A stretch of 64,000 nucleotides of DNA from Cupriavidus metallidurans CH34. Its GTDB lineage: Bacteria > Pseudomonadota > Gammaproteobacteria > Burkholderiales > Burkholderiaceae. The stretch is from NCBI RefSeq assembly GCF_000196015.1, contig NC_007974.2, positions 1,674,001 to 1,738,000 on the forward strand, in the 5' to 3' direction. A program made the position numbers and the translations under genes. This document shows, in pieces, positions 1 through 64,000 of this stretch (positions are counted from its first letter, which is position 1; each line of letters opens with the position of its first letter). The notes below the pieces were generated by a model. It was not told the DNA's origin and did no database searches. It saw only the letters and a list, made by a program, of their open reading frames with translations.

Positions 1-1
1 C

Positions 2-931
2 GAGGACCTGGGCGGCGGCAACCAGGCGCTGTTCGTGCTGGAGTCCGGCTTTCAATGGGACACCGGAGCGCTGCAAAGCGCCCCCTTGTTCAACCGCCAG
101 TCGTACCTCGGCATCCAGAACGCCACCGTCGGCAAGTTCTCGTTCGGCCGTCAGTACACGTCGTTCTTCGACGGCATGGCCAACTTCGCCCCGCTTCGCT
201 TTGCGGCCACCTATGAGCCGGGCATCTGGTGGATGGGCCTGAACTACCGCGAAGACAACATGGTCAAGTACACGGGCCAGTTCGGACCGTTCCAGGCCGT
301 GGCGCACTTCTCGTTCGGCACCGGCGTGGCCGTGCAGAACGCCACCATCCTGCTAGCCAATGGCGGCGCCGGCGAAGTGCCGGGGCACTTCTCCGACAAC
401 ACCGGCTACGGCGGCTCGCTGATGTACCTGAGCAACGGCCTGGGCTTCTCCCTCGCAGCGGACGAATGGCGTCCGGCAGCGGTCACCGGCCAGCCAGGCA
501 AGATGACCAAGCTCGGTGCGGCGGCCCTCTACAACACCGGGCCGCTCAAGTTCACGGCCGGCTATCGCTACAACAAGGGAGAGTTCTCGAACGGCGGCAC
601 GCTGCTGCGTGACGACTACTGGTGGGCAGGCGTGAACTATCAGGCCACGCCGGCACTGGGACTGTCCCTGGCCTACTACTTCGCCAACGTCAAACAGGCC
701 AGCGCGGCAGCTAACACCCCGACAAGCAATCCGCCCAACATGCACCAGGTCAGCTTCATCGCCGACTACAACTTCAGCAAGCGCACTGACGTCTATCTGT
801 CGGCCGGCTGGGCGCACAACGGTGGCCTCAGCTTTGACGGCGCCGCCACGGCCTATGCCTTCAAGTACCCGACCATGACCGGACAGCAGAACATGATCGG
901 GGTGACGGTAGGCATCCGGCAGATCTTCTGA
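2..931 (+). CDS. Gram-negative porin (3' part, 5' end outside window)
   Basis: This is the C-terminal 309 residues of an outer-membrane general porin of the Burkholderiales type, a trimeric beta-barrel that lets small hydrophilic solutes diffuse in. The frame is open from the first bases of the window and starts inside the typical segment reading EDLGGGNQALFVLESGF. Alternating aromatic/hydrophobic strands continue throughout, and the protein ends in a terminal Phe (VGIRQIF), the usual outer-membrane assembly signal. The signal peptide and first strands lie upstream of the window. The gene is followed by a strong terminator and looks like the end of its transcription unit. Family assignment is confident; substrate preference cannot be told. 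Confidence 0.93.
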   Translation, partial: EDLGGGNQALFVLESGFQWDTGALQSAPLFNRQSYLGIQNATVGKFSFGRQYTSFFDGMANFAPLRFAATYEPGIWWMGLNYREDNMVKYTGQFGPFQAVAHFSFGTGVAVQNATILLANGGAGEVPGHFSDNTGYGGSLMYLSNGLGFSLAADEWRPAAVTGQPGKMTKLGAAALYNTGPLKFTAGYRYNKGEFSNGGTLLRDDYWWAGVNYQATPALGLSLAYYFANVKQASAAANTPTSNPPNMHQVSFIADYNFSKRTDVYLSAGWAHNGGLSFDGAATAYAFKYPTMTGQQNMIGVTVGIRQIF

Positions 932-961
932 CCAAAACCCTGTTCCTTGTCTCAGCCCTTG

Positions 962-993
962 CGGTGGCCGACGGCGGCCACCGTTCTTTTTTT
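962..993 (+). terminator. Rho-independent terminator of the porin gene
   Basis: A perfect 9-bp stem (CGGTGGCCG / CGGCCACCG) with a 4-nt loop is followed directly by TTCTTTTTTT. It lies 30 nt after the porin stop codon. Confidence 0.9.
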
Positions 994-1162
994 GGGGGCT
1001 CTTCGTCGATTTGCGGGGCCAGGGAGTGACTCAGAACAAGCCACAAGAGACCGTCACCATGGCGGAAAGCGGACATCCAGCCTGGAGGCTCACAGATCTG
1101 AAGCGTCAGTCAATTTGCGTTGCGCGGCGGCATATAATCCCGGGGCACAATTAGGAGGTGAA

Positions 1163-1591
1163 ATGACCGTACCGTGTTCCGTGCAGTGCCTGTGTGGCGC
1201 CGTCAATATCAAGCTGAATGGCCAACCTCAGGCAAGGGCTAATTGCCACTGTCGGTCGTGCCAGGATTTCTACGGGACTTCAATGTTGTCGGCGACTGCG
1301 TGGCTAGCTGAACAAGTCACCGTCGCCAGTGGTAGCGTGTCGAGCTTTTCGCACCCGTCAAAAGACTTGTCGCGAACATTCTGCTCCGGTTGCGGTGAGA
1401 CGGTGTTTGGCACGAACCGGCTCGGCATGCGCGTCCTTCCTAATACCATTTTCGCCCGAGCCGCTGGCGGTGAAGTGCCCGAGGAAATGCGACCGACGAT
1501 GCATCTTTTTTACCGGCATCGGATTATCGACATACAGGACGAGTTGCCGAAGTACCTCGACGGATGGGACGGCCCGACTTACCAAGCTTAG
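1163..1591 (+). CDS. GFA/CENP-V domain zinc protein (glutathione-dependent formaldehyde-activating family)
   Basis: A 142-residue protein of the GFA family, which has a Mss4-like zinc-binding fold; the founding member condenses formaldehyde with glutathione, but most members have unknown substrates. Zinc-ligand Cys motifs are visible in order: CLCG near residue 9, CHCRSC near residue 28 and CSGCG near residue 74. The start is set by AGGAGG just upstream of ATG 1163; the frame is open further upstream, but that part has no ribosome site and overlaps the terminator region. It appears monocistronic. The fold is confident, the reaction is not. Confidence 0.88.
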   Translation: MTVPCSVQCLCGAVNIKLNGQPQARANCHCRSCQDFYGTSMLSATAWLAEQVTVASGSVSSFSHPSKDLSRTFCSGCGETVFGTNRLGMRVLPNTIFARAAGGEVPEEMRPTMHLFYRHRIIDIQDELPKYLDGWDGPTYQA

Positions 1592-1839
1592 TTATGCAAC
1601 GAACCTCGACGTGCCTTCGGAACTCGGCGCCGAGTGTGAGCGACTTGCGACACGTTCGCGAAAGATCGCAATGGCCGGCTATCGACGGTCCGGCCTAAGA
1701 TAGATCCGAGTGCACTGCCTCAGTGCTCGTCGATGTGGACTATCGGTCGACCTGCACCGCGAGCGATCCGGCTTTCACGACGGCTGCGCCAGTGGCAGCA
1801 CAGCTGCGGCCACACAGTACACGTGCACTCACACTACGT

Positions 1840-2394
1840 TCATTCGAGGAACACGTACTCCGCGAGATAGGGGCTACGCCCTTCCTCGCCCTCGTGCACG
1901 CAGGCTTGCGCGGGGGCCGCGCCGCCGTGCGTGGCAAGCCGCTGCACATAGCGCACCGTGCTCAGGAGGCCCGGACCGCCCGCATTGGTGGAAGAGAGGA
2001 GCAGCATTGGAATCGCCGCGCTGTCGTCGGGATTGGCGGCGTGCTGCATCAGCTTGCCAGTGATCCGGCTGCCGTCCAGCGCTTCCCACGACGGCCCCGC
2101 GCCGTGCCTGACGACGAGCTGGCCGGAGGCGTCGTAGAGATCGGCTTGTGGCGCCTGAAAGGTCCATGTCAGTTGATTAGCGGCGTCGCGCCTGCAGACG
2201 TAGATCTGCACGCCCGATGCCTCGAGCGAGGCCACCGCGTGAGTCATGCCGGCGGGCTGCAGCACGCCCGGCACCGGCGACTGGGCCTGAGCCAACGAAA
2301 GCGCCACGCTACCGGCCAGCGCCGTCGCGATCGCAAAGGCGCGTCGCGTTGCCAGGCGGACGCCACGGCTGCCTCTACGAATCGATTGGTTCAT
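1840..2394 (-). CDS. DUF3455 secreted protein
   Basis: A 184-residue protein with a basic N-terminus and hydrophobic core, cleaved probably after SLAQAQ (about residue 38), so exported. The mature part carries the DUF3455 hallmarks: a QIYVC segment, TWTFQAPQADLYD, a HGAGPSWEALDGS motif and a late conserved Cys. The domain's function is not established; it is found in bacteria and fungi as a small secreted beta-rich domain. GGGGA lies 8 nt before ATG 2394. The gene is flanked by about 250 bp of non-coding DNA on each side and has no obvious partner. Confidence 0.85.
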   Translation of the reverse strand: MNQSIRRGSRGVRLATRRAFAIATALAGSVALSLAQAQSPVPGVLQPAGMTHAVASLEASGVQIYVCRRDAANQLTWTFQAPQADLYDASGQLVVRHGAGPSWEALDGSRITGKLMQHAANPDDSAAIPMLLLSSTNAGGPGLLSTVRYVQRLATHGGAAPAQACVHEGEEGRSPYLAEYVFLE

Positions 2395-2621
2395 GCGCGT
2401 TGTCCCCGATGAATGTCTCAGCGTGCCAGCCGATCATACCGGGAAACCGCGGCGAGACGCGGGCGCCGCCGTGCACGTCACTTCGGTTCGTGCACAACGG
2501 GGCGCGTGCGTAATCCACCACATCGGTCGATCAGGTGTGCAACTTCATGCTACTGACGCATTCGACCCTTCTCTGTCATTGGCCAATGGTTGGGTGAGGG
2601 GCAGAGTTCCACCACGAAGCG

Positions 2622-2933
2622 TCATCCATGTAGGGATCCGGCAATCGCATTGAGCCAATCCGGATAATCGTCGTTTTCGGCGTAGTAGACAATTGCTGCG
2701 ACTCGTTGATCTGATGAGAGTCGGCTCGCAGATTCGCCCAGTACTTCATCGAGGGCTATGGATACCTCAAGAAAATACTCAAAACCCTCTAGCAGCACGT
2801 TGCCAGGAATGCTGTATTCGTCGGTCAATGAAACCAACCGCGCGTCTGAGTTTGCTGTCCATGGTCGTTTCGCGACGATGGTGAGTGTGCTATCGGCCGA
2901 CTCCAAGTCCGCGATGATGGAAGCAAGGTTCAT
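2622..2933 (-). CDS. Small acidic hypothetical protein (DUF7716-like)
   Basis: A 103-residue acidic protein without signal peptide or membrane segment. It ends in a YYAENDDYPDWLNAI segment that I associate with small DUF7716-type proteins, often orphan immunity-like proteins; this is recall, not a search. A GGAGA stretch lies about 10 nt before ATG 2933. Immediately upstream there is a short open stretch with protein-like composition (2936-3070) but no recognisable gene. Function unknown. Confidence 0.6.
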   Translation of the reverse strand: MNLASIIADLESADSTLTIVAKRPWTANSDARLVSLTDEYSIPGNVLLEGFEYFLEVSIALDEVLGESASRLSSDQRVAAIVYYAENDDYPDWLNAIAGSLHG

Positions 2934-3113
2934 TTGAATCCGACTCTCCGTCGTCGTATGTGATCCGCCATAAATCAGCAGTTCGCCTCAGTCGGGCGGC
3001 ACCCTCGACGGCCGGATGTCCAGTTGGTGCACTTGAATTGGAATTGTGTGCAATCCAGGCAGGCATGTCGGGTGTCGGTTCCTGGCCGGAAAGGGACCAC
3101 AGTCGCGTCCTTC

Positions 3114-4460
3114 TTACTGCATCCGCGCCAGCACGAGCAACACCACCGTGACCGTCACGGCGCCGCCAATGCGGGTTGCAATCTGCGCGAAAGGCATAAG
3201 CGTCATCCGGTTGGCGGCGGTAAGAATCGCCACGTCCCCTGTTCCTCCCTGGCCGCTGTGGCAGGCAGTTACGATGGCGGTGTCGATCGGGTACATCTTC
3301 ATCCAGGTGCCCACCAAGGCGCCAACGGCCATCAGCGTTGCCACGGTGGCGACGATGGTGATGATCGTCGGCAGGTTGAATGCGGCGATCAGTTTGTCCC
3401 AAGGTGTCAACGACACGCCGATCGCGAACAGCAACGGGTAGGTGACCGCCGTCGAGAAGAACTTGTACACCACAAATGCACCCTCCTGCAGTGGTGGTGA
3501 CACGGCCTGCGTCAGCTTGAGCAGTACCGCGATGAAGAGCATGGCCACCGGCGCCGGCAGACCGAAGAGGCGATGGCACATGATACCGACCACATAGAGA
3601 GTCAGCGCCGTTACGCCCGCCGCGGCGATGTGGTCCACATCGACGTGCCCAGTGATTTCCTTCTGGTTCGCGTCCAGTTCATCGTGCTCGCCGGGTTGCA
3701 GACGGCCCTCGCCGGTATAGGCGGGGTAGCGTTTGCCCAGGTAGTTCAGCGTGCCGGACAGGATGATCGCGGTAAGACTGCCAAGCATCACGGGCGGCAG
3801 TACCGTCGCGAACAAAAGGCCCTGGTCCTGGTGAAGGATCTCGCTGTAGCCGATGGAGAGCGGAATCGCCCCCTCGCCTACACCGCCGGCCATGATGGGC
3901 ACGACGATATAGAAGAACGTGTGCGAGGTACCGAGGCCGAGTGCGGTGCCGACAAGCGTGCCGACCGCGCCCGCCGCGATGGAACCCGCGGCCAGCGGCA
4001 CGAATATCTTCAGGAAGCCCTTGATCAGCACATGGCGATCCATGCCAAGAATGCTGCCGACGATGATGCAGGCGATGAACAGGTAGAGAAAATTCGTTGC
4101 CTTGGTAAAGTCCGCTGTGACTTTGACCACCTGCTCGGGCAAGAGCTTGTAGTACACCAGCGCGGATGGCACGAAGGTGGCGAAGATGGCCGCCGCGCCG
4201 ATGGCGCGGATAAGAGGGATGCGCTTGCCGATCTCCGCGAGCGTGAAGCCGCAGAATGCAAACAGGACAATGACCAGCGAGATCTCGTTGGCAAGCTTGT
4301 GGATGGAGATCAGTACAGCGAGCAGTGCGGCGGCCAGGATATAGACCGGCAGCGGGAAGATGCCGATGCGAATTTCCATCAGGCGCCACCAGCCATGAGG
4401 CCAGAATCTTGCGTTCTGAGGTGCTTCGTTGGGTTGCGTAACGACCGGTTCGGCTTCCAT
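3114..4460 (-). CDS. 2-hydroxycarboxylate transporter (CitS/MaeN family)
   Basis: A sodium- or proton-coupled carrier for malate, citrate or a related 2-hydroxycarboxylate in the cytoplasmic membrane (2HCT family). About 11 hydrophobic segments are visible after a short hydrophilic N-terminus, and the family motif AGGVGEGAIPLS is intact in the first half, with a second conserved re-entrant motif (HSGQGGTGDVAILTA) near the C-terminus. ATG 4460 is chosen because GGAGA sits about 10 nt upstream; the frame continues to ATG 4553 and TTG 4580, both without good ribosome sites. The 448-residue length fits the family. No regulator or decarboxylase/lyase partner is adjacent, so the substrate stays open. 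Confidence 0.9.
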   Translation of the reverse strand: MEAEPVVTQPNEAPQNARFWPHGWWRLMEIRIGIFPLPVYILAAALLAVLISIHKLANEISLVIVLFAFCGFTLAEIGKRIPLIRAIGAAAIFATFVPSALVYYKLLPEQVVKVTADFTKATNFLYLFIACIIVGSILGMDRHVLIKGFLKIFVPLAAGSIAAGAVGTLVGTALGLGTSHTFFYIVVPIMAGGVGEGAIPLSIGYSEILHQDQGLLFATVLPPVMLGSLTAIILSGTLNYLGKRYPAYTGEGRLQPGEHDELDANQKEITGHVDVDHIAAAGVTALTLYVVGIMCHRLFGLPAPVAMLFIAVLLKLTQAVSPPLQEGAFVVYKFFSTAVTYPLLFAIGVSLTPWDKLIAAFNLPTIITIVATVATLMAVGALVGTWMKMYPIDTAIVTACHSGQGGTGDVAILTAANRMTLMPFAQIATRIGGAVTVTVVLLVLARMQ

Positions 4461-4987
4461 GGCTGACGTTCTCCGAAGGCGAGGGGCCGGCGCGGCGCAG
4501 GCAGGCAGTTCAGACCGCCTGTTGGGGTCGACAGCGTCCGGTTTGCTGTCCATCTTGGTAGCCGATGTAGTCAAAGTCAAACTGCCTGCCGGACAGGACC
4601 GCAGTCATGATCGCGGCCGCGCCTATTCCGGGCCGGAGGGCCGCTCGCAGCCATAATGCGGCGTGGCAGGCGCTTTACACCCCGATGCATCCAACGGTTG
4701 CGTCTATCTTGTCAGCGGCGTGCGGGAGGCGTGTGAATCGAGAGTCGCATCATCAAACACGAAAAAGCGGGCGCTGCCGGGGGAGGATAGGGCTTGCATG
4801 TTGTTGTGCGCGGAGCCGGGACGCCGACTATAGAAGTCTGCGGGAAGAGCGATACTCGCAATTCGGGATTTCTTATTGGAAATGTGACGGCCCTCCGTGC
4901 GTGGACGGCTACCGACCCGTAGCGGCCGAACGGAAAGGCTAACTTGACCGGCTGTTGTCGAGTGCCTTTCCGACGGTCATGGAATCA
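4461..4987. other. Intergenic region between transporter and DUF1254 gene
   Basis: No convincing gene. It should contain the promoter of the 2HCT transporter on the minus strand. A long-loop inverted repeat (CGGAAAGGC ... GCCTTTCCG, about 4930-4972) lies just beyond the stop of the DUF1254 gene and could be a weak terminator; there is no T-run. Confidence 0.4.
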
Positions 4988-6508
4988 TCATTTGACCTTC
5001 TCGATGTCACCCGGCTTCCAAGTCTGGTCGAAGAACGCCTTTTCCGGTGAGTACAACCGCAGGATGACGAAATAGCCCTTGCCAGGCACCGTCCGCAGCC
5101 AGTTCTTCTCCTTGCCGGCCGGCGCGGTGGGCCCGAAATAGAGGTTGGTCGAGCCGTCGGGGTTCTGCACCGGCTTGTCCATTTGGTTGAGCGACGGGTG
5201 CGACTGGCCATTGTCGAGTCCTGACGCCGTGGTGCCGTCGTAGACCGTGGCGGACCAGAAGTTCTTCGCCGGAATGTTGGGTGGCAGATGTAGCGTGTAC
5301 GACTGGCCACCGTCGAGAAAATTGCCGTCCTTGTCGCGCGAGGTGACCGGGTACTTCGCGCCTGCGTTAACAATGTTCTTCACCATACCCGGGCTGGCCG
5401 AGTACGCGCTGGTGAAATAGCCCGACCGCTGCTCGAAGTTCGTATACGTGCGCGATGACTGGAACGAGGTGTCCTCGCCGGCGAAGACATTGACCCATTG
5501 CCTGTCGGCGTAGTACTTGCCGCCAGGCTCCTTGACTACCATGTCGGCGATCACGACCTTGCTGATCTTGAAGCCGGTCTGCGCTGCGCGTTCAAGCAGG
5601 CTACGCATTTCAGGGCTGGGCGAGAACGGCTTGCCCTTCTCGATGCCAATGGTATGCAGGAACCCTCGCATGTCGAGGTCCGACGGGTCCACGTACTCGC
5701 TGTCGATGAAGCGCGACATCATGTCGAAGTAACTCGCATCACGTGGGAACAGCAGATCGGCCGGCTTGCCGTTGGCGTCGGGAAACTGCATCGGCCGCGC
5801 CGACGCCTTCTGGCCCAGCGGATAGATGCGCGTGGCAGCGATCTGCGCGTTCGGCTTCGACAGGTCCTTCGGGTCGGTAAAGAACGTGCGCCAGAACAGG
5901 AAGACGTTGTACGTCCGGGACCGATAGACGAACGCCCCCTTTGGCAGCGATCCCTTCGGCGGTTCGCCCTTGTAGTCGGGCGGCAGCAGCACGTATGTCC
6001 CGCCCTTGCCCTTGTCCGGGCCGGCCAGGCCGACGTCGCCTGTCCAGGTGCGGCCTTCGGTCGTCGGTCCCACGAGCGGCCGCTGGAAGAAGTCGTCGAG
6101 GATACCCTGTACACCAGCCGGCGCTTCGACGACGATCGGGCCGTCCTTCTTGAGATCCAGATAGCCCATCGCGTAGACCACATCGGAGTTCGGCGTCGTC
6201 ACCTGTGTGGAAGCCTTGATCCGTTCCTTCCAGACCGGTAGAACGTTGTAGCCGCCGCCAAAGACTTTCTCCGAGCCTTCCTTCATCGCCCAGATGTTGA
6301 TGGCCGGCAGCGCCCACAAATAGGCTTGCGTCGCACGCTGGAAGAGAAGTTCTTCCTGCAGCATCCGTGACGTCTCTGGCGTCGGATAGTCCTTCTCGAA
6401 TGCCGCATTGGCAAGGGCGTCGTAGCGGGAACTCTGTGCTATCGCGGCACCGGAGAGACCCAGTGCAAGCGCAGCCAATGCGATTGACGTCCAGCGCAGT
6501 TCTTTCAT
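4988..6508 (-). CDS. DUF1254/DUF1214 secreted protein
   Basis: A 506-residue exported protein with a cleavable signal peptide (ALGLSGAAIAQ, cut near residue 25). The N-terminal half is the DUF1254 domain (around FQRATQAYLWALPAIN, with QVTTPNSDVVYAMGYLDL) and the C-terminal half is DUF1214 (NFWSATVYDGTTASGLDN, then DGSTNLYFGPTAPAGKEKNW). Biochemical function is unknown for the family. GGAG lies 6 nt before ATG 6508. It is downstream of, and related to, the next gene (6552-8090), from which it is separated by only 43 bp, so the two probably form one transcript produced by tandem duplication. Confidence 0.9.
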   Translation of the reverse strand: MKELRWTSIALAALALGLSGAAIAQSSRYDALANAAFEKDYPTPETSRMLQEELLFQRATQAYLWALPAINIWAMKEGSEKVFGGGYNVLPVWKERIKASTQVTTPNSDVVYAMGYLDLKKDGPIVVEAPAGVQGILDDFFQRPLVGPTTEGRTWTGDVGLAGPDKGKGGTYVLLPPDYKGEPPKGSLPKGAFVYRSRTYNVFLFWRTFFTDPKDLSKPNAQIAATRIYPLGQKASARPMQFPDANGKPADLLFPRDASYFDMMSRFIDSEYVDPSDLDMRGFLHTIGIEKGKPFSPSPEMRSLLERAAQTGFKISKVVIADMVVKEPGGKYYADRQWVNVFAGEDTSFQSSRTYTNFEQRSGYFTSAYSASPGMVKNIVNAGAKYPVTSRDKDGNFLDGGQSYTLHLPPNIPAKNFWSATVYDGTTASGLDNGQSHPSLNQMDKPVQNPDGSTNLYFGPTAPAGKEKNWLRTVPGKGYFVILRLYSPEKAFFDQTWKPGDIEKVK

Positions 6509-6551
6509 CTCAAGCTCCGATCTACGTGTACTTGTTGCAGCCAGGCAAATG

Positions 6552-8090
6552 TCAGGCCACCTTGCGGATCACGGGTGGCTTCCACGAGCCATCAAGAATC
6601 GGCTGCTTGCCCCAATAGGCTCGAATGTAGAGTGAGAAGGCGCCGTTCGGAGCCGGCAGCCAATTGGATTCGCGCTCGGCGCCGGGGGACTTCGCGCCGG
6701 CATACAACGTCAGCGATCCATCGGCGTTCCGCTTCAGCGTAGTGTTCTTGGTGCCGAGCGAATAGCGCTTGAGGTTGTTGGGGTGGAAAAGGTGCTTGTC
6801 GTTGTATAGCGTCAGCGACCAGAAGCCGTTGACAGGCGGCTCCTGCCCGGCGGGGAAGACAATCTCGTAGTTGCTCGCGCCGTTCAGCGCCGCCCCAGCC
6901 GCATCGAAGTCCGTGTAGAAATACTGGGTTTCGTGGGGGCGGTTGTCGAACATGTTCGACTTGGCCGTGCCGGTGCGGTCGAAGTAGTCGAGTCCGGTCT
7001 GGGCGTTGTTGGTCGAGCGGTTCCAGCCATTGCCTGCGGAGAGCCCGTTGCGGCGCCATTCGAAAAACGGCCCGATCGCGTCACGCTCGGTCTCGACCGC
7101 AGCCGATACCAGCGCCTTCTTGATCTCCGCATCACGGTTGGCAACGTCCATCAGTGAACGGAACTGCGCGTATAGCGCCTCCTCGCCGGGGAGCGGCGGC
7201 ACAGTGTCCAACACCTGCGCAAACTGGTCGAAGAACTTCTCCGGGATAACCCATTTGGTTTCGCCTTCGCTCGCACCACCTTCGGACTTTGGCCCGGGAA
7301 TCTCGGGAGCCCTGGCCCAGTCAATGGTCTTCATACGGCCATCGAACTGTTTCAGCGGGTAAAAGACAATCTGGTTGAGGACTGGCTGAATAGCTTTGCG
7401 GTCCTCGGCGGTGTCATTCATGAAGACGCGTGGAATGGCGTTAGCCAGCGACGTCGGGCAGCGAACCACGGCAGTGATGCCAGCAGGCTTGGTGCCCTTC
7501 CAGTTCGGCCCCGCGAGCAGGTAGAACCCGGGCTTGGTCTTGTAGGGCTTGCCGACCTGGCCGAATTGGTTCGTCCGGGCGTCGTACAGTGCGTAAACCC
7601 AGAACCGATCTCCAAAATTGGGCACTTGGGCCACCACCGGCTCTTCGTCCAACTGGAAAAAGCCCAGCCCGTAGACCACGTCCTGGTTCGGACAAGTCAC
7701 GAATGTTTGAGCCGGATCGATGTAGTCGTGAAGCATACCCACCTGGCCGCGCGGCGCAGCGGGCAACACACCGTTCAGCAGGCCGGGATGCGGTGCCTGA
7801 GTAATGCGCGCAAAGCGGTTGAGCATATTGACCATCGGCCAACCCCACACATAAGCCATACGGGCAATCACCTGCGCGTAGCCGGCGTGCATCGCAAGGC
7901 CCGCCGGAGGATGAACCTCCTTTGCTGCGGACGTCCCCGCCGCGCCGGCGCTCGACTGGGCACCGCCTTTCGACTCTGCGGCCGATGCGGACGCCGGTAC
8001 GGTTGCGAGCGAAGTCAGTGCCACCGGGGCGATTCCGCCGAGGACCGTAAGCAGCCTGCGTGTGGTGTCAACCTTGTCCAGATCCGCCAT
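6552..8090 (-). CDS. DUF1254/DUF1214 exported protein, paralogue of the downstream gene
   Basis: A 512-residue relative of the adjacent gene with the same two domains: [17 protein letters not shown] and [16 protein letters not shown] (DUF1254), then [19 protein letters not shown] and [20 protein letters not shown] (DUF1214). The N-terminus [20 protein letters not shown] has a twin-Arg start and a long hydrophobic stretch, suggesting Tat-like export, unlike its Sec-type neighbour; this is inference. ATG 8090 is preferred (GAGG just upstream); TTG 8105 and ATG 8102 are in-frame alternatives. First gene of the pair. Confidence 0.88.
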
Positions 8091-8430
8091 TGTCAGCCTC
8101 ATCAATTAAGGAAAGGGGCGGGTGTGGTGCCCGTGACGAGCGAAAGCCGAAGGCGTCTCACATCCCGATCAGTCCCCAATACTGCACAGCCGGACGGACT
8201 GCGAGAAGTCAAAGATTTTGCGGCCGATATGAAAGATCTTGAGGATATGCAACGTATGCGGCGCTGGATGCTGACGCGGCGTTTCACTTTGCCGGACTGC
8301 CGTTGGTTTGCTGCGCCACTGACCGCATTGCATTGTGGAGCCGACATCCAAACGCGCCCCAGTGGCCGTCCGAAACCGGCCGAACTCGCCCTCCCCCCGA
8401 AATTGGCGATGAATCATTTTCTGACGACCC

Positions 8431-8556
8431 TTACCCGCCCTCGCCCTGTCCTGGGTCCGCCCATTCGGCGTCCAGCAGGTTCATGTTCTCCAGGATCTTC
8501 AGCAGATAGTGCAGCGCGTGAGTCACATGGTCGGCCGAGAAATCCTTGAGGAGCCG
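8431..8556 (-). other. Short open frame with protein-like sequence, possible small gene or remnant
   Basis: Between the DUF1254 pair and the MFS gene, a 41-codon open stretch on the minus strand reads like a real amphipathic helix (segments HALHYLLKILENMNLLDAEW and a Gly-rich tail) and ends in TAA. It has no ATG at its beginning; possible starts are GTG 8526 or an internal ATG, and an in-frame stop precedes it. It may be a tiny gene or the C-terminal remnant of a lost one. The rest of 8106-8627 shows nothing I recognise. Confidence 0.3.
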
Positions 8557-8627
8557 TTACCTCGCGCGGCTGGCAAGGCCAAGGACATGCGTCTGTCCGC
8601 ACGCCGGCGCGATGCCGACGCTGCCAC

Positions 8628-9953
8628 TCACTCGTCTTCCGCCTTGCTCATCACCACATTTGGCACTGACGCGGCGGGAGCCGCCATGAACGCCGTCTGG
8701 CGCGGCTTGTCGATGCTGTAGCGCAGGCGACCCGTCTCGATATAGAAGCGCAGGTTGCGATTTCTCATCAGATAGAACAGACCGACGAGCGCCGCGGCAA
8801 ATCCCGAAGCCGCCCCAACGCCCAGCGCCCAGCGCGGACCAAAGCGGTCCGCCACCCACCCCACCACTGGCGCGCCAAGCGGCGTGGTGCCCAGTGCAAT
8901 GGCCAGCAGGATAGCGATTACCCGGCCACGCATCGCCGGCTCGGTCGAGATCTGCACGAGGCTGTTGGTGGACGTGGTAAACGTCTGTGTCGATGCACCG
9001 ATCACCGCCAGCGTCAGGCCGAACAGCACCGCATTCGGCATCAATGCGCCAAACATGCAGCCCACGCCAAAGATGGTTGCAGCACCGACCAGGATCGCCA
9101 TGCGCGGCCGTGCCCGGCGCGCGGCCAGCAGCGTGCCGGTAACAGACCCTATCGCCATGGTCGAACTCAGCAAGCCGTACTGTCCCGCGCCGGCATGAAA
9201 CGCACTGACCGACATCGTCGAAATGAAGATCGGGAAGTTCAGGCCGAAGGTGCCGATCAGGAACAGCATGAACAGCGCCGCCTTCAGGTCGGGGCGCTTC
9301 CACACGTACCTGAATCCTTCCAGAAAGCTGCCGCGCGAGCGCTGCGCGGGCGGCTTCAGGTGCAGCTCGTGCTGACGCAACATGCGCAGCGCGCCGATCA
9401 CCGGGACGAACGACAGCGCGTTGATCAGGAATACCCATCCCGTGCCGATCGACGCAATGAGCAGGCCCGTGATCGCAGGGCCAATCATCCGCGCGCCATT
9501 GAACGAGGTGGAGTTCAGCGCAACGGCATTGGGCAGGTCCTCCTCGCCGACCAGATCGGAGACAAAGGTCTGCCGCGCGGGGGCGTCGAACGCGGTGACG
9601 CACCCGAGCAGCAATGCGAACACGTAGACATGCCACAGACGTACCAGGCCAGTGACGGTCATCAGGCCCAGCCCAAGCGCCAGCAAACCCATGGCCGTCT
9701 GCGTGATGAACAGCAGTTTGCGGCGGTTGAAGTGGTCGGCCGCATAGCCGGTAAGCGGCAACAACAGCATCTGGGGGCCGAACTGCAGCGACATCACGAT
9801 CCCGACGGCAGTCGCATTGTGATGCGTGAGTTCGGTGAGCACGAGCCAGTCCTGCGCCGTGCGCTGCATCCACGTGCCGATGTTGGACACGATCGCGCCA
9901 CTCGCCCACACCCGGTAGTTGAAGTTGCGCAGCGAACGGAATGTACGAGCCAC
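8628..9953 (-). CDS. MFS efflux transporter (EntS-like, MFS_3)
   Basis: A 441-residue major-facilitator exporter of the inner membrane with about 12 transmembrane segments. Family signs are the N-terminal RNFNYRVWASGAIVSNIGTWMQRTAQDWLV, the loop-2/3 motif GYAADHFNRRKLL, and DAPARQTFVSDLVGEEDLPNAVALNS in the middle, characteristic of the EntS/MFS_3 branch that exports siderophores or drugs. It begins at GTG 9953, 33 nt downstream of a MarR-type regulator, so the two form an operon. The substrate is unknown; the regulator pairing suggests inducible export of a toxic small aromatic or antibiotic-like compound. Confidence 0.9.
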   Translation of the reverse strand: MARTFRSLRNFNYRVWASGAIVSNIGTWMQRTAQDWLVLTELTHHNATAVGIVMSLQFGPQMLLLPLTGYAADHFNRRKLLFITQTAMGLLALGLGLMTVTGLVRLWHVYVFALLLGCVTAFDAPARQTFVSDLVGEEDLPNAVALNSTSFNGARMIGPAITGLLIASIGTGWVFLINALSFVPVIGALRMLRQHELHLKPPAQRSRGSFLEGFRYVWKRPDLKAALFMLFLIGTFGLNFPIFISTMSVSAFHAGAGQYGLLSSTMAIGSVTGTLLAARRARPRMAILVGAATIFGVGCMFGALMPNAVLFGLTLAVIGASTQTFTTSTNSLVQISTEPAMRGRVIAILLAIALGTTPLGAPVVGWVADRFGPRWALGVGAASGFAAALVGLFYLMRNRNLRFYIETGRLRYSIDKPRQTAFMAAPAASVPNVVMSKAEDE

Positions 9954-9986
9954 GGACGTGTTCCCTATGGATCTATCGTATTGACG

Positions 9987-10439
9987 TTACGGCGCGACCA
10001 GCCGCTTGAGAAGCTCGACGCCGGTTGCGAGTTGCTGCTGTTCGGCAGCGGTGAAACGACTCTGGATGGCGCGGTAGAGCCAGTCCTCGCGCGCCGCGCG
10101 GCTGGCTTTGACTTTCTGGCGAAAGGCCGGGGTCAGCGAGAGAACCGTCTGCCGACCGTCGTTCGGATCGGGCGCGCCGCTGACGGCACCCGCCGCCTTC
10201 AGGACTGTCAGCGTCTCGCCCATGGATTGCGGACGCACATCCAGGGCGCGGGCGAGTCCGGCTACCGTTGCCGGGCCATCGCGCTCGAGCAGATGCAGCA
10301 CCTGGATCTGCGAAGGCGTGAAATCACCGGCCCTCGCCTCTTCGCGCAACCTTCGGCGCAGCGTGCCAATCAGGGCGCGCAGGTCTTCGGCCGTGGCGTG
10401 CGCCAAAGCATCACTTGCTGAAGGAGGGCTCTTGCTCAT
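9987..10439 (-). CDS. MarR-family transcriptional regulator
   Basis: A 150-residue winged-helix repressor. The DNA-binding part lies at about residues 40-100: FTPSQIQVLHLLERDGPATVAGLARALDVRPQSMGETLTVL followed by the wing with DPNDGRQTVLSLT, the MarR signature (D-x-R in the wing). Flanking helices form the dimer interface. It precedes and is co-transcribed with the MFS exporter and faces the ABM gene. A double palindrome 12 bp upstream of its start codon is the probable binding site, so it most likely represses itself and the exporter until a phenolic or drug-like ligand binds. Confidence 0.92.
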   Translation of the reverse strand: MSKSPPSASDALAHATAEDLRALIGTLRRRLREEARAGDFTPSQIQVLHLLERDGPATVAGLARALDVRPQSMGETLTVLKAAGAVSGAPDPNDGRQTVLSLTPAFRQKVKASRAAREDWLYRAIQSRFTAAEQQQLATGVELLKRLVAP

Positions 10440-10450
10440 GGCATGCGACT

Positions 10451-10480
10451 AGGAAGGTTACCTTGCAAGGTTACCTTCCT
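10451..10480. promoter_or_regulatory. Putative MarR operator: two tandem AAGGTTACCTT palindromes
   Basis: AAGGTTACCTT occurs at 10454-10464 and again at 10467-10477, separated by GC, giving a 13-bp repeat; each copy is a perfect odd palindrome about the central T. The whole 30 bp is itself an almost perfect inverted repeat. It sits directly upstream of the MarR start codon, the normal position for autorepression. Confidence 0.8.
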
Positions 10481-10678
10481 ATCTGGGGCAGGTCAAATCG
10501 CGCCTCAAGCTGCCAGCAATGGGACATCAACTGCCATGCAGAACGCAGGCGCGCGCAATGCCCCGGAAAGACCAGCAAGGGCGAATACCGAACGCTTTGT
10601 TGGGTCCATACACCTAGACTGAGCGGTCCGGTCGGGCTAGGATTTTCCGAAAATTACCCACTTGAAGAGGAGGAGACG

Positions 10679-10960
10679 ATGCTGGCTGTTGTTGCGCAGA
10701 TCAAAGTGAAACCCGGTGCCGAGGCTGAGTTCGAAAAGGTCGCAGCCGAACTGGTGGCGGCATCCCGGCAGGAGAAAGGATGCCTCGAGTACACGCTCTG
10801 GCGGACCGCTGAAACCGGACTTTACGCATTCACCGAGAAATATCGCGATGCCGATGCGGTCGACGCGCATCGGAAATCGGAGCATTTCCGCTCCATCGGC
10901 AAAGCCATGGGCGCGTTCATGGATGGCCCGCCCAACGTCCTGCGCCTGTCCGCCATCTGA
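10679..10960 (+). CDS. Antibiotic biosynthesis monooxygenase (ABM) domain protein, YgiN-like
   Basis: A 93-residue single ABM domain (dimeric ferredoxin-like fold) resembling YgiN quinol monooxygenase. Seen in sequence: the first strand LAVVAQIKVKPGAEAEFE, EKGCLEYTLWRTAE with the conserved C-L-x-Y, YAFTEKYRDADAVDAHRKSEHF, and the final helix and strand. GAGGAGGAGA precedes ATG 10679, a very strong ribosome site. It is divergent from the marR-MFS operon and may share its ligand; oxidation of a quinol or aromatic followed by export is a reasonable inference only. Confidence 0.9.
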   Translation: MLAVVAQIKVKPGAEAEFEKVAAELVAASRQEKGCLEYTLWRTAETGLYAFTEKYRDADAVDAHRKSEHFRSIGKAMGAFMDGPPNVLRLSAI

Positions 10961-11087
10961 TCGGCTACGGTCCGGCGAACGTCCATGATTGCGTCGACGA
11001 CCCGACACCAGGGTCGTCGCCATCCCGGATGAAACTCCTGAAGCCCCGCGCCGTCCAATGCTTTTTGGAAGACATCGGACAACAATC

Positions 11088-11240
11088 ATGCATCGGGTAG
11101 TTTTCAGCGCAATTGGACTGGTACTTCTGCTTGGCGCCATTCAGGGATGCGCGTCGTCAAGCGCCCCGGGAGGCCGGGAATCAAGCGTCACCGTGTACGG
11201 CACCGTGGATGCCGGCGTGAGCGTGACGCGCGACAAGTGA
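11088..11240 (+). CDS. Small putative lipoprotein with porin-like N-terminal motif
   Basis: A 50-residue product with a short basic start, a hydrophobic stretch (SAIGLVLLLGAIQG) and Cys at residue 22 as a possible lipidation site; the -3 position is Ile and -1 is Gly, acceptable for a lipobox. The short mature part reads ESSVTVYGTVDAGVSVTRDK, which closely mimics the first strand of Burkholderiales porins (SSVTLYGxxDxGV). The frame stays open upstream, but the export signal fixes the start at ATG 11088. It may be a real small lipoprotein or the leftover 5' end of a porin gene. Confidence 0.55.
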   Translation: MHRVVFSAIGLVLLLGAIQGCASSSAPGGRESSVTVYGTVDAGVSVTRDK

Positions 11241-11287
11241 CAGTTGCACGTGCCGCATCAGGCACGCCCCTCAGTGACCAAGAAAGA

Positions 11288-11857
11288 CTAGGCCAGTAAC
11301 GCCAAGGCATCGATGAGCGAAAGCACCGTCGTACGCGATTCGAATGCCGTGGCAAATAGATGATCGTGGACGACCGGGTCCGGGTCGTAGCAGCAGTCCT
11401 TCACCGTGAGCAGGCGGAAGTCCGCATCGCTCGCATGCGCCACCGACGACAGCACCACCCCCGTCGACGCGATGCCAACCATGATCAGCGTGTCGATCCC
11501 CCGGGCGGAAAGCCGCACCTCCAGGTCAGTGCCGAAGAACACGCTGGCGCGATGCGCGAGGATCAGCGGTTCGTCGGCACGCTGGCCGAGTTCCGGCGAG
11601 ATCTGGTCATTGACGAACAGGCCAAGCTGCTTGATGACCTGCCCGTTCCGGTTCAACGGGCTGACTTCCGGATACCCCGCGCTGAAATGGATCTTGGCGA
11701 AATAGACGCCGACGCCCACTGCGCGTGCGGCATCGCACAGCCTGCGTGTATTCGACAGCAGAACCGGCGCGACTGACGGGAACAACTCCAGAATATCGGT
11801 CTGGTAATGCATGACCAGCAGCGCGGTTCGCGCAGGCTCGATTACCGGAATCTGCAT
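11288..11857 (-). CDS. Isochorismatase-fold hydrolase homologue lacking usual catalytic residues
   Basis: A 189-residue member of the isochorismatase/nicotinamidase superfamily (Rossmann-like alpha/beta fold). The N-terminal Asp is kept (TALLVMHYQTDIL, D21). The position normally holding the nucleophilic Cys is in GIASTGVVLSSV and appears to be Val, and the usual Lys before the SAF-like motif appears as LAHRASVF, with no Lys. The Cys loss is common in the GxSTSGVVLS subgroup and in PhzD/EntB-type enzymes; the Lys loss is less usual. ATG 11857 is chosen because AAAGG is 6 nt upstream; ATG 11863 is too close to it. It sits directly downstream of a VOC pseudogene. Confidence 0.85.
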   Translation of the reverse strand: MQIPVIEPARTALLVMHYQTDILELFPSVAPVLLSNTRRLCDAARAVGVGVYFAKIHFSAGYPEVSPLNRNGQVIKQLGLFVNDQISPELGQRADEPLILAHRASVFFGTDLEVRLSARGIDTLIMVGIASTGVVLSSVAHASDADFRLLTVKDCCYDPDPVVHDHLFATAFESRTTVLSLIDALALLA

Positions 11858-11869
11858 GATCATCCTTTC

Positions 11870-12051
11870 TGGCCTCGGGTTGATGGCAAACCGCTTCGAT
11901 GCTGTGCCCGTCGGGGCCAATGACGAACGCCGCTTGTTAGTTCGCGTAGTGGTTCGCATGGTAGCGCGGACGCGGGGCACTGTTGTCCTTGCTGCCAGCG
12001 TCCGGCGCTGCGCGATTCGTCGCTGACGCCGAATTTGACGTGATCAAGCAT
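11870..12051 (-). pseudogene. VOC/glyoxalase-family protein remnant (internal deletion, frameshift, stop)
   Basis: The minus strand starts with ATG 12051 and reads MLDHVKFGVSDE, the standard N-terminus of a VOC (glyoxalase/dioxygenase fold) protein. Shortly after, in another frame, it reads DAGSKDNSAPRPRYHANHYAN, then a TAA, then QAAFVIGPDGHSIEAVCHQPEA, the standard C-terminus of the same family, including the metal-ligand region IEAVCH. A normal member is about 125-130 residues; here about 70 internal residues are missing, the two ends are out of frame and a stop interrupts the C-terminal part. It ends just before the ribosome site of the isochorismatase-like gene, which it probably once preceded in an operon. 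Confidence 0.85.
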
Positions 12052-12128
12052 TGGCGTTCCTGAGGCGTCTGGGCCTTCGCGAAACTCTGCGTACTGTATC
12101 CCATCAAGGCCGAGCAACGATGTGCGCC

Positions 12129-12183
12129 GTGCGCCTGCCGTGCGCCTGCCGTGCGCCTGCCGTGCGCCTGCCGTGCGCCTGCC
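12129..12183. repeat. 11-bp tandem repeat, 5 perfect copies
   Basis: Five exact head-to-tail copies of GTGCGCCTGCC, with partial copies on both sides (GTGCGCC before, GTGCG after). Because 11 is not a multiple of 3, a copy change would shift any reading frame through it. It lies in the non-coding stretch 12052-12378, where I see no gene. Confidence 0.95.
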
Positions 12184-12378
12184 GTGCGTCAGTGGCGCTT
12201 CCTTCGATCCATCGTCGGAATCGTCTGACGCACCTTTCGGAACCGCCCTTCTGCTTCCCTCCCCCACCGCGAACCTAACCTTGATGCATGGGCGCACAGC
12301 CCTGCCCCCGCCGCCGGGCAGCAACGGGAGGGCCCGGCGGATCCGATTGAATCCACTTTGAACAGGAGCTCGAACGTG

Positions 12379-12954
12379 ATGAGTAAATGGCTCTCGGCAG
12401 TAGTGTGTTCGATGCTTGTTGCCACGCCCGCAGGCATGGCACTGGCGCAAGTCCCGGCAGGATCGAAGGCCGATCACGAAGCGGCAATCAAGCAGGCGGA
12501 TGCCGACTACAAGGCAGCATCCGCGAGATGTGACGGCATGAAGGACAACGCGAAGGACGTGTGCAAGCTGGAGGCCAGGCGAGATCGCGACGTGGCTAGG
12601 GCTGACGCGGATGCACGTCACGAAGGTACCGAAAAGGCCCACGCCAAGGCCATGAAAACCAAGGCCGATCGAGACTACGACGTGGCCAAGGAAATGTGTG
12701 ACGACAGAAAGGGCAACGAAAAGGACGTCTGCGTGAAGGATGCCAAGGCCGCGCATGAGAGGGCCCTGGGCACCGCGAAGATCGAGAAGGCCGCGGCCAC
12801 CGGCAGCCCCGAGGACGTCGCGCAAGCGCGCCGTGCTGCCCAGAAGGACAACCTTGACGCGGCATACGAGGCTCGCAAGGAACGTTGCGATGCGATGTCC
12901 GGCGACGCCAGGAGCCAGTGCCAGGCCGATGTCGCCGCCAAGTTCGGCAAGTAA
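12379..12954 (+). CDS. Periplasmic protein with three C-x10-C repeats
   Basis: A 191-residue exported, highly charged helical protein with a signal peptide ending about VATPAGMALA-QVPAG. The mature part contains three related units, each with a Tyr-Ala helix followed by two Cys separated by ten residues: C51/C62 (CDGMKDNAKDVC), C107/C118 (CDDRKGNEKDVC) and C170/C181 (CDAMSGDARSQC). These look like three disulfide-pinned helical hairpins. Similar proteins are widespread in Burkholderiales with no known function. AGGAG precedes ATG 12379 (GTG 12376 is an alternative). It is followed by CsbD and DUF3096 genes, suggesting a stress-response neighbourhood. Confidence 0.85.
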   Translation: MSKWLSAVVCSMLVATPAGMALAQVPAGSKADHEAAIKQADADYKAASARCDGMKDNAKDVCKLEARRDRDVARADADARHEGTEKAHAKAMKTKADRDYDVAKEMCDDRKGNEKDVCVKDAKAAHERALGTAKIEKAAATGSPEDVAQARRAAQKDNLDAAYEARKERCDAMSGDARSQCQADVAAKFGK

Positions 12955-13048
12955 TCAACCGTCAATCATCACCTCCGCCAATTGCTGGCGTGCTCCCGGG
13001 GCGGCGTCCGTATGTCCGCCTCAAGGGACTTCACTCAAGGAGTCAGAT

Positions 13049-13252
13049 ATGAACTGGGATCAGATCGAAGGCAAGTGGGAACAGGCCAAGGGCAAGGTCA
13101 AGGAACAGTGGGGCAAGCTCACTGACAGCGACATCACGCAGATCCGCGGCAAGCGAGACCAGCTTCTCGGCCGCATCCAGGAACGTTATGGCTGCACCAA
13201 GGAAAAGGCCGAGGATGAGCTGAAGGCATGGGAGCGTGACGTCCACTGGTAA
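13049..13252 (+). CDS. CsbD family stress protein
   Basis: A 67-residue CsbD-like protein; the family is induced by general stress and its molecular role is unknown. The hallmark WDQIEGKWEQAKGKVKEQWGKLTDSD is complete, followed by the second half GKRDQLLGRIQERYGCTKEKAEDELKAW. AAGGAGT lies just upstream of ATG 13049. It follows the C-x10-C protein by about 95 bp and is followed by a hairpin and the DUF3096 gene. Confidence 0.95.
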   Translation: MNWDQIEGKWEQAKGKVKEQWGKLTDSDITQIRGKRDQLLGRIQERYGCTKEKAEDELKAWERDVHW

Positions 13253-13273
13253 CCCATCGCTTGCAAGAAAGAA

Positions 13274-13296
13274 AGGCGTGCCACCCGGGCACGCCT
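13274..13296 (+). terminator. Hairpin after csbD-like gene (weak terminator or processing site)
   Basis: A 9-bp perfect stem (AGGCGTGCC / GGCACGCCT) with a 5-nt loop, followed only by GTTT. It lies between the CsbD stop and the DUF3096 start and may attenuate rather than stop transcription. Confidence 0.5.
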
Positions 13297-13312
13297 GTTT
13301 CCGGGAGTCACC

Positions 13313-13459
13313 ATGACCATGGTTACCAGTGCGGGACCCCTCATATCGTTGATCGCCGGCATCCTCATTCTGATCATGCCGCGACTGCTCAACTACATCG
13401 TCGCCATCTACCTCATCGTGATCGGTCTGCTTGGCTTGTTCGGCGGGCATCTACGCTGA
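13313..13459 (+). CDS. DUF3096 small membrane protein
   Basis: A 48-residue hydrophobic protein, almost entirely two transmembrane helices: LISLIAGILILIMPRLLNYI and VAIYLIVIGLLGLFG. The ILILIMPRLLNYIVAIYLI core is the DUF3096 signature. GGGAG lies 8 nt upstream of ATG 13313. Such proteins are commonly found near CsbD and other envelope-stress genes; function unknown. Confidence 0.85.
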   Translation: MTMVTSAGPLISLIAGILILIMPRLLNYIVAIYLIVIGLLGLFGGHLR

Positions 13460-13510
13460 CGGCGCCGTAGGCAACGTTGCCACTCCCGGAGCGGGAGATC
13501 GCCGGACACG

Positions 13511-14776
13511 TCAGCCGCGCAAATACGCCACGGCCCCCGACCCGGCCACGCGCCCGCTCGCAAAACAGGCCGTCAGCAGATAGCCGCCGGTCGGCGCTTC
13601 CCAGTCCAGCATCTCCCCCGCGCAAAACACGCCCGGCAATGCAGTCAGCATCAGTCGGTCATCCATCGCCTCGAAGCGGACACCGCCCGCCGTGCTGATG
13701 ACTTCGTCGATCGGCCGCGCGCGAACGAGCCGCAGCGGCAATGCCTTGATGGCCGCCGCCAGCGCCACGGGGTCGTGCATCGCTTCCTTCGTCAGGACCT
13801 CACGCAACATGCGCGCCTTGACGCCGGTAATACCCAGCCGGCTCTGCAGATGGCTCGATACCGAACGCGAGCCGCGCGGCCGGCTCACTTCGGCTGCGAC
13901 ATCCTCGGGAGAGCGTCCCGGCGCCAGGTCCACCGTGATGACCGCGAACCCGTGCGTCTCGATCAGATCCCGAATCGGCGCGGACAGCGCGTATACCAGA
14001 CTGCCTTCGATACCGGTCTCGCTGATGACGAATTCGCCCTGCCGCTGCAATGCCGTGCCATCGACCGTCGTGATGCCGATGGCCACCGACTTCACCGGCT
14101 CGCCCGCATGTTGCGCGCGGAACACTTCGTTCCAGGCGAGATCGAAGCCGCAGTTGGCGGGCCGCAGCGGCGCCACGTCAATACCGCGCGCCGCCAGCAT
14201 CGGCAGCCATGCGCCATCGGACCCGAGACGCGCCCAGCTACCGCCGCCGAGCGCGAGCACAACCGCACGTGCCGCCACCTCGATCTCGCCGTCCCGCGTG
14301 GCAAAGCGCAGCACATGCCAGCCGTCGATGGGTGCGCCAAATCCGATCCAGCGGTGCCGCACGTGAATGCGCACCCCGGATTCGCGCAAGCGATGGAGCC
14401 ATGCGCGCAACAGCGGCGCGGCTTTCATGTCAGTGGGAAATACGCGCCCCGAACTGCCAACAAAGGTGTCGATGCCCAGCCCGTGCACCCAGGCACGCAG
14501 TTTGTCGGCGTCGAAGCTGTCAAGCAGCGGCCCGATCCGGTCCGCGCGTGCGCCATAGCGGCGCAGGAAGGCTTCCGCCGCCTCGGAGTGGGTGATGTTC
14601 ATCCCGCCCTTGCCGGCCATCAGGAACTTGCGACCGACCGATGGCATGGCGTCGTAGACGTCCACCGGCAGGCCTTGCCCGGCCAGCATCTCGGCGGCCA
14701 TGAGACCGGCAGGTCCCCCGCCAATGACAATGGCGCCATCGTGGCGGATGGGTTCTTGGGCAGGCACAGCGGGCAT
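13511..14776 (-). CDS. FAD-dependent oxidoreductase, HI0933/YhiN (BaiN-like) family
   Basis: A 421-residue flavoprotein of the HI0933 family. It has an N-terminal Rossmann dinucleotide site (IVIGGGPAGLMAAEMLAGQGLPVDVYDA), the family motif VGRKFLMAGKGGMNITHSE, and a C-terminal FAD-contact region LPGVFCAGEMLDWEAPTGGYLL. Family members are NAD(P)H-linked reductases of mostly unknown substrates. The start is uncertain: ATG 14776 has a TATAAT-like -10 box at 14805-14810 (minus strand) just upstream, but a GTG at 14821 is also in frame; neither has a clear ribosome site. Confidence 0.88.
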   Translation of the reverse strand: MPAVPAQEPIRHDGAIVIGGGPAGLMAAEMLAGQGLPVDVYDAMPSVGRKFLMAGKGGMNITHSEAAEAFLRRYGARADRIGPLLDSFDADKLRAWVHGLGIDTFVGSSGRVFPTDMKAAPLLRAWLHRLRESGVRIHVRHRWIGFGAPIDGWHVLRFATRDGEIEVAARAVVLALGGGSWARLGSDGAWLPMLAARGIDVAPLRPANCGFDLAWNEVFRAQHAGEPVKSVAIGITTVDGTALQRQGEFVISETGIEGSLVYALSAPIRDLIETHGFAVITVDLAPGRSPEDVAAEVSRPRGSRSVSSHLQSRLGITGVKARMLREVLTKEAMHDPVALAAAIKALPLRLVRARPIDEVISTAGGVRFEAMDDRLMLTALPGVFCAGEMLDWEAPTGGYLLTACFASGRVAGSGAVAYLRG

Positions 14777-14913
14777 GGAATCGTGGATGGCGGAGGGCTG
14801 GCGAATTATAAGCGTAGCCACGCCGGCGGCGATCCTTCCACTCTCGCCGAATGCTCCCGGGCTGTGATACCGTCGATTCCCTTCGTCCGCCGCACAATCC
14901 CGTCAGGCATCAC

Positions 14914-15483
14914 ATGGACAGTCCAACACTCACGTTCGCCGATCAGCAAGCATGGGAAGTCTGGCTAGAGGCCAATGGAGGCACCGCATCCGGCGTCTGG
15001 CTCCGCATCGCCAAGCGATCGGCCGGGGAAGCCACGGTGTCCTATGCGCAGGCGATTGAAAGCGCCCTTTGCCACGGGTGGATCGACGGGCAGAAGCAGG
15101 CCGAGAGCGAACACTACTGGCTCCAGCGATTCACGCCAAGGACCGCAAAGAGTATCTGGTCCAGGATCAACAAGGAAAAGGCCGAAGCGCTGATCGCCGC
15201 CGGGAGAATGCGCCCAGCCGGGCTTCGTGCCATCGAACAGGCCAGACGCGACGGACGCTGGGAGGCCGCCTATGCATCCCCGAGCAAGGCGACCGTGCCC
15301 GACGACCTGCAGCAGGCCCTCGATGACAACCCGAAGGCCAGGAAATTCTTCGCCACCCTGAACAGCCAGAACCGCTTCGCCATTCTGTTCAGAATCCAGA
15401 ACGTGAAGAAAGCTGAAACACGCGCCAGAAAGATTGCCCAGTTCATCGAGATGCTGAACAAGGGGGAGAAGATCCATCCCTAA
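14914..15483 (+). CDS. YdeI/OmpD-associated family protein
   Basis: A 189-residue cytosolic protein of the YdeI family. Recognised from the N-terminal WEVWLEANGGTASGVWLRIAK, SYAQAIESALCHGWIDGQKQ, RFTPRTAKSIWSRINKEKAE, and the C-terminal basic helix NVKKAETRARKIAQFIEML. YdeI proteins are loosely linked to antimicrobial-peptide and envelope stress, with no defined reaction. It is transcribed divergently from the flavoprotein gene and converges on the disulfide reductase gene. Confidence 0.9.
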   Translation: MDSPTLTFADQQAWEVWLEANGGTASGVWLRIAKRSAGEATVSYAQAIESALCHGWIDGQKQAESEHYWLQRFTPRTAKSIWSRINKEKAEALIAAGRMRPAGLRAIEQARRDGRWEAAYASPSKATVPDDLQQALDDNPKARKFFATLNSQNRFAILFRIQNVKKAETRARKIAQFIEMLNKGEKIHP

Positions 15484-15508
15484 TCCCGACGGCGGCACCA
15501 GGGCAACG

Positions 15509-16888
15509 CTAGGTCAGCGCCCGCAATCCCTGCAACACCGTCGGCACCAGTTCGGACACCGTGGGGTGGATATGCACCGCGCGGCTGATGGTCGTGTAGG
15601 GAGCCCCGGCGTACATGACGTCGAGCAGTGAGTGCACCACCTCGTCGCCGTTCAGGCCGAGGATCGCAGCGCCCAGCAACAGCCGCGTGTCAGCGTCGAC
15701 GAGTATCTTCATAAAGCCCTGGCTTTCGCCCTTCTCCACGGCCCGCCCGACACGGCTCATGGGCCGCGTGCCAACCAGCACCTTGCGCCCTGACTGCCGC
15801 GCTTCCCGCTCCGTCATGCCGATGCGGCCCAACGGCGGGTCGGTAAACAAGGCATAGGCCGGGATGCGATCCGTCACCGCGCGCGGATCGTTATCGAGCA
15901 GATTGGCCGCGACGATCTCGTAGTCGTTGTAGGACGTATGTGTGAAAGCGCCCCGGCCATTGCAGTCGCCAAGCGCCCAGATGCCGGGGACGCTGGTGCG
16001 CAGTTGATCGTCCACCTTGATGTAGCCCCGGGCATCCGTCTCGATACCTGCCTTGTCGAGCCCCAGATCGTCCGTATTGGGCACGCGCCCGACGGCCATC
16101 AACAGGTGCGAGCCGTGAACTTCAGGCGCCCCGCCCGCGCAATCGAGCCCGACGGCAATATGGTCACCGTCCTTGCGCGCGCTCAGACAGTTGGCGTCGA
16201 GCCGAACCTCGATGCCCTCGCGTTCGAGAATCTCCCGCACGGCTTGCGACACGTCCTCGTCTTCCCGCTGAATCAGTCTCGGGCCTTTCTCGACGATGGT
16301 CACCCTGGCCCCGAACCGCCGGTACATCTGGCCGAATTCAAGGCCGATATAGCTGCCGCCAACGATGATCAGATGCTCCGGCAGGAAATCGACTTCCATC
16401 ATGCTTGAATTGGTCAGGTATGACACCTGATCCAGCCCTGGCATCGGTGGAATCAGCGCCCGGCCGCCAACGTTAATGAAGATCTGGTCGGCCTCCAGCA
16501 ACTCCCCGTTGACCCGCACGCCGCGCGCGTGCTCGAAGCGGGCATGCCCCTGATGGACGGTGACGTTGTCCAGCCCGCGCATCCACTGCTCCACGCCCTG
16601 GCTGGACCTGCCCGAGATTTCGTCCTTGCGTGCCTTTACCTGCCTCATGTCGACCGCGACCGGCCCACCGATGGTCACGCCGTACTCGGCAGCCCGCCGC
16701 GCCAGTTGGGCGGCGTACGCACTCGCGATCAACGCCTTGGTGGGGATGCAGCCGGTGTTCACGCAGGTACCGCCAAACCGCCCGCGCTCGATAACCGCCA
16801 GCTTCATGCCCGCGCCGGCCAGCCTCGCCGCGAGTGCGGGGCCGGCCTGTCCGGTGCCGATGATGATCGCGTCGAATCTCTGAGCCAT
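15509..16888 (-). CDS. Pyridine nucleotide-disulfide oxidoreductase (mercuric-reductase-like)
   Basis: A 459-residue FAD/NAD(P) enzyme with the N-terminal FAD motif DAIIIGTGQAGPALAARLA, the redox-active pair C42/C47 (GGTCVNTGC, then IPTK), a central NAD(P)-binding motif LIIVGGSYIGLEFGQMYRRF, the second FAD motif (GIWALGDCNGRGAFTHTSYN) and a C-terminal dimerisation domain with HIHPTVSEL. No N-terminal heavy-metal domain and no vicinal C-terminal Cys pair are present, so it is a merA-like disulfide reductase homologue and not a true mercuric reductase. AAGGAG precedes ATG 16888. No mer genes are nearby. Confidence 0.9.
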   Translation of the reverse strand: MAQRFDAIIIGTGQAGPALAARLAGAGMKLAVIERGRFGGTCVNTGCIPTKALIASAYAAQLARRAAEYGVTIGGPVAVDMRQVKARKDEISGRSSQGVEQWMRGLDNVTVHQGHARFEHARGVRVNGELLEADQIFINVGGRALIPPMPGLDQVSYLTNSSMMEVDFLPEHLIIVGGSYIGLEFGQMYRRFGARVTIVEKGPRLIQREDEDVSQAVREILEREGIEVRLDANCLSARKDGDHIAVGLDCAGGAPEVHGSHLLMAVGRVPNTDDLGLDKAGIETDARGYIKVDDQLRTSVPGIWALGDCNGRGAFTHTSYNDYEIVAANLLDNDPRAVTDRIPAYALFTDPPLGRIGMTEREARQSGRKVLVGTRPMSRVGRAVEKGESQGFMKILVDADTRLLLGAAILGLNGDEVVHSLLDVMYAGAPYTTISRAVHIHPTVSELVPTVLQGLRALT

Positions 16889-17189
16889 CACGATTCTCCT
16901 TGCGGGTACCGTGCTCGCCACCGGGCGAGCCACGAAAATGGGCGCGTCCGCGACATCACCCGGGCCGCCAGCGCCAGGACCGCGCCTGCCCGATGATTCC
17001 CGGAAGCCAGATCCGAGCATAGTGGACGATCCCGACGTTCGCCGGCCGCGTTGCAGCGAACGCGTGCCGGCCGCTTCCGGGTTTCCCCTCAATCTTGGGT
17101 ATGAAGCGCGGTGCGACAATCCAGCCTGATCGCCCGAAGCAGGCGTCGCGGCGAGGCAATGATCGCAGGCCAACCCAAGGGAGAAGAAT
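16889..17189. other. Divergent intergenic region
   Basis: About 300 bp between the reductase and the cupin gene. It should hold two divergent promoters. A short hairpin (GCTCGCC-ACCG-GGCGAGC, near 16914-16931) is the only structure I see, and there is no coding potential I trust. Confidence 0.4.
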
Positions 17190-17657
17190 ATGCGTCGTCT
17201 TGCCGTTTTTTCCGCCGTACCGGTCGCTTTTGCTTGCGGCTATCTTGTCGCCCACATCGACCTGCCGCATGCCCACGCCCAAACCCCGCCGGCCGCGCTG
17301 GCGCCCCTGATCGTCAACCTGGCGGCCATGAGCGACGAAGCCATCGGACCGCAAGTGCCCAACATGGGCACGCTGCGCACCAAGGGGCTGGTCAACACGC
17401 CTTCCGGAACCATCGCCGTGCAGTCGGGCAATGTCCCCAAGCACTACCACAACAGCGCCGACGAGATTCAATACATCATCTCGGGCAAAGGCGTCTTCTG
17501 GCTGGGCGACGAAAAGCGCGAGGTCGGCCCCGGTGACCTGATCGTGATTCCCAAGGGCACCGCGCATGCGGGCTCGATCGCGTCCAGCGGCGAGTTCAAG
17601 GCATTGGCCATCAAGCTGCCGCCTCAGGCCGCCGGCGATACCCATCTGCTGCCCTGA
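17190..17657 (+). CDS. Exported cupin-domain protein
   Basis: A 155-residue protein with an N-terminal signal or anchor segment (LAVFSAVPVAFACGYLVAHI) followed by a single cupin barrel. Both cupin metal motifs are visible: motif 1 in PKHYHNSADEIQYIISGKG (H-x-H, then E) and motif 2 in VGPGDLIVIPKGTAHAG (His). So it probably binds a metal in the periplasm, with catalytic or sensory role unknown. A purine-rich AAGGGAG site precedes ATG 17190. It is followed by a GC-rich hairpin, then the GMC gene. Confidence 0.88.
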   Translation: MRRLAVFSAVPVAFACGYLVAHIDLPHAHAQTPPAALAPLIVNLAAMSDEAIGPQVPNMGTLRTKGLVNTPSGTIAVQSGNVPKHYHNSADEIQYIISGKGVFWLGDEKREVGPGDLIVIPKGTAHAGSIASSGEFKALAIKLPPQAAGDTHLLP

Positions 17658-17730
17658 TGCTGACCTGAATGCTGCGCTGATTGCTGGCTTGAATCCGCGG
17701 CCGCCTGGCGGCCCTGACATCGCAACCTGC

Positions 17731-17752
17731 CGGCGCCGCATGTGCGGCGCCG
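17731..17752 (+). terminator. GC-rich hairpin after the cupin gene
   Basis: A perfect 9-bp stem (CGGCGCCGC / GCGGCGCCG) with a 4-nt loop, about 75 nt after the cupin stop. There is no T-run, so termination is uncertain. Confidence 0.4.
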
Positions 17753-17818
17753 CTCATATCTGGCCCTCCAGGCCATTGTCCGGCAAGGCAACTCCCCATA
17801 AATTCCCGGGGGAGACCT

Positions 17819-19393
17819 ATGCCGCCTTCCTGGAGCCGCCAGCACATGATTCGCGACCTGATCGAGTCCACCCCTGCCCCGGGCGATCGTGCCGACGTAT
17901 GCATCGTCGGCGCCGGCGCGGCCGGCATCCTGCTTGCCGTGGAACTGGCCCGCCATGGCCGGCGCGTGGTGATGCTGGAAGGCGGCGGCGAAGACATCGA
18001 GCAGGCCTCGCAGGATACCTATCGCAGCGAGATCGCCGGCCTTCGCCACCATGGCATCCACGATGGCCGCTTTCGCGCCATCGGCGGCTCCACCACGCGA
18101 TGGGGTGGCCAGATCCTGGAGTTCGATGCCATCGACTTCGAGCAGCGCCCCTGGGTGGAAGGGAGCGGCTGGCCCATCTCCAAGCGGGAACTGGCCCCGT
18201 ATTATCAGCGCGCGATCGAACTGGAAGGACTCGCCAGCGCATCGCTTGAAGACGCGACCGTCTGGCGCGAACTGGGACTGGCGCAACCGGTGTTCTCGAA
18301 TCTCGACACGTTCCTGACCCGCTGGTGCCCGGAAACGAACTTCTCGAACCTCCACGCCAGTACCCTGCGTAATCACCCACTGGTGACCGTGTGGCTACAT
18401 GCCAATGCCGTTTCCCCCATCGTGGAAGGCACCCATGTTCGCGGCATCCGATGCAGAACACTGGAAGGCAAGGAAACCACGTTCCGCGCGGACCGCTTCG
18501 TCTGGTGCATGGGTGGCATCGAAAGCTCGCGGTTCTTCCTGCAGCCGGAGCTGGCGCAGATGCCGTGGCAACGCAACGCACTGCTGGGCAGGCATTTCCA
18601 GGACCACGTGGTCTGGCATACATGGCTCGACGTGACGAACCGGCGCAAGTTCCTGGATGTGTTCGGCAACGTGTTCAGCCGGGGCTACAAGTACCAGCCC
18701 AAGATCCGGCTGTCCCGCTCGCTGCAGCAGCGCTATCGCACGCTCAACGTCGCCGCGCAGATCTCCTTTGAAAGCGAGTCCGGCGAGATCCAGACGCAGA
18801 TCAAGACAACCGCCAAGAAGCTGTTGCGCGGCCGCGTGGGTGATGTCACGGGCGGCGAGATTGGCCGGCTCGTCCGCCATGCGCCCCTGCTGGCGCGTCA
18901 GAGCTGGAGCTACGCGGTGGCGCGGCGCGCGTATGTGCCGCCGGACGCCCGCATCGGGCTGCAGATCCAGTGCGAGCAGTCGCCGCGCGCGGACAGCACG
19001 ATCCGCCTGTCGGACTCGCGGGACTGCCTGGGCCTCTGCCGCACAAGGCTCGACTGGCGCATCTCCAATCACGAGGTGGATACGATCCGGGCCTTCGCGA
19101 AGGTCGCGCAGGACTCGCTGGCGGGCATCGCGCGCGTGTCTGATCCGAGTCTGTCGGAGGCGCCCGATGACAGTATCCGGGCCACCTGCGACGACATGAA
19201 CCATCACATGGGCGGGATGCGCATGTCGGCCAGCGCCAGTGACGGCATCGTCGACCTCGACCTCAAGCTGCATGGCATGGACAACGGCTATGTATGCTCC
19301 GGCGCGGTATTCCCGACCTCGAGTTTTTCCAACCCGACGCACACCGTACTGGCACTGGCCGTACGGCTGGCCGAGCATATCGGGCGTCGCTGA
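17819..19393 (+). CDS. GMC-family FAD oxidoreductase
   Basis: A 524-residue flavoprotein of the glucose-methanol-choline family without signal peptide. It has the N-terminal FAD fold ADVCIVGAGAAGILLAVELARHGRRVVML, the RAIGGSTTRWGGQILEF segment that seats the isoalloxazine ring, and a C-terminal MNHHMGGMRM plus SFSNPTHTVLALAVRLAEHI, corresponding to the catalytic-His and second FAD region. It would oxidise an alcohol or sugar hydroxyl. GGGGGAG precedes ATG 17819 (ATG 17846 also possible). It sits 58 bp ahead of an aldo/keto reductase and probably forms a two-gene unit with it; no copy of the 17-bp motif of the neighbouring regulon is found upstream. Confidence 0.88.
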   Translation: MPPSWSRQHMIRDLIESTPAPGDRADVCIVGAGAAGILLAVELARHGRRVVMLEGGGEDIEQASQDTYRSEIAGLRHHGIHDGRFRAIGGSTTRWGGQILEFDAIDFEQRPWVEGSGWPISKRELAPYYQRAIELEGLASASLEDATVWRELGLAQPVFSNLDTFLTRWCPETNFSNLHASTLRNHPLVTVWLHANAVSPIVEGTHVRGIRCRTLEGKETTFRADRFVWCMGGIESSRFFLQPELAQMPWQRNALLGRHFQDHVVWHTWLDVTNRRKFLDVFGNVFSRGYKYQPKIRLSRSLQQRYRTLNVAAQISFESESGEIQTQIKTTAKKLLRGRVGDVTGGEIGRLVRHAPLLARQSWSYAVARRAYVPPDARIGLQIQCEQSPRADSTIRLSDSRDCLGLCRTRLDWRISNHEVDTIRAFAKVAQDSLAGIARVSDPSLSEAPDDSIRATCDDMNHHMGGMRMSASASDGIVDLDLKLHGMDNGYVCSGAVFPTSSFSNPTHTVLALAVRLAEHIGRR

Positions 19394-19451
19394 CATGGAT
19401 CTGGCGTCTCCATCACGCCACCGCAACCCATCAACCCCCAAGGACTTGCCG

Positions 19452-20459
19452 ATGGAAATCATCCCGTTCGCCAACACCGGCCGCCAGACCACCCGGCTCG
19501 GCTTTGGCGGCTCAGGCATCATGGGCGCGCTGGACCGCCGCCAGTCGCTGTCCATGCTCCGGGCGGCCTACGACGCCGGTGTCCGTCATTTCGATACGGC
19601 GCCGATGTATGGCTATGGCGAGGCCGAAAGCTGCCTCGGCGAATTCCTGCGGGAGGTGCGCGGCCAGGTGACCATCACGACCAAGTTCGGCATCCCGCCG
19701 CCGGACAGCAACGCCGTCACGCGCCTGGCGCGCGTGGTAGCGCGGCCGGTGCTGCAGACGTTTCCCGGCCTCAAGCAGGTGCTGCGCAAGACCGTGATAC
19801 CGATACCTGGCACCTCCCTCTCTCCGGTCCCCCCCTCCGAACCGAATCCCATCTTCACCGCACGCCAGGCGCGTGAATCGCTGGAAGCCAGCCTCGCCAC
19901 CCTCGGCACCGACCATATTGACCTGTGGCTGCTGCATGAAGTCACCGCCCAAGACCTGACGGCGCGCGATGGCAACCACGAACTCCTGCGTGTCATGGAA
20001 GACGCCGTACGCGACGGCAAGATCGGCGCGTTCGGCGCTGGCTCCCATCGCGACCAGATTCCCGAACTCGTCCGCACCCAACCCGACTTCTGCCGCGTGG
20101 CGCAGTTCGAATGGTCGGTGTTCGATCCGGCCATTCCCGATACGGCCTATCCGCGTATCCATCACCGGGCACTGAGCCAGCACCTGCCATTGCTTGTGGC
20201 ATGGCTGCAGGCCAGTCCGGCCACCTGCCTGCGTTGGTCCACCGAGGTCGGCGCCGATCTCGCCAATGCGCGCGTGCTGGCGCAACTCATGCTCAAGGCC
20301 GCGCTGGTCATGAACCCGGCCAGCGTGATCCTGTTCTCGTCGAAGCGGCCGGAACACATCCTGGCGAATATCGACGTAGCCGAGGACATGACACTGGACC
20401 AACCGGCACGCCGGCTTCACGCGCTATTCCAGCGGGAGCGTCCGCCTATCCCCGCCTAG
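19452..20459 (+). CDS. Aldo/keto reductase
   Basis: A 335-residue NAD(P)H-dependent aldo/keto reductase (TIM barrel). The catalytic tetrad can be seen: Asp in RHFDTAPMYGYGEAE, Tyr in the same motif, Lys in VTITTKFG and His in WLLHEV. The frame extends upstream into the GMC gene, but ATG 19452, with AAGGA about 10 nt upstream, starts the conserved fold (PFANTGRQTTRLGFGGSGIM). Together with the preceding GMC enzyme it could interconvert an alcohol and carbonyl compound; the substrate is unknown. Confidence 0.9.
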   Translation: MEIIPFANTGRQTTRLGFGGSGIMGALDRRQSLSMLRAAYDAGVRHFDTAPMYGYGEAESCLGEFLREVRGQVTITTKFGIPPPDSNAVTRLARVVARPVLQTFPGLKQVLRKTVIPIPGTSLSPVPPSEPNPIFTARQARESLEASLATLGTDHIDLWLLHEVTAQDLTARDGNHELLRVMEDAVRDGKIGAFGAGSHRDQIPELVRTQPDFCRVAQFEWSVFDPAIPDTAYPRIHHRALSQHLPLLVAWLQASPATCLRWSTEVGADLANARVLAQLMLKAALVMNPASVILFSSKRPEHILANIDVAEDMTLDQPARRLHALFQRERPPIPA

Positions 20460-20791
20460 GCGCCTGATCTCGTCTTGATCCCCCCAATTCGCTCCCTGAT
20501 CCGCTCCCAGATCGGCCCCCTGATCCTGAGCCAGGTCTTTCCCATAGGGTCCACGCCTTGTTCGCCGGGCCGGATTCACCGCTCCCATCACCGCTCCCGC
20601 CACCACACCAAGGCTAGCGGCCAAAGTGCCTGATTTGCCACTTGTGACACCCCCTCCATTCCCCCACCCACCCAACCCCATTTGGGTGGCTGTTCTCTTG
20701 AACGCAATTTGATGTACTGCGCTCCGGCCATGAGCTTTTCGCGCGTGCGCGCCGGCTCGGCGACCCAACAAGCCGCATACAGGAGACAGAT
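20460..20791. other. Intergenic region upstream of the alcohol-oxidation unit
   Basis: No gene seen. The left half contains several imperfect CTGATCC/GCTCCC-type short repeats. The right half contains the candidate regulator site at 20673-20689 and a possible -10 hexamer TGTACT at 20713-20718, so this is read as the promoter region of the following GMC gene. Confidence 0.5.
20673..20689 (+). promoter_or_regulatory. Candidate activator site, weak copy of the shared 17-bp motif
   Basis: CAACCCCATTTGGGTGG matches the motif at 26506, 30907 and 33928 at the outer positions (CMACC ... GGGTGG) but not in the TGA core. A TGTACT hexamer begins 24 nt after its last base, the same spacing as at the two other gene-proximal sites. 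See findings. Confidence 0.45.
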
Positions 20792-22465
20792 GTGACCCAA
20801 AATGAAAAACTCGCCGGCGATACGCCAGCGGTGGCGGCCTTCGACTACATCGTCGTCGGCGCAGGATCAGCCGGGTGCGCCGTCGCGGCGCGGCTGGCAG
20901 AGGATGCCGGCGTGACCGTGGCCCTGCTTGAAGCTGGCCCGAGCGACCATCACTTCAGCGTCTGGACGCCGGTGGCCCTCGCCGCGGTCGTCCCGAAAGC
21001 CGGTCCGCGCAACTACGCCTATCGCTCCGTGCCGCAGCCGGGGCTCAACGGCCGGCGCTCCTACCAGCCGCGCGGGCGCGGTTTGGGCGGCAGCTCGTCG
21101 ATCAATGGCATGGTCTATATCCGTGGCCACCGCAAGGACTACGACACCTGGGCGCAACTGGGCTGCCAGGGCTGGGGCTATGAGGATGTGCTCCCCTACT
21201 TCCGTCGCAGCGAAACCAACCATGCGCTCGATGACCGGCACCACGGCAAGGACGGCCCGCTGCACGTCAACGAGCTGCGCACGCCCAACCCGTTTTCCGC
21301 GCGCTTCATCGAGGCCGCGATGCAGGCCGGCATCCCGTTCAACCGCGACTTCAACGGCGCCGAACAGGACGGCGCCGGCTATTACCAGGTAACACAGCGC
21401 AACGGCGAGCGCTGGAACAGCGCGCGCGCCTACCTGCACCATGGCGATGCCAACGATGGCACCTTCAGCGGCGGCCGCCGCAACCTGACGGTCTGGACGG
21501 ACACGCAGGTGCAGCGCATCGTGTTCGAGGGTCGCCGCGCGGTCGGCGTCAGCATCACGCGCGCCGGCGTCACACAGGTGCTACGCGCGCGCCGCGAAGT
21601 GATCGTCAGCGGCGGCGCCTTCAACTCGCCGCAGCTTCTGCTCGCGTCCGGTATCGGCCCTGCTGCCCATCTGCGCGATCTCGGCATCGACGTCGTACAC
21701 GACCTGCCCGGCGTGGGCGAAAACCTGCAGGACCACCTTGACATCGCTGTGTGCCATCAGGTGCCGTCGCCGCAGCTTTTCGGATACTCGCTGCGCGGCG
21801 CGGCCAAGATGCTGGGCCAGTGGCGCCAGTATCGACGCGACCGCACCGGCATGTTCAGCTCCAATCTTGCCGAAGCAGGCGCCTTCCTGCGCAGCCGGCG
21901 GGAACTGGCCGAGCCCGACCTGCAGTTCCACTTCGTGCCGGGGCTTTCCTCGACGCATACCGGCATGCGACGCCGCGACCTCAAGCATGGCTTCACCGGC
22001 CTGGCCTGCCTGCTGCGCCCCGAAAGCCGCGGCCACGTGCGGCTGAACAGTGCCGATACCCGCGACGCGCCGCTGATCGATCCGCGCTTCCTTTCCGCCG
22101 AATCGGACATGGCAGGCATGGTCGCCTGCTTCCGCCTGATGCGCCGCATCCTGGCGCAGCCGGCACTGGCTTCCGCGCAAGGCCGTGAACTGCTCACCGA
22201 GGAGATCGGCCCCGGCGACGGCGACGAAGCCGCCATCCGCGCCTATGTGCGCCGTCATGCGGATTCGGTCTTCCACGCTATCGGAACTTGCAAGATGGGC
22301 GTGGATGCAATGGCCGTGGTCGACCCGTCCCTGCGTGTGCACGGCGTGGAAGGCTTGCGCGTGGTCGACGCCTCGATCATGCCGACGCTGATCGGCGGCA
22401 ACACCAACGCACCTGCCATGATGATCGGCGAGAAGGCCGCGGACCTGATCCGCTCGGGCGCCTGA
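20792..22465 (+). CDS. GMC oxidoreductase, choline-dehydrogenase/AlkJ-like alcohol dehydrogenase
   Basis: A 557-residue FAD enzyme that would oxidise an alcohol to an aldehyde, passing electrons to the quinone pool by analogy with AlkJ. Seen: the FAD fold YIVVGAGSAGCAVAARLAEDAGVTVALLEAG near residue 16, GLGGSSSINGMVYIRGHRKDYD, GAFNSPQLLLASGIG, and the catalytic HAIGTCKMG region followed by IGGNTNAPAMMIGEKAADLI. GTG 20792 has GGAGAC upstream. It heads a probable operon with the secreted propeller-like protein and the aldehyde dehydrogenase. The regulon motif upstream and the AlkS-type regulators nearby suggest induction by its substrate. Confidence 0.9.
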   Translation: MTQNEKLAGDTPAVAAFDYIVVGAGSAGCAVAARLAEDAGVTVALLEAGPSDHHFSVWTPVALAAVVPKAGPRNYAYRSVPQPGLNGRRSYQPRGRGLGGSSSINGMVYIRGHRKDYDTWAQLGCQGWGYEDVLPYFRRSETNHALDDRHHGKDGPLHVNELRTPNPFSARFIEAAMQAGIPFNRDFNGAEQDGAGYYQVTQRNGERWNSARAYLHHGDANDGTFSGGRRNLTVWTDTQVQRIVFEGRRAVGVSITRAGVTQVLRARREVIVSGGAFNSPQLLLASGIGPAAHLRDLGIDVVHDLPGVGENLQDHLDIAVCHQVPSPQLFGYSLRGAAKMLGQWRQYRRDRTGMFSSNLAEAGAFLRSRRELAEPDLQFHFVPGLSSTHTGMRRRDLKHGFTGLACLLRPESRGHVRLNSADTRDAPLIDPRFLSAESDMAGMVACFRLMRRILAQPALASAQGRELLTEEIGPGDGDEAAIRAYVRRHADSVFHAIGTCKMGVDAMAVVDPSLRVHGVEGLRVVDASIMPTLIGGNTNAPAMMIGEKAADLIRSGA

Positions 22466-22497
22466 TGACCACCACCTCTTCCCACCTGGAGCATTTG

Positions 22498-24264
22498 ATG
22501 CGCTGTTCCACCCGCTTCGCACTGACCGCCATCGCGGCCAGCCTGATTGCCACGACCGCCTGCGCTATTGGCCCCGCTGTTGGCCCCGCTGCCGGCCCCA
22601 CCGCCTCATCCGGGCCAGCGCCGAATCCGTTCCTGGCTCAGTCGTACAACAACCAGACCCACTGGAATGACGCCGCCACGGACAGCGTCGGATTCACCGT
22701 GCCGCGTGGCAACTTCGAGATTACGCCGGAATCGGTGCAGGTCATTCCCAACGAGTCCGTCAGTCTCCCGCTGGTCATGGACCACGTGGGCGGCCAGGAC
22801 ATCTACTGGTGGTGGGCCGGCTTCTCGCTGCGCAAGGTGGCGGTCGAGAACGGCAAGCTGACCGAGATCGCGCGTACCGAAATCCCCGTGCGCCTGCCGA
22901 ACTACACCCCGGTGACGCCGACGGAGCGCCAGGCACAGGCCGAGAAGGTGAAGACGTTCCTGGCGGCCCGCGACGAGGCTGGCCTGCTCGCCTACATGAA
23001 GTCGCAGCCGAACCGGATGCTGTCGTTCGCCGAGGACCAGGTCGCCAACGGCGCGGTCTACGCGGTGCTGGGCCGCGACGATACGTTCTACGGCTGCAGC
23101 GGTCGCCAGATCTTCCGCATCGACCAGCTCGACCCGAAATCGCCCACGTCGGGCATGACGCCGCTGCGCGCCGCCACGCTGCCGGCCAGCCTGTTCGACA
23201 ACGAGAAGATCAAACGCGGCAAGACCCGCCTGCCCGCCGATATCCTCTTCGGCATGGGCATGACCTACAACGGCTACCTGGTCGTCAACACGCTCGGCGG
23301 CAAGGTCGTCACGCTCGACCGCAATTCACTGCAGGTCATCGACAGCTACACCGTATCCGGCGCGGACGAGATGTTCATGAACAGCTTCGCCACGGGCCCC
23401 GAAGCCGGTGGCGGTGCGGTCTACGTGGCGTCCAACACCACGATGTACCGTCTGGTGGTTGACATCCACGGCAAGATCCACGACGACGAGGCCAGTGGTG
23501 CGTGGCGCGCCAATTACGACCGTGGCGTGGTGATGCCCGCGCCCAAGATCGCCGACGGCACCGGCTCCACGCCGACGCTGATGGGCTTTGGCCCGGACGA
23601 GGACAAGCTCGTGGTCATCACCGACGGCGCGCGCAAGATGCGCATGGTGGCCTTCTGGCGCGACAACATCCCCGCCGGCTGGAAGGCCAGGCCGGGCACG
23701 CAGTCGCCGCGCATCGCGGACCAGTTGGCGGTGGACATGGGGCCGAAGCTCGAATCGGTCCAGTCCGAGCAATCGGTGTCGGCTTTTGGCGACTACGCGT
23801 TCGTGGTCAACAACATCCCGACCAACGATTCGCCCCAGATCGAGCGCGGCGGCGGCTTCACGAGCCTGATCAACGGCGCCACGCGCCCGGGCCCGAGCGG
23901 CGTGGCCATGCTCAAGTGGCAGCAGCGCACCCACAACTGGAAGATGCAATGGGTGCGCACGGATGTGTCGTCGATCTCGGTGGTGCCGATGATCAGCGGC
24001 GGCGGCCGCATGGCAATCGTCGACGGCTACTTCACGAACCGCTGGAACGACCGCTATCACATCGGCATGGATCTGGACACCGGCAAGACCGTGATGACGA
24101 TCCGTACCGGCACCGATCCGACCTTCAACGGGCTGTACTCGCCCGTCAAGGTCGATGCCGAGGGCCACCTCTTCTATAGCGGCGCGTTCGGGCTGGTGCG
24201 GCTGGACACCTCCCGGATGAAGCGCGTGACCGGGGATGCCGTGACCACGGCGCAACGCCAGTGA
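22498..24264 (+). CDS. Secreted hypothetical protein, probable beta-propeller
   Basis: A 588-residue exported protein that I do not recognise by family. The N-terminus MRCSTRFALTAIAASLIATTA is a signal peptide, followed by a Gly/Pro/Ala-rich linker. The rest is beta-strand-rich with propeller-like blades such as YNGYLVVNTLGGKVVTLDRN, AVYVASNTTMYRLVVD and GHLFYSGAFGLVRLD, and conserved Trp-rich DIYWWWAG. ATG 22498 (GGAG 8 nt upstream) starts the signal peptide; an upstream ATG 22465 overlaps the GMC stop. It lies between an alcohol and an aldehyde dehydrogenase, so it may help bind or deliver the substrate or act in periplasmic oxidation; this is inference. Confidence 0.75.
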   Translation: MRCSTRFALTAIAASLIATTACAIGPAVGPAAGPTASSGPAPNPFLAQSYNNQTHWNDAATDSVGFTVPRGNFEITPESVQVIPNESVSLPLVMDHVGGQDIYWWWAGFSLRKVAVENGKLTEIARTEIPVRLPNYTPVTPTERQAQAEKVKTFLAARDEAGLLAYMKSQPNRMLSFAEDQVANGAVYAVLGRDDTFYGCSGRQIFRIDQLDPKSPTSGMTPLRAATLPASLFDNEKIKRGKTRLPADILFGMGMTYNGYLVVNTLGGKVVTLDRNSLQVIDSYTVSGADEMFMNSFATGPEAGGGAVYVASNTTMYRLVVDIHGKIHDDEASGAWRANYDRGVVMPAPKIADGTGSTPTLMGFGPDEDKLVVITDGARKMRMVAFWRDNIPAGWKARPGTQSPRIADQLAVDMGPKLESVQSEQSVSAFGDYAFVVNNIPTNDSPQIERGGGFTSLINGATRPGPSGVAMLKWQQRTHNWKMQWVRTDVSSISVVPMISGGGRMAIVDGYFTNRWNDRYHIGMDLDTGKTVMTIRTGTDPTFNGLYSPVKVDAEGHLFYSGAFGLVRLDTSRMKRVTGDAVTTAQRQ

Positions 24265-24295
24265 TCCAACACCCGACAACGACAAGGAGACACGC

Positions 24296-25717
24296 GTGAA
24301 GACACTCGACAGGTTCTACATCGACGGCCAATGGGTCACGCCAGCCGCCGCAGCCCGCAGCATGCCCATCGTCAACCCGGCCACGGAAGAGGTTGCCGGT
24401 CACGTCACGCTGGGCAGCGCGGAAGACGTCAACCGCGCCGTGGCCGCGGCACGTGCAGCGTTCCCGGCATGGTCCGAGACCAGCCGTGAAGAACGTCTGG
24501 CGCTGCTGGAACGGATCACCGCGTTGTACAAGGCACGCCTGGGCGACTTCGCTGAGGCGGTGCGCACCGAGATCGGCGCGCCGGTCAGCCTCTGCAATAC
24601 GCTGCAGGCCCCGATCGGACTCGCCCATCTGGGCGCCGCCACCGAAACGCTGCGCGCCTTCCAGTTCGAAACCGCCCACGGCAACAACTACGTGCGCCAT
24701 GAACCGATCGGCGTGGCTGCGCTGATCACGGCCTGGAACTGGCCGCTGAGCCTGATCTGCGCCAAGGTGGCCGCCGCGCTGGCCGCCGGCTGCACCATCG
24801 TCCTCAAGCCATCCGAAATCGCGCCGCTCGACGCGGCCCTGTTCGCCGAGGTGATGCACGAGGCAGGCACCCCTGCCGGCGTATTCAACATGGTGTTCGG
24901 CGATGGTCAGGAAGTGGGCGCGCGGCTTGCCGCCCACCCCGACGTGGATGTGATCTCGATCACCGGCTCCACCCGCGCGGGTATTGCCGTGGCGCAGGCC
25001 GCAGCCGCCACGGTCAAGCGCGTGCACCAGGAGCTTGGCGGCAAGTCGCCGCTGCTGATTCTGGACGACGCCGACCTGCAGGCCGCCGTTGCCCAAGGCG
25101 TCGGCCACGTCATGCTGAACTCCGGGCAGACCTGCATCGCGCCCACCCGGATGCTGGTGCCGCGCGATCGCTATGACGAAGCCGTGCGCGTGGCGGCCGC
25201 CACCGCCAATGCGTTGCAGGTCGGCGACCCCGCCGAGCCGGGCACGCGCATCGGTCCCATCTCCAACAAGGCGCAGTACGAAAAGGTCCAGCGCATGATC
25301 GGCACCGGCATCGAGGAAGGCGCCCGCGTCGTGGCGGGTGGACCGGGCCGGCCGGACGGGTTGACCCGTGGTTTCTATGCGCGGCCGACCATCTTCGCCG
25401 ACGTCGACAACAGCATGACGATCGCGCGCGAGGAGATCTTCGGACCGGTGCTGGTCATGATTCCGTACGACGACGAAGCACAGGGGGTCGACATCGCCAA
25501 TGACACGCCATACGGGCTCGCCGCGTATGTGGCATCGGGCGACCCTGCCCGCGCGCGGCGCGTAGCGGCGCGTCTTCGTGCCGGTTCGGTCCGCATCAAC
25601 GGCGGCCAGGTCGACCTGTCGATGCCGTTCGGTGGGTACCGCGCATCCGGCAATGGCCGTGAGAACGGCGCGCACGGGCTGGCCGAGTATCTCGAAGTCA
25701 AGGCCGTGACGGTCTGA
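24296..25717 (+). CDS. NAD(P)-dependent aldehyde dehydrogenase
   Basis: A 473-residue aldehyde dehydrogenase that oxidises an aldehyde to its acid. All family elements are present: cofactor site AALITAWNWPLSLICAKVAAALAAG, SITGSTRAGIAVAQ, catalytic Glu in HQELGGKSPLL, catalytic Cys in NSGQTCIAPTRML, and EEIFGPVLVMIPYDDE. GTG 24296 has GGAGACACGC upstream. Third gene of the GMC-propeller-ALDH unit, and followed by a terminator, so the unit appears to convert an alcohol to a carboxylate. Confidence 0.95.
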   Translation: MKTLDRFYIDGQWVTPAAAARSMPIVNPATEEVAGHVTLGSAEDVNRAVAAARAAFPAWSETSREERLALLERITALYKARLGDFAEAVRTEIGAPVSLCNTLQAPIGLAHLGAATETLRAFQFETAHGNNYVRHEPIGVAALITAWNWPLSLICAKVAAALAAGCTIVLKPSEIAPLDAALFAEVMHEAGTPAGVFNMVFGDGQEVGARLAAHPDVDVISITGSTRAGIAVAQAAAATVKRVHQELGGKSPLLILDDADLQAAVAQGVGHVMLNSGQTCIAPTRMLVPRDRYDEAVRVAAATANALQVGDPAEPGTRIGPISNKAQYEKVQRMIGTGIEEGARVVAGGPGRPDGLTRGFYARPTIFADVDNSMTIAREEIFGPVLVMIPYDDEAQGVDIANDTPYGLAAYVASGDPARARRVAARLRAGSVRINGGQVDLSMPFGGYRASGNGRENGAHGLAEYLEVKAVTV

Positions 25718-25758
25718 CCAGACCCGATAAGGAAGGAATCGATAAGGAAGAAAACGGG

Positions 25759-25792
25759 AAGGGAGCGGCGGCGCCGCTCCCTTTGTCGTTTC
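25759..25792. terminator. Bidirectional terminator between convergent genes
   Basis: A perfect 11-bp stem (AAGGGAGCGGC / GCCGCTCCCTT) with a 3-nt loop lies between the ALDH stop and the stop of the opposing hypothetical gene. T-rich tracts follow on both strands (TTTGTCGTTT on plus, CGTTTTCTT on minus). Confidence 0.8.
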
Positions 25793-25796
25793 TGGG

Positions 25797-26435
25797 TCAT
25801 CGAGGACGCCGGCTGATCGTCCATCCCACGAATGGGTCCGCGCCGGTGCGATGCCGCATCCAGTCCGTCCGGCACAACATGCACTGATGCGCGCGCGTTT
25901 CGCACATGGCGCTGCCGCCCAGACTGCGCCACTGCAGATCGCCTGCGGGACGCAACGCCCCGTGGCCGCCCGCGCGACGGCTGTCGTGACGCAGCCGCTC
26001 GCAGTGCGTGCACAGCGGCCCTTCGGCTGTGGCCGGCATGGCACGGACGCGCGCGGCGGCGGCCACCGTGGCGTCGCCGATATCGAGCCGGCGCGCGGCC
26101 TCGCCCCAGCGGCTACGCAGTCGGCGCGCGGCCGCCAGGTAAAGCATCCGCACCGCCTCGCCGCCGCCGCAGGTGGCGGCCTGACGACATGACTCGGCGT
26201 ACCGCCTCACATCCAGACCGAACTGCGCCGCCGTGGCGAAGCAGACTACGCGCTGCCGCCCATCGCCGGTTGCCATCCATGCGTCGAACAGTGCAGCCAG
26301 CCGGTCTTCGTAGGCTTCCGTGGCACATGCCTGCGCCAGGGCCATGCGATGCGCGCGGCGCGTCAGGGCGCGTACCTCGCGGCGAAGATCGCCGGCGTCG
26401 GGGGTCGTTTGGGCAATACGCTGCGCGCCGGGCAT
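25797..26435 (-). CDS. Cys/Arg-rich hypothetical protein with possible zinc-ribbon tail
   Basis: A 212-residue soluble protein not matching a family I know. The N-terminal two thirds are Arg/Ala-rich helices; the C-terminal third has Cys pairs spaced like a zinc ribbon or knuckle: LCTHCERL near residue 143 and CETRAHQCMLCRTDW near residue 181. GAGGAGA lies 4-5 nt before ATG 26435 and a TATAAT -10 box lies at 26461-26466 (minus strand), which supports it as a real gene. The 26506 motif lies about 60 bp upstream of its presumed start of transcription, so it may share control with the divergent CoA-enzyme operon. FlhC-like Cys spacing was considered but not supported. Confidence 0.6.
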   Translation of the reverse strand: MPGAQRIAQTTPDAGDLRREVRALTRRAHRMALAQACATEAYEDRLAALFDAWMATGDGRQRVVCFATAAQFGLDVRRYAESCRQAATCGGGEAVRMLYLAAARRLRSRWGEAARRLDIGDATVAAAARVRAMPATAEGPLCTHCERLRHDSRRAGGHGALRPAGDLQWRSLGGSAMCETRAHQCMLCRTDWMRHRTGADPFVGWTISRRPR

Positions 26436-26505
26436 GATGTCTCCTCGATATAGTCAGCCGATTATAGGAACGCAATTCGCCGCCACCGCGCAAACCCGAC
26501 ACGTC

Positions 26506-26522
26506 CAACCTGATACGGGTGG
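26506..26522 (+). promoter_or_regulatory. Candidate activator site (shared 17-bp motif)
   Basis: CAACCTGATACGGGTGG, differing from the copy at 33928 at three positions. A possible -10 hexamer TCTACT (26546-26551) starts 24 nt after it, ahead of the CoA-enzyme operon; a TATAAT for the divergent gene lies 40 bp on the other side. Confidence 0.65.
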
Positions 26523-26585
26523 CTTCGCCCCATGTCGGATTTTGGTCTACTGGCAGGCAGACAAAACCATCTTCGGGAGACAACC

Positions 26586-27752
26586 ATGGGCGTCCTCAGC
26601 GGTATCCGCGTCATCGAATTCGAAGCCATCGGCCCTGGGCCGTTCGGCGCCATGCTTCTGGCCGACATGGGCGCGGACGTGCTGCGCATCGACCGGCCCG
26701 TGGCCCCCACGGACCTGGGCCCGCAGCGCGGCCCCGGCAAGCGCATCGACGTCACGGGGCGTGGCCGCCGCTCGGTCACCATCGACCTCAAGCAGCCGGA
26801 AGGCCAGCAGGCCGCGCTGGAACTGATCGCCAAGGCCGATGTGGTGATCGAGGGATTCCGCCCCGGCACCATGGAACGCCTTGGGTTGGGCCCCGCCATC
26901 GCGCTGGCGCGCAATCCGCGCCTGATTTACGGCCGCATGACCGGCTGGGGCCAGACCGGTCCGATGGCCGACCGCGCGGGGCACGACCTCAACTACATTG
27001 CGCTGTCGGGCGTGCTGTCGGGGATCGGCCGTGCCGGCGAGGCCCCGGTTCCGCCGCTGAACCTGGTGGGCGATTACGGTGGCGGCGGCATGTTGCTGGC
27101 GCTTGGCGTGGTATCCGCCTTGCTCAACGTGCATCGTGGCGGCAAGGGTCAGGTGGTGGATGCGGCGATGATCGAAGGCGCCGCGCAGCTTGGCGCGGTG
27201 ATCTGGGGCCTGATTGCCTCGGGCAACTGGCGCGAGTCGCGTGGCAGCAACTTGCTGGACGGCGGCACCCCCTGGTACGACAGCTATTGCACCCGGGATG
27301 GCCAGTACATGTCGGTGGGCGCCGTGGAGTCGCGTTTCTACGCTGAACTGATCGAAAAGCTTGGCCTGGCCGGCGAGACCCTGCCCGGCCAGCACGACCG
27401 CGCCGGCTGGCCCACCCTGCGCCGCCGCTTCACTGAAGTATTCCTGACCCGTACGCGCGATGAGTGGTGCGCGATCTTCGACGGCAGCGATGCCTGCGTG
27501 GCGCCGGTGCTGACCTTTTCCGAAGCGCCGGACCATCCGCAGCACCGCGCGCGCGGCAGCTTCATCGAAGTGGACGGCGTGGTGCAACCCGGCCCAGCGC
27601 CGCGCTTTCTCGGCACCCCGTCCGAAGTCCGCCACGCAGCCCCGGCACGTGGCCAGCATGGCGGCGCCGCGCTGCGCGAATGGGGATTCGACGACGCCGC
27701 AATTGCCAAACTGCGCGCGCAGGGCCTCGGCTTTGTCGAGGCGCAGCCATGA
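26586..27752 (+). CDS. Class III CoA enzyme, alpha-methylacyl-CoA racemase-like
   Basis: A 388-residue CaiB/BaiF-superfamily protein whose N-terminus (LSGIRVIEFEAIGPGPFGAM, then LLADMGADVLRIDRP) is that of alpha-methylacyl-CoA racemase. The catalytic pair of that enzyme is conserved: His133 in AGHDLNYIALSGVL and Asp163 in GDYGGGGM. So it probably epimerises 2-methyl-branched acyl-CoAs so that a stereospecific acyl-CoA dehydrogenase can act; CoA transfer remains possible. GGGAGA precedes ATG 26586; the frame extends to 26532 without a ribosome site. It overlaps the thioesterase gene by 4 bp. Confidence 0.85.
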   Translation: MGVLSGIRVIEFEAIGPGPFGAMLLADMGADVLRIDRPVAPTDLGPQRGPGKRIDVTGRGRRSVTIDLKQPEGQQAALELIAKADVVIEGFRPGTMERLGLGPAIALARNPRLIYGRMTGWGQTGPMADRAGHDLNYIALSGVLSGIGRAGEAPVPPLNLVGDYGGGGMLLALGVVSALLNVHRGGKGQVVDAAMIEGAAQLGAVIWGLIASGNWRESRGSNLLDGGTPWYDSYCTRDGQYMSVGAVESRFYAELIEKLGLAGETLPGQHDRAGWPTLRRRFTEVFLTRTRDEWCAIFDGSDACVAPVLTFSEAPDHPQHRARGSFIEVDGVVQPGPAPRFLGTPSEVRHAAPARGQHGGAALREWGFDDAAIAKLRAQGLGFVEAQP

Positions 27753-28180
27753 GCGCGCCGATGCTGGTCCTGCTGCCGGCCACCTCGGACACGCCGCACG
27801 GCTTCAGGCGCGTGCGGTCCAGCCCGGGCTTTATGACGACCTGCGGCGAGTTCTATGTCCACGAGAGCGAGCCAATCCTGGCCACGCGCATCACGACTGC
27901 CCACCTGAACGCGCAGGACATCGTCCACGGCGGCTTTCTGGCCACGCTCGCCGATTCTGCGTACGGCGTGGTCCTGCGGCGCACCAACCCCGAACTGATC
28001 CCCCGCACGGCGCAACTGAGCGTCAGCTACCTTGGCGCCGTGTGCGAGGGCGACTTCGTGGAGGCACGGGTCACGCTGCACAAGATCGGCAAGCGGCTCG
28101 TGAATGGCAGTTGCGATGTGTATGTGGGGGACCGGATGGTGCTGCAGACGACAGCGGTGTTCTCGGTGGTCGCTGCTTAG
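27749..28180 (+). CDS. PaaI-type hotdog thioesterase
   Basis: A 143-residue single-hotdog acyl-CoA thioesterase. The PaaI motif is clear: AQDIVHGGFLATLADSAYGVVL, with His-Gly-Gly and the Asp in the long helix, then TAQLSVSYLGAVCEGDFVEA. It starts inside the stop of the racemase-like gene (ATGA overlap), so the two are translationally coupled. It may release CoA from dead-end acyl-CoAs in the pathway. It converges on the LuxR-type regulator gene. Confidence 0.9.
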   Translation: MSAPMLVLLPATSDTPHGFRRVRSSPGFMTTCGEFYVHESEPILATRITTAHLNAQDIVHGGFLATLADSAYGVVLRRTNPELIPRTAQLSVSYLGAVCEGDFVEARVTLHKIGKRLVNGSCDVYVGDRMVLQTTAVFSVVAA

Positions 28181-28231
28181 TCCAACCCGGTCTGGTCCGG
28201 TCTGGACCTGGCCGTCACCGGCCTTCCATCT

Positions 28232-30814
28232 TCAGGCGGTACCCGTGCGCAGCGCCCGGTTGCGCACGGCCAGTATGACTTCGTAGCGCGTGGAAACGCC
28301 CAGCTTGGCGTAGATCTGGCGCAGGTTCCACTTGACCGTATCGACACTCAGGTTCAATACCAGCGCGATGCGCTTGTTCGACATCGACTGCTCGAGCAGC
28401 GCGACGATATCGCGCTCGCGCGGGGTCAGATGCTCCGGCTCGCCGTCACGCCTGCGCCGCCGAATCATCGGCAGGCACGTGGCGGGCTGCTGGAGCTGAT
28501 CCTTCGCGGCGCGCACCCGGCCCAGCCAGTTGTCGCGCACCGCGTCGCCCGATGGCTGCACACAGTCGAGCAGCGCCGGAATGCCCGGCTCATCGCGCAA
28601 CATGCGCAACAGGCCAAGCCGCAGCCCCGCGGCCAGTGCCGATTCAAGATGGCGCACCACGAGTTGTGGCCGGTCCAGGGCGGCATTCACACGCGCGAAC
28701 AGTAGATCGATCAGGACCAGCGCGCCGGCGTTGTCGGAGCGGACCGGCTCCAGCGCGGCCAGCGCCCCAACCGGGTTGCCGGCACTCAGCGCCACGCGCA
28801 CGCGCGACAACGCCGCGATCGTGCCGACCTCCCGGGCGCGCATGTCCGATGCATCCAACGTGGCGGCCAGCGCGTCGAGTTCGTCCTGCAGCAGGCCAGC
28901 ATGCCGCAAGTCCCCGGCTTGAATGGCGAACACCACCCGCTGCGCCAGCAGACGTAACTGCACCCGCATCAGCCCCCGCCCCGCCGCGTGGGCCTGCGCC
29001 TCGGCCAGCGTCGCGCGAGCGCCATGCTGGTCGCCGGCCAGCCATTGCAGCCGTGCCTGGCACAGCGTGGCCACGATCATCACGTCCGGCGAGGAGTGAT
29101 GGGCCAGGTCGAGCCAGCAGGCCATCATCTCGGCAGCTTCCTCGGCGCGGTCCTGTTCGAGCAGGGCGGCCGCTACCGGCACCGCGCATACGCAAGCGCT
29201 CACCGAACGTCTGCCATGAATCTGCTGCGCCATGCGTGCCGCCGGCATCCCGATAGCCTGAGCCCTGCGCGCATCCCCGCGCAGCAGCATGGTCAACGCG
29301 GCCGCGCCATGCGCCATCGCCACCAGTTCATCATGAGGCGCCGCTTCCAGCCTTGGCACCGGCGGAAACTCGGGCCGATGCAGCATGGCCCCGCATCGCA
29401 CCGCCAGCGCGGCGCGAATGTGCTCCAGCGACGGATGCGGCAGTGCATGGCCGCCGAGCCGGGCCAGCCAGACATCCATGGTGGCAGGGTCATCTTTCTG
29501 GAACGCGATACTCGCGCGGACCAGCGCGACTTGCGGGGCAACATCGTCGCACCCGGCGACCATGGCCAACCAGCGCTCCGCCTCGCCCAGACGTGCCGCA
29601 ACGGTGCAAGCCCAGGCCGCGGCCAGCCACAGGGCGGGCTCGTCGACCACATGTTTGACGCCAGCCTGATCGATCCAGTCCGGTAACGCGCGAAGCTGAC
29701 TCAGCGCCGGCATCGCCGGCATGGCTTCGCGCACGACGTGCGCCACGAGCCCGCCATCGTCGGCACGCATGGCGTGGTCCAGCGCCTCACCGCTGCTACC
29801 GACCCGCAGCCACGCGGCGACGGCTCGCCGGTGCAGCGCCAGCCGGTCTGCACCGGCAAGCGGCATCGACCGCCGCAGCCAGTCGGCAAACAGCGGATGG
29901 AGCGTATGCCAGCCCGCGTGCGCCCGGGCTGGGCCGATGAAGATCCCCTGCCCGACCAGACTCCGCGCGCATTCGGCGGCGCGAGGCACACCCGTGACCT
30001 CGGCGGCGAGTTCCGGCGTCCAGCGGTCGAGCCATGCGAGCCAGCGCAACAACCGCGCCTGTCCCACGCTCAGCCCTGGCGCCACCACTTCGGACCAGTA
30101 CGCGTCGAGCGCCGCGCGCGAATCGTCGGGCGCGCGCCCCCCAGCCAGCATTCGCACGCCCGCCGGCCAGCCGCGGGTAGCCTCCATCAACCGCACGCTC
30201 GCGGCCTGACCCGATTCGGGCGGCAGGCACGCTCGGGTTTCGGCCAGGGTGAAGGCCAGCGATTCGTCGTCGAATTCGACCACCACGCCCTCCGCCCCAA
30301 GCTGCCCAAGACGCAAGGCCGGACGGCAGCGCGTGGCCAGCGCCAGATGCAGGCGCGGCAGGCGCGCGTCGATCAAGGCCTGCAACACGGCCCATGCGCC
30401 GGTGTCGCGCAAGTACTCCGCGCCATCGAGCATCAGATAGAGTTCATCGGGCACCGCGGCCAGCGCCGCGATCAGGGCTTCGGTCGGGTCGTGCCGGGAT
30501 GATGGCGACACGTCGCCCTGTACTACGCTGGCCACGCTGGCCGCGATGGCTGCGCAAAACCGCGTCGGCGCGTCAAGTTCCGGGCCGAGCGAGAGCCAGC
30601 CCACGCGCGCGCGCGCCCCCACGAGTTGCTGGCGCCACTGCGCCAACAGCGTGGTCTTGCCGTACCCCGGGCTGGCAGCCAGCACCACCAGCGCCGCATG
30701 GCGCGCCTCATGCAGCCGCGCCAGCAGCGCGTCGCGCATGGCGATGCCGCCGCCCAGCCTGGGCGGCATGAGCTTGTGGGAAGGCACACTGCAATCCATG
30801 GACATCGGCTCCAT
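28232..30814 (-). CDS. MalT/AlkS-type (LAL) LuxR-family regulator 1
   Basis: An 860-residue ATP-dependent transcription activator of the LAL class. It starts with a P-loop NTPase domain (Walker A ASPGYGKTTLLAQW near residue 45, Walker B-like ELYLMLDGAEYL), continues with a winged helix and a long helical repeat region that binds the inducer, and ends with a LuxR helix-turn-helix (LTPRERDIVALLEQSMSNKR, then SVDTVKWNLRQIYAKLGV). MalT senses maltotriose and AlkS alkanes; this one probably senses the substrate of the surrounding pathway. It is divergent from a second LAL regulator with a 17-bp palindrome between them. Start uncertain: several Met codons in the first 30 residues. Confidence 0.9.
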   Translation of the reverse strand: MEPMSMDCSVPSHKLMPPRLGGGIAMRDALLARLHEARHAALVVLAASPGYGKTTLLAQWRQQLVGARARVGWLSLGPELDAPTRFCAAIAASVASVVQGDVSPSSRHDPTEALIAALAAVPDELYLMLDGAEYLRDTGAWAVLQALIDARLPRLHLALATRCRPALRLGQLGAEGVVVEFDDESLAFTLAETRACLPPESGQAASVRLMEATRGWPAGVRMLAGGRAPDDSRAALDAYWSEVVAPGLSVGQARLLRWLAWLDRWTPELAAEVTGVPRAAECARSLVGQGIFIGPARAHAGWHTLHPLFADWLRRSMPLAGADRLALHRRAVAAWLRVGSSGEALDHAMRADDGGLVAHVVREAMPAMPALSQLRALPDWIDQAGVKHVVDEPALWLAAAWACTVAARLGEAERWLAMVAGCDDVAPQVALVRASIAFQKDDPATMDVWLARLGGHALPHPSLEHIRAALAVRCGAMLHRPEFPPVPRLEAAPHDELVAMAHGAAALTMLLRGDARRAQAIGMPAARMAQQIHGRRSVSACVCAVPVAAALLEQDRAEEAAEMMACWLDLAHHSSPDVMIVATLCQARLQWLAGDQHGARATLAEAQAHAAGRGLMRVQLRLLAQRVVFAIQAGDLRHAGLLQDELDALAATLDASDMRAREVGTIAALSRVRVALSAGNPVGALAALEPVRSDNAGALVLIDLLFARVNAALDRPQLVVRHLESALAAGLRLGLLRMLRDEPGIPALLDCVQPSGDAVRDNWLGRVRAAKDQLQQPATCLPMIRRRRRDGEPEHLTPRERDIVALLEQSMSNKRIALVLNLSVDTVKWNLRQIYAKLGVSTRYEVILAVRNRALRTGTA

Positions 30815-30906
30815 ACCTGCCGGCCGGCACTCTCAGACCGCTCGCAGACCGTATGGCCAGCAGGATATGCCTGTGCGCGCGCGTTGCGGCCGACAGCCTC
30901 CCTGGC

Positions 30907-30923
30907 CCACCTGAAGCGGGTGG
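30907..30923. promoter_or_regulatory. Candidate LAL-regulator site between the divergent regulators
   Basis: CCACCTGAAGCGGGTGG, with CCACC/GGTGG arms, flanked by one more C/G pair. It shares 14 of 17 bases with the copy at 33928. Placed between the two regulator genes it could control either or both. Confidence 0.65.
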
Positions 30924-31049
30924 GAACCGCGCAAAGCGCACGGTCGTGCGCTTTTGCTCCTCCCGCGCCACCGGGGCGGCGAGTAGAATCGCTTGGCATC
31001 GGGCCCTTGCCCCTCCTGCGCGCCGCTGCATCCGGCGCTGGTCAAACCC

Positions 31050-33893
31050 ATGTCCCAGCCTTTTTCCGCGCCGGCTGAATCCGCATCGATCGACGTCTTC
31101 GCGGATATCTCCCCCGACGTTTCTCCTGACGTTTCTCCCGACGTTTCGCCGCTATCGGCGGCGCGTGCGCATCCGCGCGGCACCGCGCGTGTGGTGGCAC
31201 GCGAACGGCTGCTGGCCCAGCTCACCGAGGCTCGCCGCCGCCGCTGCATCGTGATCCAGGGGCCCGCCGGTTTCGGCAAGACGGCCGTGCTGGTGGCCTG
31301 GCGACTAGACCTCCGCGCCCTGGGCTTTGACATGGCCTGGGTGACGCTGGCCGACGACGACAACGAGATGACCCACTGGCTCGACCATGTGCTGTCGAGC
31401 CTGGCGCAGGTCAGCCCCGCCATCACGCGCGAGGCCGCCCTGCTCGGCGGCCTGGGCGACCTGGAAAGCGAGGCGATCGAGCGCACCGTGATCGCGCTGG
31501 TGGGCGGCATCGCGGCGTGCCCGCGCGAGATCGTGCTGGTGATCGACGAACTGCACCGCCTGACCAATCCTCGCGTGCTGGAAGCCATGCAATGGCTGCT
31601 GGACTACGCGCCGCCTAACCTGCATGTGGTGCTGGCCTCGCGCAGCCAGGTGCCGCTCTCGCTGGGACGCCTGCGCGACCAGGACCTCGTGCTTGAACTC
31701 GACCAGCGCGACCTGCGGCTGACCGCCGATGAATCGCGGCGCTTCCTGGCCACGCAGCTGACCGGGATCGACGCGCGCGATGCGCGGGTACTACACGAGC
31801 TGACCGACGGATGGGTAGCCGGCCTGCAACTGTTCGCCACGCACTGGAAACGCAAGAAGCAGGACGCCAACAGCCTGTCGTTCGCCAACGATTTCGTGCG
31901 CGCCAATGTGCTGAATGCGGGCGCCTTCTCGGCCTATTTCGAACGCGAGGTGCTGTCACGCCTGGCCCCGGACGAAGCCGAGTTGCTGGTGCACGCGGCC
32001 GCCTGCGAGCGCTTCTGCGCATCGCTTTGTGTCGCCCTGACTGGAGGACGCGCCGATTCGGAACCCGTGGTGTCGGCGCTGCTGGCGCGGCTCGACAACG
32101 AGAACCTGTTTATCGAACCAGTACAGGGGCCCGACCGGGCACCGTGGTACCGGCTGCATCCGCTCCTGCGCGAAACACTGGCGGAGCGGTTCCGCCAGCG
32201 CAGCGAATCGGTGCGGCATCAAGTCCATATGGCGGCCTGGCAGTGGTTCCGTGATCACCGGTTGCTCGTCGAAGCGGTCAGGCACGCGGTGCTGGCCGGC
32301 GAATCCGGTACCGCTGCGGATCTGGTCGAACGCTACTCATCGACCCTGATCGGACGTGGCGAGGTGCGCAAGGTGGCGGGCCTGCTGCACCAGCTTCCCA
32401 AACCAGAGGTCCGTGCCCGGCTGGCGTTGCGCCTGCTCACGGTGCAGATGCAACTCTATGCGCACGAAGTTGATGCTGCGCGGGCCGACCTCGACGCGCT
32501 CGACGGCGAACTGCCAGCCGAAGGGGAGCTGCGCCAGCGCCTCAGGCAACTCCAGACGATGTGGATGGTGCTGACCGACAACGCCGAGGGCGCGCAGCGG
32601 CTACAGCCGTTGCTCGAATCGATGCCGGACGACATCGGCGGCTTGATGGTTGGCGCGCGCAACAACCTGTTGACGTGGCTCTACATGCATCAGGGCAACT
32701 ACGAGCGCGCCCGCGCCATCCAGTCGGAAAACGCGCCATTGATCGTCGAGGGCGCGCCGCTGCTCGGCAGCGCGGCCGGCATGCTCAACGGCCGATGCAT
32801 GGCCGCCTTCAGCTACGCGATAGAAGGCAAGATCACGCAGGTGGAGCGCATTTGCCGTGACGTGATACGAGAAAGCGAACAGGCCGGCGCATTCGGGACT
32901 GAGCCCGAGTACTTTGCGGCAGCCATGCTTGGCGAGGTGCTCTACGAGCAGAACCAGATCGAAGCCGCGCTGGCCATGCTGGAGCCCCGTGTGGACGTGC
33001 TGGAGCGGATCTCGATTCCCGATTCGGTATTGCGCGTCTTCATGACGCTGGCGAACTGCCATGCCGCTCGTGGTCACCATCTGGATGCCTTTGCCTACCT
33101 CGAACGGCTGGAAGAACATGCCACGCGACGCAGGCTCGATCGTTTGCTTGCGCACAGCCTCGCCGGCCAGGTCCGGTTGCATCGGCGAGCCGGCGACCCT
33201 GCCGCGGCGGATGCCTGCCTGGCGCGGCTCGAGGCCATCGCCGAACGCCACCGCGACGCGGGCCCTGGCACCATGGACGAGATCCTTCTGGTGGCACGCC
33301 GCGCGCGCGTCAAGGGATACCTGGACGACGGTGATCCCGCGAAGGCGGCCGCCGCCGTCGGCCCGCTGATCGACCAGTGTCAACGACGCGGATGGCAACG
33401 CCATCTCGCGCAGATGCAGTGGATGGCAGCGCTGGCCGATCATCGACTCGGCAACGATGCGTCCGCGCGCGAGCGCGTGCTGGCTGCATTGCGCGCGGGC
33501 CACCGGCTTGGCCTGGTGCGCAGCCTGCTCGACGTTGACCCGGGCGCGCTCGACGAGATTGCCGCACTGGCGCAACAGCCCGGCGAAGCGCCCGATCCGC
33601 TGCTCGCGTTCTACATCAGCCGCCTGCGCGCGACCGGTGCCACCAACCCGATGACATCAGCCCGCGCTGCGGCACCGGCCACGCTGCGCACCCTGGCGGA
33701 GCCACTGAGCGAACGCGAAGCCGATGTGGTGGAGTTGCTCGGACAAGCGCTGCCCAACAAGAAGATCGCCCGCACGCTCGGCCTATCGCCCGAGACCGTG
33801 AAGTGGCACCTCCGCAACATCTTCCGCAAGCTTGGCGTGACATCGCGCGACGAAGCCGTCGCGCGTGTGCGCGACCTTTCCCGCCCGAGCTGA
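31050..33893 (+). CDS. MalT/AlkS-type (LAL) LuxR-family regulator 2
   Basis: A 947-residue LAL regulator. A low-complexity N-terminus with D-V-S-P repeats precedes the NTPase domain (Walker [17 protein letters not shown], Walker [13 protein letters not shown]), then helical repeats and the C-terminal LuxR helix-turn-helix ([20 protein letters not shown], then [18 protein letters not shown]). It lies directly upstream of, and reads toward, the beta-oxidation operon, so it is the best candidate activator of it. ATG 31050 is taken as start, but the frame is open to a TTG at 30993 and neither has a strong ribosome site. The two regulators are clearly paralogous but diverged. Confidence 0.9.
31113..31148 (+). 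repeat. 12-bp in-frame tandem repeat coding for D-V-S-P
   Basis: Three 12-bp units (CCCGACGTTTCT and one- or two-base variants) inside the start of regulator 2. The period is a multiple of 3, so copy changes only lengthen or shorten a PDVS linker. Confidence 0.9.
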
Positions 33894-33927
33894 CCCGGGC
33901 ACTCCTTCCCTCGCGAAAGCGACCGCG

Positions 33928-33944
33928 CCACCTGACATGGGTGG
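33928..33944 (+). promoter_or_regulatory. Candidate activator site of the beta-oxidation operon
   Basis: CCACCTGACATGGGTGG, a 17-bp imperfect palindrome. The hexamer GTAACT (33968-33973) begins 24 nt downstream and the first gene starts at 34067, leaving about 90 nt of leader. Confidence 0.7.
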
Positions 33945-34066
33945 TAGTGGCCGCCCCCTCCCCGGGCGTAACTTAGCGTCATTCGATCGCACGTCCGATC
34001 CCGCGGGATCGGCAGGCGACAAACGCCCTGCGGCACCATGTGCCGCTGACCGAGGAGACGCGTTCC

Positions 34067-35962
34067 ATGACCGCAACGTCCGCTGCCCGCAGCGACACCG
34101 CGCCCAAGTTCCGGCCAACGGTATTCCCGCCGCGCACCACGCTCGTCGAGCAGCGTGCCGACGGCACCATCGTCCTGCGCTGCGCCAACCCGCCGGCCGA
34201 CCCCGCCCAGCTCGGACTCGGCGAGTTTGCCGCCCACTGGGCGGTTCAACGCGGCGATACCTGCGCGTTCGCCGAACGCGAATCGACCAGTCCGGACGCC
34301 GCATGGCGGATGATCACCTGGGCCGAGATGTGGCAACAAATCCAGTCCGTCGGCGCCGCCCTGCTGGAGATGGGCCTGGGCGCTGACTGTCCGCTGATGA
34401 TCCTCTCTGGCAACTCGATCGAACACGCCATACTAGTGCTGGCAGCCGAGCACGTCGGCGTGCCCACGGCGCCGGTCTCGCCCGCTTATTCGCTGGTGAG
34501 CAAGGATTTCGCGCGACTCCGCGACGTAGTGAGCCTGGTGCCGCCGGGTGCGATCTTCGTGCAGGATGCCGCCGCCTTCGCCCGCGCGCTCGACGTCATC
34601 GGCAAGCCCGATGTGCCCGTCATCGCGGTGCGCGGCGCGCGCAAAGGCCACCACGACTGGGCCTCGCTGGTCGCCACCACCGTGACGCCGGCACGCCGCG
34701 CGGCAGTGCAGGCCGCGCACGATGCCATCCACGAAGACGACCTGGGCCGCGTGCTGTTCACATCCGGCTCCACCGGTGTGCCCAAGGGCGTGGCACTGTC
34801 GCACGGCAACCTCCGCGCCGTGGCTGCTTACTACCTGGAGAGCTTTCGGCCGCTGCTGGAACGCCCATCCCGCTACCTCGACTGGCTGCCATGGCACCAC
34901 GGCCTGGGTGGCGTGCTGAACATGACGCGCGTGGCCACGTTGGGCGGCAGCCACTACATCGACGATGGACGCCCGCTGCCGGGTCAGTTCGATCGCACCG
35001 TACGAAATATGCGCGATGTCGCTGCAACCGTGTACACCGCCGTGCCCGCCGCCTGGATGATGCTGGTGACCGAGGCCGAGCGCAATCCGGAAGTCGCACG
35101 CAACCTGTTCTCCGAGGCGGTGAACTTCTCCTACGGTGGCGCCAGCCTGCCGCGCGATGTCTGGGACCGCATCCACGCGCTGTCCGAACGCACCATTGGC
35201 GAGCGCGTGGCGTTCTGCTCGGGCCTCGCTTGCACCGAGTCGAGCGGCGTGGGCCTCTACTGCACGTGGCCAAGCGAGACCACTGGGAACATCGGCGTGC
35301 CCGCGCCCGGCGTCTCCGCGAAGCTCATCCCGCTCGAAGGCGGTGATGGCCGCTACGAGATCCGCATCAAGGGCCCCAGCGTATTCAAGGGCTACGTACA
35401 GCGCCCCGACCTCACTGCCGCCGCATTCGATGAAGAGGGCTTCTTCAAGATGGGAGACGCGGTGCGTCTGCAGGACCCCTCCGATCCTGCACGCGGCCTG
35501 TCGTTCGCCGGCCGCGTGGCCGAGGACTTCAAACTCACCAACGGCACCTGGGTCCGTACCGGCGCGGTGCGCCTTACGCTGGTCGAACAATGCGCGCCGC
35601 TGCTCAACGATGCAGTGATCTGCGGCCACGACCACGACTACCTGGCGGCGCTGGCCTGGCCCAACGTCGCAGCCTGCCGGAGTCTTGCGCCCGAACTGTC
35701 GGAGCTCGACGCCGAGGCGCTGGTCCGGCACCCCATCGTCGTCGAAGCCATTCGCACTCGGCTACACGCGCCGGCGAGCGGCAAGGGCGCCAGTCTGTCC
35801 GTGCGTCGCGTGATGCTGATGGCGGAACCGCCGTCGATGGACGCGAACGAAATCGCCGACAAGGGCTACGTAAATCAGGCCGCCACGCGGGCACGCCGCG
35901 CCCATCTGGTCGAAGCCCTGTTTCATCCCGAACCCGAAAGCCACATTGCCTGCGCGCGATAA
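34067..35962 (+). CDS. Acyl-CoA ligase, feruloyl-CoA-synthetase-like
   Basis: A 631-residue AMP-forming acyl-CoA synthetase of the ANL family. Seen: the P-loop-like motif LFTSGSTGVPKGVALSHGN, a middle part with GLACTESSGVGLY (A5-type region), and DAVRLQDPSDPARGLSFAGRVAEDFKLTNGTWVRTG near the C-terminus. The N-terminus and overall length resemble feruloyl-CoA synthetase, so an aryl or bulky acid is plausible. GAGGAGA precedes ATG 34067. It is the first gene of a six-gene operon covering one complete beta-oxidation turn and would activate the free acid made by the upstream alcohol/aldehyde dehydrogenases. Confidence 0.9.
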   Translation: MTATSAARSDTAPKFRPTVFPPRTTLVEQRADGTIVLRCANPPADPAQLGLGEFAAHWAVQRGDTCAFAERESTSPDAAWRMITWAEMWQQIQSVGAALLEMGLGADCPLMILSGNSIEHAILVLAAEHVGVPTAPVSPAYSLVSKDFARLRDVVSLVPPGAIFVQDAAAFARALDVIGKPDVPVIAVRGARKGHHDWASLVATTVTPARRAAVQAAHDAIHEDDLGRVLFTSGSTGVPKGVALSHGNLRAVAAYYLESFRPLLERPSRYLDWLPWHHGLGGVLNMTRVATLGGSHYIDDGRPLPGQFDRTVRNMRDVAATVYTAVPAAWMMLVTEAERNPEVARNLFSEAVNFSYGGASLPRDVWDRIHALSERTIGERVAFCSGLACTESSGVGLYCTWPSETTGNIGVPAPGVSAKLIPLEGGDGRYEIRIKGPSVFKGYVQRPDLTAAAFDEEGFFKMGDAVRLQDPSDPARGLSFAGRVAEDFKLTNGTWVRTGAVRLTLVEQCAPLLNDAVICGHDHDYLAALAWPNVAACRSLAPELSELDAEALVRHPIVVEAIRTRLHAPASGKGASLSVRRVMLMAEPPSMDANEIADKGYVNQAATRARRAHLVEALFHPEPESHIACAR

Positions 35963-35999
35963 GCCCGCCCGCACGACACCAACTCAAGAGGAGACTGTC

Positions 36000-37139
<1,140 letters not shown>

Positions 37140-37191
37140 ACCCCTATCCCCAAGACAACCCTACAGCCATACACCTGACAGGAGACTCTCC

Positions 37192-38379
37192 ATGACTCGC
37201 AAGGTCTTTGTTGCCGGCGCCGGCATGATCCCGTTCAAGAAGCCGGGCACCAGCGACACCTATGACGTGATGGGCGCCACCGCCACGCGCCAGGCGCTGG
37301 CCGATGCCGGCGTCGACTACAACCTCGTGCAGCAGGCCTACGTCGGCTACGTGTACGGCGATTCCACATGCGGCCAGAAGGCGCTTTACGATGTCGGCAT
37401 GAGCGGCATTCCGGTGATCAACGTCAACAACAATTGCGCCACGGGTTCGTCGGCACTGTTCCTGGCCCGCCAGGCCGTGGCAAGCGGCGCCGTGGAATGC
37501 GCGCTGGCGCTCGGCTTCGAGTTCATGGGCCCGGGCGCGCTGAAGTCGGTCTGGACCGACCGACCGAGCGCGTTGGAACGCGCGCTCAACCTGACCGACA
37601 AGCTGGTCGGCAAGACCGAAGGCATGAGCAACGCCATCCGCCAGTTCGCCGGCGCCGGCCAGACGCACATGCGCAAGCACGGTACCAAGCTGGAAACGTT
37701 CGCGAAGATCCGCGCCAAGGCCAGCCGCCACGCCGCGAACAACCCGCTGGCGGTATTCCGCACCGTGGTCAGCACCGAGGACGTGATGAACGCGCCGATG
37801 CTGTGGGATGGCGTGCTGACCCGCCTGATGGCCTGCCCTCCGACCTGTGGCGCGGCCGCTGCCATCGTCGTATCGGAAGCCTTCGCCCGCAAGCATGGGC
37901 TGCGCACTGACGTGCTGATCGCCGCCCAATCGCTGACGACCGATCGCGCCAGCAGCTTCGAGAGCGACATGATCCGTCTGGTGGGCTTTGACATGACGCG
38001 TGAAGGTGCGCGCCAGGTCTACGAGCAAGCCAGCATCGGCCCGCAGGACGTCGACGTGATCGAGCTGCATGACTGCTTTGCGCAGAACGAACTGCTGACC
38101 TACGAAGGCCTCGGCCTGTGCGACGAAGGCTGCGCCGAGAAGCTGGTCAATGACGGCGACAACACCTACGGCGGCAAGTGGGTGGTCAACCCGTCCGGTG
38201 GCCTGCTCTCCAAGGGTCATCCACTCGGCGCCACGGGTCTGGCGCAATGCTACGAGATGGTCCAGCAGCTGCGCGGCAACGCCGATCAGCGCCAGGTGGC
38301 CGGCGCGCGTAACGCGCTCACGCACAACCTTGGCCTGGGCGGCGCCTGCGTGGTGACGCTCTACCAAAAGCACGACTGA
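37192..38379 (+). CDS. SCPx-like thiolase (lipid-transfer-protein-type acyltransferase)
   Basis: A 395-residue thiolase of the SCPx/Ltp branch. The nucleophilic Cys lies in NVNNNCATGSSALFLARQAV, the His in NPSGGLLSKGHPLGATGLAQ, and the second Cys region at the end (HNLGLGGACVVTLYQK). Animal SCPx thiolase cleaves 2-methyl-branched 3-ketoacyl-CoAs, which fits the racemase-like enzyme in the neighbouring unit. In steroid-degrading bacteria related Ltp proteins act as retro-aldolases with a DUF35 partner, but no DUF35 domain is present here. AGGAGA precedes ATG 37192. Confidence 0.92.
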   Translation: MTRKVFVAGAGMIPFKKPGTSDTYDVMGATATRQALADAGVDYNLVQQAYVGYVYGDSTCGQKALYDVGMSGIPVINVNNNCATGSSALFLARQAVASGAVECALALGFEFMGPGALKSVWTDRPSALERALNLTDKLVGKTEGMSNAIRQFAGAGQTHMRKHGTKLETFAKIRAKASRHAANNPLAVFRTVVSTEDVMNAPMLWDGVLTRLMACPPTCGAAAAIVVSEAFARKHGLRTDVLIAAQSLTTDRASSFESDMIRLVGFDMTREGARQVYEQASIGPQDVDVIELHDCFAQNELLTYEGLGLCDEGCAEKLVNDGDNTYGGKWVVNPSGGLLSKGHPLGATGLAQCYEMVQQLRGNADQRQVAGARNALTHNLGLGGACVVTLYQKHD

Positions 38380-38390
38380 AGGAGCCCCCA

Positions 38391-38831
38391 ATGATCGACA
38401 AGAAGCATATCGGCAAGGTCATCGCGGATTTCCGCACGTCGGCGCCCGCGAGCCAGTTGCGCTTCTTCGCCAAGGCCACCGGCGAGACGCGTGCGATCTA
38501 CACCGACGAGGCAGCCGCACGCGACGCCGGCCATCGCGGCCTGCCGTTGCCGCCGACGTTCCTGTTCTCGCTGGAACTGGTGAACCCGCCGAGCGGCTGG
38601 CGCGAGGAACTGGGCATTCGCACCGAGCGCATCCTGCACGGCGAGCAATCGTTCACGTATCACCGCATGGCCTACGCCGGCGATGTGCTGCACTTCCGCA
38701 CCACCATCACCGACATCTACGACAAGCGGAATGGCGCCCTGGACTTCGTGGTGCGCGAGACCCGTGTCACCAACCAGGACAACGAGCACGTGGCGGACCT
38801 GCGCAGCGTGCTGGTACAGCGCAATGGATAA
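38391..38831 (+). CDS. MaoC-like dehydratase, N-terminal (FAS1-type) half
   Basis: A 146-residue hotdog protein of the MaoC N-terminal/FAS1-dehydratase type: FAKATGETRAIYTDEAAARDAG, LPLPPTFLFSLELVNP, and RILHGEQSFTYHRMAYAGDVLHF. In this class the protein usually lacks the catalytic loop and pairs with a second MaoC protein, here the next gene, as a heterodimeric enoyl-CoA hydratase. It begins 11 bp after the thiolase stop with GGAG upstream. Confidence 0.9.
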   Translation: MIDKKHIGKVIADFRTSAPASQLRFFAKATGETRAIYTDEAAARDAGHRGLPLPPTFLFSLELVNPPSGWREELGIRTERILHGEQSFTYHRMAYAGDVLHFRTTITDIYDKRNGALDFVVRETRVTNQDNEHVADLRSVLVQRNG

Positions 38832-38844
38832 GCGGAGGGGTTCC

Positions 38845-39261
38845 ATGAGTATGCCGAATTTCGAACAGATCCAGGTGGGCGACACGCTGCCGCCCCTGAC
38901 GCTGGAGCCGATCAACCGCACCACGCTGGCGTTGTTCGCCGGCGCGTCGAACGACCACAACGCGATCCATATCGACATCGACTACGCCCGCAAGGCAGGC
39001 ATGCCAGACGTGTTCGCGCACGGCATGCTGTCGATGGCGTACCTGGGCCGGTTGCTGACTCTGTGGGTTGACCAGCGCCAGATCCGCGACTTCGGCGTGC
39101 GCTTCGTCGGCATCACCCATCTGGGCCATCGCATCACTTGCACAGGCCACGTGGTCGAGAAGTTCGAAGCCGACGGCGAGCGCCGCGTGAAGGTCGAACT
39201 GCGCACCGCGAACCAGTACGACGAAACGAGGATCCTGGGCGACGCAGTCGTCGCCCTGTAA
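38845..39261 (+). CDS. MaoC-like enoyl-CoA hydratase (catalytic half)
   Basis: A 138-residue hotdog hydratase with the hydratase-2 motif FAGASNDHNAIHIDIDYARKAG and FAHGMLSMAYLGRLL (Asp and His active-site pair). It hydrates enoyl-CoA to 3-hydroxyacyl-CoA, most likely as a heterodimer with the preceding half. GGAGGGG precedes ATG 38845; the gap to the previous gene is 13 bp. Split MaoC pairs of this kind are known for bulky substrates such as steroid side chains. Confidence 0.92.
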   Translation: MSMPNFEQIQVGDTLPPLTLEPINRTTLALFAGASNDHNAIHIDIDYARKAGMPDVFAHGMLSMAYLGRLLTLWVDQRQIRDFGVRFVGITHLGHRITCTGHVVEKFEADGERRVKVELRTANQYDETRILGDAVVAL

Positions 39262-39303
39262 CAAGCTGTTCAAGCCACCCATCATCACCAAAGGAGTCAA
39301 GAC

Positions 39304-40128
39304 ATGGGAGCACTCGAAGGCAAGGTGGCACTGGTCACCGGTTCCGGCCGTGGCATCGGCCACGCCATCGCACAACGCCTGGCACGCGAAGGCGCGCGCC
39401 TGGTCATCAATGATCTGGATGCGGAGCCCGCCCACGCCACCGTGGAAGCGTTGCGCAAGATGGGCGTGGAAGCCGTGGCCTGCGTAGGCAACGTGACGGC
39501 ACCCGACTTTGCCGACCGCTTTATCGGCACGGCGATGTCCGAGTTCAAGGGCATCGACATCATCGTCAACAACGCCGGGTTCACCTGGGACGACGTGGTG
39601 CAGAAGATGAGCGACGAGCAGTGGCACGCGATTCTCGACTGCCACATGACGGCCCCGTTCCGCATCCTGCGGGCCGCGTATCCGCACATCAAGGCGCTGC
39701 ACGCTGCTGACAAGGAAGCGGGCCGCGAGGTCTATCGCAAGATCGTCAACATCTCGTCGACGTCGGCGCTGAACGGCAATGCCGGGCAGATCAACTACTC
39801 GGGCGCCAAGGCCGGCGTGATTGGCATGACGCGCGCCATCGCACGCGAGTGGGGCCGCTTCAACGTCAACGTGAACGCCGTGGCATTCGGCCTGATCCAT
39901 ACGCGCATGACCTCGGCCGACGCGAATGCGGGCGCCACCGTGAACATTGAAGGCCGCGAGATTCGCGTCGGGCTGAATCCGGAGATGCTCAAGTCGCACG
40001 CTCAGCGCAATCCGCTCGGCCGGGGCGGCACGCCGGAAGAAGCCGCTGGCGGCGTCTACCTGTTCTGCTCGCCGGATTCGAACTACATCACGGGCCAGAC
40101 CATCGCCGTGGCCGGTAACCTGCAGTAA
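39304..40128 (+). CDS. SDR-family 3-hydroxyacyl-CoA dehydrogenase (FabG-like)
   Basis: A 274-residue short-chain dehydrogenase. Seen: cofactor motif VTGSGRGIGHAIAQRLA, IIVNNAGFTWDDVV, catalytic Ser in NISSTSALNG, Tyr/Lys in NYSGAKAGVIGMTRAIA and the C-terminal YITGQTIAVAGNLQ. In this operon it would oxidise the 3-hydroxyacyl-CoA from the MaoC step to the ketoacyl-CoA used by the thiolase. AAAGGAG precedes ATG 39304. Last gene, followed by a strong terminator. Confidence 0.93.
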   Translation: MGALEGKVALVTGSGRGIGHAIAQRLAREGARLVINDLDAEPAHATVEALRKMGVEAVACVGNVTAPDFADRFIGTAMSEFKGIDIIVNNAGFTWDDVVQKMSDEQWHAILDCHMTAPFRILRAAYPHIKALHAADKEAGREVYRKIVNISSTSALNGNAGQINYSGAKAGVIGMTRAIAREWGRFNVNVNAVAFGLIHTRMTSADANAGATVNIEGREIRVGLNPEMLKSHAQRNPLGRGGTPEEAAGGVYLFCSPDSNYITGQTIAVAGNLQ

Positions 40129-40202
40129 CAGGCAGGCTGTTGATCCGAAGCGCGCCAGCGCCAGCCATGACTGCCCGTCATGCGCAGACGTCGGCACCAA
40201 TG

Positions 40203-40240
40203 AAAAAGCCCCGGCCGCTCATCTGCGGCCGGGGCTTTTT
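40203..40240. terminator. Strong bidirectional terminator
   Basis: A perfect 16-bp stem (AAAAAGCCCCGGCCGC / its complement) with a 6-nt loop, A-run on the left and T-run on the right. It ends both the beta-oxidation operon (plus) and the GDSL-hydrolase gene (minus). Confidence 0.97.
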
Positions 40241-40259
40241 CTCGTGAGAGTCGCAAGCT

Positions 40260-41594
40260 TCAGAACGTGCTCACCACCTTCCTCACCGCGTCTGCCATCT
40301 TGCCCGCCAGGTAGATATGGCCTGCGGGAGTCGGATGCACCCCGTCGGCGGAGATGTAGATATCGCTATTGCCATCCCCCTTCGGGTTGGCGACGTTCCC
40401 CGTGCCGGTCTGCCACTGCTCCGCCATGTTGTCGATGAAGTAGAAGTTGGCGCGGGTGCCAACGGCCGCCTTGATGGCGTCCTGATGCGCCTGAAGCTCG
40501 CAACCGGGCGACCACGGCCCCACAACGAACACCACGGTGTTGGGCAGGTTCTTCTGCACGTCATCGAACAGGGCGGTGGCTTCCGCCTTGAATTCGTCCG
40601 TCGATGTGCAGGCATCATTAAGCCCGCCGGCGATGACGACCACGTGCGGCTTGAACGGATAGACATCGGTGGCGACACGGTCGCGGAACTTGAGTTTCGG
40701 CGCTGGGGCGGCCAGATAGCCGGTGGAGCCTACGCCGGACTGATACATGTCGTTCCAGCCCACCAGATAGCCAAGCTTGGCCGCATAGTTGTCGAAGCTG
40801 TAGCCTAGTCCGGCCATCCCCTCCGTAATGGAGTCTCCCAGTATGACAGCCCGCACCTTCGGCACCACCGGTGGCGCCGTGACGGAATCCCCGGGGGCGA
40901 TCCGCAGTCCGCCGAATCGCATGTTAGGCGTCTCGATACGGATCTTTCGGGACTTCCTCGCCCCCTGGAAGTCGACGCGCGTGAGGTACAGGTTGCCGTC
41001 GTCCGGGTACGCAACCGGTGTGGTGGAGGCATACTGCCCATCCACCAGAATCCGGTGCGCCGATATCTGGTAGTTGCCCTTTACCAGGATCTCGAACGTT
41101 GGCGCGTCGGTGACGAACTCGATGTAGTAGACGTTGGAATCGCGGCCCAATCCGCCGTAGTTCACTGCCGTATTCTTGACGAGCAGATCATCCGGGAACG
41201 CGGTGCCGGCCGTTTCCATGGCGCCGATATAGCGCAGCGACGGATCGTTAGGTGGCACAAGCGTGCTGTCCTTGATCGTCGACGGCATGTTGGCCGTGCC
41301 AGCCGTAATGATCGGCGGTGACGTCATGGTGGTTGGCGCCCCACCATCCGCCAAGGCCGACTTGAGCAGCGCCTTGGTGGTCTGCAACTCCGTCACCGTC
41401 GCGGGCGGATTGGTAGTGGTCGGTGGCGTTACTGGCGTCACCGGCGTTGATGGCGTGGTGCCCGGCGCTGCTGGGCTCGCGGTGCCGGAGCTGCCGCCCG
41501 AAGCCTGCGTTGTACCATCCCCACCACCGCCTCCGCAGCCAGATACGAGTCCGACCGCCAGGGCCATCGACAAAGCAGCAAGTTTTGATTTCAT
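40260..41594 (-). CDS. SGNH/GDSL-hydrolase lipoprotein
   Basis: A 444-residue lipoprotein: lipobox LVSGC with Cys20 followed by Gly-rich and Pro/Thr-rich linkers (to about residue 65), then a beta-rich domain and a C-terminal SGNH hydrolase. The block I Ser is in AVILGDSITEGMAGLGYSFD, block III Asn in VIAGGLNDACT, and block V Asp/His in SADGVHPTPAGHIYLAG. It probably deacylates or de-esterifies an external polymer or glycan. AAAGGAGAACGGG precedes ATG 41594. It is divergent from the cus operon across a 416-bp spacer. Confidence 0.92.
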   Translation of the reverse strand: MKSKLAALSMALAVGLVSGCGGGGGDGTTQASGGSSGTASPAAPGTTPSTPVTPVTPPTTTNPPATVTELQTTKALLKSALADGGAPTTMTSPPIITAGTANMPSTIKDSTLVPPNDPSLRYIGAMETAGTAFPDDLLVKNTAVNYGGLGRDSNVYYIEFVTDAPTFEILVKGNYQISAHRILVDGQYASTTPVAYPDDGNLYLTRVDFQGARKSRKIRIETPNMRFGGLRIAPGDSVTAPPVVPKVRAVILGDSITEGMAGLGYSFDNYAAKLGYLVGWNDMYQSGVGSTGYLAAPAPKLKFRDRVATDVYPFKPHVVVIAGGLNDACTSTDEFKAEATALFDDVQKNLPNTVVFVVGPWSPGCELQAHQDAIKAAVGTRANFYFIDNMAEQWQTGTGNVANPKGDGNSDIYISADGVHPTPAGHIYLAGKMADAVRKVVSTF

Positions 41595-41896
41595 CCCGTT
41601 CTCCTTTCTTTTTTTGAATTATTTGCATGAAGTGAGCACGGCGGCACTCCGCCAGAGGGCCTAATTTCGCATCCAACTTTTGAATTACCTCTGTCGTGGA
41701 TATCGGATCCAGAACTCAGACTTTCGGCCCATGAATCTCCACCTGACAATCTGTTCGCGCAGCTATTGACCTCTCTGCAATCAGGGGCCGAGGAACAGGG
41801 CCGATCGCGGCACTGCGCCAATCTCACGATTGTCATTCCGGTACGGTGCCGGGTGTCGCGAGCATTGACGCAACACATGCTCCAGACACATGCCGA

Positions 41897-41925
41897 TTGA
41901 ACGTTCCTGCCGTGGGAACGTTCAA
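41897..41925. promoter_or_regulatory. Inverted repeat upstream of the cus operon, candidate operator
   Basis: Perfect 11-bp arms TTGAACGTTCC and GGAACGTTCAA around 7 nt. Each arm contains the 8-bp palindrome GAACGTTC, the two centres being 17 bp apart. It ends 30 bp upstream of the likely -35 box. Confidence 0.65.
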
Positions 41926-41954
41926 GCATCGTGGATGCCAATCAAATCCCGCTA

Positions 41955-41982
41955 TTGCTTTCAACGCAAAAGCCGTTATGCT
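41955..41982 (+). promoter_or_regulatory. Putative cus operon promoter
   Basis: TTGCTT and TATGCT separated by 16 bp, 28 bp upstream of the GTG start of the first gene. The usual spacing argues against a MerR/CueR-type long-spacer promoter. Confidence 0.4.
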
Positions 41983-42010
41983 TGGCGCTGTTTTGACATC
42001 CTCGTAGATC

Positions 42011-42412
42011 GTGCGTCATCTGGCCCGCCGGCATTCATGGATTGCCGGATTCCTTCTGATCCTGTTCCTGTCGGTGCAACTGGCGACCGCCGCCTATGCT
42101 TGCACGATGGGCATGAACTCGATGGATGAACATCCGTCGATGGAAGCGACGATGTCCTGCGCCGACATGGCCGAGCAGGATGCCGCGCAGAACGACGGCC
42201 AGAAAGCGCTTTGCATGAGCCATTGCCAGGCCAACGCGAAGCACGCGGACCACGCCACGCCGCAGATTCCGGCATTCATCCCGTTCCTCGTCAGCATCGT
42301 CGTCGAGCCCCCCGTGCTGGACGACGCGCCAATGCTTGCCGAGCGCGCGCAGAGCCAGCCACGCGCCCCGCCTCCGCCGCACGCCATTCTTCACTGCTGT
42401 TTCCGTACGTAG
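42011..42412 (+). CDS. cusD: CusD-like Met/His/Cys-rich small exported protein
   Basis: A 133-residue protein with an N-terminal membrane or signal segment (WIAGFLLILFLSVQLATAAYA), followed by a Met/His/Cys-rich stretch (CTMGMNSMDEHPSMEATMSC, CMSHCQANAKHADH) and a C-terminal HCCFRT. This composition fits soft-metal binding. It occupies the position of cusD in the C. metallidurans cusDCBAF cluster, and the name rests on that context. GTG 42011 is the only plausible start with the full export signal, with a poor ribosome site. Its exact role is not known. Confidence 0.72.
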   Translation: MRHLARRHSWIAGFLLILFLSVQLATAAYACTMGMNSMDEHPSMEATMSCADMAEQDAAQNDGQKALCMSHCQANAKHADHATPQIPAFIPFLVSIVVEPPVLDDAPMLAERAQSQPRAPPPPHAILHCCFRT

Positions 42413-42484
42413 CCTCCGAAGCAACGCCAATTCCGTTCCGCCCCCGAAACCTCGGGCGCGGTGGCCGTTGTTTCCGGAGGCTTT

Positions 42485-43786
42485 ATGTCATTCCCGCTTC
42501 GCCTGAGGCTGGCGCTGCTTTGCGCGTCCGCCCTCGGCATGTCGGTGTCGCACGCCGCGTCACCACACGCCGTCCCTTCCCTGTCGCTTGAAGAGGCCGC
42601 TGCTCTCGCCACGACACATGCGCACGACGCAGAAAACACGCGTGGGGCCGTAGAGGCTGCCGTGCAGATGGCCGTGGCGGCCGGGCAGTTGCCCGATCCC
42701 GTCCTGAAGGTTGGACTGAATAATGTCCCGACCGATGGCCCCGACAAGTTCTCGCTGACCCGCGAAAGCATGACCATGCGGTCGGTCAGCGTGATGCAGG
42801 AGTTCACGCGCTCGGACAAACGCCGGGCCCGTGCGGCACGCTTCGAGGCCGAGGCCGCCTCGGCCGACGCCCAACGCATGGTCGGCATGACCAATGTCCA
42901 GCGCAGCGCCGTGGCCGCATGGATCGACCGCTGGTACGCCGAACGGGCCGCGGCACTCCTTGCCAGTCACGAGCAACCCCTGAGCCTGACGCTGGAAGCG
43001 GCCAACGCCGCCTACCGCAGCGGCCGCGGCACCCGCGCCGACGTGTTGTCCGCGCAATTCGAAGTGCAGAAGCTGCGCGACCGCGAGAACGAAAACCAGG
43101 CGGCTCTCGACACCGCCAACGTGAATCTCACCCGCTGGATCGGCACCGATGCGAGCCGCCCCCTGGGCGATCCCCCCGCGCTGACAGTTCCGGATCGCGT
43201 CGCGCAACTTGCCCGGAGCCATTTCGACGGTGTCCCCGAGGTTGCCGCGGCGCAGCGCGACGTCGCGCTCGCGGAGTCCGAGATCCGCGTGGCGGACGAG
43301 GCCCGCAAGCCTGACGTCTCCCTGGAACTGATGTACAGCCAGCGCGGCTCGGCCTATTCAAACCTCGCCTCGATCAATGTGAGCATCCCCTTGCCCTGGG
43401 ATCGCGCCAACCGGCAGGACCGCGAAGTCGCTGCCCGGCTCGCGCAGGCCACGGCGGCACGTGCGAAAGCGGAGATGATCCGGCGCGACACCGATGCCGT
43501 GGTCGGCGCCAGGCTCGCCGAGTTGCGCCGCAACCTGGAACGCCTGAAACGCTACGACGACGCCACGCTGCCGCTTACCAATGCCCAGGCGGAGGCCGCG
43601 TTGACGGCCTATCGCGCCAATGCCGGGTCTCTGCAGGCTGTGGCCGATGCCAATCATCGTGTCATCGATACCTCGCTGGAGCGGCTATCGCTGGAACAAC
43701 GCACGACCCGACTCTGGGCCGAACTCACCTTCCTGACACCGTTGCCTACCGCACAAACCGAACCCGCCAACAAGGATCTTCCATGA
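42485..43786 (+). CDS. cusC: CusC/CzcC-like outer-membrane efflux protein (TolC family)
   Basis: A 433-residue outer-membrane channel of a tripartite metal efflux system. A signal peptide ending MSVSHAASP is followed by two TolC/OEP repeats with long coiled-coil helices (SLEEAAALATTHAHDAENT at the start, EFTRSDKRRARAARFEAEA, SLEQRTTRLWAEL at the end). It would form the trimeric exit duct. GGAGG lies 4 nt before ATG 42485. Its stop overlaps the start of the adaptor gene by 4 bp (ATGA). Confidence 0.9.
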   Translation: MSFPLRLRLALLCASALGMSVSHAASPHAVPSLSLEEAAALATTHAHDAENTRGAVEAAVQMAVAAGQLPDPVLKVGLNNVPTDGPDKFSLTRESMTMRSVSVMQEFTRSDKRRARAARFEAEAASADAQRMVGMTNVQRSAVAAWIDRWYAERAAALLASHEQPLSLTLEAANAAYRSGRGTRADVLSAQFEVQKLRDRENENQAALDTANVNLTRWIGTDASRPLGDPPALTVPDRVAQLARSHFDGVPEVAAAQRDVALAESEIRVADEARKPDVSLELMYSQRGSAYSNLASINVSIPLPWDRANRQDREVAARLAQATAARAKAEMIRRDTDAVVGARLAELRRNLERLKRYDDATLPLTNAQAEAALTAYRANAGSLQAVADANHRVIDTSLERLSLEQRTTRLWAELTFLTPLPTAQTEPANKDLP

Positions 43787-45300
43787 ACGCACGACTGACC
43801 ATCACGGCGACTTGCCTGGTCCTGATTGGCGTGGCCGGCTACAGCGGGTATCACCTTGGCGCATTGCACACCATGCCGGCAACGTCCGCCACGCAAGGCG
43901 ACAGGAAAATTCTCTACTGGCACGACCCCATGGTCCCCGGCCAGCGATTCGACAAACCCGGCAAGTCACCCTTCATGGATATGCCGCTGGTACCGGTCTA
44001 TGCCGACGGCGATGACGCAGGGAATGGCGTGAATAAGGGCGGCGTCAGCATCGACAGCCGCATCGCACAGAACCTTGGCATCCGCACGGCGGAAGTGAAA
44101 TCCGCCCATATGGGCGCAGTGGTTGAGGCACCCGGCAACGTGGCGATCGACGAGCGCAGCATCCGCGTGATCCAGGCTCGCACTACCGCCTTCGTGCAGC
44201 ACGTCGGTGTGCGCGCCACCCTAGATCCGGTACGGCAGGGCCAGACGCTGGTCACTTTCTACGCGCCAGACTGGGTCGCCGCGCAAGAAGAGTACCTGGC
44301 GGTGATGCGCTTGCCCGTCAGCCTGCAGACGGATCTGGCGAGCGCCGCCAAAGCGCGGATGCTGCAGTCGGGCATGACGCAGAGTCAGGCCGATGCGGTC
44401 ATCCGCACCGGCAAGCTGCAATCGGCGCAGAGCATCGCCAGTCCGCTGGATGGCCTGGTCACCGAAATCGCGGTACGCGAAGGGATGACGATCAGCCCGG
44501 GCATGACGCTGTTCCGCCTGGCCGATCTCACTCAGGTCTGGGTGATTGCCGAAGTGCCGGAAGCCCAGGCGCGCAGCATCGCACCGGGCCAGACCGTGAC
44601 GGTGTCTGCCACCGCCGCGCCGGATCCCGTGCAAGGCAAGGTCGACGCGATTCTGCCCGACGTTGACCCTGCCACGCGCACCATCAAGGTCCGCATCGTG
44701 CTGCCGAACAAGCAGCGTCGCCTTGTGCCCGGCATGTTCGCCAGCGTCCGCTTCGAAAACGGCGACCGGCAAGACGTGCTGCAGATCCCGACCGAGGCAG
44801 TGATCCGCACGGGGCAGCGGAGTCTCGTCATGGTCGATGCCGGCCAGCGGGGTTATGTCTCTACCGAGATCCGCACCGGGCGCGAGGTCGACGGCATGAC
44901 CGAGGTGATCTCCGGACTGCGTGCCGGACAGCGCGTCGTAACGTCCGGCCAGTTCCTGATCGATTCCGAAGCCAGCCTGCGCGGCACGTCGGAGCGGCTG
45001 GAAACCCCGGTCACAGCTTCTGCGCCGTCGGCACCATCGACACCATCGACGGCAACACAGGAGCACGAAGCCACGGGTCGCATCGAAGCCGTGAACGCCG
45101 ACAGCCTGACGATCTCCCATAGTGCAGTACCCTCGGCGCAGTGGGGTGCCATGACGATGGATTTCGCCGCACATGATGCAGCCCAGCTCAAGGGACTGAA
45201 ACCGGGCGATCGCATCCGCTTCCGCTTTCATCTGGCCGAAGACGGCACGGCCATGCTGTCGTCGGTGCAGCCCGCAGGTGCCGAAGGAGGTCAGCGATGA
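43783..45300 (+). CDS. cusB: CusB-like periplasmic adaptor with fused CusF-like domain
   Basis: A 505-residue membrane-fusion protein: N-terminal anchor ([17 protein letters not shown]), a heavy-metal-binding domain with [20 protein letters not shown] and MDMPLVP (residues about 46-78), barrel-sandwich and lipoyl parts, then after a Ser/Pro/Thr linker a C-terminal CusF-type OB domain (from about residue 425). That domain keeps the complete E. coli CusF copper site spacing: His, Trp at +8, Met at +11 and +13 ([14 protein letters not shown]). It links CusC and CusA and feeds Ag(I)/Cu(I) to the pump. Start and stop overlap the neighbouring genes by 4 bp each. Confidence 0.93.
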
Positions 45301-48300
45301 TTGCACGCATCATCCTCGCGTCGATCCGCAACCGCTTCCTGGTGCTGCTGGCCACGATCATGCTGACGGCCTGGGGGCTATGGGCAGTCGGCACCACGCC
45401 GCTCGACGCGCTGCCGGATCTGTCCGATACCCAGGTCATCATCCGCACCCCGTTCCCGGGCCAGGCGCCGCAGATCGTCGAGAACCAGGTCACCTACCCG
45501 CTCACCACGACGATGTTGTCCGTGCCGGGGGCCAAGACCGTGCGCGGCTATTCCTTCTTCGGCGATTCCTTTGTCTACGTGCTGTTCGAGGACGGAACCG
45601 ACCCATACTGGGCCCGCTCCCGCGTGCTGGAGTACCTGAACCAGGTGCAGTCACGTCTGCCGGCGGCCGCCAGGCCCGCACTGGGGCCCGACGCCACCGG
45701 TGTGGGATGGGTCTATGAGTATGCGCTGGTCGATCGCACCGGCAAGCACGACCTGAGCCAGTTGCGCGTGTTGCAGGACTGGTTCCTGCGCTTCGAGCTG
45801 AAGTCGCTGCCGAACGTCTCCGAGGTAGCCTCGCTGGGCGGCATGGTGCGGCAATACCAGGTAGTGCTGAAGCCTGACCGCCTACGTGCCTACAACCTTC
45901 CGCAGGCGAAGGTGATCGCCGCGATTCGTGGCGCCAACCAGGAGGCAGGCGGCTCGGTGCTGGAGCTAGGCGAAGCCGAGTATATGGTCAGGGCATCGGG
46001 CTACCTGAAGACACTCGACGATTTCCGGCAGATTCCAATCGAGACCAGCGCGGCCGGTGTTCCGGTGCGCCTTGGCGACGTCGCGACGATCCAGTTCGGG
46101 CCCGAGATGCGACGTGGCATCTCCGACCTCAACGGCGAAGGCGAAGTGACGGGCGGCGTCATCGTGATGCGTTCGGGCAAGAACGCGCTGGAGACGATCG
46201 ACGCCGTCAAGGCCAAACTTGCAGTGCTGAAGAAGAGCCTGCCCGCCGGCGTCGAGATTGTCACGACCTACGACCGCTCCGCGCTGATTCATCGCGCGGT
46301 GAACAACCTCTCGTACAAACTGGCCGAAGAGTTCGTGGTCGTCGCGCTGGTCTGTCTGATCTTCCTGTTCCACCTGCGCTCCGCGCTGGTTGCCATCGTG
46401 TCGCTGCCGCTTGGCGTGCTGGCTGCCTTCCTCGTCATGCGGTATCAGGGCGTCAACGCCAACATCATGTCGCTCGGCGGCATCGCCATTGCAGTCGGCG
46501 CCATGGTCGACGCCGCAGTGGTAATGATCGAAAACGCGCACAAGCATCTGGAACGCTGGCATGCCGATCACCCCGGGCGGCCACTCTCCGGCGACGACCG
46601 CTGGCGCGTGATTGGCGCATCCGCAGCGGAAGTCGGTCCCGCGCTGTTTTTCTCGCTGTTGATCATCACGCTGTCTTTCATCCCGGTGTTCACGCTGGAA
46701 GCACAGGAAGGCAAGATGTTCTCGCCGCTGGCCTTCACGAAGACCTACTCGATGGCGGCTGCGGCAGGCCTCTCGGTGACACTGGTGCCGGTGCTGATGG
46801 GTTACCTGATTCGCGGCCGCATTCCCGCCGAGCAGGCCAACCCGCTGAACCGCTGGCTCATTCGCGCCTACCAGCCAATCCTGACCCGCGTGCTGGCCTA
46901 TCCGCGCGCGACCATCGCACTGGCGGTTGTTGCGCTGGTGGCCACCGCCTGGCCAATCATGCGGATTGGCGGCGAGTTCATGCCGCCGCTCGATGAAGGC
47001 GATCTGCTCTACATGCCCTCCGCTTTGCCCGGCCTTTCCGCTGGCAAGGCGGCGCAATTGCTGCAGCAGACCGATCGGCTGATCAAGTCGGTGCCGGAAG
47101 TCGCCACGGTGCAGGGCAAGGCCGGCCGTGCCGATTCGGCCACCGACCCGGCCCCGCTGGAGATGTTCGAAACCACAATCCAGTTCAAGCCACGCGACCA
47201 GTGGCGCCCGGGCATGACACCCGACAAACTCGTCGAAGAACTTGATCGCGTGGTGAAGATTCCGGGACTTTCCAACATCTGGGTGCCACCGATCCGCAAC
47301 CGCATCGACATGCTGGCCACCGGGATCAAGAGCCCGGTTGGCATCAAGGTGGCAGGCACCGACCTGAAGGAGATCGATCGGCTTGCCACCCGCATCGAAG
47401 AAGCCGTGAAGCCCGTTCCCGGGGTCACCTCGGCACTGGCGGAACGCCTGACCGGCGGGCGCTATATCGACGTTGACATCGACCGCGCGGCCGCTGGCCG
47501 GTACGGGCTCAATATCGGCGATGTGCAGGCCGTCGTCTCCTCGGCGATTGGTGGCGAAAACATCGGCGAAGTGGTCGACGGGCTGGCCCGCTATCCCATC
47601 AACGTGCGCTACCCGCGCGACTATCGCGATTCGGTCGAGCAACTGCGGAGCCTGCCCATCGTGACTGACCGTGGCCAGCAGATCGTGCTTTCCGACGTCG
47701 CCCGCATCCGAGTGGAACAGGGTCCGCCGATGCTGCGCAGCGAGAACGCACGGCTGTCGGGGTGGATCTACGTCGACATCCGTGGGCGCGACCTGCGCTC
47801 CGCGGTGCGCGACATGCAGGCGGCGGTGAGCAAGGCGGTACCGATGCCTGCGGGCTATTCGCTGAGCTGGTCCGGTCAGTTCGAGTATCTGGAACGTGCC
47901 GCGGCGAAGATGAAGGTAGTGGTGCCGTTCACGCTGCTGATCATCTTCGTGCTGCTCTACCTGGTCTTCGGTCGACTCGACGAGGCACTGCTGATCATGG
48001 GCACGCTGCCCCTGGCGCTGATCGGCGGCTTCTGGCTGCTTTATCTGCTCGGCTACAACCTGTCGGTAGCCGGCGTGGTCGGCTTCATCGCGCTGGCCGG
48101 CGTTGCCGCGGAGTTCGGCGTGATCATGCTGCTCTATCTCAAGCACGCCTGGGAGGATAGCCAGGCACGCGGCATCACCGACATCAACGCCCTGCTCGCC
48201 GCCATCCAGGAAGGCGCTGTGCAGCGCGTGCGGCCCAAGGCGATGACCGTCGCCGTCATCCTGGCAGGCCTGATCCCGATCATGTGGTCACACGGCACCG

Positions 48301-48464
48301 GCTCCGAAGTCATGCAGCGCATTGCGGCGCCGATGGTTGGCGGCATGGTGACGGCGCCGCTGCTGTCGCTGTTCGTGGTGCCCGCCGTGTACCTGTTGAT
48401 CCGCCGTCGCGAAACGAAGACTTCCCCATCATTCACTCACACGTCCGTCAAGGAGCAAGCATGA
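45297..48464 (+). CDS. cusA: CusA-like heavy-metal RND efflux pump
   Basis: A 1055-residue HME-RND proton antiporter of the inner membrane, the usual length. Seen: N-terminal TM1 and [20 protein letters not shown], the TM4 region [42 protein letters not shown] in the second half, and [13 protein letters not shown] near the end. Monovalent-cation (CusA/SilA) type is inferred from the CusF-like partners and the TM4 sequence. It expels Ag(I)/Cu(I) through CusBC. ATGA overlap with cusB and with the following cusF. Confidence 0.94.
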
Positions 48465-48832
48465 AAACCTCTCTCACCTCTCGCGCCTCCCGCGCCTCTC
48501 TCCACGCAGCCGTCTTCGCGCTCGCCGTTGGCCTGATGCCTCCGACGTTCGCGGCCGGCATGGACGGCAGTGCCGGCATGGACATGAAGCCCGCCGCCAA
48601 GGCAATGAAGACACCGCAGCCCGTCTCGGCCGAAGTCCGGAAAGTCGATCCCGCAGCCGGCAAGGTCACGCTCAAGCACGGCCCGATCATGAACCTGGGC
48701 ATGCCGCCGATGACGATGGCATTCCCGGTCAAGGACCCGGCGATGCTGACAAACCTGAAGGAAGGCGACAAGGTGTCGGCAACGTTCGACAACGTGGACG
48801 GCAAGATCACGGTCACCGACTTGCGCAAGTAG
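48461..48832 (+). CDS. cusF: CusF-like periplasmic copper/silver chaperone
   Basis: A 123-residue exported protein: signal peptide ([17 protein letters not shown]), a short Met-rich linker, and an OB-fold CusF domain from about residue 52. The metal site is His, then at +8 a Met (not the Trp of E. coli CusF), then Met +11 and Met +13 ([14 protein letters not shown]). The Met-for-Trp form occurs in other beta-proteobacterial CusF proteins. It would carry Ag(I)/Cu(I) to the pump. It starts in the cusA stop (ATGA), so all four genes from cusC onward are coupled. Confidence 0.93.
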
Positions 48833-48854
48833 CGCGATCGAGCCGCGCCGACGA

Positions 48855-48876
48855 CCGGGATGGTTTGCCATCCCGG
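48855..48876. other. Hairpin downstream of cusF
   Basis: A perfect 9-bp stem (CCGGGATGG / CCATCCCGG) with a TTTG loop about 20 nt after the cusF stop. An A-run, not a T-run, follows on the plus strand, so it may stabilise the mRNA end more than stop transcription. Confidence 0.5.
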
Positions 48877-48877
48877 C

Positions 48878-48910
48878 AAAAAAAGTCGCCGCGACCATCG
48901 CGGTCGCGGC
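48878..48910 (-). terminator. Terminator of the DUF2188 pair
   Basis: On the minus strand a perfect 9-bp stem (GCCGCGACC / GGTCGCGGC, 48888-48910) is followed by GACTTTTTTT, about 45 nt after the DUF2188 stop. Confidence 0.75.
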
Positions 48911-48953
48911 CGAAAAGGGGGCATGTTCGAAAGAAGGAGTCCTCGGACTTTCG

Positions 48954-49172
48954 TTATCCCCTGGTGTGAGGCGATCCGTGGCCGAACGTGCTCCGTTCGT
49001 GGATCTGGCCGTCGCGCCCGTGTATCAGCAACTCAGCCCTTGTTCGCTTCGCCAGTTGCGTGACGATGTCGATGGCCGCCTCTCGTGTCTGATACCGCGT
49101 GCGGGTTCCCGTCCCTTCGATTGCGATGGCCCACTCACTGCCGTGAGGGAGGACATGAATGTCGCCTGACAT
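48954..49172 (-). CDS. DUF2188 domain protein
   Basis: A 72-residue DUF2188 protein, a small beta-rich domain of unknown function. The hallmarks are IHVLPHGSEWAIAIEGTGTR, the helix EAAIDIVTQLAKRTRAELLI and the tail HGRDGQIHERSTFG. GGAGG lies about 6 nt before ATG 49172. It is the second gene of a tandem pair of related small proteins and is followed by a terminator. Confidence 0.88.
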   Translation of the reverse strand: MSGDIHVLPHGSEWAIAIEGTGTRTRYQTREAAIDIVTQLAKRTRAELLIHGRDGQIHERSTFGHGSPHTRG

Positions 49173-49199
49173 GCTGCGCCTCCGTTGACTTCGATGGCG

Positions 49200-49433
49200 C
49201 TATGCCTGCACGCTGGCAAGCACACCCACGTCGCATGACTCGATCGGTTCGATCGGCTCGCTTGCGTGGGCTTCGCGCTCATAGATCATCAACATTGCAC
49301 GTTCTTTAATGGCCTTGTGCACCCCCGCGGCAATCGCGGCGCCACGAGACGCGTATGCATTCAGCTGGCCATCGGATTCCACGGCCCAGTGGTTGTCCTG
49401 GGTGACCAGCACCTTCACGATAGATGTCGACAT
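49200..49433 (-). CDS. DUF2188-like small protein, paralogue
   Basis: A 77-residue protein with the same layout as its downstream neighbour: VKVLVTQDNHWAVESDGQLN, helix AAIAAGVHKAIKERAMLMIY and a hydrophilic tail. The sequence is more diverged than standard DUF2188, but size, order and position 27 bp upstream support a tandem duplicate in one transcript. The ribosome site before ATG 49433 is weak. A GTAGAA...TTCTAC inverted repeat (49444-49470) lies in its promoter region. Confidence 0.7.
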   Translation of the reverse strand: MSTSIVKVLVTQDNHWAVESDGQLNAYASRGAAIAAGVHKAIKERAMLMIYEREAHASEPIEPIESCDVGVLASVQA

Positions 49434-49646
49434 GCATGATCCGGTAGAAGTGGGTATGAATAAGTTCTACTCGGTATCCGCAGGCAGCGATGTAGGACGT
49501 TTTCCTATTCTGCGAGAAGGGGTGCGTCCGTCACGGCGCCATGCGAGCCGACTGGACCGTCAGCACGAAAGCGGGCCACTATCGCAGACCACTATCGGCT
49601 CCGATCAGGGATGCATTCAGGCAATGATTGAGTATGGATACGGGCG

Positions 49647-50087
49647 CTATTTTTCCGCCTTGCCCTGCATGACCATGATGGTCTGCTGCATCAGCGCGCA
49701 AAGCGTCTCCTTCGGTCCTTCAACGGCAAATACTTCGGCCTGCGTCACGATCAGCGTGCGTCCCGCGCGGACGACGCTGCCCCGGGCAATCAGCTTGTCG
49801 CCATTGGCGGGCGCCAGAAGATTCAGCTTGTACTCGACCGTCAGAACCGACGCGCCCGCCGGCACAAGCGACATCGCGGCGTAACCGCCCGCCGAGTCGG
49901 CGATGGTACCGACCACGCCACCGTGAACGTAACCATGCTGCTGTTCGATGCCGTCCCAGTGCGGCACGTGAATCTCGGTTCTGCCCGCCTCCACCACAGG
50001 CAGCGTGGCGCGGATCAGATGCATGACGTTCTGGGATTGAAAGCTCGCCTGGACAGCTTCCACGAAGTTTGCGTTGGCGGGTGTCAC
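49647..50087 (-). CDS. PaaI-family hotdog thioesterase
   Basis: A 146-residue single-hotdog thioesterase. The family motif QQHGYVHGGVVGTIADSAGGYAAMSL carries the His-Gly-Gly and the helix Asp, followed by TVEYKLNLLAPANGDKLIARG. It is unrelated in neighbourhood to the 27749 thioesterase and only distantly similar. Start at ATG 50087 with GGAGACGG upstream. It stands alone between the DUF2188 pair and the Bug receptor gene. Confidence 0.9.
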   Translation of the reverse strand: MTPANANFVEAVQASFQSQNVMHLIRATLPVVEAGRTEIHVPHWDGIEQQHGYVHGGVVGTIADSAGGYAAMSLVPAGASVLTVEYKLNLLAPANGDKLIARGSVVRAGRTLIVTQAEVFAVEGPKETLCALMQQTIMVMQGKAEK

Positions 50088-50170
50088 CGTGCCGTCTCCT
50101 TTTGTGCGTTGTAGTGTGCGCAGGATTGTGGCATGGAAACCGCCTGGCGAGCCGGAGCGTCCCCGCTCCG

Positions 50171-50194
50171 CTACTCCTACTCCTACTCCTACTC
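50171..50194. repeat. 6-bp tandem repeat containing serial stop codons
   Basis: Four copies of CTACTC on the plus strand, i.e. GAGTAG on the coding minus strand. The first TAG is the stop of the Bug gene, and three further in-frame TAG codons follow. Confidence 0.93.
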
Positions 50195-51235
50195 CTCCAG
50201 CTTCAGCCCGGTCTTCACGACGAAGGCTTTCCAGCGTTCATACTGCTCGCGAGCGTAACGATCGAGCGCCGGACCATCGGTGGCCATCACCTCGAACCCT
50301 GCCTGCGTCAGCTTGCGGTGGGTCTCCGGATCATTAAGGGCGGCCTGGAAGTCGCTGGTCAGCTTGCGCGCCACGGCCGGTGGCGTGCCGGACGGCGCGA
50401 ACACGCCAATCCACGAGTACGCCTCGAAGCCCGGGAATCCGGACTCCGCCACCGTCGGCACATCGGGCAGATCAGGCAGTCGGTTGGCGCCGGTCACAGC
50501 GAGGGGCTTGATGCGCCCCGCAGCGATCTGGCCCTTGAGCGCGGCGTAGCTCAGCAGCGTCAGGCTCGACACGTTCCCCAGCACGGCCTGCACAGCCGGC
50601 CCCCCGCCGGCGTAAGGCACGTGCAGCAGTTCCACCCCGGCCTGACGCTTCAAGTCCTCCGCGACGAGATGGTTCATCGAACCAAGACCGGTGGACGCGT
50701 AGCTGTACTGATTGGGCGCGCGCCGCGCGGCATCCAGGAATCCGCGCAGGTCCTTGCCGGGCACCGACGGATGGGCACCGATCACCAGTGGGAAACGCAG
50801 CGCCAGCGTGACACCGGAGAAATCCTTGAAGGTGTCATACGGCAGCCGGGATTTCGCGATGGGATTGATCGCATGGGTATCGAAGCTGATCAGCAAGGTG
50901 TTGCCGTCCGGCGCGGAGCGCGCCACGTACTGCGTCGCGACCTGACTCGCGGCGCCGGGACGGTTCTCCACCACCACGGGACGCCCTAACACCTCCGCCA
51001 ACTTGGGCTGCACGATGCGCGCGGCGATATCCGTGCTGCCCCCGGGCGGGAAGGTGACGACGAGCTTCAATGGCGTTCCACTATCCGCCCAGGCGGAAGT
51101 CGGCAACATGCCGCCGGGCAGACACAGCGCGGACAGCGCGGCGATGACGGCAAGCCTGCCGCGTTGCGCGCGCGGCATCCCGCCAGAAGCGGCCGGCGTG
51201 GTTTGCCGGCGCGAGGAGAAACAAGGGAACAGCAT
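50189..51235 (-). CDS. Bug/TctC-type periplasmic substrate-binding protein
   Basis: A 348-residue tripartite-tricarboxylate-type receptor (Bug family), very numerous in Burkholderiales. An N-terminal export signal (LAVIAALSALCLPGGMLPTSAWA) is followed by the mature start KLVVTFPPGGSTDIAARIV, the ligand loop GRPVVVENRPGAA, and the later YAGGGPAVQAVLGN and PTVAESGFPGFEAYSWIGVFAP. No TctA/TctB membrane subunits are adjacent, typical of orphan Bug receptors. GGAGGG precedes ATG 51235. It follows the ThDP enzyme by 42 bp, so it may bind that enzyme's substrate. Confidence 0.92.
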   Translation of the reverse strand: MLFPCFSSRRQTTPAASGGMPRAQRGRLAVIAALSALCLPGGMLPTSAWADSGTPLKLVVTFPPGGSTDIAARIVQPKLAEVLGRPVVVENRPGAASQVATQYVARSAPDGNTLLISFDTHAINPIAKSRLPYDTFKDFSGVTLALRFPLVIGAHPSVPGKDLRGFLDAARRAPNQYSYASTGLGSMNHLVAEDLKRQAGVELLHVPYAGGGPAVQAVLGNVSSLTLLSYAALKGQIAAGRIKPLAVTGANRLPDLPDVPTVAESGFPGFEAYSWIGVFAPSGTPPAVARKLTSDFQAALNDPETHRKLTQAGFEVMATDGPALDRYAREQYERWKAFVVKTGLKLEE

Positions 51236-51277
51236 GGTACGGCCCTCCTGTCATCCAGATGCAAAGCAGATATCGAC

Positions 51278-52987
51278 TCAGCCCATCCACTGGCTGACCG
51301 GTGCCGCGGCATCCTGCAACTCCTGCGTGATGACGTCCACCAGCGCGGGACCGTCATGCTCCAGCGCGGCGCGAATGGCTGCGTCGAGCATCGCGGGATC
51401 TTCCACGCGCCACGCGCGCACGCCAAAGGCCTCGGCCACGCGCGCGTGATCGGTGCGGCTGAAATCCACGGAGAAGTAGCGGCGGTCGTAGCCGGCCTTC
51501 TGGCTCGCCTTGATCCAGCCGAACACCGAGTTCGAGAACACGATCATCTTCAGCGGGATGCGGCGGCGTACCAGCGTTTCCATCTCGCCGCAGGTAAAGC
51601 CGAAACTGCCATCGCCCATCACGGAGACAACCGTGGTGCCAGGGCGACCCAGCGAAGCGCCGATACCGGCCGCCAGCGAGAAACCCAGCGCACCATGCGC
51701 GCGATTGGTGATGAACTGCCGGCCGGCGCGTCGGCTCTCGTGATAGGCGGAGAAATACGGGCAAGGTGTGCCAGGGTCCGCCACCACGATGGCGTCCTCG
51801 GGCAAGAGGCGGTTGAGCGTATCGACCACGCGCTCGGGCTTGATCGGCCGCTCCAGCGAGGCCGCCAGCGGTGCGAAGCTCGCACGCTTGGCCGCGCGCG
51901 CGACTTCCACCAGCGCGCGCCCGTCGGCGGTATCGGCACGGCGCATCGGCAGTCGGTCACGCACTGCGGCGTTCAACATGCGAAGGGCCAGCAAGGCATC
52001 GCCCACCATACCAACGTCGGTGTTGTAGTTGGCCGCGATCACCATTGGATCGATGTCGATATGCAGGATCGGCACGTTGCGGCCGGGGAAGCGCCAGTGC
52101 TCGGTGGTGGTGGAGCCGGCGCGGCAACCGATAAACAGCACGACATCGGCATTGGCCACCAGATCGCGGGTGGCCGGGATGCCGCCATTGGCGCCTACCA
52201 CGCCGGCGTTGAGCGGGTGCGTATCGGCCAGGCTGCCCTGGCCGCTGACCGTGGTGCACACCGGCGCGTTGAGCGAGGTCGCGAGCGTGTCCAGCTCAGC
52301 GCAGGCGCCCGAAATCACCACGCCACCGCCGCAGATGATCAGCGGCGCGCGCGCTTCGGTCAGACGGCGCGCGGCGCGATCGACCTCGTCGGGGTCCGGC
52401 GCGTAGCGCAGCGCCGGGAAACGATCGTGACCGGCCTGAGCCCAGATCCCGGCCGGGTCCACGTCATGCTTCTGAACGTCATAGGGGAGGCACAGATGCG
52501 CCGAACCCGGCTTGCCGGTCGTCATGGCGCGGAAGGCAGCGCGCACGGCGTCGGGAATCTGATCGGCACGGTCGATCGTGGTGTTCCACTTGGTCAGTGG
52601 CCGATACAGGGATTCCTGGTCCAGCTCGGTCAGGGGGTATTTGCCGCGCGAGTTGACGGATACATCGGACGTAATGCCCAGCACCGGCACCGACGATTCA
52701 TTGGCCTCCACCAGCCCCGGCAACAGATATGTGGCGCCTCCTCCACTCGGACCCTCACACACGCCGACCTTGCCCGTGACGCGGGCGTAGGCGTCCGCCA
52801 TGTACGCGGCGCTGCGCTCGTCGCGCGCCAGCACGTGGTCCATGCCATGGTCCAGACGGGCCAGAGCATCGTAAAAAGGCAGGCTGGTATCGCCACACAA
52901 GCCAAAAATGTGCTTCACACCGTTGAGCTGGAGCATACGCACCATCGCTTCGGCGCCGTTCATCTTGGTCATCCGCTTGATCTCCAT
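51278..52987 (-). CDS. Thiamine-diphosphate-dependent enzyme (acetolactate-synthase-like)
   Basis: A 569-residue ThDP enzyme with three domains: N-terminal pyrimidine-binding with catalytic Glu in LARDERSAAYMADAYARVTG, central domain (ARAPLIICGGGVVISGACAE), and C-terminal pyrophosphate-binding with the GDGSFGFTCGEMETLVRRRI motif and later N. Similar proteins are usually labelled acetolactate synthase-like, but no small subunit or ilv gene is present, and a decarboxylase or lyase on an unusual 2-oxoacid is as likely. ATG 52987 is taken as start because upstream codons run into the GntR control region. First gene of a Bug-ThDP unit divergent from a GntR regulator. Confidence 0.88.
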   Translation of the reverse strand: MEIKRMTKMNGAEAMVRMLQLNGVKHIFGLCGDTSLPFYDALARLDHGMDHVLARDERSAAYMADAYARVTGKVGVCEGPSGGGATYLLPGLVEANESSVPVLGITSDVSVNSRGKYPLTELDQESLYRPLTKWNTTIDRADQIPDAVRAAFRAMTTGKPGSAHLCLPYDVQKHDVDPAGIWAQAGHDRFPALRYAPDPDEVDRAARRLTEARAPLIICGGGVVISGACAELDTLATSLNAPVCTTVSGQGSLADTHPLNAGVVGANGGIPATRDLVANADVVLFIGCRAGSTTTEHWRFPGRNVPILHIDIDPMVIAANYNTDVGMVGDALLALRMLNAAVRDRLPMRRADTADGRALVEVARAAKRASFAPLAASLERPIKPERVVDTLNRLLPEDAIVVADPGTPCPYFSAYHESRRAGRQFITNRAHGALGFSLAAGIGASLGRPGTTVVSVMGDGSFGFTCGEMETLVRRRIPLKMIVFSNSVFGWIKASQKAGYDRRYFSVDFSRTDHARVAEAFGVRAWRVEDPAMLDAAIRAALEHDGPALVDVITQELQDAAAPVSQWMG

Positions 52988-53045
52988 TGATCGGCCGGGT
53001 GAAGGAAGCGCCGGCGTCCGATGGAGCATACTCGAAAGAATACTT

Positions 53046-53059
53046 TTAAGTATACTTAA
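53046..53059. promoter_or_regulatory. Candidate GntR operator (14-bp palindrome)
   Basis: TTAAGTATACTTAA, a perfect palindrome in an AT-rich island of an otherwise GC-rich window, between the divergent ThDP-enzyme and GntR genes. Confidence 0.7.
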
Positions 53060-53172
53060 TCGTATGCAAGAATCCGGACAGCAATTGCCGATGCCGGGTG
53101 CAGACAAGGGCATCTGGTAGCGCGCGCGGTATGATCCGTGCGATTCAAGAATCCCATCGGGCAGAAACAAGC

Positions 53173-53862
53173 ATGAATTCGCCTATTTCCACGACTCGGC
53201 GCAAGCGCGGTTCCGACGTGTTCCAGACGCTGCGCGACATGGCCATCTCCTACGCACTGAAACCGGGCGAGCGTCTCAACGAAATCGAACTGGCGGAGCA
53301 ACTCGGCGTGAGCCGCACGCCGGTGCGTGAGGCACTGGCGCGGCTGGCCACGCATGGCTTCCTGGAGGAGTCGAGCCGTGGCTACGTCCGCCGGCCGCTC
53401 GACATCCGCGAGATGCAGGACCTGTATGAGGCGCGCGTCGCCGTCGAACGCGAATGCCTGCGGCTTGCGTTCGAGCGTGCGTCAGCGGAGGGAATCGAGG
53501 AATTGGCCCGATACCTGGAGCACAGCCGTTCGGTCTCGCCCGATACGCCGGCACAGCAACTCGTTGAACTGGACGAGGGCTTTCATTTGCGTATCGCGGA
53601 GTTGTCCGGCAATGCGGAGTTGCGCCGGATGCTGGCCAGCCTGAACGAGCGCATTCGCTTCATCCGCTGGATCGACATGGAGAACGTGGGGCGCGACTCC
53701 ACCCAGAGCGAGCACGCCGAAATCGTGGACGCGTTGAAGGCGCGCGACTGGCAACGCGCGGAGGCCCGTCTGACCTCGCATATCGCGCTACGCCGCGAGC
53801 AGATCGTCGACGCCATCAAGAAGGGCCTGGCGCGCGTCTATCTGGAGGGTGAAGCGGACTGA
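53173..53862 (+). CDS. GntR-family regulator with FCD domain
   Basis: A 229-residue regulator: winged helix (ISYALKPGERLNEIELAEQL, then GVSRTPVREALARLATHGFL, the GntR signature) and a C-terminal all-helical FCD ligand domain with metal-ligand positions in ELDEGFHLRIAELSGN and SEHAEIVDALKARDW. FCD regulators usually repress catabolic genes until a carboxylic acid binds. ATG 53173 is preferred; ATG 53131 is an in-frame alternative and neither has a strong ribosome site. It is divergent from, and probably controls, the ThDP-Bug unit. Confidence 0.93.
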   Translation: MNSPISTTRRKRGSDVFQTLRDMAISYALKPGERLNEIELAEQLGVSRTPVREALARLATHGFLEESSRGYVRRPLDIREMQDLYEARVAVERECLRLAFERASAEGIEELARYLEHSRSVSPDTPAQQLVELDEGFHLRIAELSGNAELRRMLASLNERIRFIRWIDMENVGRDSTQSEHAEIVDALKARDWQRAEARLTSHIALRREQIVDAIKKGLARVYLEGEAD

Positions 53863-53870
53863 AGCCGATT

Positions 53871-53907
53871 GATGCGGATTGATGCGGATTGATGCGGATT
53901 GATGCGG
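53871..53907. repeat. 10-bp tandem repeat after the GntR stop
   Basis: Three exact copies of GATGCGGATT plus a 7-bp partial copy, preceded by a two-mismatch copy (GAAGCCGATT) that includes the last base of the GntR stop region. Confidence 0.93.
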
Positions 53908-53940
53908 GCCTCGCCGGTGGCCCATACATCCGGCGGTCAA

Positions 53941-55143
53941 TCAGGCCGTTCGCATACTCAAGACAGCGTGGCTGGACACCATATCCGCCCAAAGCCGGGT
54001 CCGGATGCTGTTCCGTCCGGCCCGTTTGGCTTCATAGAGCAACATATCGGCAGCGGCAATCAACGCGCTTTCGGTGACCTCGGTATCGCTGGCCGAGAAA
54101 TCGACGGAGAGCACCCCGATGCTGACCGTGGCGCGCATGCTCTTGCCATCGGGGCCGGGCACCTCACTGCCCGCCACCGCGGCGCGCATGTCCTCGGCCA
54201 GACTGGCGGCCGACTCGAAGTCCATCTGCGGCATGACGAGCAGGAACTCCTCCCCGCCGTAGCGAACGACGCTGTCCCGTGGCTCGTGGATGCGGTCCTG
54301 CAGCAGCATGGCAACGTGCATCAGCACGGCATCGCCACCCTGGTGGCCGTGGTTGTCGTTGACGCGCTTGAAATGGTCGATATCGCAAACCATCAGCGTC
54401 AGCCAGCGACGCTCGGCGCGAGCCCGCTCCAGCACCTGCGGCAGCAGCGTCGTGTGCAGATGCCGCCGGTTGAAGCAGGCTGTGAGATGGTCGCGGATGG
54501 ATAGCGCCTTCAATGTACTGAGCGCCCGATACTCGTCGCGCCACAGCCGGTGATAGCGGCGCGCCGCGATGATGCCGAAGCTGTTGGTCAGCAGCAGAAG
54601 CATCGCCATCGTGACTTCGTCGGAGAACCTCGACTCCCCCCTTATCACGGCCAGCGCGATGAAGGCCGCCGTCGCGCCAAGGGCGATGCCAATCGCGGTG
54701 ATGAGCCGATTTGGGATGAAGACGTAGATGACGATCAGCATGATGCAGAGCGACATCGCGTGCCAGGGCAACTCGCCGGGACGGAACCAGACGACCAGCA
54801 TGAAGATCGCCATCCCGACGACCTCCGCCGCGCTGGCCACGGCCCGGTGGGCCAGCACCGACTCAGTTTTCCGGCGAATCAGATACAGACCGCCGCAGGC
54901 AGTCAGCGCAACGGTGATTCGCCCCAGCAGCAGCACGAGGAACGACGTCCCATAGCCCAGCGCGGCCAGATCGGTCAGGGAAAAGGCCAGATAAAACAGC
55001 GAACAGAACACCAGGGTGACCCGCAACGACGCCCGCGTGGTCCGCAGATGGTGTTGCTGAAACTCCCGCTCGAGCCCCGGATCCGAGAACTCGACCCGAA
55101 CCGGATCAACAACGAAACTCATTTCGACGTCTGCTTCGGACAT
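53941..55143 (-). CDS. Membrane-bound diguanylate cyclase (GGDEF)
   Basis: A 400-residue protein with about six hydrophobic segments (residues about 45-200) and a C-terminal GGDEF domain making c-di-GMP from two GTP. Seen: DHLTACFNRRHLHTTLLPQV, CDIDHFKRVNDNHGHQGGDAVL and the active site RYGGEEFLLVMP. The residues at the usual inhibitory I-site (RxxD just upstream) read EPRD, so feedback inhibition through it is unlikely. The membrane part could sense an unknown signal. ATG 55143 is the first Met. It lies 121 bp downstream of a small hypothetical gene. Confidence 0.93.
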   Translation of the reverse strand: MSEADVEMSFVVDPVRVEFSDPGLEREFQQHHLRTTRASLRVTLVFCSLFYLAFSLTDLAALGYGTSFLVLLLGRITVALTACGGLYLIRRKTESVLAHRAVASAAEVVGMAIFMLVVWFRPGELPWHAMSLCIMLIVIYVFIPNRLITAIGIALGATAAFIALAVIRGESRFSDEVTMAMLLLLTNSFGIIAARRYHRLWRDEYRALSTLKALSIRDHLTACFNRRHLHTTLLPQVLERARAERRWLTLMVCDIDHFKRVNDNHGHQGGDAVLMHVAMLLQDRIHEPRDSVVRYGGEEFLLVMPQMDFESAASLAEDMRAAVAGSEVPGPDGKSMRATVSIGVLSVDFSASDTEVTESALIAAADMLLYEAKRAGRNSIRTRLWADMVSSHAVLSMRTA

Positions 55144-55264
55144 AAGCGCGTGGGTGACCAGTCGGCCCGGCGGTCATTGAATGTGCGCCATTGTCTCCTA
55201 TTACAGCCTGGCAGCCGGAAAGAATCCTCAATCCTTGATCTGCCTGGCAGAAGCCCGCGACCTG

Positions 55265-55522
55265 TCAGATCAGCTCGCGATACAGCACTGACAGCGATTC
55301 GCTACCGGGAGCGCCTTCGCGCCACATGCGCGCAGCAAAGGCGTCCTCGAACTCCTCGGTGCCTTCCTCGAACATGTCGTAGACGTTGTCGTGCGACAGC
55401 CCCTTCTCCAACACCATCAACGCGGCGTCAACGGCCTTGCGGGCGCGCTCCGGCAGTTGCGGCTGCAGCGCCCTCAGGGCAGCAATCTCGGCTTGCACCT
55501 GCTCTTCGGTCTTCATCGTCAT
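55265..55522 (-). CDS. Small acidic hypothetical protein
   Basis: An 85-residue acidic helical protein (EEQVQAEIAALRALQPQLPE, then VYDMFEEGTEEFEDAFAARM). It has no signal peptide, membrane segment or known motif. The reading frame has the codon bias of its neighbours and a clean ATG 55522. It is divergent from the phasin gene and upstream of the diguanylate cyclase. Function unknown. Confidence 0.65.
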   Translation of the reverse strand: MTMKTEEQVQAEIAALRALQPQLPERARKAVDAALMVLEKGLSHDNVYDMFEEGTEEFEDAFAARMWREGAPGSESLSVLYRELI

Positions 55523-55797
55523 GTCGTATTTCCATAGTGTTGGCGGCAGTCGCGCCGGTGGGCATTATGCAACGGGATCGGGCCGGGCAATCGGGGCGCT
55601 TGCCCGGCCCGGACGATACGCGGACCCGTGTGCCGTGTCAGCCGCTCGGCGCGCCCAGGCGATACCCCCCTTATTCATTCCCCAGTTCCCTTGCGGCACG
55701 CATTACACTTAGCCTGCCGCGTGGCGATCGGGCGACTTCACCCGTGAGCCGGCGCCGCTCGACTTCTGCTTGCTCTACCCCAACAAGGAGATTTGTC

Positions 55798-56223
55798 ATG
55801 GCTACCGCGCCCAATCCGTTCACCGATATCACCAAACTGCTGGAACAGTACAAGCTCCCCGGCGTCGACATGACTTCGATCATCGAAGCGCGGCGCAAGG
55901 ATATCGAAGCCCTCGCGGAGGCCAACAGGATTGCCTATGAGGGCATGCAGGCACTCGTGCAGAAGCAGACTGAAATCCTGAGCAAGAGCATGCAGGAGAT
56001 TCAGGCCACGGCCCAGAAGATGGCCACGAGTGGCAATCCCGCAGAGGCCATGACCAGGCAGGGCGAATTGGTACAGCAAGGCTTGCAGACAGCCTTCAAC
56101 AACATGCGCGAACTGGCGGAAATGGCACAGAAATCGCAAGCCGAGGCACTGGCCGTGATCACCAAGCGTGCCGAGCAGAGCATCGCGGAAGCAAAAAGCC
56201 TGATGAAGCCGGCGGGCAAGTAG
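55798..56223 (+). CDS. Phasin family protein (PHA granule-associated)
   Basis: A 141-residue all-helical amphipathic phasin that coats polyhydroxyalkanoate granules. Seen: FTDITKLLEQYKLPGVDMTS at the N-terminus, RRKDIEALAEANRIAYEGMQ and the Ala/Gln-rich coil to the end, MKPAGK. It is shorter than the main Cupriavidus PhaP1 (about 190 residues), so it is likely one of the minor paralogues. AAGGAG lies 8 nt before ATG 55798. It stands alone. Confidence 0.92.
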   Translation: MATAPNPFTDITKLLEQYKLPGVDMTSIIEARRKDIEALAEANRIAYEGMQALVQKQTEILSKSMQEIQATAQKMATSGNPAEAMTRQGELVQQGLQTAFNNMRELAEMAQKSQAEALAVITKRAEQSIAEAKSLMKPAGK

Positions 56224-56336
56224 CCCCCTGGCCGCGAAGCCCGGCCTGACCGGTCGGGCCCGCCGGCCCGGAAGCGTCAATGTCTGATCGGACTGGAATA
56301 CGGCATCAACATGGAGGACCGACTGGTGGCAGGCAC

Positions 56337-57410
56337 CTAGTCCTGCGCGCCATTGCCTCCCGTTCGCCCCGCCTCGCCATCAATGCGCATCCGCGGCAGG
56401 AACTGCGGATATTCGCGCTGCATGAAGTCGATCAGCCCCTCACGCACGACGCAGCGAAGATCCCACGCCAGGCCCGAGGATGCAGCGGTGCACAGCACGC
56501 GAATCTGCATCGTGCGTTCCGTTGCGTCGGTCACCACCAGGTTGAAAAACCGCCGATCCCACTGGGGCGCATTGTTCACGATGCGCTCCAGCTCCTTGCG
56601 CAGCGGCGCCAGCGGCATCCCGTAGTCGACATGGAAGAACACCGAGCCCAGTAGCTGGGAGTTGTTGCGGGTCCAGTTCTGAAATGGCTTTTCGATGAAG
56701 TACTGCAGCGGGATGATCAGGCGCCGCTCGTCCCAAATCCGCAGCACCACGTACGTCGCCGTGATTTCCTCGACTCGGCCCCACTCGCCTTCGACGATCA
56801 GCACATCGTCGAGCCGGATCGGCTGCGTCAATGCAAGCTGCAACCCCGCGATCATATTGCTGAACACCGTCTTGCCAGCCAGGCCGGCGACCAGCCCGAC
56901 CACACCTGCCGAGGCCAGCAGGCTGGCGCCGACCTGCCTCGCGCCGGGAAACGTCATCAGCAACATCGCCGCCCCGATCACCACCACCAACGCCATCGCG
57001 ATGCGCGAGAGCACGCGTGTCTGGGTATGGATGCGGCGGGCATTCATGTTGTCCTCGACATCCACAGGGTGCCGGTCCAGCACGCCCTGCGCGAAGCCGG
57101 CAATGACCCGCGCCACGAGCCATGTCATGGCTGCGATCAACAGCAGGCCATTGACATGCCGCACATTGTCGATCCAGCGCAGTTCGTCCGGAGCGGCCTG
57201 CCAGACAGTCTGCAACGCGAGCAGCAGCAGAACCGCCTTCGACGGGACCCGCGCCTTGACGACCATGGGATGGAGTATCTGGGCGGAACGCGTGATCCGC
57301 AGTAGCAGCAGGCTGCCGATGCGATGTGCCAGCAGCACGACAACGACCGCAACCAGGGCCGCCGTCCACGTGCCAAACCAGGGGTGATCGAAAAGAAGAG
57401 GGAGATTCAT
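56337..57410 (-). CDS. Mechanosensitive ion channel (MscS family)
   Basis: A 357-residue MscS-type channel with about four N-terminal hydrophobic segments and the pore helix LLASAGVVGLVAGLAGKTVFSNMIAGLQLAL, followed by the beta domain PIRLDDVLIVEGEWGRVEEI and the IIPLQYFIEKPFQNWTRNN motif. It opens under membrane tension to release solutes. It is downstream of hutG on the same strand but 161 bp away with an inverted repeat between, so probably separately controlled. Confidence 0.93.
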   Translation of the reverse strand: MNLPLLFDHPWFGTWTAALVAVVVVLLAHRIGSLLLLRITRSAQILHPMVVKARVPSKAVLLLLALQTVWQAAPDELRWIDNVRHVNGLLLIAAMTWLVARVIAGFAQGVLDRHPVDVEDNMNARRIHTQTRVLSRIAMALVVVIGAAMLLMTFPGARQVGASLLASAGVVGLVAGLAGKTVFSNMIAGLQLALTQPIRLDDVLIVEGEWGRVEEITATYVVLRIWDERRLIIPLQYFIEKPFQNWTRNNSQLLGSVFFHVDYGMPLAPLRKELERIVNNAPQWDRRFFNLVVTDATERTMQIRVLCTAASSGLAWDLRCVVREGLIDFMQREYPQFLPRMRIDGEAGRTGGNGAQD

Positions 57411-57440
57411 CGGCGTCCTTCATCAGGGGAGGCGTGATGC

Positions 57441-57457
57441 CGGTTACGAAGTAACCG
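57441..57457. promoter_or_regulatory. Inverted repeat upstream of the MscS gene
   Basis: CGGTTAC-GAA-GTAACCG, a perfect 7-bp arm palindrome with 3-nt centre, 31 bp before the MscS start codon; it could be an operator or a 5'-leader hairpin. Confidence 0.45.
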
Positions 57458-57571
57458 ACACGACGAATGGACAGAAGTTTCACCGATGTTGTCTGCGCTC
57501 CACAGACTTTGCGACGCACGCATCGCACCACGCCTGGTACTCGGCGCAGCACACGCCAGCCATGCAACCGA

Positions 57572-58534
57572 TCAACGGATCAGCCGATACACCAGCCGCG
57601 CGGCAACGCGGGCGCTCTGGCCGTCACGGTCGAACTGCGGATTGAACTCCGCAAGGTCTGCCGCGCGCAGCTTGCCGCTACCCCGCACGTGCGTGACGAT
57701 GGCCTCGATCACGCTGATCGGCACGCCATACGCGGCAGGCGCGGAGACACCGGGCATGACGGCTGCCGGAAGCACGTCGAGATCGATCGTCAGGTAGACA
57801 TGTGCGGCCTGCGCCAGCATCGCGTCGATCTCGGCCAGCCTGTGGTCGAGATGGCGTTCCTGCATCTCGGTGTCTTCAACGTAGCGCACGCCCAGCGCCT
57901 GCGCGTGGGCAAACAGCGATGCAGTGTTGCCGAGCCGGCTGACGCCGAGACACGCATAGTCAAACGGCTGCCCTGCGGCACGGCACGCCTCCGCAATCTG
58001 GTCAAACGGTGTGCCGGAACTGCCGGGCCGCGCAGTGCGCAAATCGAAATGCGCATCGAGGTTGAGGATCAGGACGCGGCCCGCGTCGCCCGCCGTATCC
58101 AGATGTGCCCTGAGACCCTGCCAGGTGCCCCAGGCCACTTCGTGCCCGCCACCGAGCACGATTGGCAGCGCGCCACGGTCCAGTTGCGCCCTGACGACTT
58201 CACTGAGCGCCCGCTGCGTAACTTCAAGCGCATCGCCCTCGCAGCGCACGTCACCGGCATCGTAGAGCGCGGCCACGTCATGTACCGGCAGGCTGGCCAG
58301 GGCGCGTCGAATGCCGCGCGGGCCATCGGCCGCACCAACACGACCCTGGTTACGCCTGACGCCTGCGTCGCACGCGAAGCCAATCAGCACAGTCGCACCG
58401 GCCAGATCGTCGCTGGCCGCTACGGCCAGCGGCTGGACGATATTGAACAGCCGCCGCGTATCCCCGCGCTCACCGGTATCGGCGCGCCCCTGCCAGACCG
58501 CATCAAGGGCCTCGGCTTGCGTCAATGCCGTCAT
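57572..58534 (-). CDS. hutG: Formimidoylglutamase (arginase family)
   Basis: A 320-residue ureohydrolase-fold enzyme splitting N-formimidoyl-L-glutamate to glutamate and formamide, the last step of the short hut branch. Two-manganese motifs are visible: [20 protein letters not shown] and [20 protein letters not shown]. The hut context and similarity to HutG, not arginase, support the name. ATG 58534 begins the recognisable protein 16 bp after the permease stop; an upstream extension overlaps the permease. Last gene of the operon. Confidence 0.9.
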
Positions 58535-58550
58535 TTGCCGCACGTCCGTT

Positions 58551-59975
58551 TCACGAAACACTGGTTTCCCGGGCGAGCAGCGCGTCCGCCTTCGGCTTGG
58601 CCCGCAGGAACCAGGCCAGCGACAGCAGCACGACCCAGCCCGCGCCAACGTACAGAGCCACGCGCGTGTCCTCGACATACCCCAGCACGCCGATCACGAA
58701 CAGCATGAAGGCGATCGCCAGCGCCGGACCGACCGGCCACAGCGGCACCTTGAACTTGAGGGCGCGAACCTCTTCGGCCGACAGGCGGCGTCGCATGGCA
58801 ACCTGCGACAGCAGGATCATCAGCCAGACCCACACGGTGGCGAAGGTCGCAATCGACGCGATGATCACAAACACCTGCTCGGGGATCAGGTAGTTCAGCA
58901 CCACACCGCCGAGCAAGGCAGCAGCCATCGCCAGCACTGTCACCCAGGGCACGCCATGACGCGAGGTGGTGGCGAACAGGCGCGGCGCCTGGCCCTGCTC
59001 CGCCATGCCATACATCATGCGGCCTGCGCCAAAGATATTGCTGTTGATCGCCGAGATGGCGGCCGAGATGACGATCAGGTTGAGCACCGCCGCAGCCGAT
59101 TTGATCCCCAGCCCGGAGAAGATTTGCACGAACGGGCTGCCCTGGCTACCGATGCCGGTCCACGGGAAGATGGCCATCAGCACGGTCATCGTCAGCACGT
59201 AGAACAGCAGGATGCGGGCGGGCACGGCGTTGATGGCGCGCGGAATCACCTTCTCCGGATTCTGGGCTTCACCGCCAGTGATGCCGATGATCTCGATGCC
59301 GCCGTAGGCAAACATCACCACCGCCAGTGACGCGATCAACCCGCCCGCGCCGTGCGGCAGGAAGCCGCCATGCGCCCACAGATTGGTCAAGCCCGGCGAA
59401 TGCTCGCCATTCATCTTCACGCCGAGGAACAGGATCAGCGTGCCGCCGATGATCATCGCCGCGATGGCCAGGATCTTCACCAACGCCAGCCAGAACTCGA
59501 GCTCGCCGAACACCTTCACATTGCACAGGTTCAGCCCGCAGATCAGCATGACGATGCCGAGCACCCATATCCATTGCGGCACTTCGGGGAACCAGAATCC
59601 CATGTAGATACCGAATGCGGTCACGTCCGCCAGACAGACGATGATCATCTCGAGGATGTAGGTCCATCCGGTAAGAAAGCCCGCGAGCGGCCCCAGGTAC
59701 TCGCTGGCGTAGCGGCCGAACGAGCCGGTCACCGGCTCGCGCACAGCCATCTCGCCCAGCGCGCGCATAACCATGTAGACCGCCGCGCCGCCCACGATGT
59801 ACGCCAGGATAACGGCCGGGCCGGCCAGCTGGATCGCCGATGCCGAACCGTAGAACAGGCCCGTGCCGATGGCCGAGCCGAGCGCGAGAAAGCGGATATG
59901 CCGCGCGCTCAGATTGCGTTGCAGGTTTTTCAAGCTGTCTCCAGAAGGATGTCTAGATTGGGACCGAAGGCCCAT
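58551..59975 (-). CDS. hutT: Amino acid permease, probable histidine transporter
   Basis: A 474-residue APC-superfamily permease with about 12 membrane helices. Signs: [34 protein letters not shown] at TM1, [25 protein letters not shown] and [20 protein letters not shown] at TM6-7. Histidine as substrate is inferred from its place between hutH and hutG. Start chosen at ATG 59975; TTG 60011 is in frame, neither with a clear ribosome site. Confidence 0.85.
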
Positions 59976-60018
59976 GGCGCGCGGATCTTCGCCCGCTTGG
60001 CGCCGGCGCAAGCGTCCG

Positions 60019-61575
60019 TCAGACGCTCGGCAGGATGCCTGCAGGCAGCAGGGCCGTCAGGTGACGCTCGGCGATCAGCACGCTGGCGTCTTCGATATCC
60101 GGCGCGAAGTACCGGTCCTTGTCGTAGAACGGCACCGACTGACGCAGCAGGCCGCGCGCGCGCTCCAGCGCTTCGGTGGTCTTGCCGCCTTCACGGAAGT
60201 CCATGCCCTGGCAGGCCGCCAGCCATTCGATCGCCACGATGCCCTTGACGTTGCTGGCCATCTCCCAGAGACGCTTGCCAGCGTTGGGCGCCATCGACAC
60301 ATGGTCTTCCTGGTTCGCCGAGGTAGGCAGGCTATCGACACTGGCCGGATGCGCAAGCGCTTTGTTGTCCGATGCCAGCGCGGCGGCCGTGACCTGCGCG
60401 ATCATGAAGCCGGAGTTCACGCCGCCATTGGCGACCAGGAACGGCGGCAACTGCGACAGGTGCTGGTCCATCATCAGCGACACACGCCGCTCGGAGAGCG
60501 AGCCGATCTCGGCCAGCGCCAGCGCGAGGTTGTCCGCGGCCATTGCCACCGGTTCCGCGTGGAAATTGCCGCCCGAGATGATATCGCCTTCCTGCGCGAA
60601 TACCAGCGGATTGTCGGAAACCGAGTTCGCTTCGACGCCCAGCACATCCGCCGCATTGCGGATCTGCGTCAGGCAGGCGCCCATGACCTGGGGCTGGCAG
60701 CGCAGCGAGTACGGGTCCTGCACCTTGTCGCAATGCGCGTGCGATTGGCCGAGCTGGCTGGTCTCCCCCAGCAGGTGACGATAGACCGCCGCCGCGTCGA
60801 TCTGGCCGCGCTGGCCACGGGCGGCGTGAATGCGCGGATCGAACGGAGCGCGCGAGCCGAGCGTCGCCTCGACGGTCAGCGCGCCGCAAACGCTGGCCGC
60901 CGCGTACAGGTCTTCCGCCTGGAACAAACCCTGCAGCGCATACGCGGTGGAAACCTGCGTGCCATTCAGCAGCGCCAGCCCTTCCTTGGCGGCGAGCGTC
61001 AGCGGCTGCAAATCGGCAATGGCCAGCGCTTCGCGAGCCGACAGCCATTCGCCGCGATGGCGTGCCCGGCCTTCGCCCAGCAGCAGCAACGACATATGGG
61101 CCAGCGGCGCCAGATCGCCCGACGCGCCAACGGAGCCCTTCAGCGGAATGCACGGGTACACCTCGGCGTTCACCAGCGCGATCAGCGCGCTGATCACCTT
61201 GCGGCGGATGCCAGACAGGCCACGCGCCAGGCTGTTGATCTTGAGCACCATGATCAGGCGCACCAGCGCGTCGTCGATCGGCTCGCCCACACCTGCCGCG
61301 TGGGAAAGCACCAGCGAACGCTGCAGGTTCTCCAGGTCCTCGCGGGCAATGCGGGTCTGTGCCAGCAGGCCGAATCCGGTGTTGATGCCGTAGGCCGTGC
61401 GGCCCTCGGCGATGATGTTTTCGACACACGCCACGCTGCGGTCGATGGCGGGGAAGGCGCGCTCGTCGAGCGTGATCTTGACGGGCTGCTGATGCACGGC
61501 ACGCAGTTGCGCGAGCGTGAGCTCACCGGGTTGCAGATGCAGGGCGAAGACTGGCTGATTTTCTTGGTACGACAT
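60019..61575 (-). CDS. hutH: Histidine ammonia-lyase
   Basis: A 518-residue aromatic-amino-acid ammonia-lyase converting histidine to urocanate and ammonia, the first hut step. The MIO cofactor triad Ala-Ser-Gly is at residues 151-153 in [15 protein letters not shown], and the N-terminal [19 protein letters not shown] carries the active-site Tyr region. Full normal length. It begins 16 bp after the hutU stop. Confidence 0.97.
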
Positions 61576-61590
61576 GGTTCAAATCCGGAG

Positions 61591-63270
<1,680 letters not shown>

Positions 63271-63342
63271 GGTTGTTCCTCATCCACGGTTTGTTCACGA
63301 CGGCGATGACGCAACAGCGCCATCCGATGGGGTTGTACAGTA

Positions 63343-63354
63343 TTGTATAGACAA
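63343..63354. promoter_or_regulatory. Putative HutC operator
   Basis: TTGTATAGACAA, i.e. TTGT-N4-ACAA, the general shape of known GntR/HutC sites, about 75 bp upstream of the hutU start. A second half-site-like TTGTACAG lies at 63333-63340. Confidence 0.65.
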
Positions 63355-63421
63355 GTTGATTTGTACTGGGGTTTACCCCGTTTTCAGGGGAGCAGATAGC
63401 GCGGCAAAGGGGACGGGAGTG

Positions 63422-63451
63422 GACCTTGCCGCACAGTGGCGCGGCAAGGTC
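63422..63451. terminator. Hairpin between hutC and hutU
   Basis: An 11-bp perfect stem (GACCTTGCCGC / GCGGCAAGGTC) with an 8-nt loop, about 40 nt after the hutC stop. No T-run on the minus strand, so it may act as an attenuator. Confidence 0.45.
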
Positions 63452-63488
63452 AGGGGCTCAGCGGTGCAAGGAAAAACGAAGGGGGGCG

Positions 63489-64000
63489 TCAGGCGCCGGG
63501 GCCGAACCGCCCTTCCAGACGGTGACGCGACCCCGGATGCAGCAGGCGGGCGAACGTCACGACGCGCTTGCCCGACCACGTGCGGCGCCGGATCAGCAGG
63601 CACGGTTCGGCGCGCGGAATCTGCAGGAGCTTTGCCTCGTCGGCGGTAGCAACAACGGCCTCGACGATATGCTCGCCCGCCGTCAGGGGAGCAAGGCTTT
63701 GCAGATAGGCATTCGGCGTGTCGACGCTGAAGTCCTGCTTCAGGTAGTCGGGAGCCAGACCCGGATTGACGTAGCGATCCTCGATCTGCACCGGCACGTT
63801 GTCCTGGTAGTGAACGATGATGGAATGGAAGATCTTCTCGCCTTCGCGCAGATCCATCGCCACCGCGCGTTCCGGGCCGGCGGGTTCCTCGCGCACCAGG
63901 ATCACCTCGGAATGATGGCGATGTCCGCGCTCCGCGATCTCGTCCGCGATGTTGTTGACCTCGAGCAGCGAAGACTGCATCTTCGGCTCCGCCACGAACG
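63489..64000 (-). CDS. hutC: Histidine utilisation repressor (UTRA part, 5' end outside window)
   Basis: The C-terminal ligand domain (UTRA) of a GntR-family repressor, running off the right edge of the window. The visible 170 residues contain VNNIADEIAERGHRHHSEVI, the UTRA strand IIVHYQDNVPVQIEDRYVNP and the C-terminal RRTWSGKRVVTFARLLHPGS, as in HutC, which senses urocanate. The helix-turn-helix lies outside. It reads toward hutU, from which it is separated by a 218-bp control region. Confidence 0.9.
   Translation of the reverse strand, partial: FVAEPKMQSSLLEVNNIADEIAERGHRHHSEVILVREEPAGPERAVAMDLREGEKIFHSIIVHYQDNVPVQIEDRYVNPGLAPDYLKQDFSVDTPNAYLQSLAPLTAGEHIVEAVVATADEAKLLQIPRAEPCLLIRRRTWSGKRVVTFARLLHPGSRHRLEGRFGPGA

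Follow-up and report, generated by a model that had tools for sequence, protein, structure and literature searches.

A conserved 17-bp palindrome as the predicted operator of a MalT/AlkS-like regulator of probable branched-chain degradation genes in Cupriavidus metallidurans

Cupriavidus metallidurans is a metal-tolerant soil bacterium. In a 64,000-nucleotide stretch of its genome (the window), a 17-bp palindrome with the approximate consensus CYACCYGNNNCGGGTGG recurs upstream of three units of catabolic genes and between two genes for large LuxR-type regulators, LAL1 and LAL2. Is this palindrome an operator, which protein would bind it, and what do the genes under it do? We predict with good confidence that LAL2, a MalT/AlkS-like activator, uses it as operator to turn on three units that would serve branched-acyl-CoA beta-oxidation. 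A first-pass annotation had called the regulon undescribed. In line with this, no paper listed in searches of an open-access library, which lacks most subscription papers, describes the operator or the regulon, going by title and opening of the abstract.

When the sequence was read back, the four copies lay where the first-pass annotation had placed them, all on the forward strand. Operator 1 (CAACCCCATTTGGGTGG, 20673..20689) precedes a unit with a GMC oxidoreductase and an aldehyde dehydrogenase (ALDH), operator 2 (CAACCTGATACGGGTGG, 26506..26522) a racemase unit, and operator 4 (CCACCTGACATGGGTGG, 33928..33944) a ligase/beta-oxidation operon; operator 3 (CCACCTGAAGCGGGTGG, 30907..30923) lies between LAL1 and LAL2. 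We scored the window with a weight matrix trained on 19 sites, all from genomes other than C. metallidurans. Ranks 1 to 4 were exactly the four palindromes: operator 3 with 21.7 bits, operator 4 with 17.8, operator 2 with 16.1 and operator 1 with 12.3, the last being the copy already described as weaker. The strongest copy is the one between both regulators and none of the enzyme sites. The next-best score, 11.2 bits, falls inside a gene, and in random sequence a score of ≥12 bits is expected ~5.5 times per Mb. A pattern search of the window allowing up to two mismatches gave seven matches against a shuffle mean of 2.27 (0 of 100 shuffles reached seven). A genome-wide pattern scan returned five exact matches in 6.9 Mb, four of them within these 13 kb, and 21 places with at most one mismatch against seven for a reversed control pattern; as the patterns for window and genome were composed after viewing the four sites, the informative part of these counts is the scarcity elsewhere. 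The single exact match beyond the four (C4:1012080) lacks a TA 23 to 26 nt past the palindrome (+23..26), the spacing considered next.

Putative -10 hexamers follow the three gene-proximal copies on the same strand: TGTACT (20713..20718) after operator 1, TCTACT (26546..26551) after operator 2 and GTAACT (33968..33973) after operator 4. Each begins 24 nt past the end of its palindrome, as had been claimed, but the spacing is not "exactly 24" when measured to the TA, for which the offsets are 26, 26 and 25 here and 23-26 across species. The racemase unit of C. lacunae also has a -10-like element, TTTTGGTCTACT, and counterparts of the operator 4 hexamer in relatives include GTACCT, TATCCT, TATTCT and TATGCT, among others. 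Downstream of operator 3, on the LAL2 side, no TA occurs within 38 nt, and hence none at +23..26. A TA at +23..26 is present in every one of 27 enzyme-directed sites, against a mean of 4.0 in shuffles, of which 0 of 20,000 reach 27; this shuffle figure overstates the case because the range was picked after viewing these sites and the sequences are related.

The 27-site set was assembled by hand, and we assigned the orientation and target of each site. In two of its rows (L052, L053) ACAD, the acyl-CoA dehydrogenase gene, is next after the site and the ligase is not directly downstream; the row L083_GMC has an MFS gene as the next gene, L057_up precedes a TauD gene and L061_up an unscanned gene of equal length. 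Five LAL-directed sites were left out of the count, and none of the five has a TA at +23..26. Lower-scoring or unclear sites were also left out, namely window position 60546; L054 12786; L056 7569; L058 1648, 7485 and 7609; L060 4742; L062 1833; L063 11657 and 18135; L065 9536, 13602 and 18187; L071 2849; L073 11835, 15930 and 20519; L083 1412; and those in L081, L082, L090, L001 and L096-L098. By eye, a TA at +23..26 is present in some of these and absent in others.

Because the offset range was post hoc and the 27 sequences are related, newly collected LAL2 loci provide a fairer test of the spacing. We fetched 23 and counted 21, as L102 and L111 are 100% identical to the training loci L052 and L072; of the new loci, L105-L109 and L120 are ~90-95% identical to earlier loci over long stretches, and L116 and L117 share 95% identity. 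Within 1.5 kb of LAL2, 20 of the 21 loci have a site of ≥14 bits, compared with a chance expectation of ~0.004 per locus. For 17 of the 20 loci that have a downstream flank, the site is placed ≤350 nt after LAL2, and all 17 of these sites have a TA at +23..26. L107 lacks a site altogether, and in L099 and L120 no site falls in the 350 nt downstream of LAL2.

In the Burkholderiaceae, the palindrome also tracks LAL2 at the scale of genomes. In 14 genomes with LAL2 relatives, the strict pattern CCACCYGNNNNGGGTGG occurs at 25 distinct places, all rows counted (reversed control, 6). Seventeen of them have a LAL2 relative (≥41% identical) no more than 20 kb away, and two more, in two genomes, stand before the ligase gene on a contig that does not carry the regulator. 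The 15 family genomes without a close LAL2 relative have three places, against four for the control. The strict pattern is not matched exactly in four of the 14 genomes (G138, G136, G132, G030), one of which, G030, has only variants such as CTACCCGCCGCGGGTGG. The looser pattern CYACCYGNNNYGGGTGG is less selective: nine LAL2 genomes have 44 distinct places, 17 of them no more than 20 kb from LAL2 and 27 outside that range (reversed control, 11). The window LAL2 falls in a clade of 14 (support 99/99); since two of the 17 strict places belong to its sister clade, the palindrome is not exclusive to this clade. In a 399-genome sample of the order, LAL2 relatives at 1e-150 were found in its own genome only, so that the other LAL2-bearing family genomes evidently lie outside that sample.

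Sites recur in relatives before orthologous ligase/ACAD, racemase, and GMC- or TauD/ALDH-type units. In C. lacunae, CTACCTGATACGGGTGG precedes the same racemase gene as operator 2, and a site between LAL1 and LAL2 is present in that species (L052, with identical DNA in L102/G712) and in L099, L101 and L103-L106. In relatives (L083, L122, L150) a site stands before an MFS gene, with GMC next in L150 and G065. The search of related genomes that the annotation had called for thus finds the motif conserved upstream of orthologous units and its distance to a TA-containing hexamer kept, and this recurrence lends good comparative support to the proposed LAL regulon with activator-type placement of the palindrome. 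In the plasmid records, the stretches concerned carry no annotated feature.

The enzymes narrow down what the regulon may be for. The first unit, on the forward strand, encodes a choline-dehydrogenase-like GMC oxidoreductase (20792..22465; Pfam PF00732/PF05199) whose best PDB relatives are choline dehydrogenase and alcohol/choline oxidases, a 588-aa protein of unknown family (22498..24264, the start being our choice) with no Pfam or NCBIfam match, and an ALDH (24296..25717; Pfam Aldedh, 1.6e-155). A TauD-family protein stands before ALDH in L054, L057, L058 and L062. The second unit, also forward, comprises an alpha-methylacyl-CoA racemase homologue of the CoA-transferase family III fold (26586..27752) and a 4HBT-family thioesterase (27749..28180; PF03061, 8.1e-13). 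Divergent from it is a gene for a 212-aa protein of unknown family (25797..26435, reverse strand) with no Pfam match, found beside the racemase in L052 and L053 too. The best PDB match of the racemase homologue is a 2-methylacyl-CoA racemase (1x74, 1.2e-117), against 2.6e-37 for the best match not named a racemase. In one pairwise alignment, it retains the residues aligned to H126, D156 and E241 of 1x74, which we take to be the catalytic His, Asp and Glu. Judged by its sequence, the product is an alpha-methylacyl-CoA racemase; on the racemase matches and the retained residues we reject "CoA-transferase" as its function.

The third unit, on the same strand, encodes an AMP-binding acyl-CoA synthetase (34067..35962; PF00501), an ACAD (35955..37139; PF00441/02770/02771), an SCP2-type thiolase (37192..38379), two MaoC-like hydratase halves (38391..38831, FAS1_DH_region, PF13452, 1.2e-39; and 38827..39261, PF01575, 3.4e-15, scanned as 38683-39261 and with a start of our choice) and a short-chain dehydrogenase (SDR; 39304..40128; PF13561/PF00106), probably a 3-hydroxyacyl-CoA dehydrogenase. 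The thiolase scores 679 bits with NCBIfam PRK08256 (cut-off 436), and its best PDB matches are SCP2-thiolases type-1 (6hsj, 6hrv; ~4e-132). The only PDB match of the SDR at 1e-45 is a (3R)-hydroxyacyl-CoA dehydrogenase (2et6). These gene families suggest that the regulon is probably used to degrade branched-chain acids, a narrower reading than the "catabolic units" of the first-pass annotation. None of the NCBIfam models scored above its cut-off with the ligase, the GMC protein or the racemase, and no alkane monooxygenase is among the families named in the three units. The ligase scores 690.9 bits with PRK12582, under the cut-off of 777; this nearest model, presumably feruloyl-CoA-synthetase-like, would also suit an aromatic acid.

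LAL2 (31050..33893, forward; the start is our choice in a frame open from 30993) is a 947-aa protein with the traits of a LAL regulator, which has ~850-1000 residues: an ATP-binding domain (AAA_16, 32.9 bits, Pfam cut-off 32.6), a MalT-like TPR region (TPR_MalT, 62.9 bits) and a C-terminal GerE helix-turn-helix (residues 885-938), all above the Pfam cut-offs. LAL1 (28232..30814, reverse), the second MalT/LuxR-type regulator, has 860 residues and a GerE helix-turn-helix (795-848); its AAA_22 match is under the cut-off (23.9 vs 27 bits), and Pfam gave no TPR_MalT match. With the NCBIfam MalT model (cut-off 537), LAL2 scores 267.5 bits and LAL1 186.7.

The mechanism that we infer, from binding and activation to inducer and substrate, is as follows. 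LAL2, switched on by an inducer and ATP, would bind the 17-bp palindrome, which would span about -52 to -36, adjoining a sigma-70 RNA polymerase that would read the TA-containing -10 hexamer 23-26 nt past the palindrome. It would thereby turn on the GMC alcohol dehydrogenase and ALDH of unit 1, the alpha-methylacyl-CoA racemase and thioesterase of unit 2, and the acyl-CoA ligase, ACAD, MaoC, SDR and SCP2-type thiolase of unit 3. Together the three units could carry out the beta-oxidation of alpha-methyl-branched acyl-CoAs derived from a branched alcohol or acid. Operator 3, with no -10 placement on the LAL2 side, is predicted probably to control one or both regulator genes.

Could LAL1, alone or with LAL2, be the binder, at least at the intergenic site? 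We consider this unlikely, although the strongest palindrome sits between the two genes and, in new Cupriavidus loci, a site upstream of LAL2 occurs in seven of the eight with a divergent LAL1 relative beside LAL2 (the eight including L102, the duplicate of L052) and in none of the three without it (L107-L109). Enzyme-directed sites also occur beside LAL2 where the fetched stretch has no separate LAL1 relative, for example in L054, L056, L057, L060, L062 and L072, in which LAL1 matches, if any, overlap LAL2, and in L108 and L109; on these grounds we reject LAL1 as the sole binder of enzyme sites. The helix stretch also differs: LAL1 has VKWNL, and the listed LAL2 proteins with sites have VKWHL, which is, however, shared by paralogs that have the other operator. 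A search of genome contigs for LAL1 returned one locus, in C. lacunae. LAL2 is the likelier binder at the enzyme sites, because LAL1 is absent beside many of them; the intergenic site is less clear, because among Cupriavidus loci such a site accompanies LAL1.

It is distinctly unlikely that LAL2 acts as a repressor when bound, or that transcription really starts from other promoters, in which case the geometry would not be an activator's. One of the promoters of AlkS is repressed by AlkS itself (PMC8784404), and the LAL-directed sites lack the TA, so that the mode there may differ. Against this, a TA at +23..26 follows every enzyme-directed site counted and all 17 new-locus sites, which would put the palindrome centre near -44. 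This is where LuxR-type activators sit. An unrelated regulator that shares targets with LAL2 is very unlikely. Other Cupriavidus genomes (L081, L125, L135) do carry conserved sites ahead of a distant ACAD gene at another locus, and many matches to the looser pattern fall away from LAL2, but strict matches cluster near LAL2 relatives and are scarce in genomes without them, and the site often directly adjoins LAL2. Short G+C-rich palindromes do arise in G+C-rich DNA, and reversed control patterns match occasionally, yet there is next to no chance that the copies are accidental or form RNA hairpins in leaders. Chance is rejected by the shuffles, the ranking with the other-genome matrix and the position and conservation of the palindrome in new loci; as for hairpins, the palindromes lie upstream of the proposed -10 elements and would therefore not be transcribed from those promoters.

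With LAL2 as the predicted activator, what began as an observation on strings becomes a predicted regulon for which the regulator is named, the operator is defined and the pathway can be tested. Soil and polluted sites commonly contain branched-chain compounds, whether isoprenoid-like, sterol-side-chain-like or synthetic, and a LAL activator with a single operator could be used to sense them. That one genome has two paralogous LALs whose operators apparently differ would also offer a natural experiment on the divergence of DNA recognition by LAL proteins.

Among known systems, the closest in kind is AlkS/PalkB of Pseudomonas putida GPo1, likewise a large MalT/LuxR-type regulator of a carbon-source pathway. 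AlkS, the activator of alkane oxidation, has as its target a 20-bp inverted repeat that lies ahead of both the enzyme promoter and the gene for AlkS itself (PMC8784404). Here, too, an inverted repeat lies upstream of putative enzyme promoters; it has 17 bp and the enzymes differ. Some relatives have a site upstream of LAL2, where the -10 placement is absent and, in new Cupriavidus loci, the site is tied to LAL1. Because its repeat has 17 bp, we do not class LAL2 as an AlkS; it resembles AlkS in kind. MalT of enteric bacteria shares with LAL2 the ATPase domain, the MalT-type TPR and the C-terminal LuxR helix-turn-helix, but LAL2 scores about half the MalT cut-off, and its targets have single palindromes whereas MalT uses several non-palindromic boxes.

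Within the same genome, a paralogous cluster (C3:2756663) has a LAL 44% identical to LAL2 and genes for ACAD, SCP2-type thiolase, MaoC, SDR and CoA-transferase III. Its palindromes differ (CTACCCRNNNYGGGGAG, both genome matches lying between its divergent ACAD genes), and the operator of this LAL, which is encoded on another replicon, seems to have diverged. The enzymes of the LAL2 cluster presumably parallel peroxisomal branched-chain beta-oxidation (AMACR, MFE-2, SCPx), with relatives of the racemase, the (3R)-hydroxyacyl-CoA dehydrogenase and the SCP2-thiolase, plus MaoC-like hydratases, in one cluster that differs in being bacterial and in using an acyl-CoA dehydrogenase. We tentatively suggest that a family of LAL activators in the Burkholderiaceae is dedicated to a bacterial counterpart of this peroxisomal pathway, that the signal for LAL2 is an alpha-methyl-branched acyl-CoA or the alcohol or acid from which it derives, and that C. 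metallidurans runs two such pathways through two paralogous LALs, the diverged operators CYACCYGNNNYGGGTGG and CTACCCRNNNYGGGGAG keeping the two separate.

The window comes from Cupriavidus metallidurans: a 15.3-kb query taken from it is 100.0% identical, from end to end, to NZ_CP046333.1 of strain FDAARGOS_675. All four 17-bp palindromes that the first-pass annotation had described were found, starting at 20673, 26506, 30907 and 33928, and each of its three suggested hexamers does begin 24 nt past its palindrome. The strongest palindrome (30907) is indeed flanked by two divergent MalT/LuxR-type genes, LAL1 (28232-30814, minus strand) and LAL2 (31050-33893, plus strand). Scanned across the 6.9-Mb genome, a degenerate pattern covering the four matched exactly at five places, of which four fall within these 13 kb. 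Because this pattern was derived from the four window sites themselves, we trained a symmetric matrix on 19 sites taken from other genomes; C. lacunae, a member of the genus, is among these genomes, and three of the sites adjoin a sister clade of LAL2. With this matrix, the four palindromes rank first to fourth in the window, and the next match sits within a gene. The fifth exact palindrome (G000:C4:1012080-1012096; L001 1501-1517) lacks the -10 placement and lies between the gene of a TctC-like receptor and one of 258 aa whose product resembles, by eye, a GntR-type regulator. At locus L065, a strong palindrome also precedes a TctC gene adjoining a LAL2 paralog.

We propose LAL2 as the regulator that binds these sites. 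Among 150 family genomes, 46 encode LAL2 relatives at 1e-50, many being only distantly related; at 1e-220 the count is 42 of 398 (own genome included both times). The first comparison set comprised 17 stretches around the best LAL2 relatives, one further locus and three relatives' loci from a plasmid collection; palindromes recur next to LAL2 in stretches that have no separate LAL1. In a protein tree, LAL2 falls within a 14-protein clade (support 99/99) and LAL1 lies elsewhere on a long branch. For 14 genomes with LAL2 relatives, a strict pattern matched 25 distinct places. Of these, 17 are no more than 20 kb from a LAL2 relative, two are on other contigs immediately upstream of the orthologous ligase gene (L085 and L092) and six are elsewhere. 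Four of the 14 genomes had no match, and the reversed control pattern gave six matches in the same set. Two of the 17 LAL2-near places (G069 58186, G065 245410) adjoin sister-clade regulators. Across 15 family genomes without a close LAL2 relative, the strict pattern found three places versus four for the control. A looser pattern was less clean: in nine LAL2 genomes it matched 44 distinct places, 17 of which are no more than 20 kb from LAL2, against 11 for the control.

A larger family search yielded 23 new LAL2 loci, two identical to loci already used, leaving 21. Sites of at least 14 bits were present in the flanks of 20 of these 21, versus about 0.004 expected per locus. In the 350 nt that follow LAL2, a site is present in 17 of the 20 loci having a downstream flank, and each of these 17 sites is followed by TA at +23 to +26. 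Among the new Cupriavidus loci (L099-L109), an extra site lies upstream of LAL2 in seven of eight with a divergent LAL1 (the eight include the duplicate L102) and in none of three without LAL1; the upstream site goes with LAL1 in these loci. In one group of relatives (L060 8330, L062 8349, L063 11657, L071 2849 and L120), the palindrome upstream of LAL2 has after it a GGGAATACCC-like stretch that is an inverted repeat in its own right.

The spacing was compared over 27 enzyme-directed sites assembled by hand, three from the window and 24 from relatives, and TA stands at +23 to +26 in all 27. Shuffled downstream stretches gave a mean of 4.0 and none of 20000 shuffles reached 27, a figure that is not a probability because the range was picked with the sites in view and the sequences are related to one another. 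The five LAL-gene-directed sites in this comparison have no TA at that placement. Hexamer forms are mostly kept by unit, as TATNCT or TAMCTT before the ligase unit, YTACTK before the racemase unit and, in relatives, TACYGT before units that begin with an MFS or TauD gene. Exceptions include TAAACT (L059) and TAACCT (L065, L073). If the hexamer is the -10 element, the palindrome would be centred near -44, where LuxR-type activators have their sites.

Another replicon of this genome encodes a paralogous LAL, 44% identical to LAL2, with a similar gene set alongside. Two diverged palindromes, CTACCCRNNNYGGGGAG, lie between the divergent ACAD genes of that cluster (G000:C3:2753027-2753104; L066 5028-5105) and are its only matches in the whole genome. 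Near the corresponding LAL of other genomes, this pattern was found at one of one place in G138, one of two in G069 and three of three in G030 (within 28 kb), and was not found in G123 or G647; its reversed control matched once, in G069. Because five of the eight places were known when the pattern was written, its genome-wide scarcity is the test. The operators of LAL2 and the paralogous regulators do not separate cleanly. In L055, L065 and L073, the gene of the sister-clade regulator likewise has a strong palindrome of the LAL2 type beside it.

The 26586-27752 protein of the racemase/thioesterase unit (26586-28180) matches alpha-methylacyl-CoA racemase 1x74 (1.2e-117) far more closely than other family-III proteins (2.6e-37 at best). 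Its His, Asp and Glu residues line up with positions 126, 156 and 241 of 1x74. In the ligase unit (34067-40128), the thiolase is closest to SCP2-thiolase type-1 and the SDR to (3R)-hydroxyacyl-CoA dehydrogenase; by sequence, two MaoC-like halves and the ACAD complete a predicted beta-oxidation round with them. Upstream steps would be supplied by an alcohol dehydrogenase of the GMC type together with an ALDH (20792-25717). Between these two, window 22498-24264 encodes a 588-aa protein with no match in Pfam or NCBIfam, and a TauD-family protein takes that place in several relatives. Operator-like palindromes also precede MFS genes (L083, L122, L150) and a TauD gene (L057) in relatives, a weaker copy precedes an ETF-QO gene (L083 1412), and some relatives' clusters include porin and ETF genes. 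We read the gene set as a candidate pathway for alpha-methyl-branched acids; the nearest model of the ligase makes an aromatic acid a possible substrate. A palindrome with TA at +25 is conserved in other Cupriavidus genomes (at 1501 in L081, L125 and L135), where it lies upstream of the gene for a distantly related ACAD (27% identity to that of the window), which may be a further regulon target.

Our search of the open-access literature found no description of this regulon or operator, which does not imply absence elsewhere. According to PMC8784404, AlkS, also of the LuxR/MalT type, uses an inverted repeat of 20 bp that lies ahead of both the alkane promoter and the alkS gene itself. The proposed LAL2 system would work the same way in outline, but with its own operator and its own enzymes.
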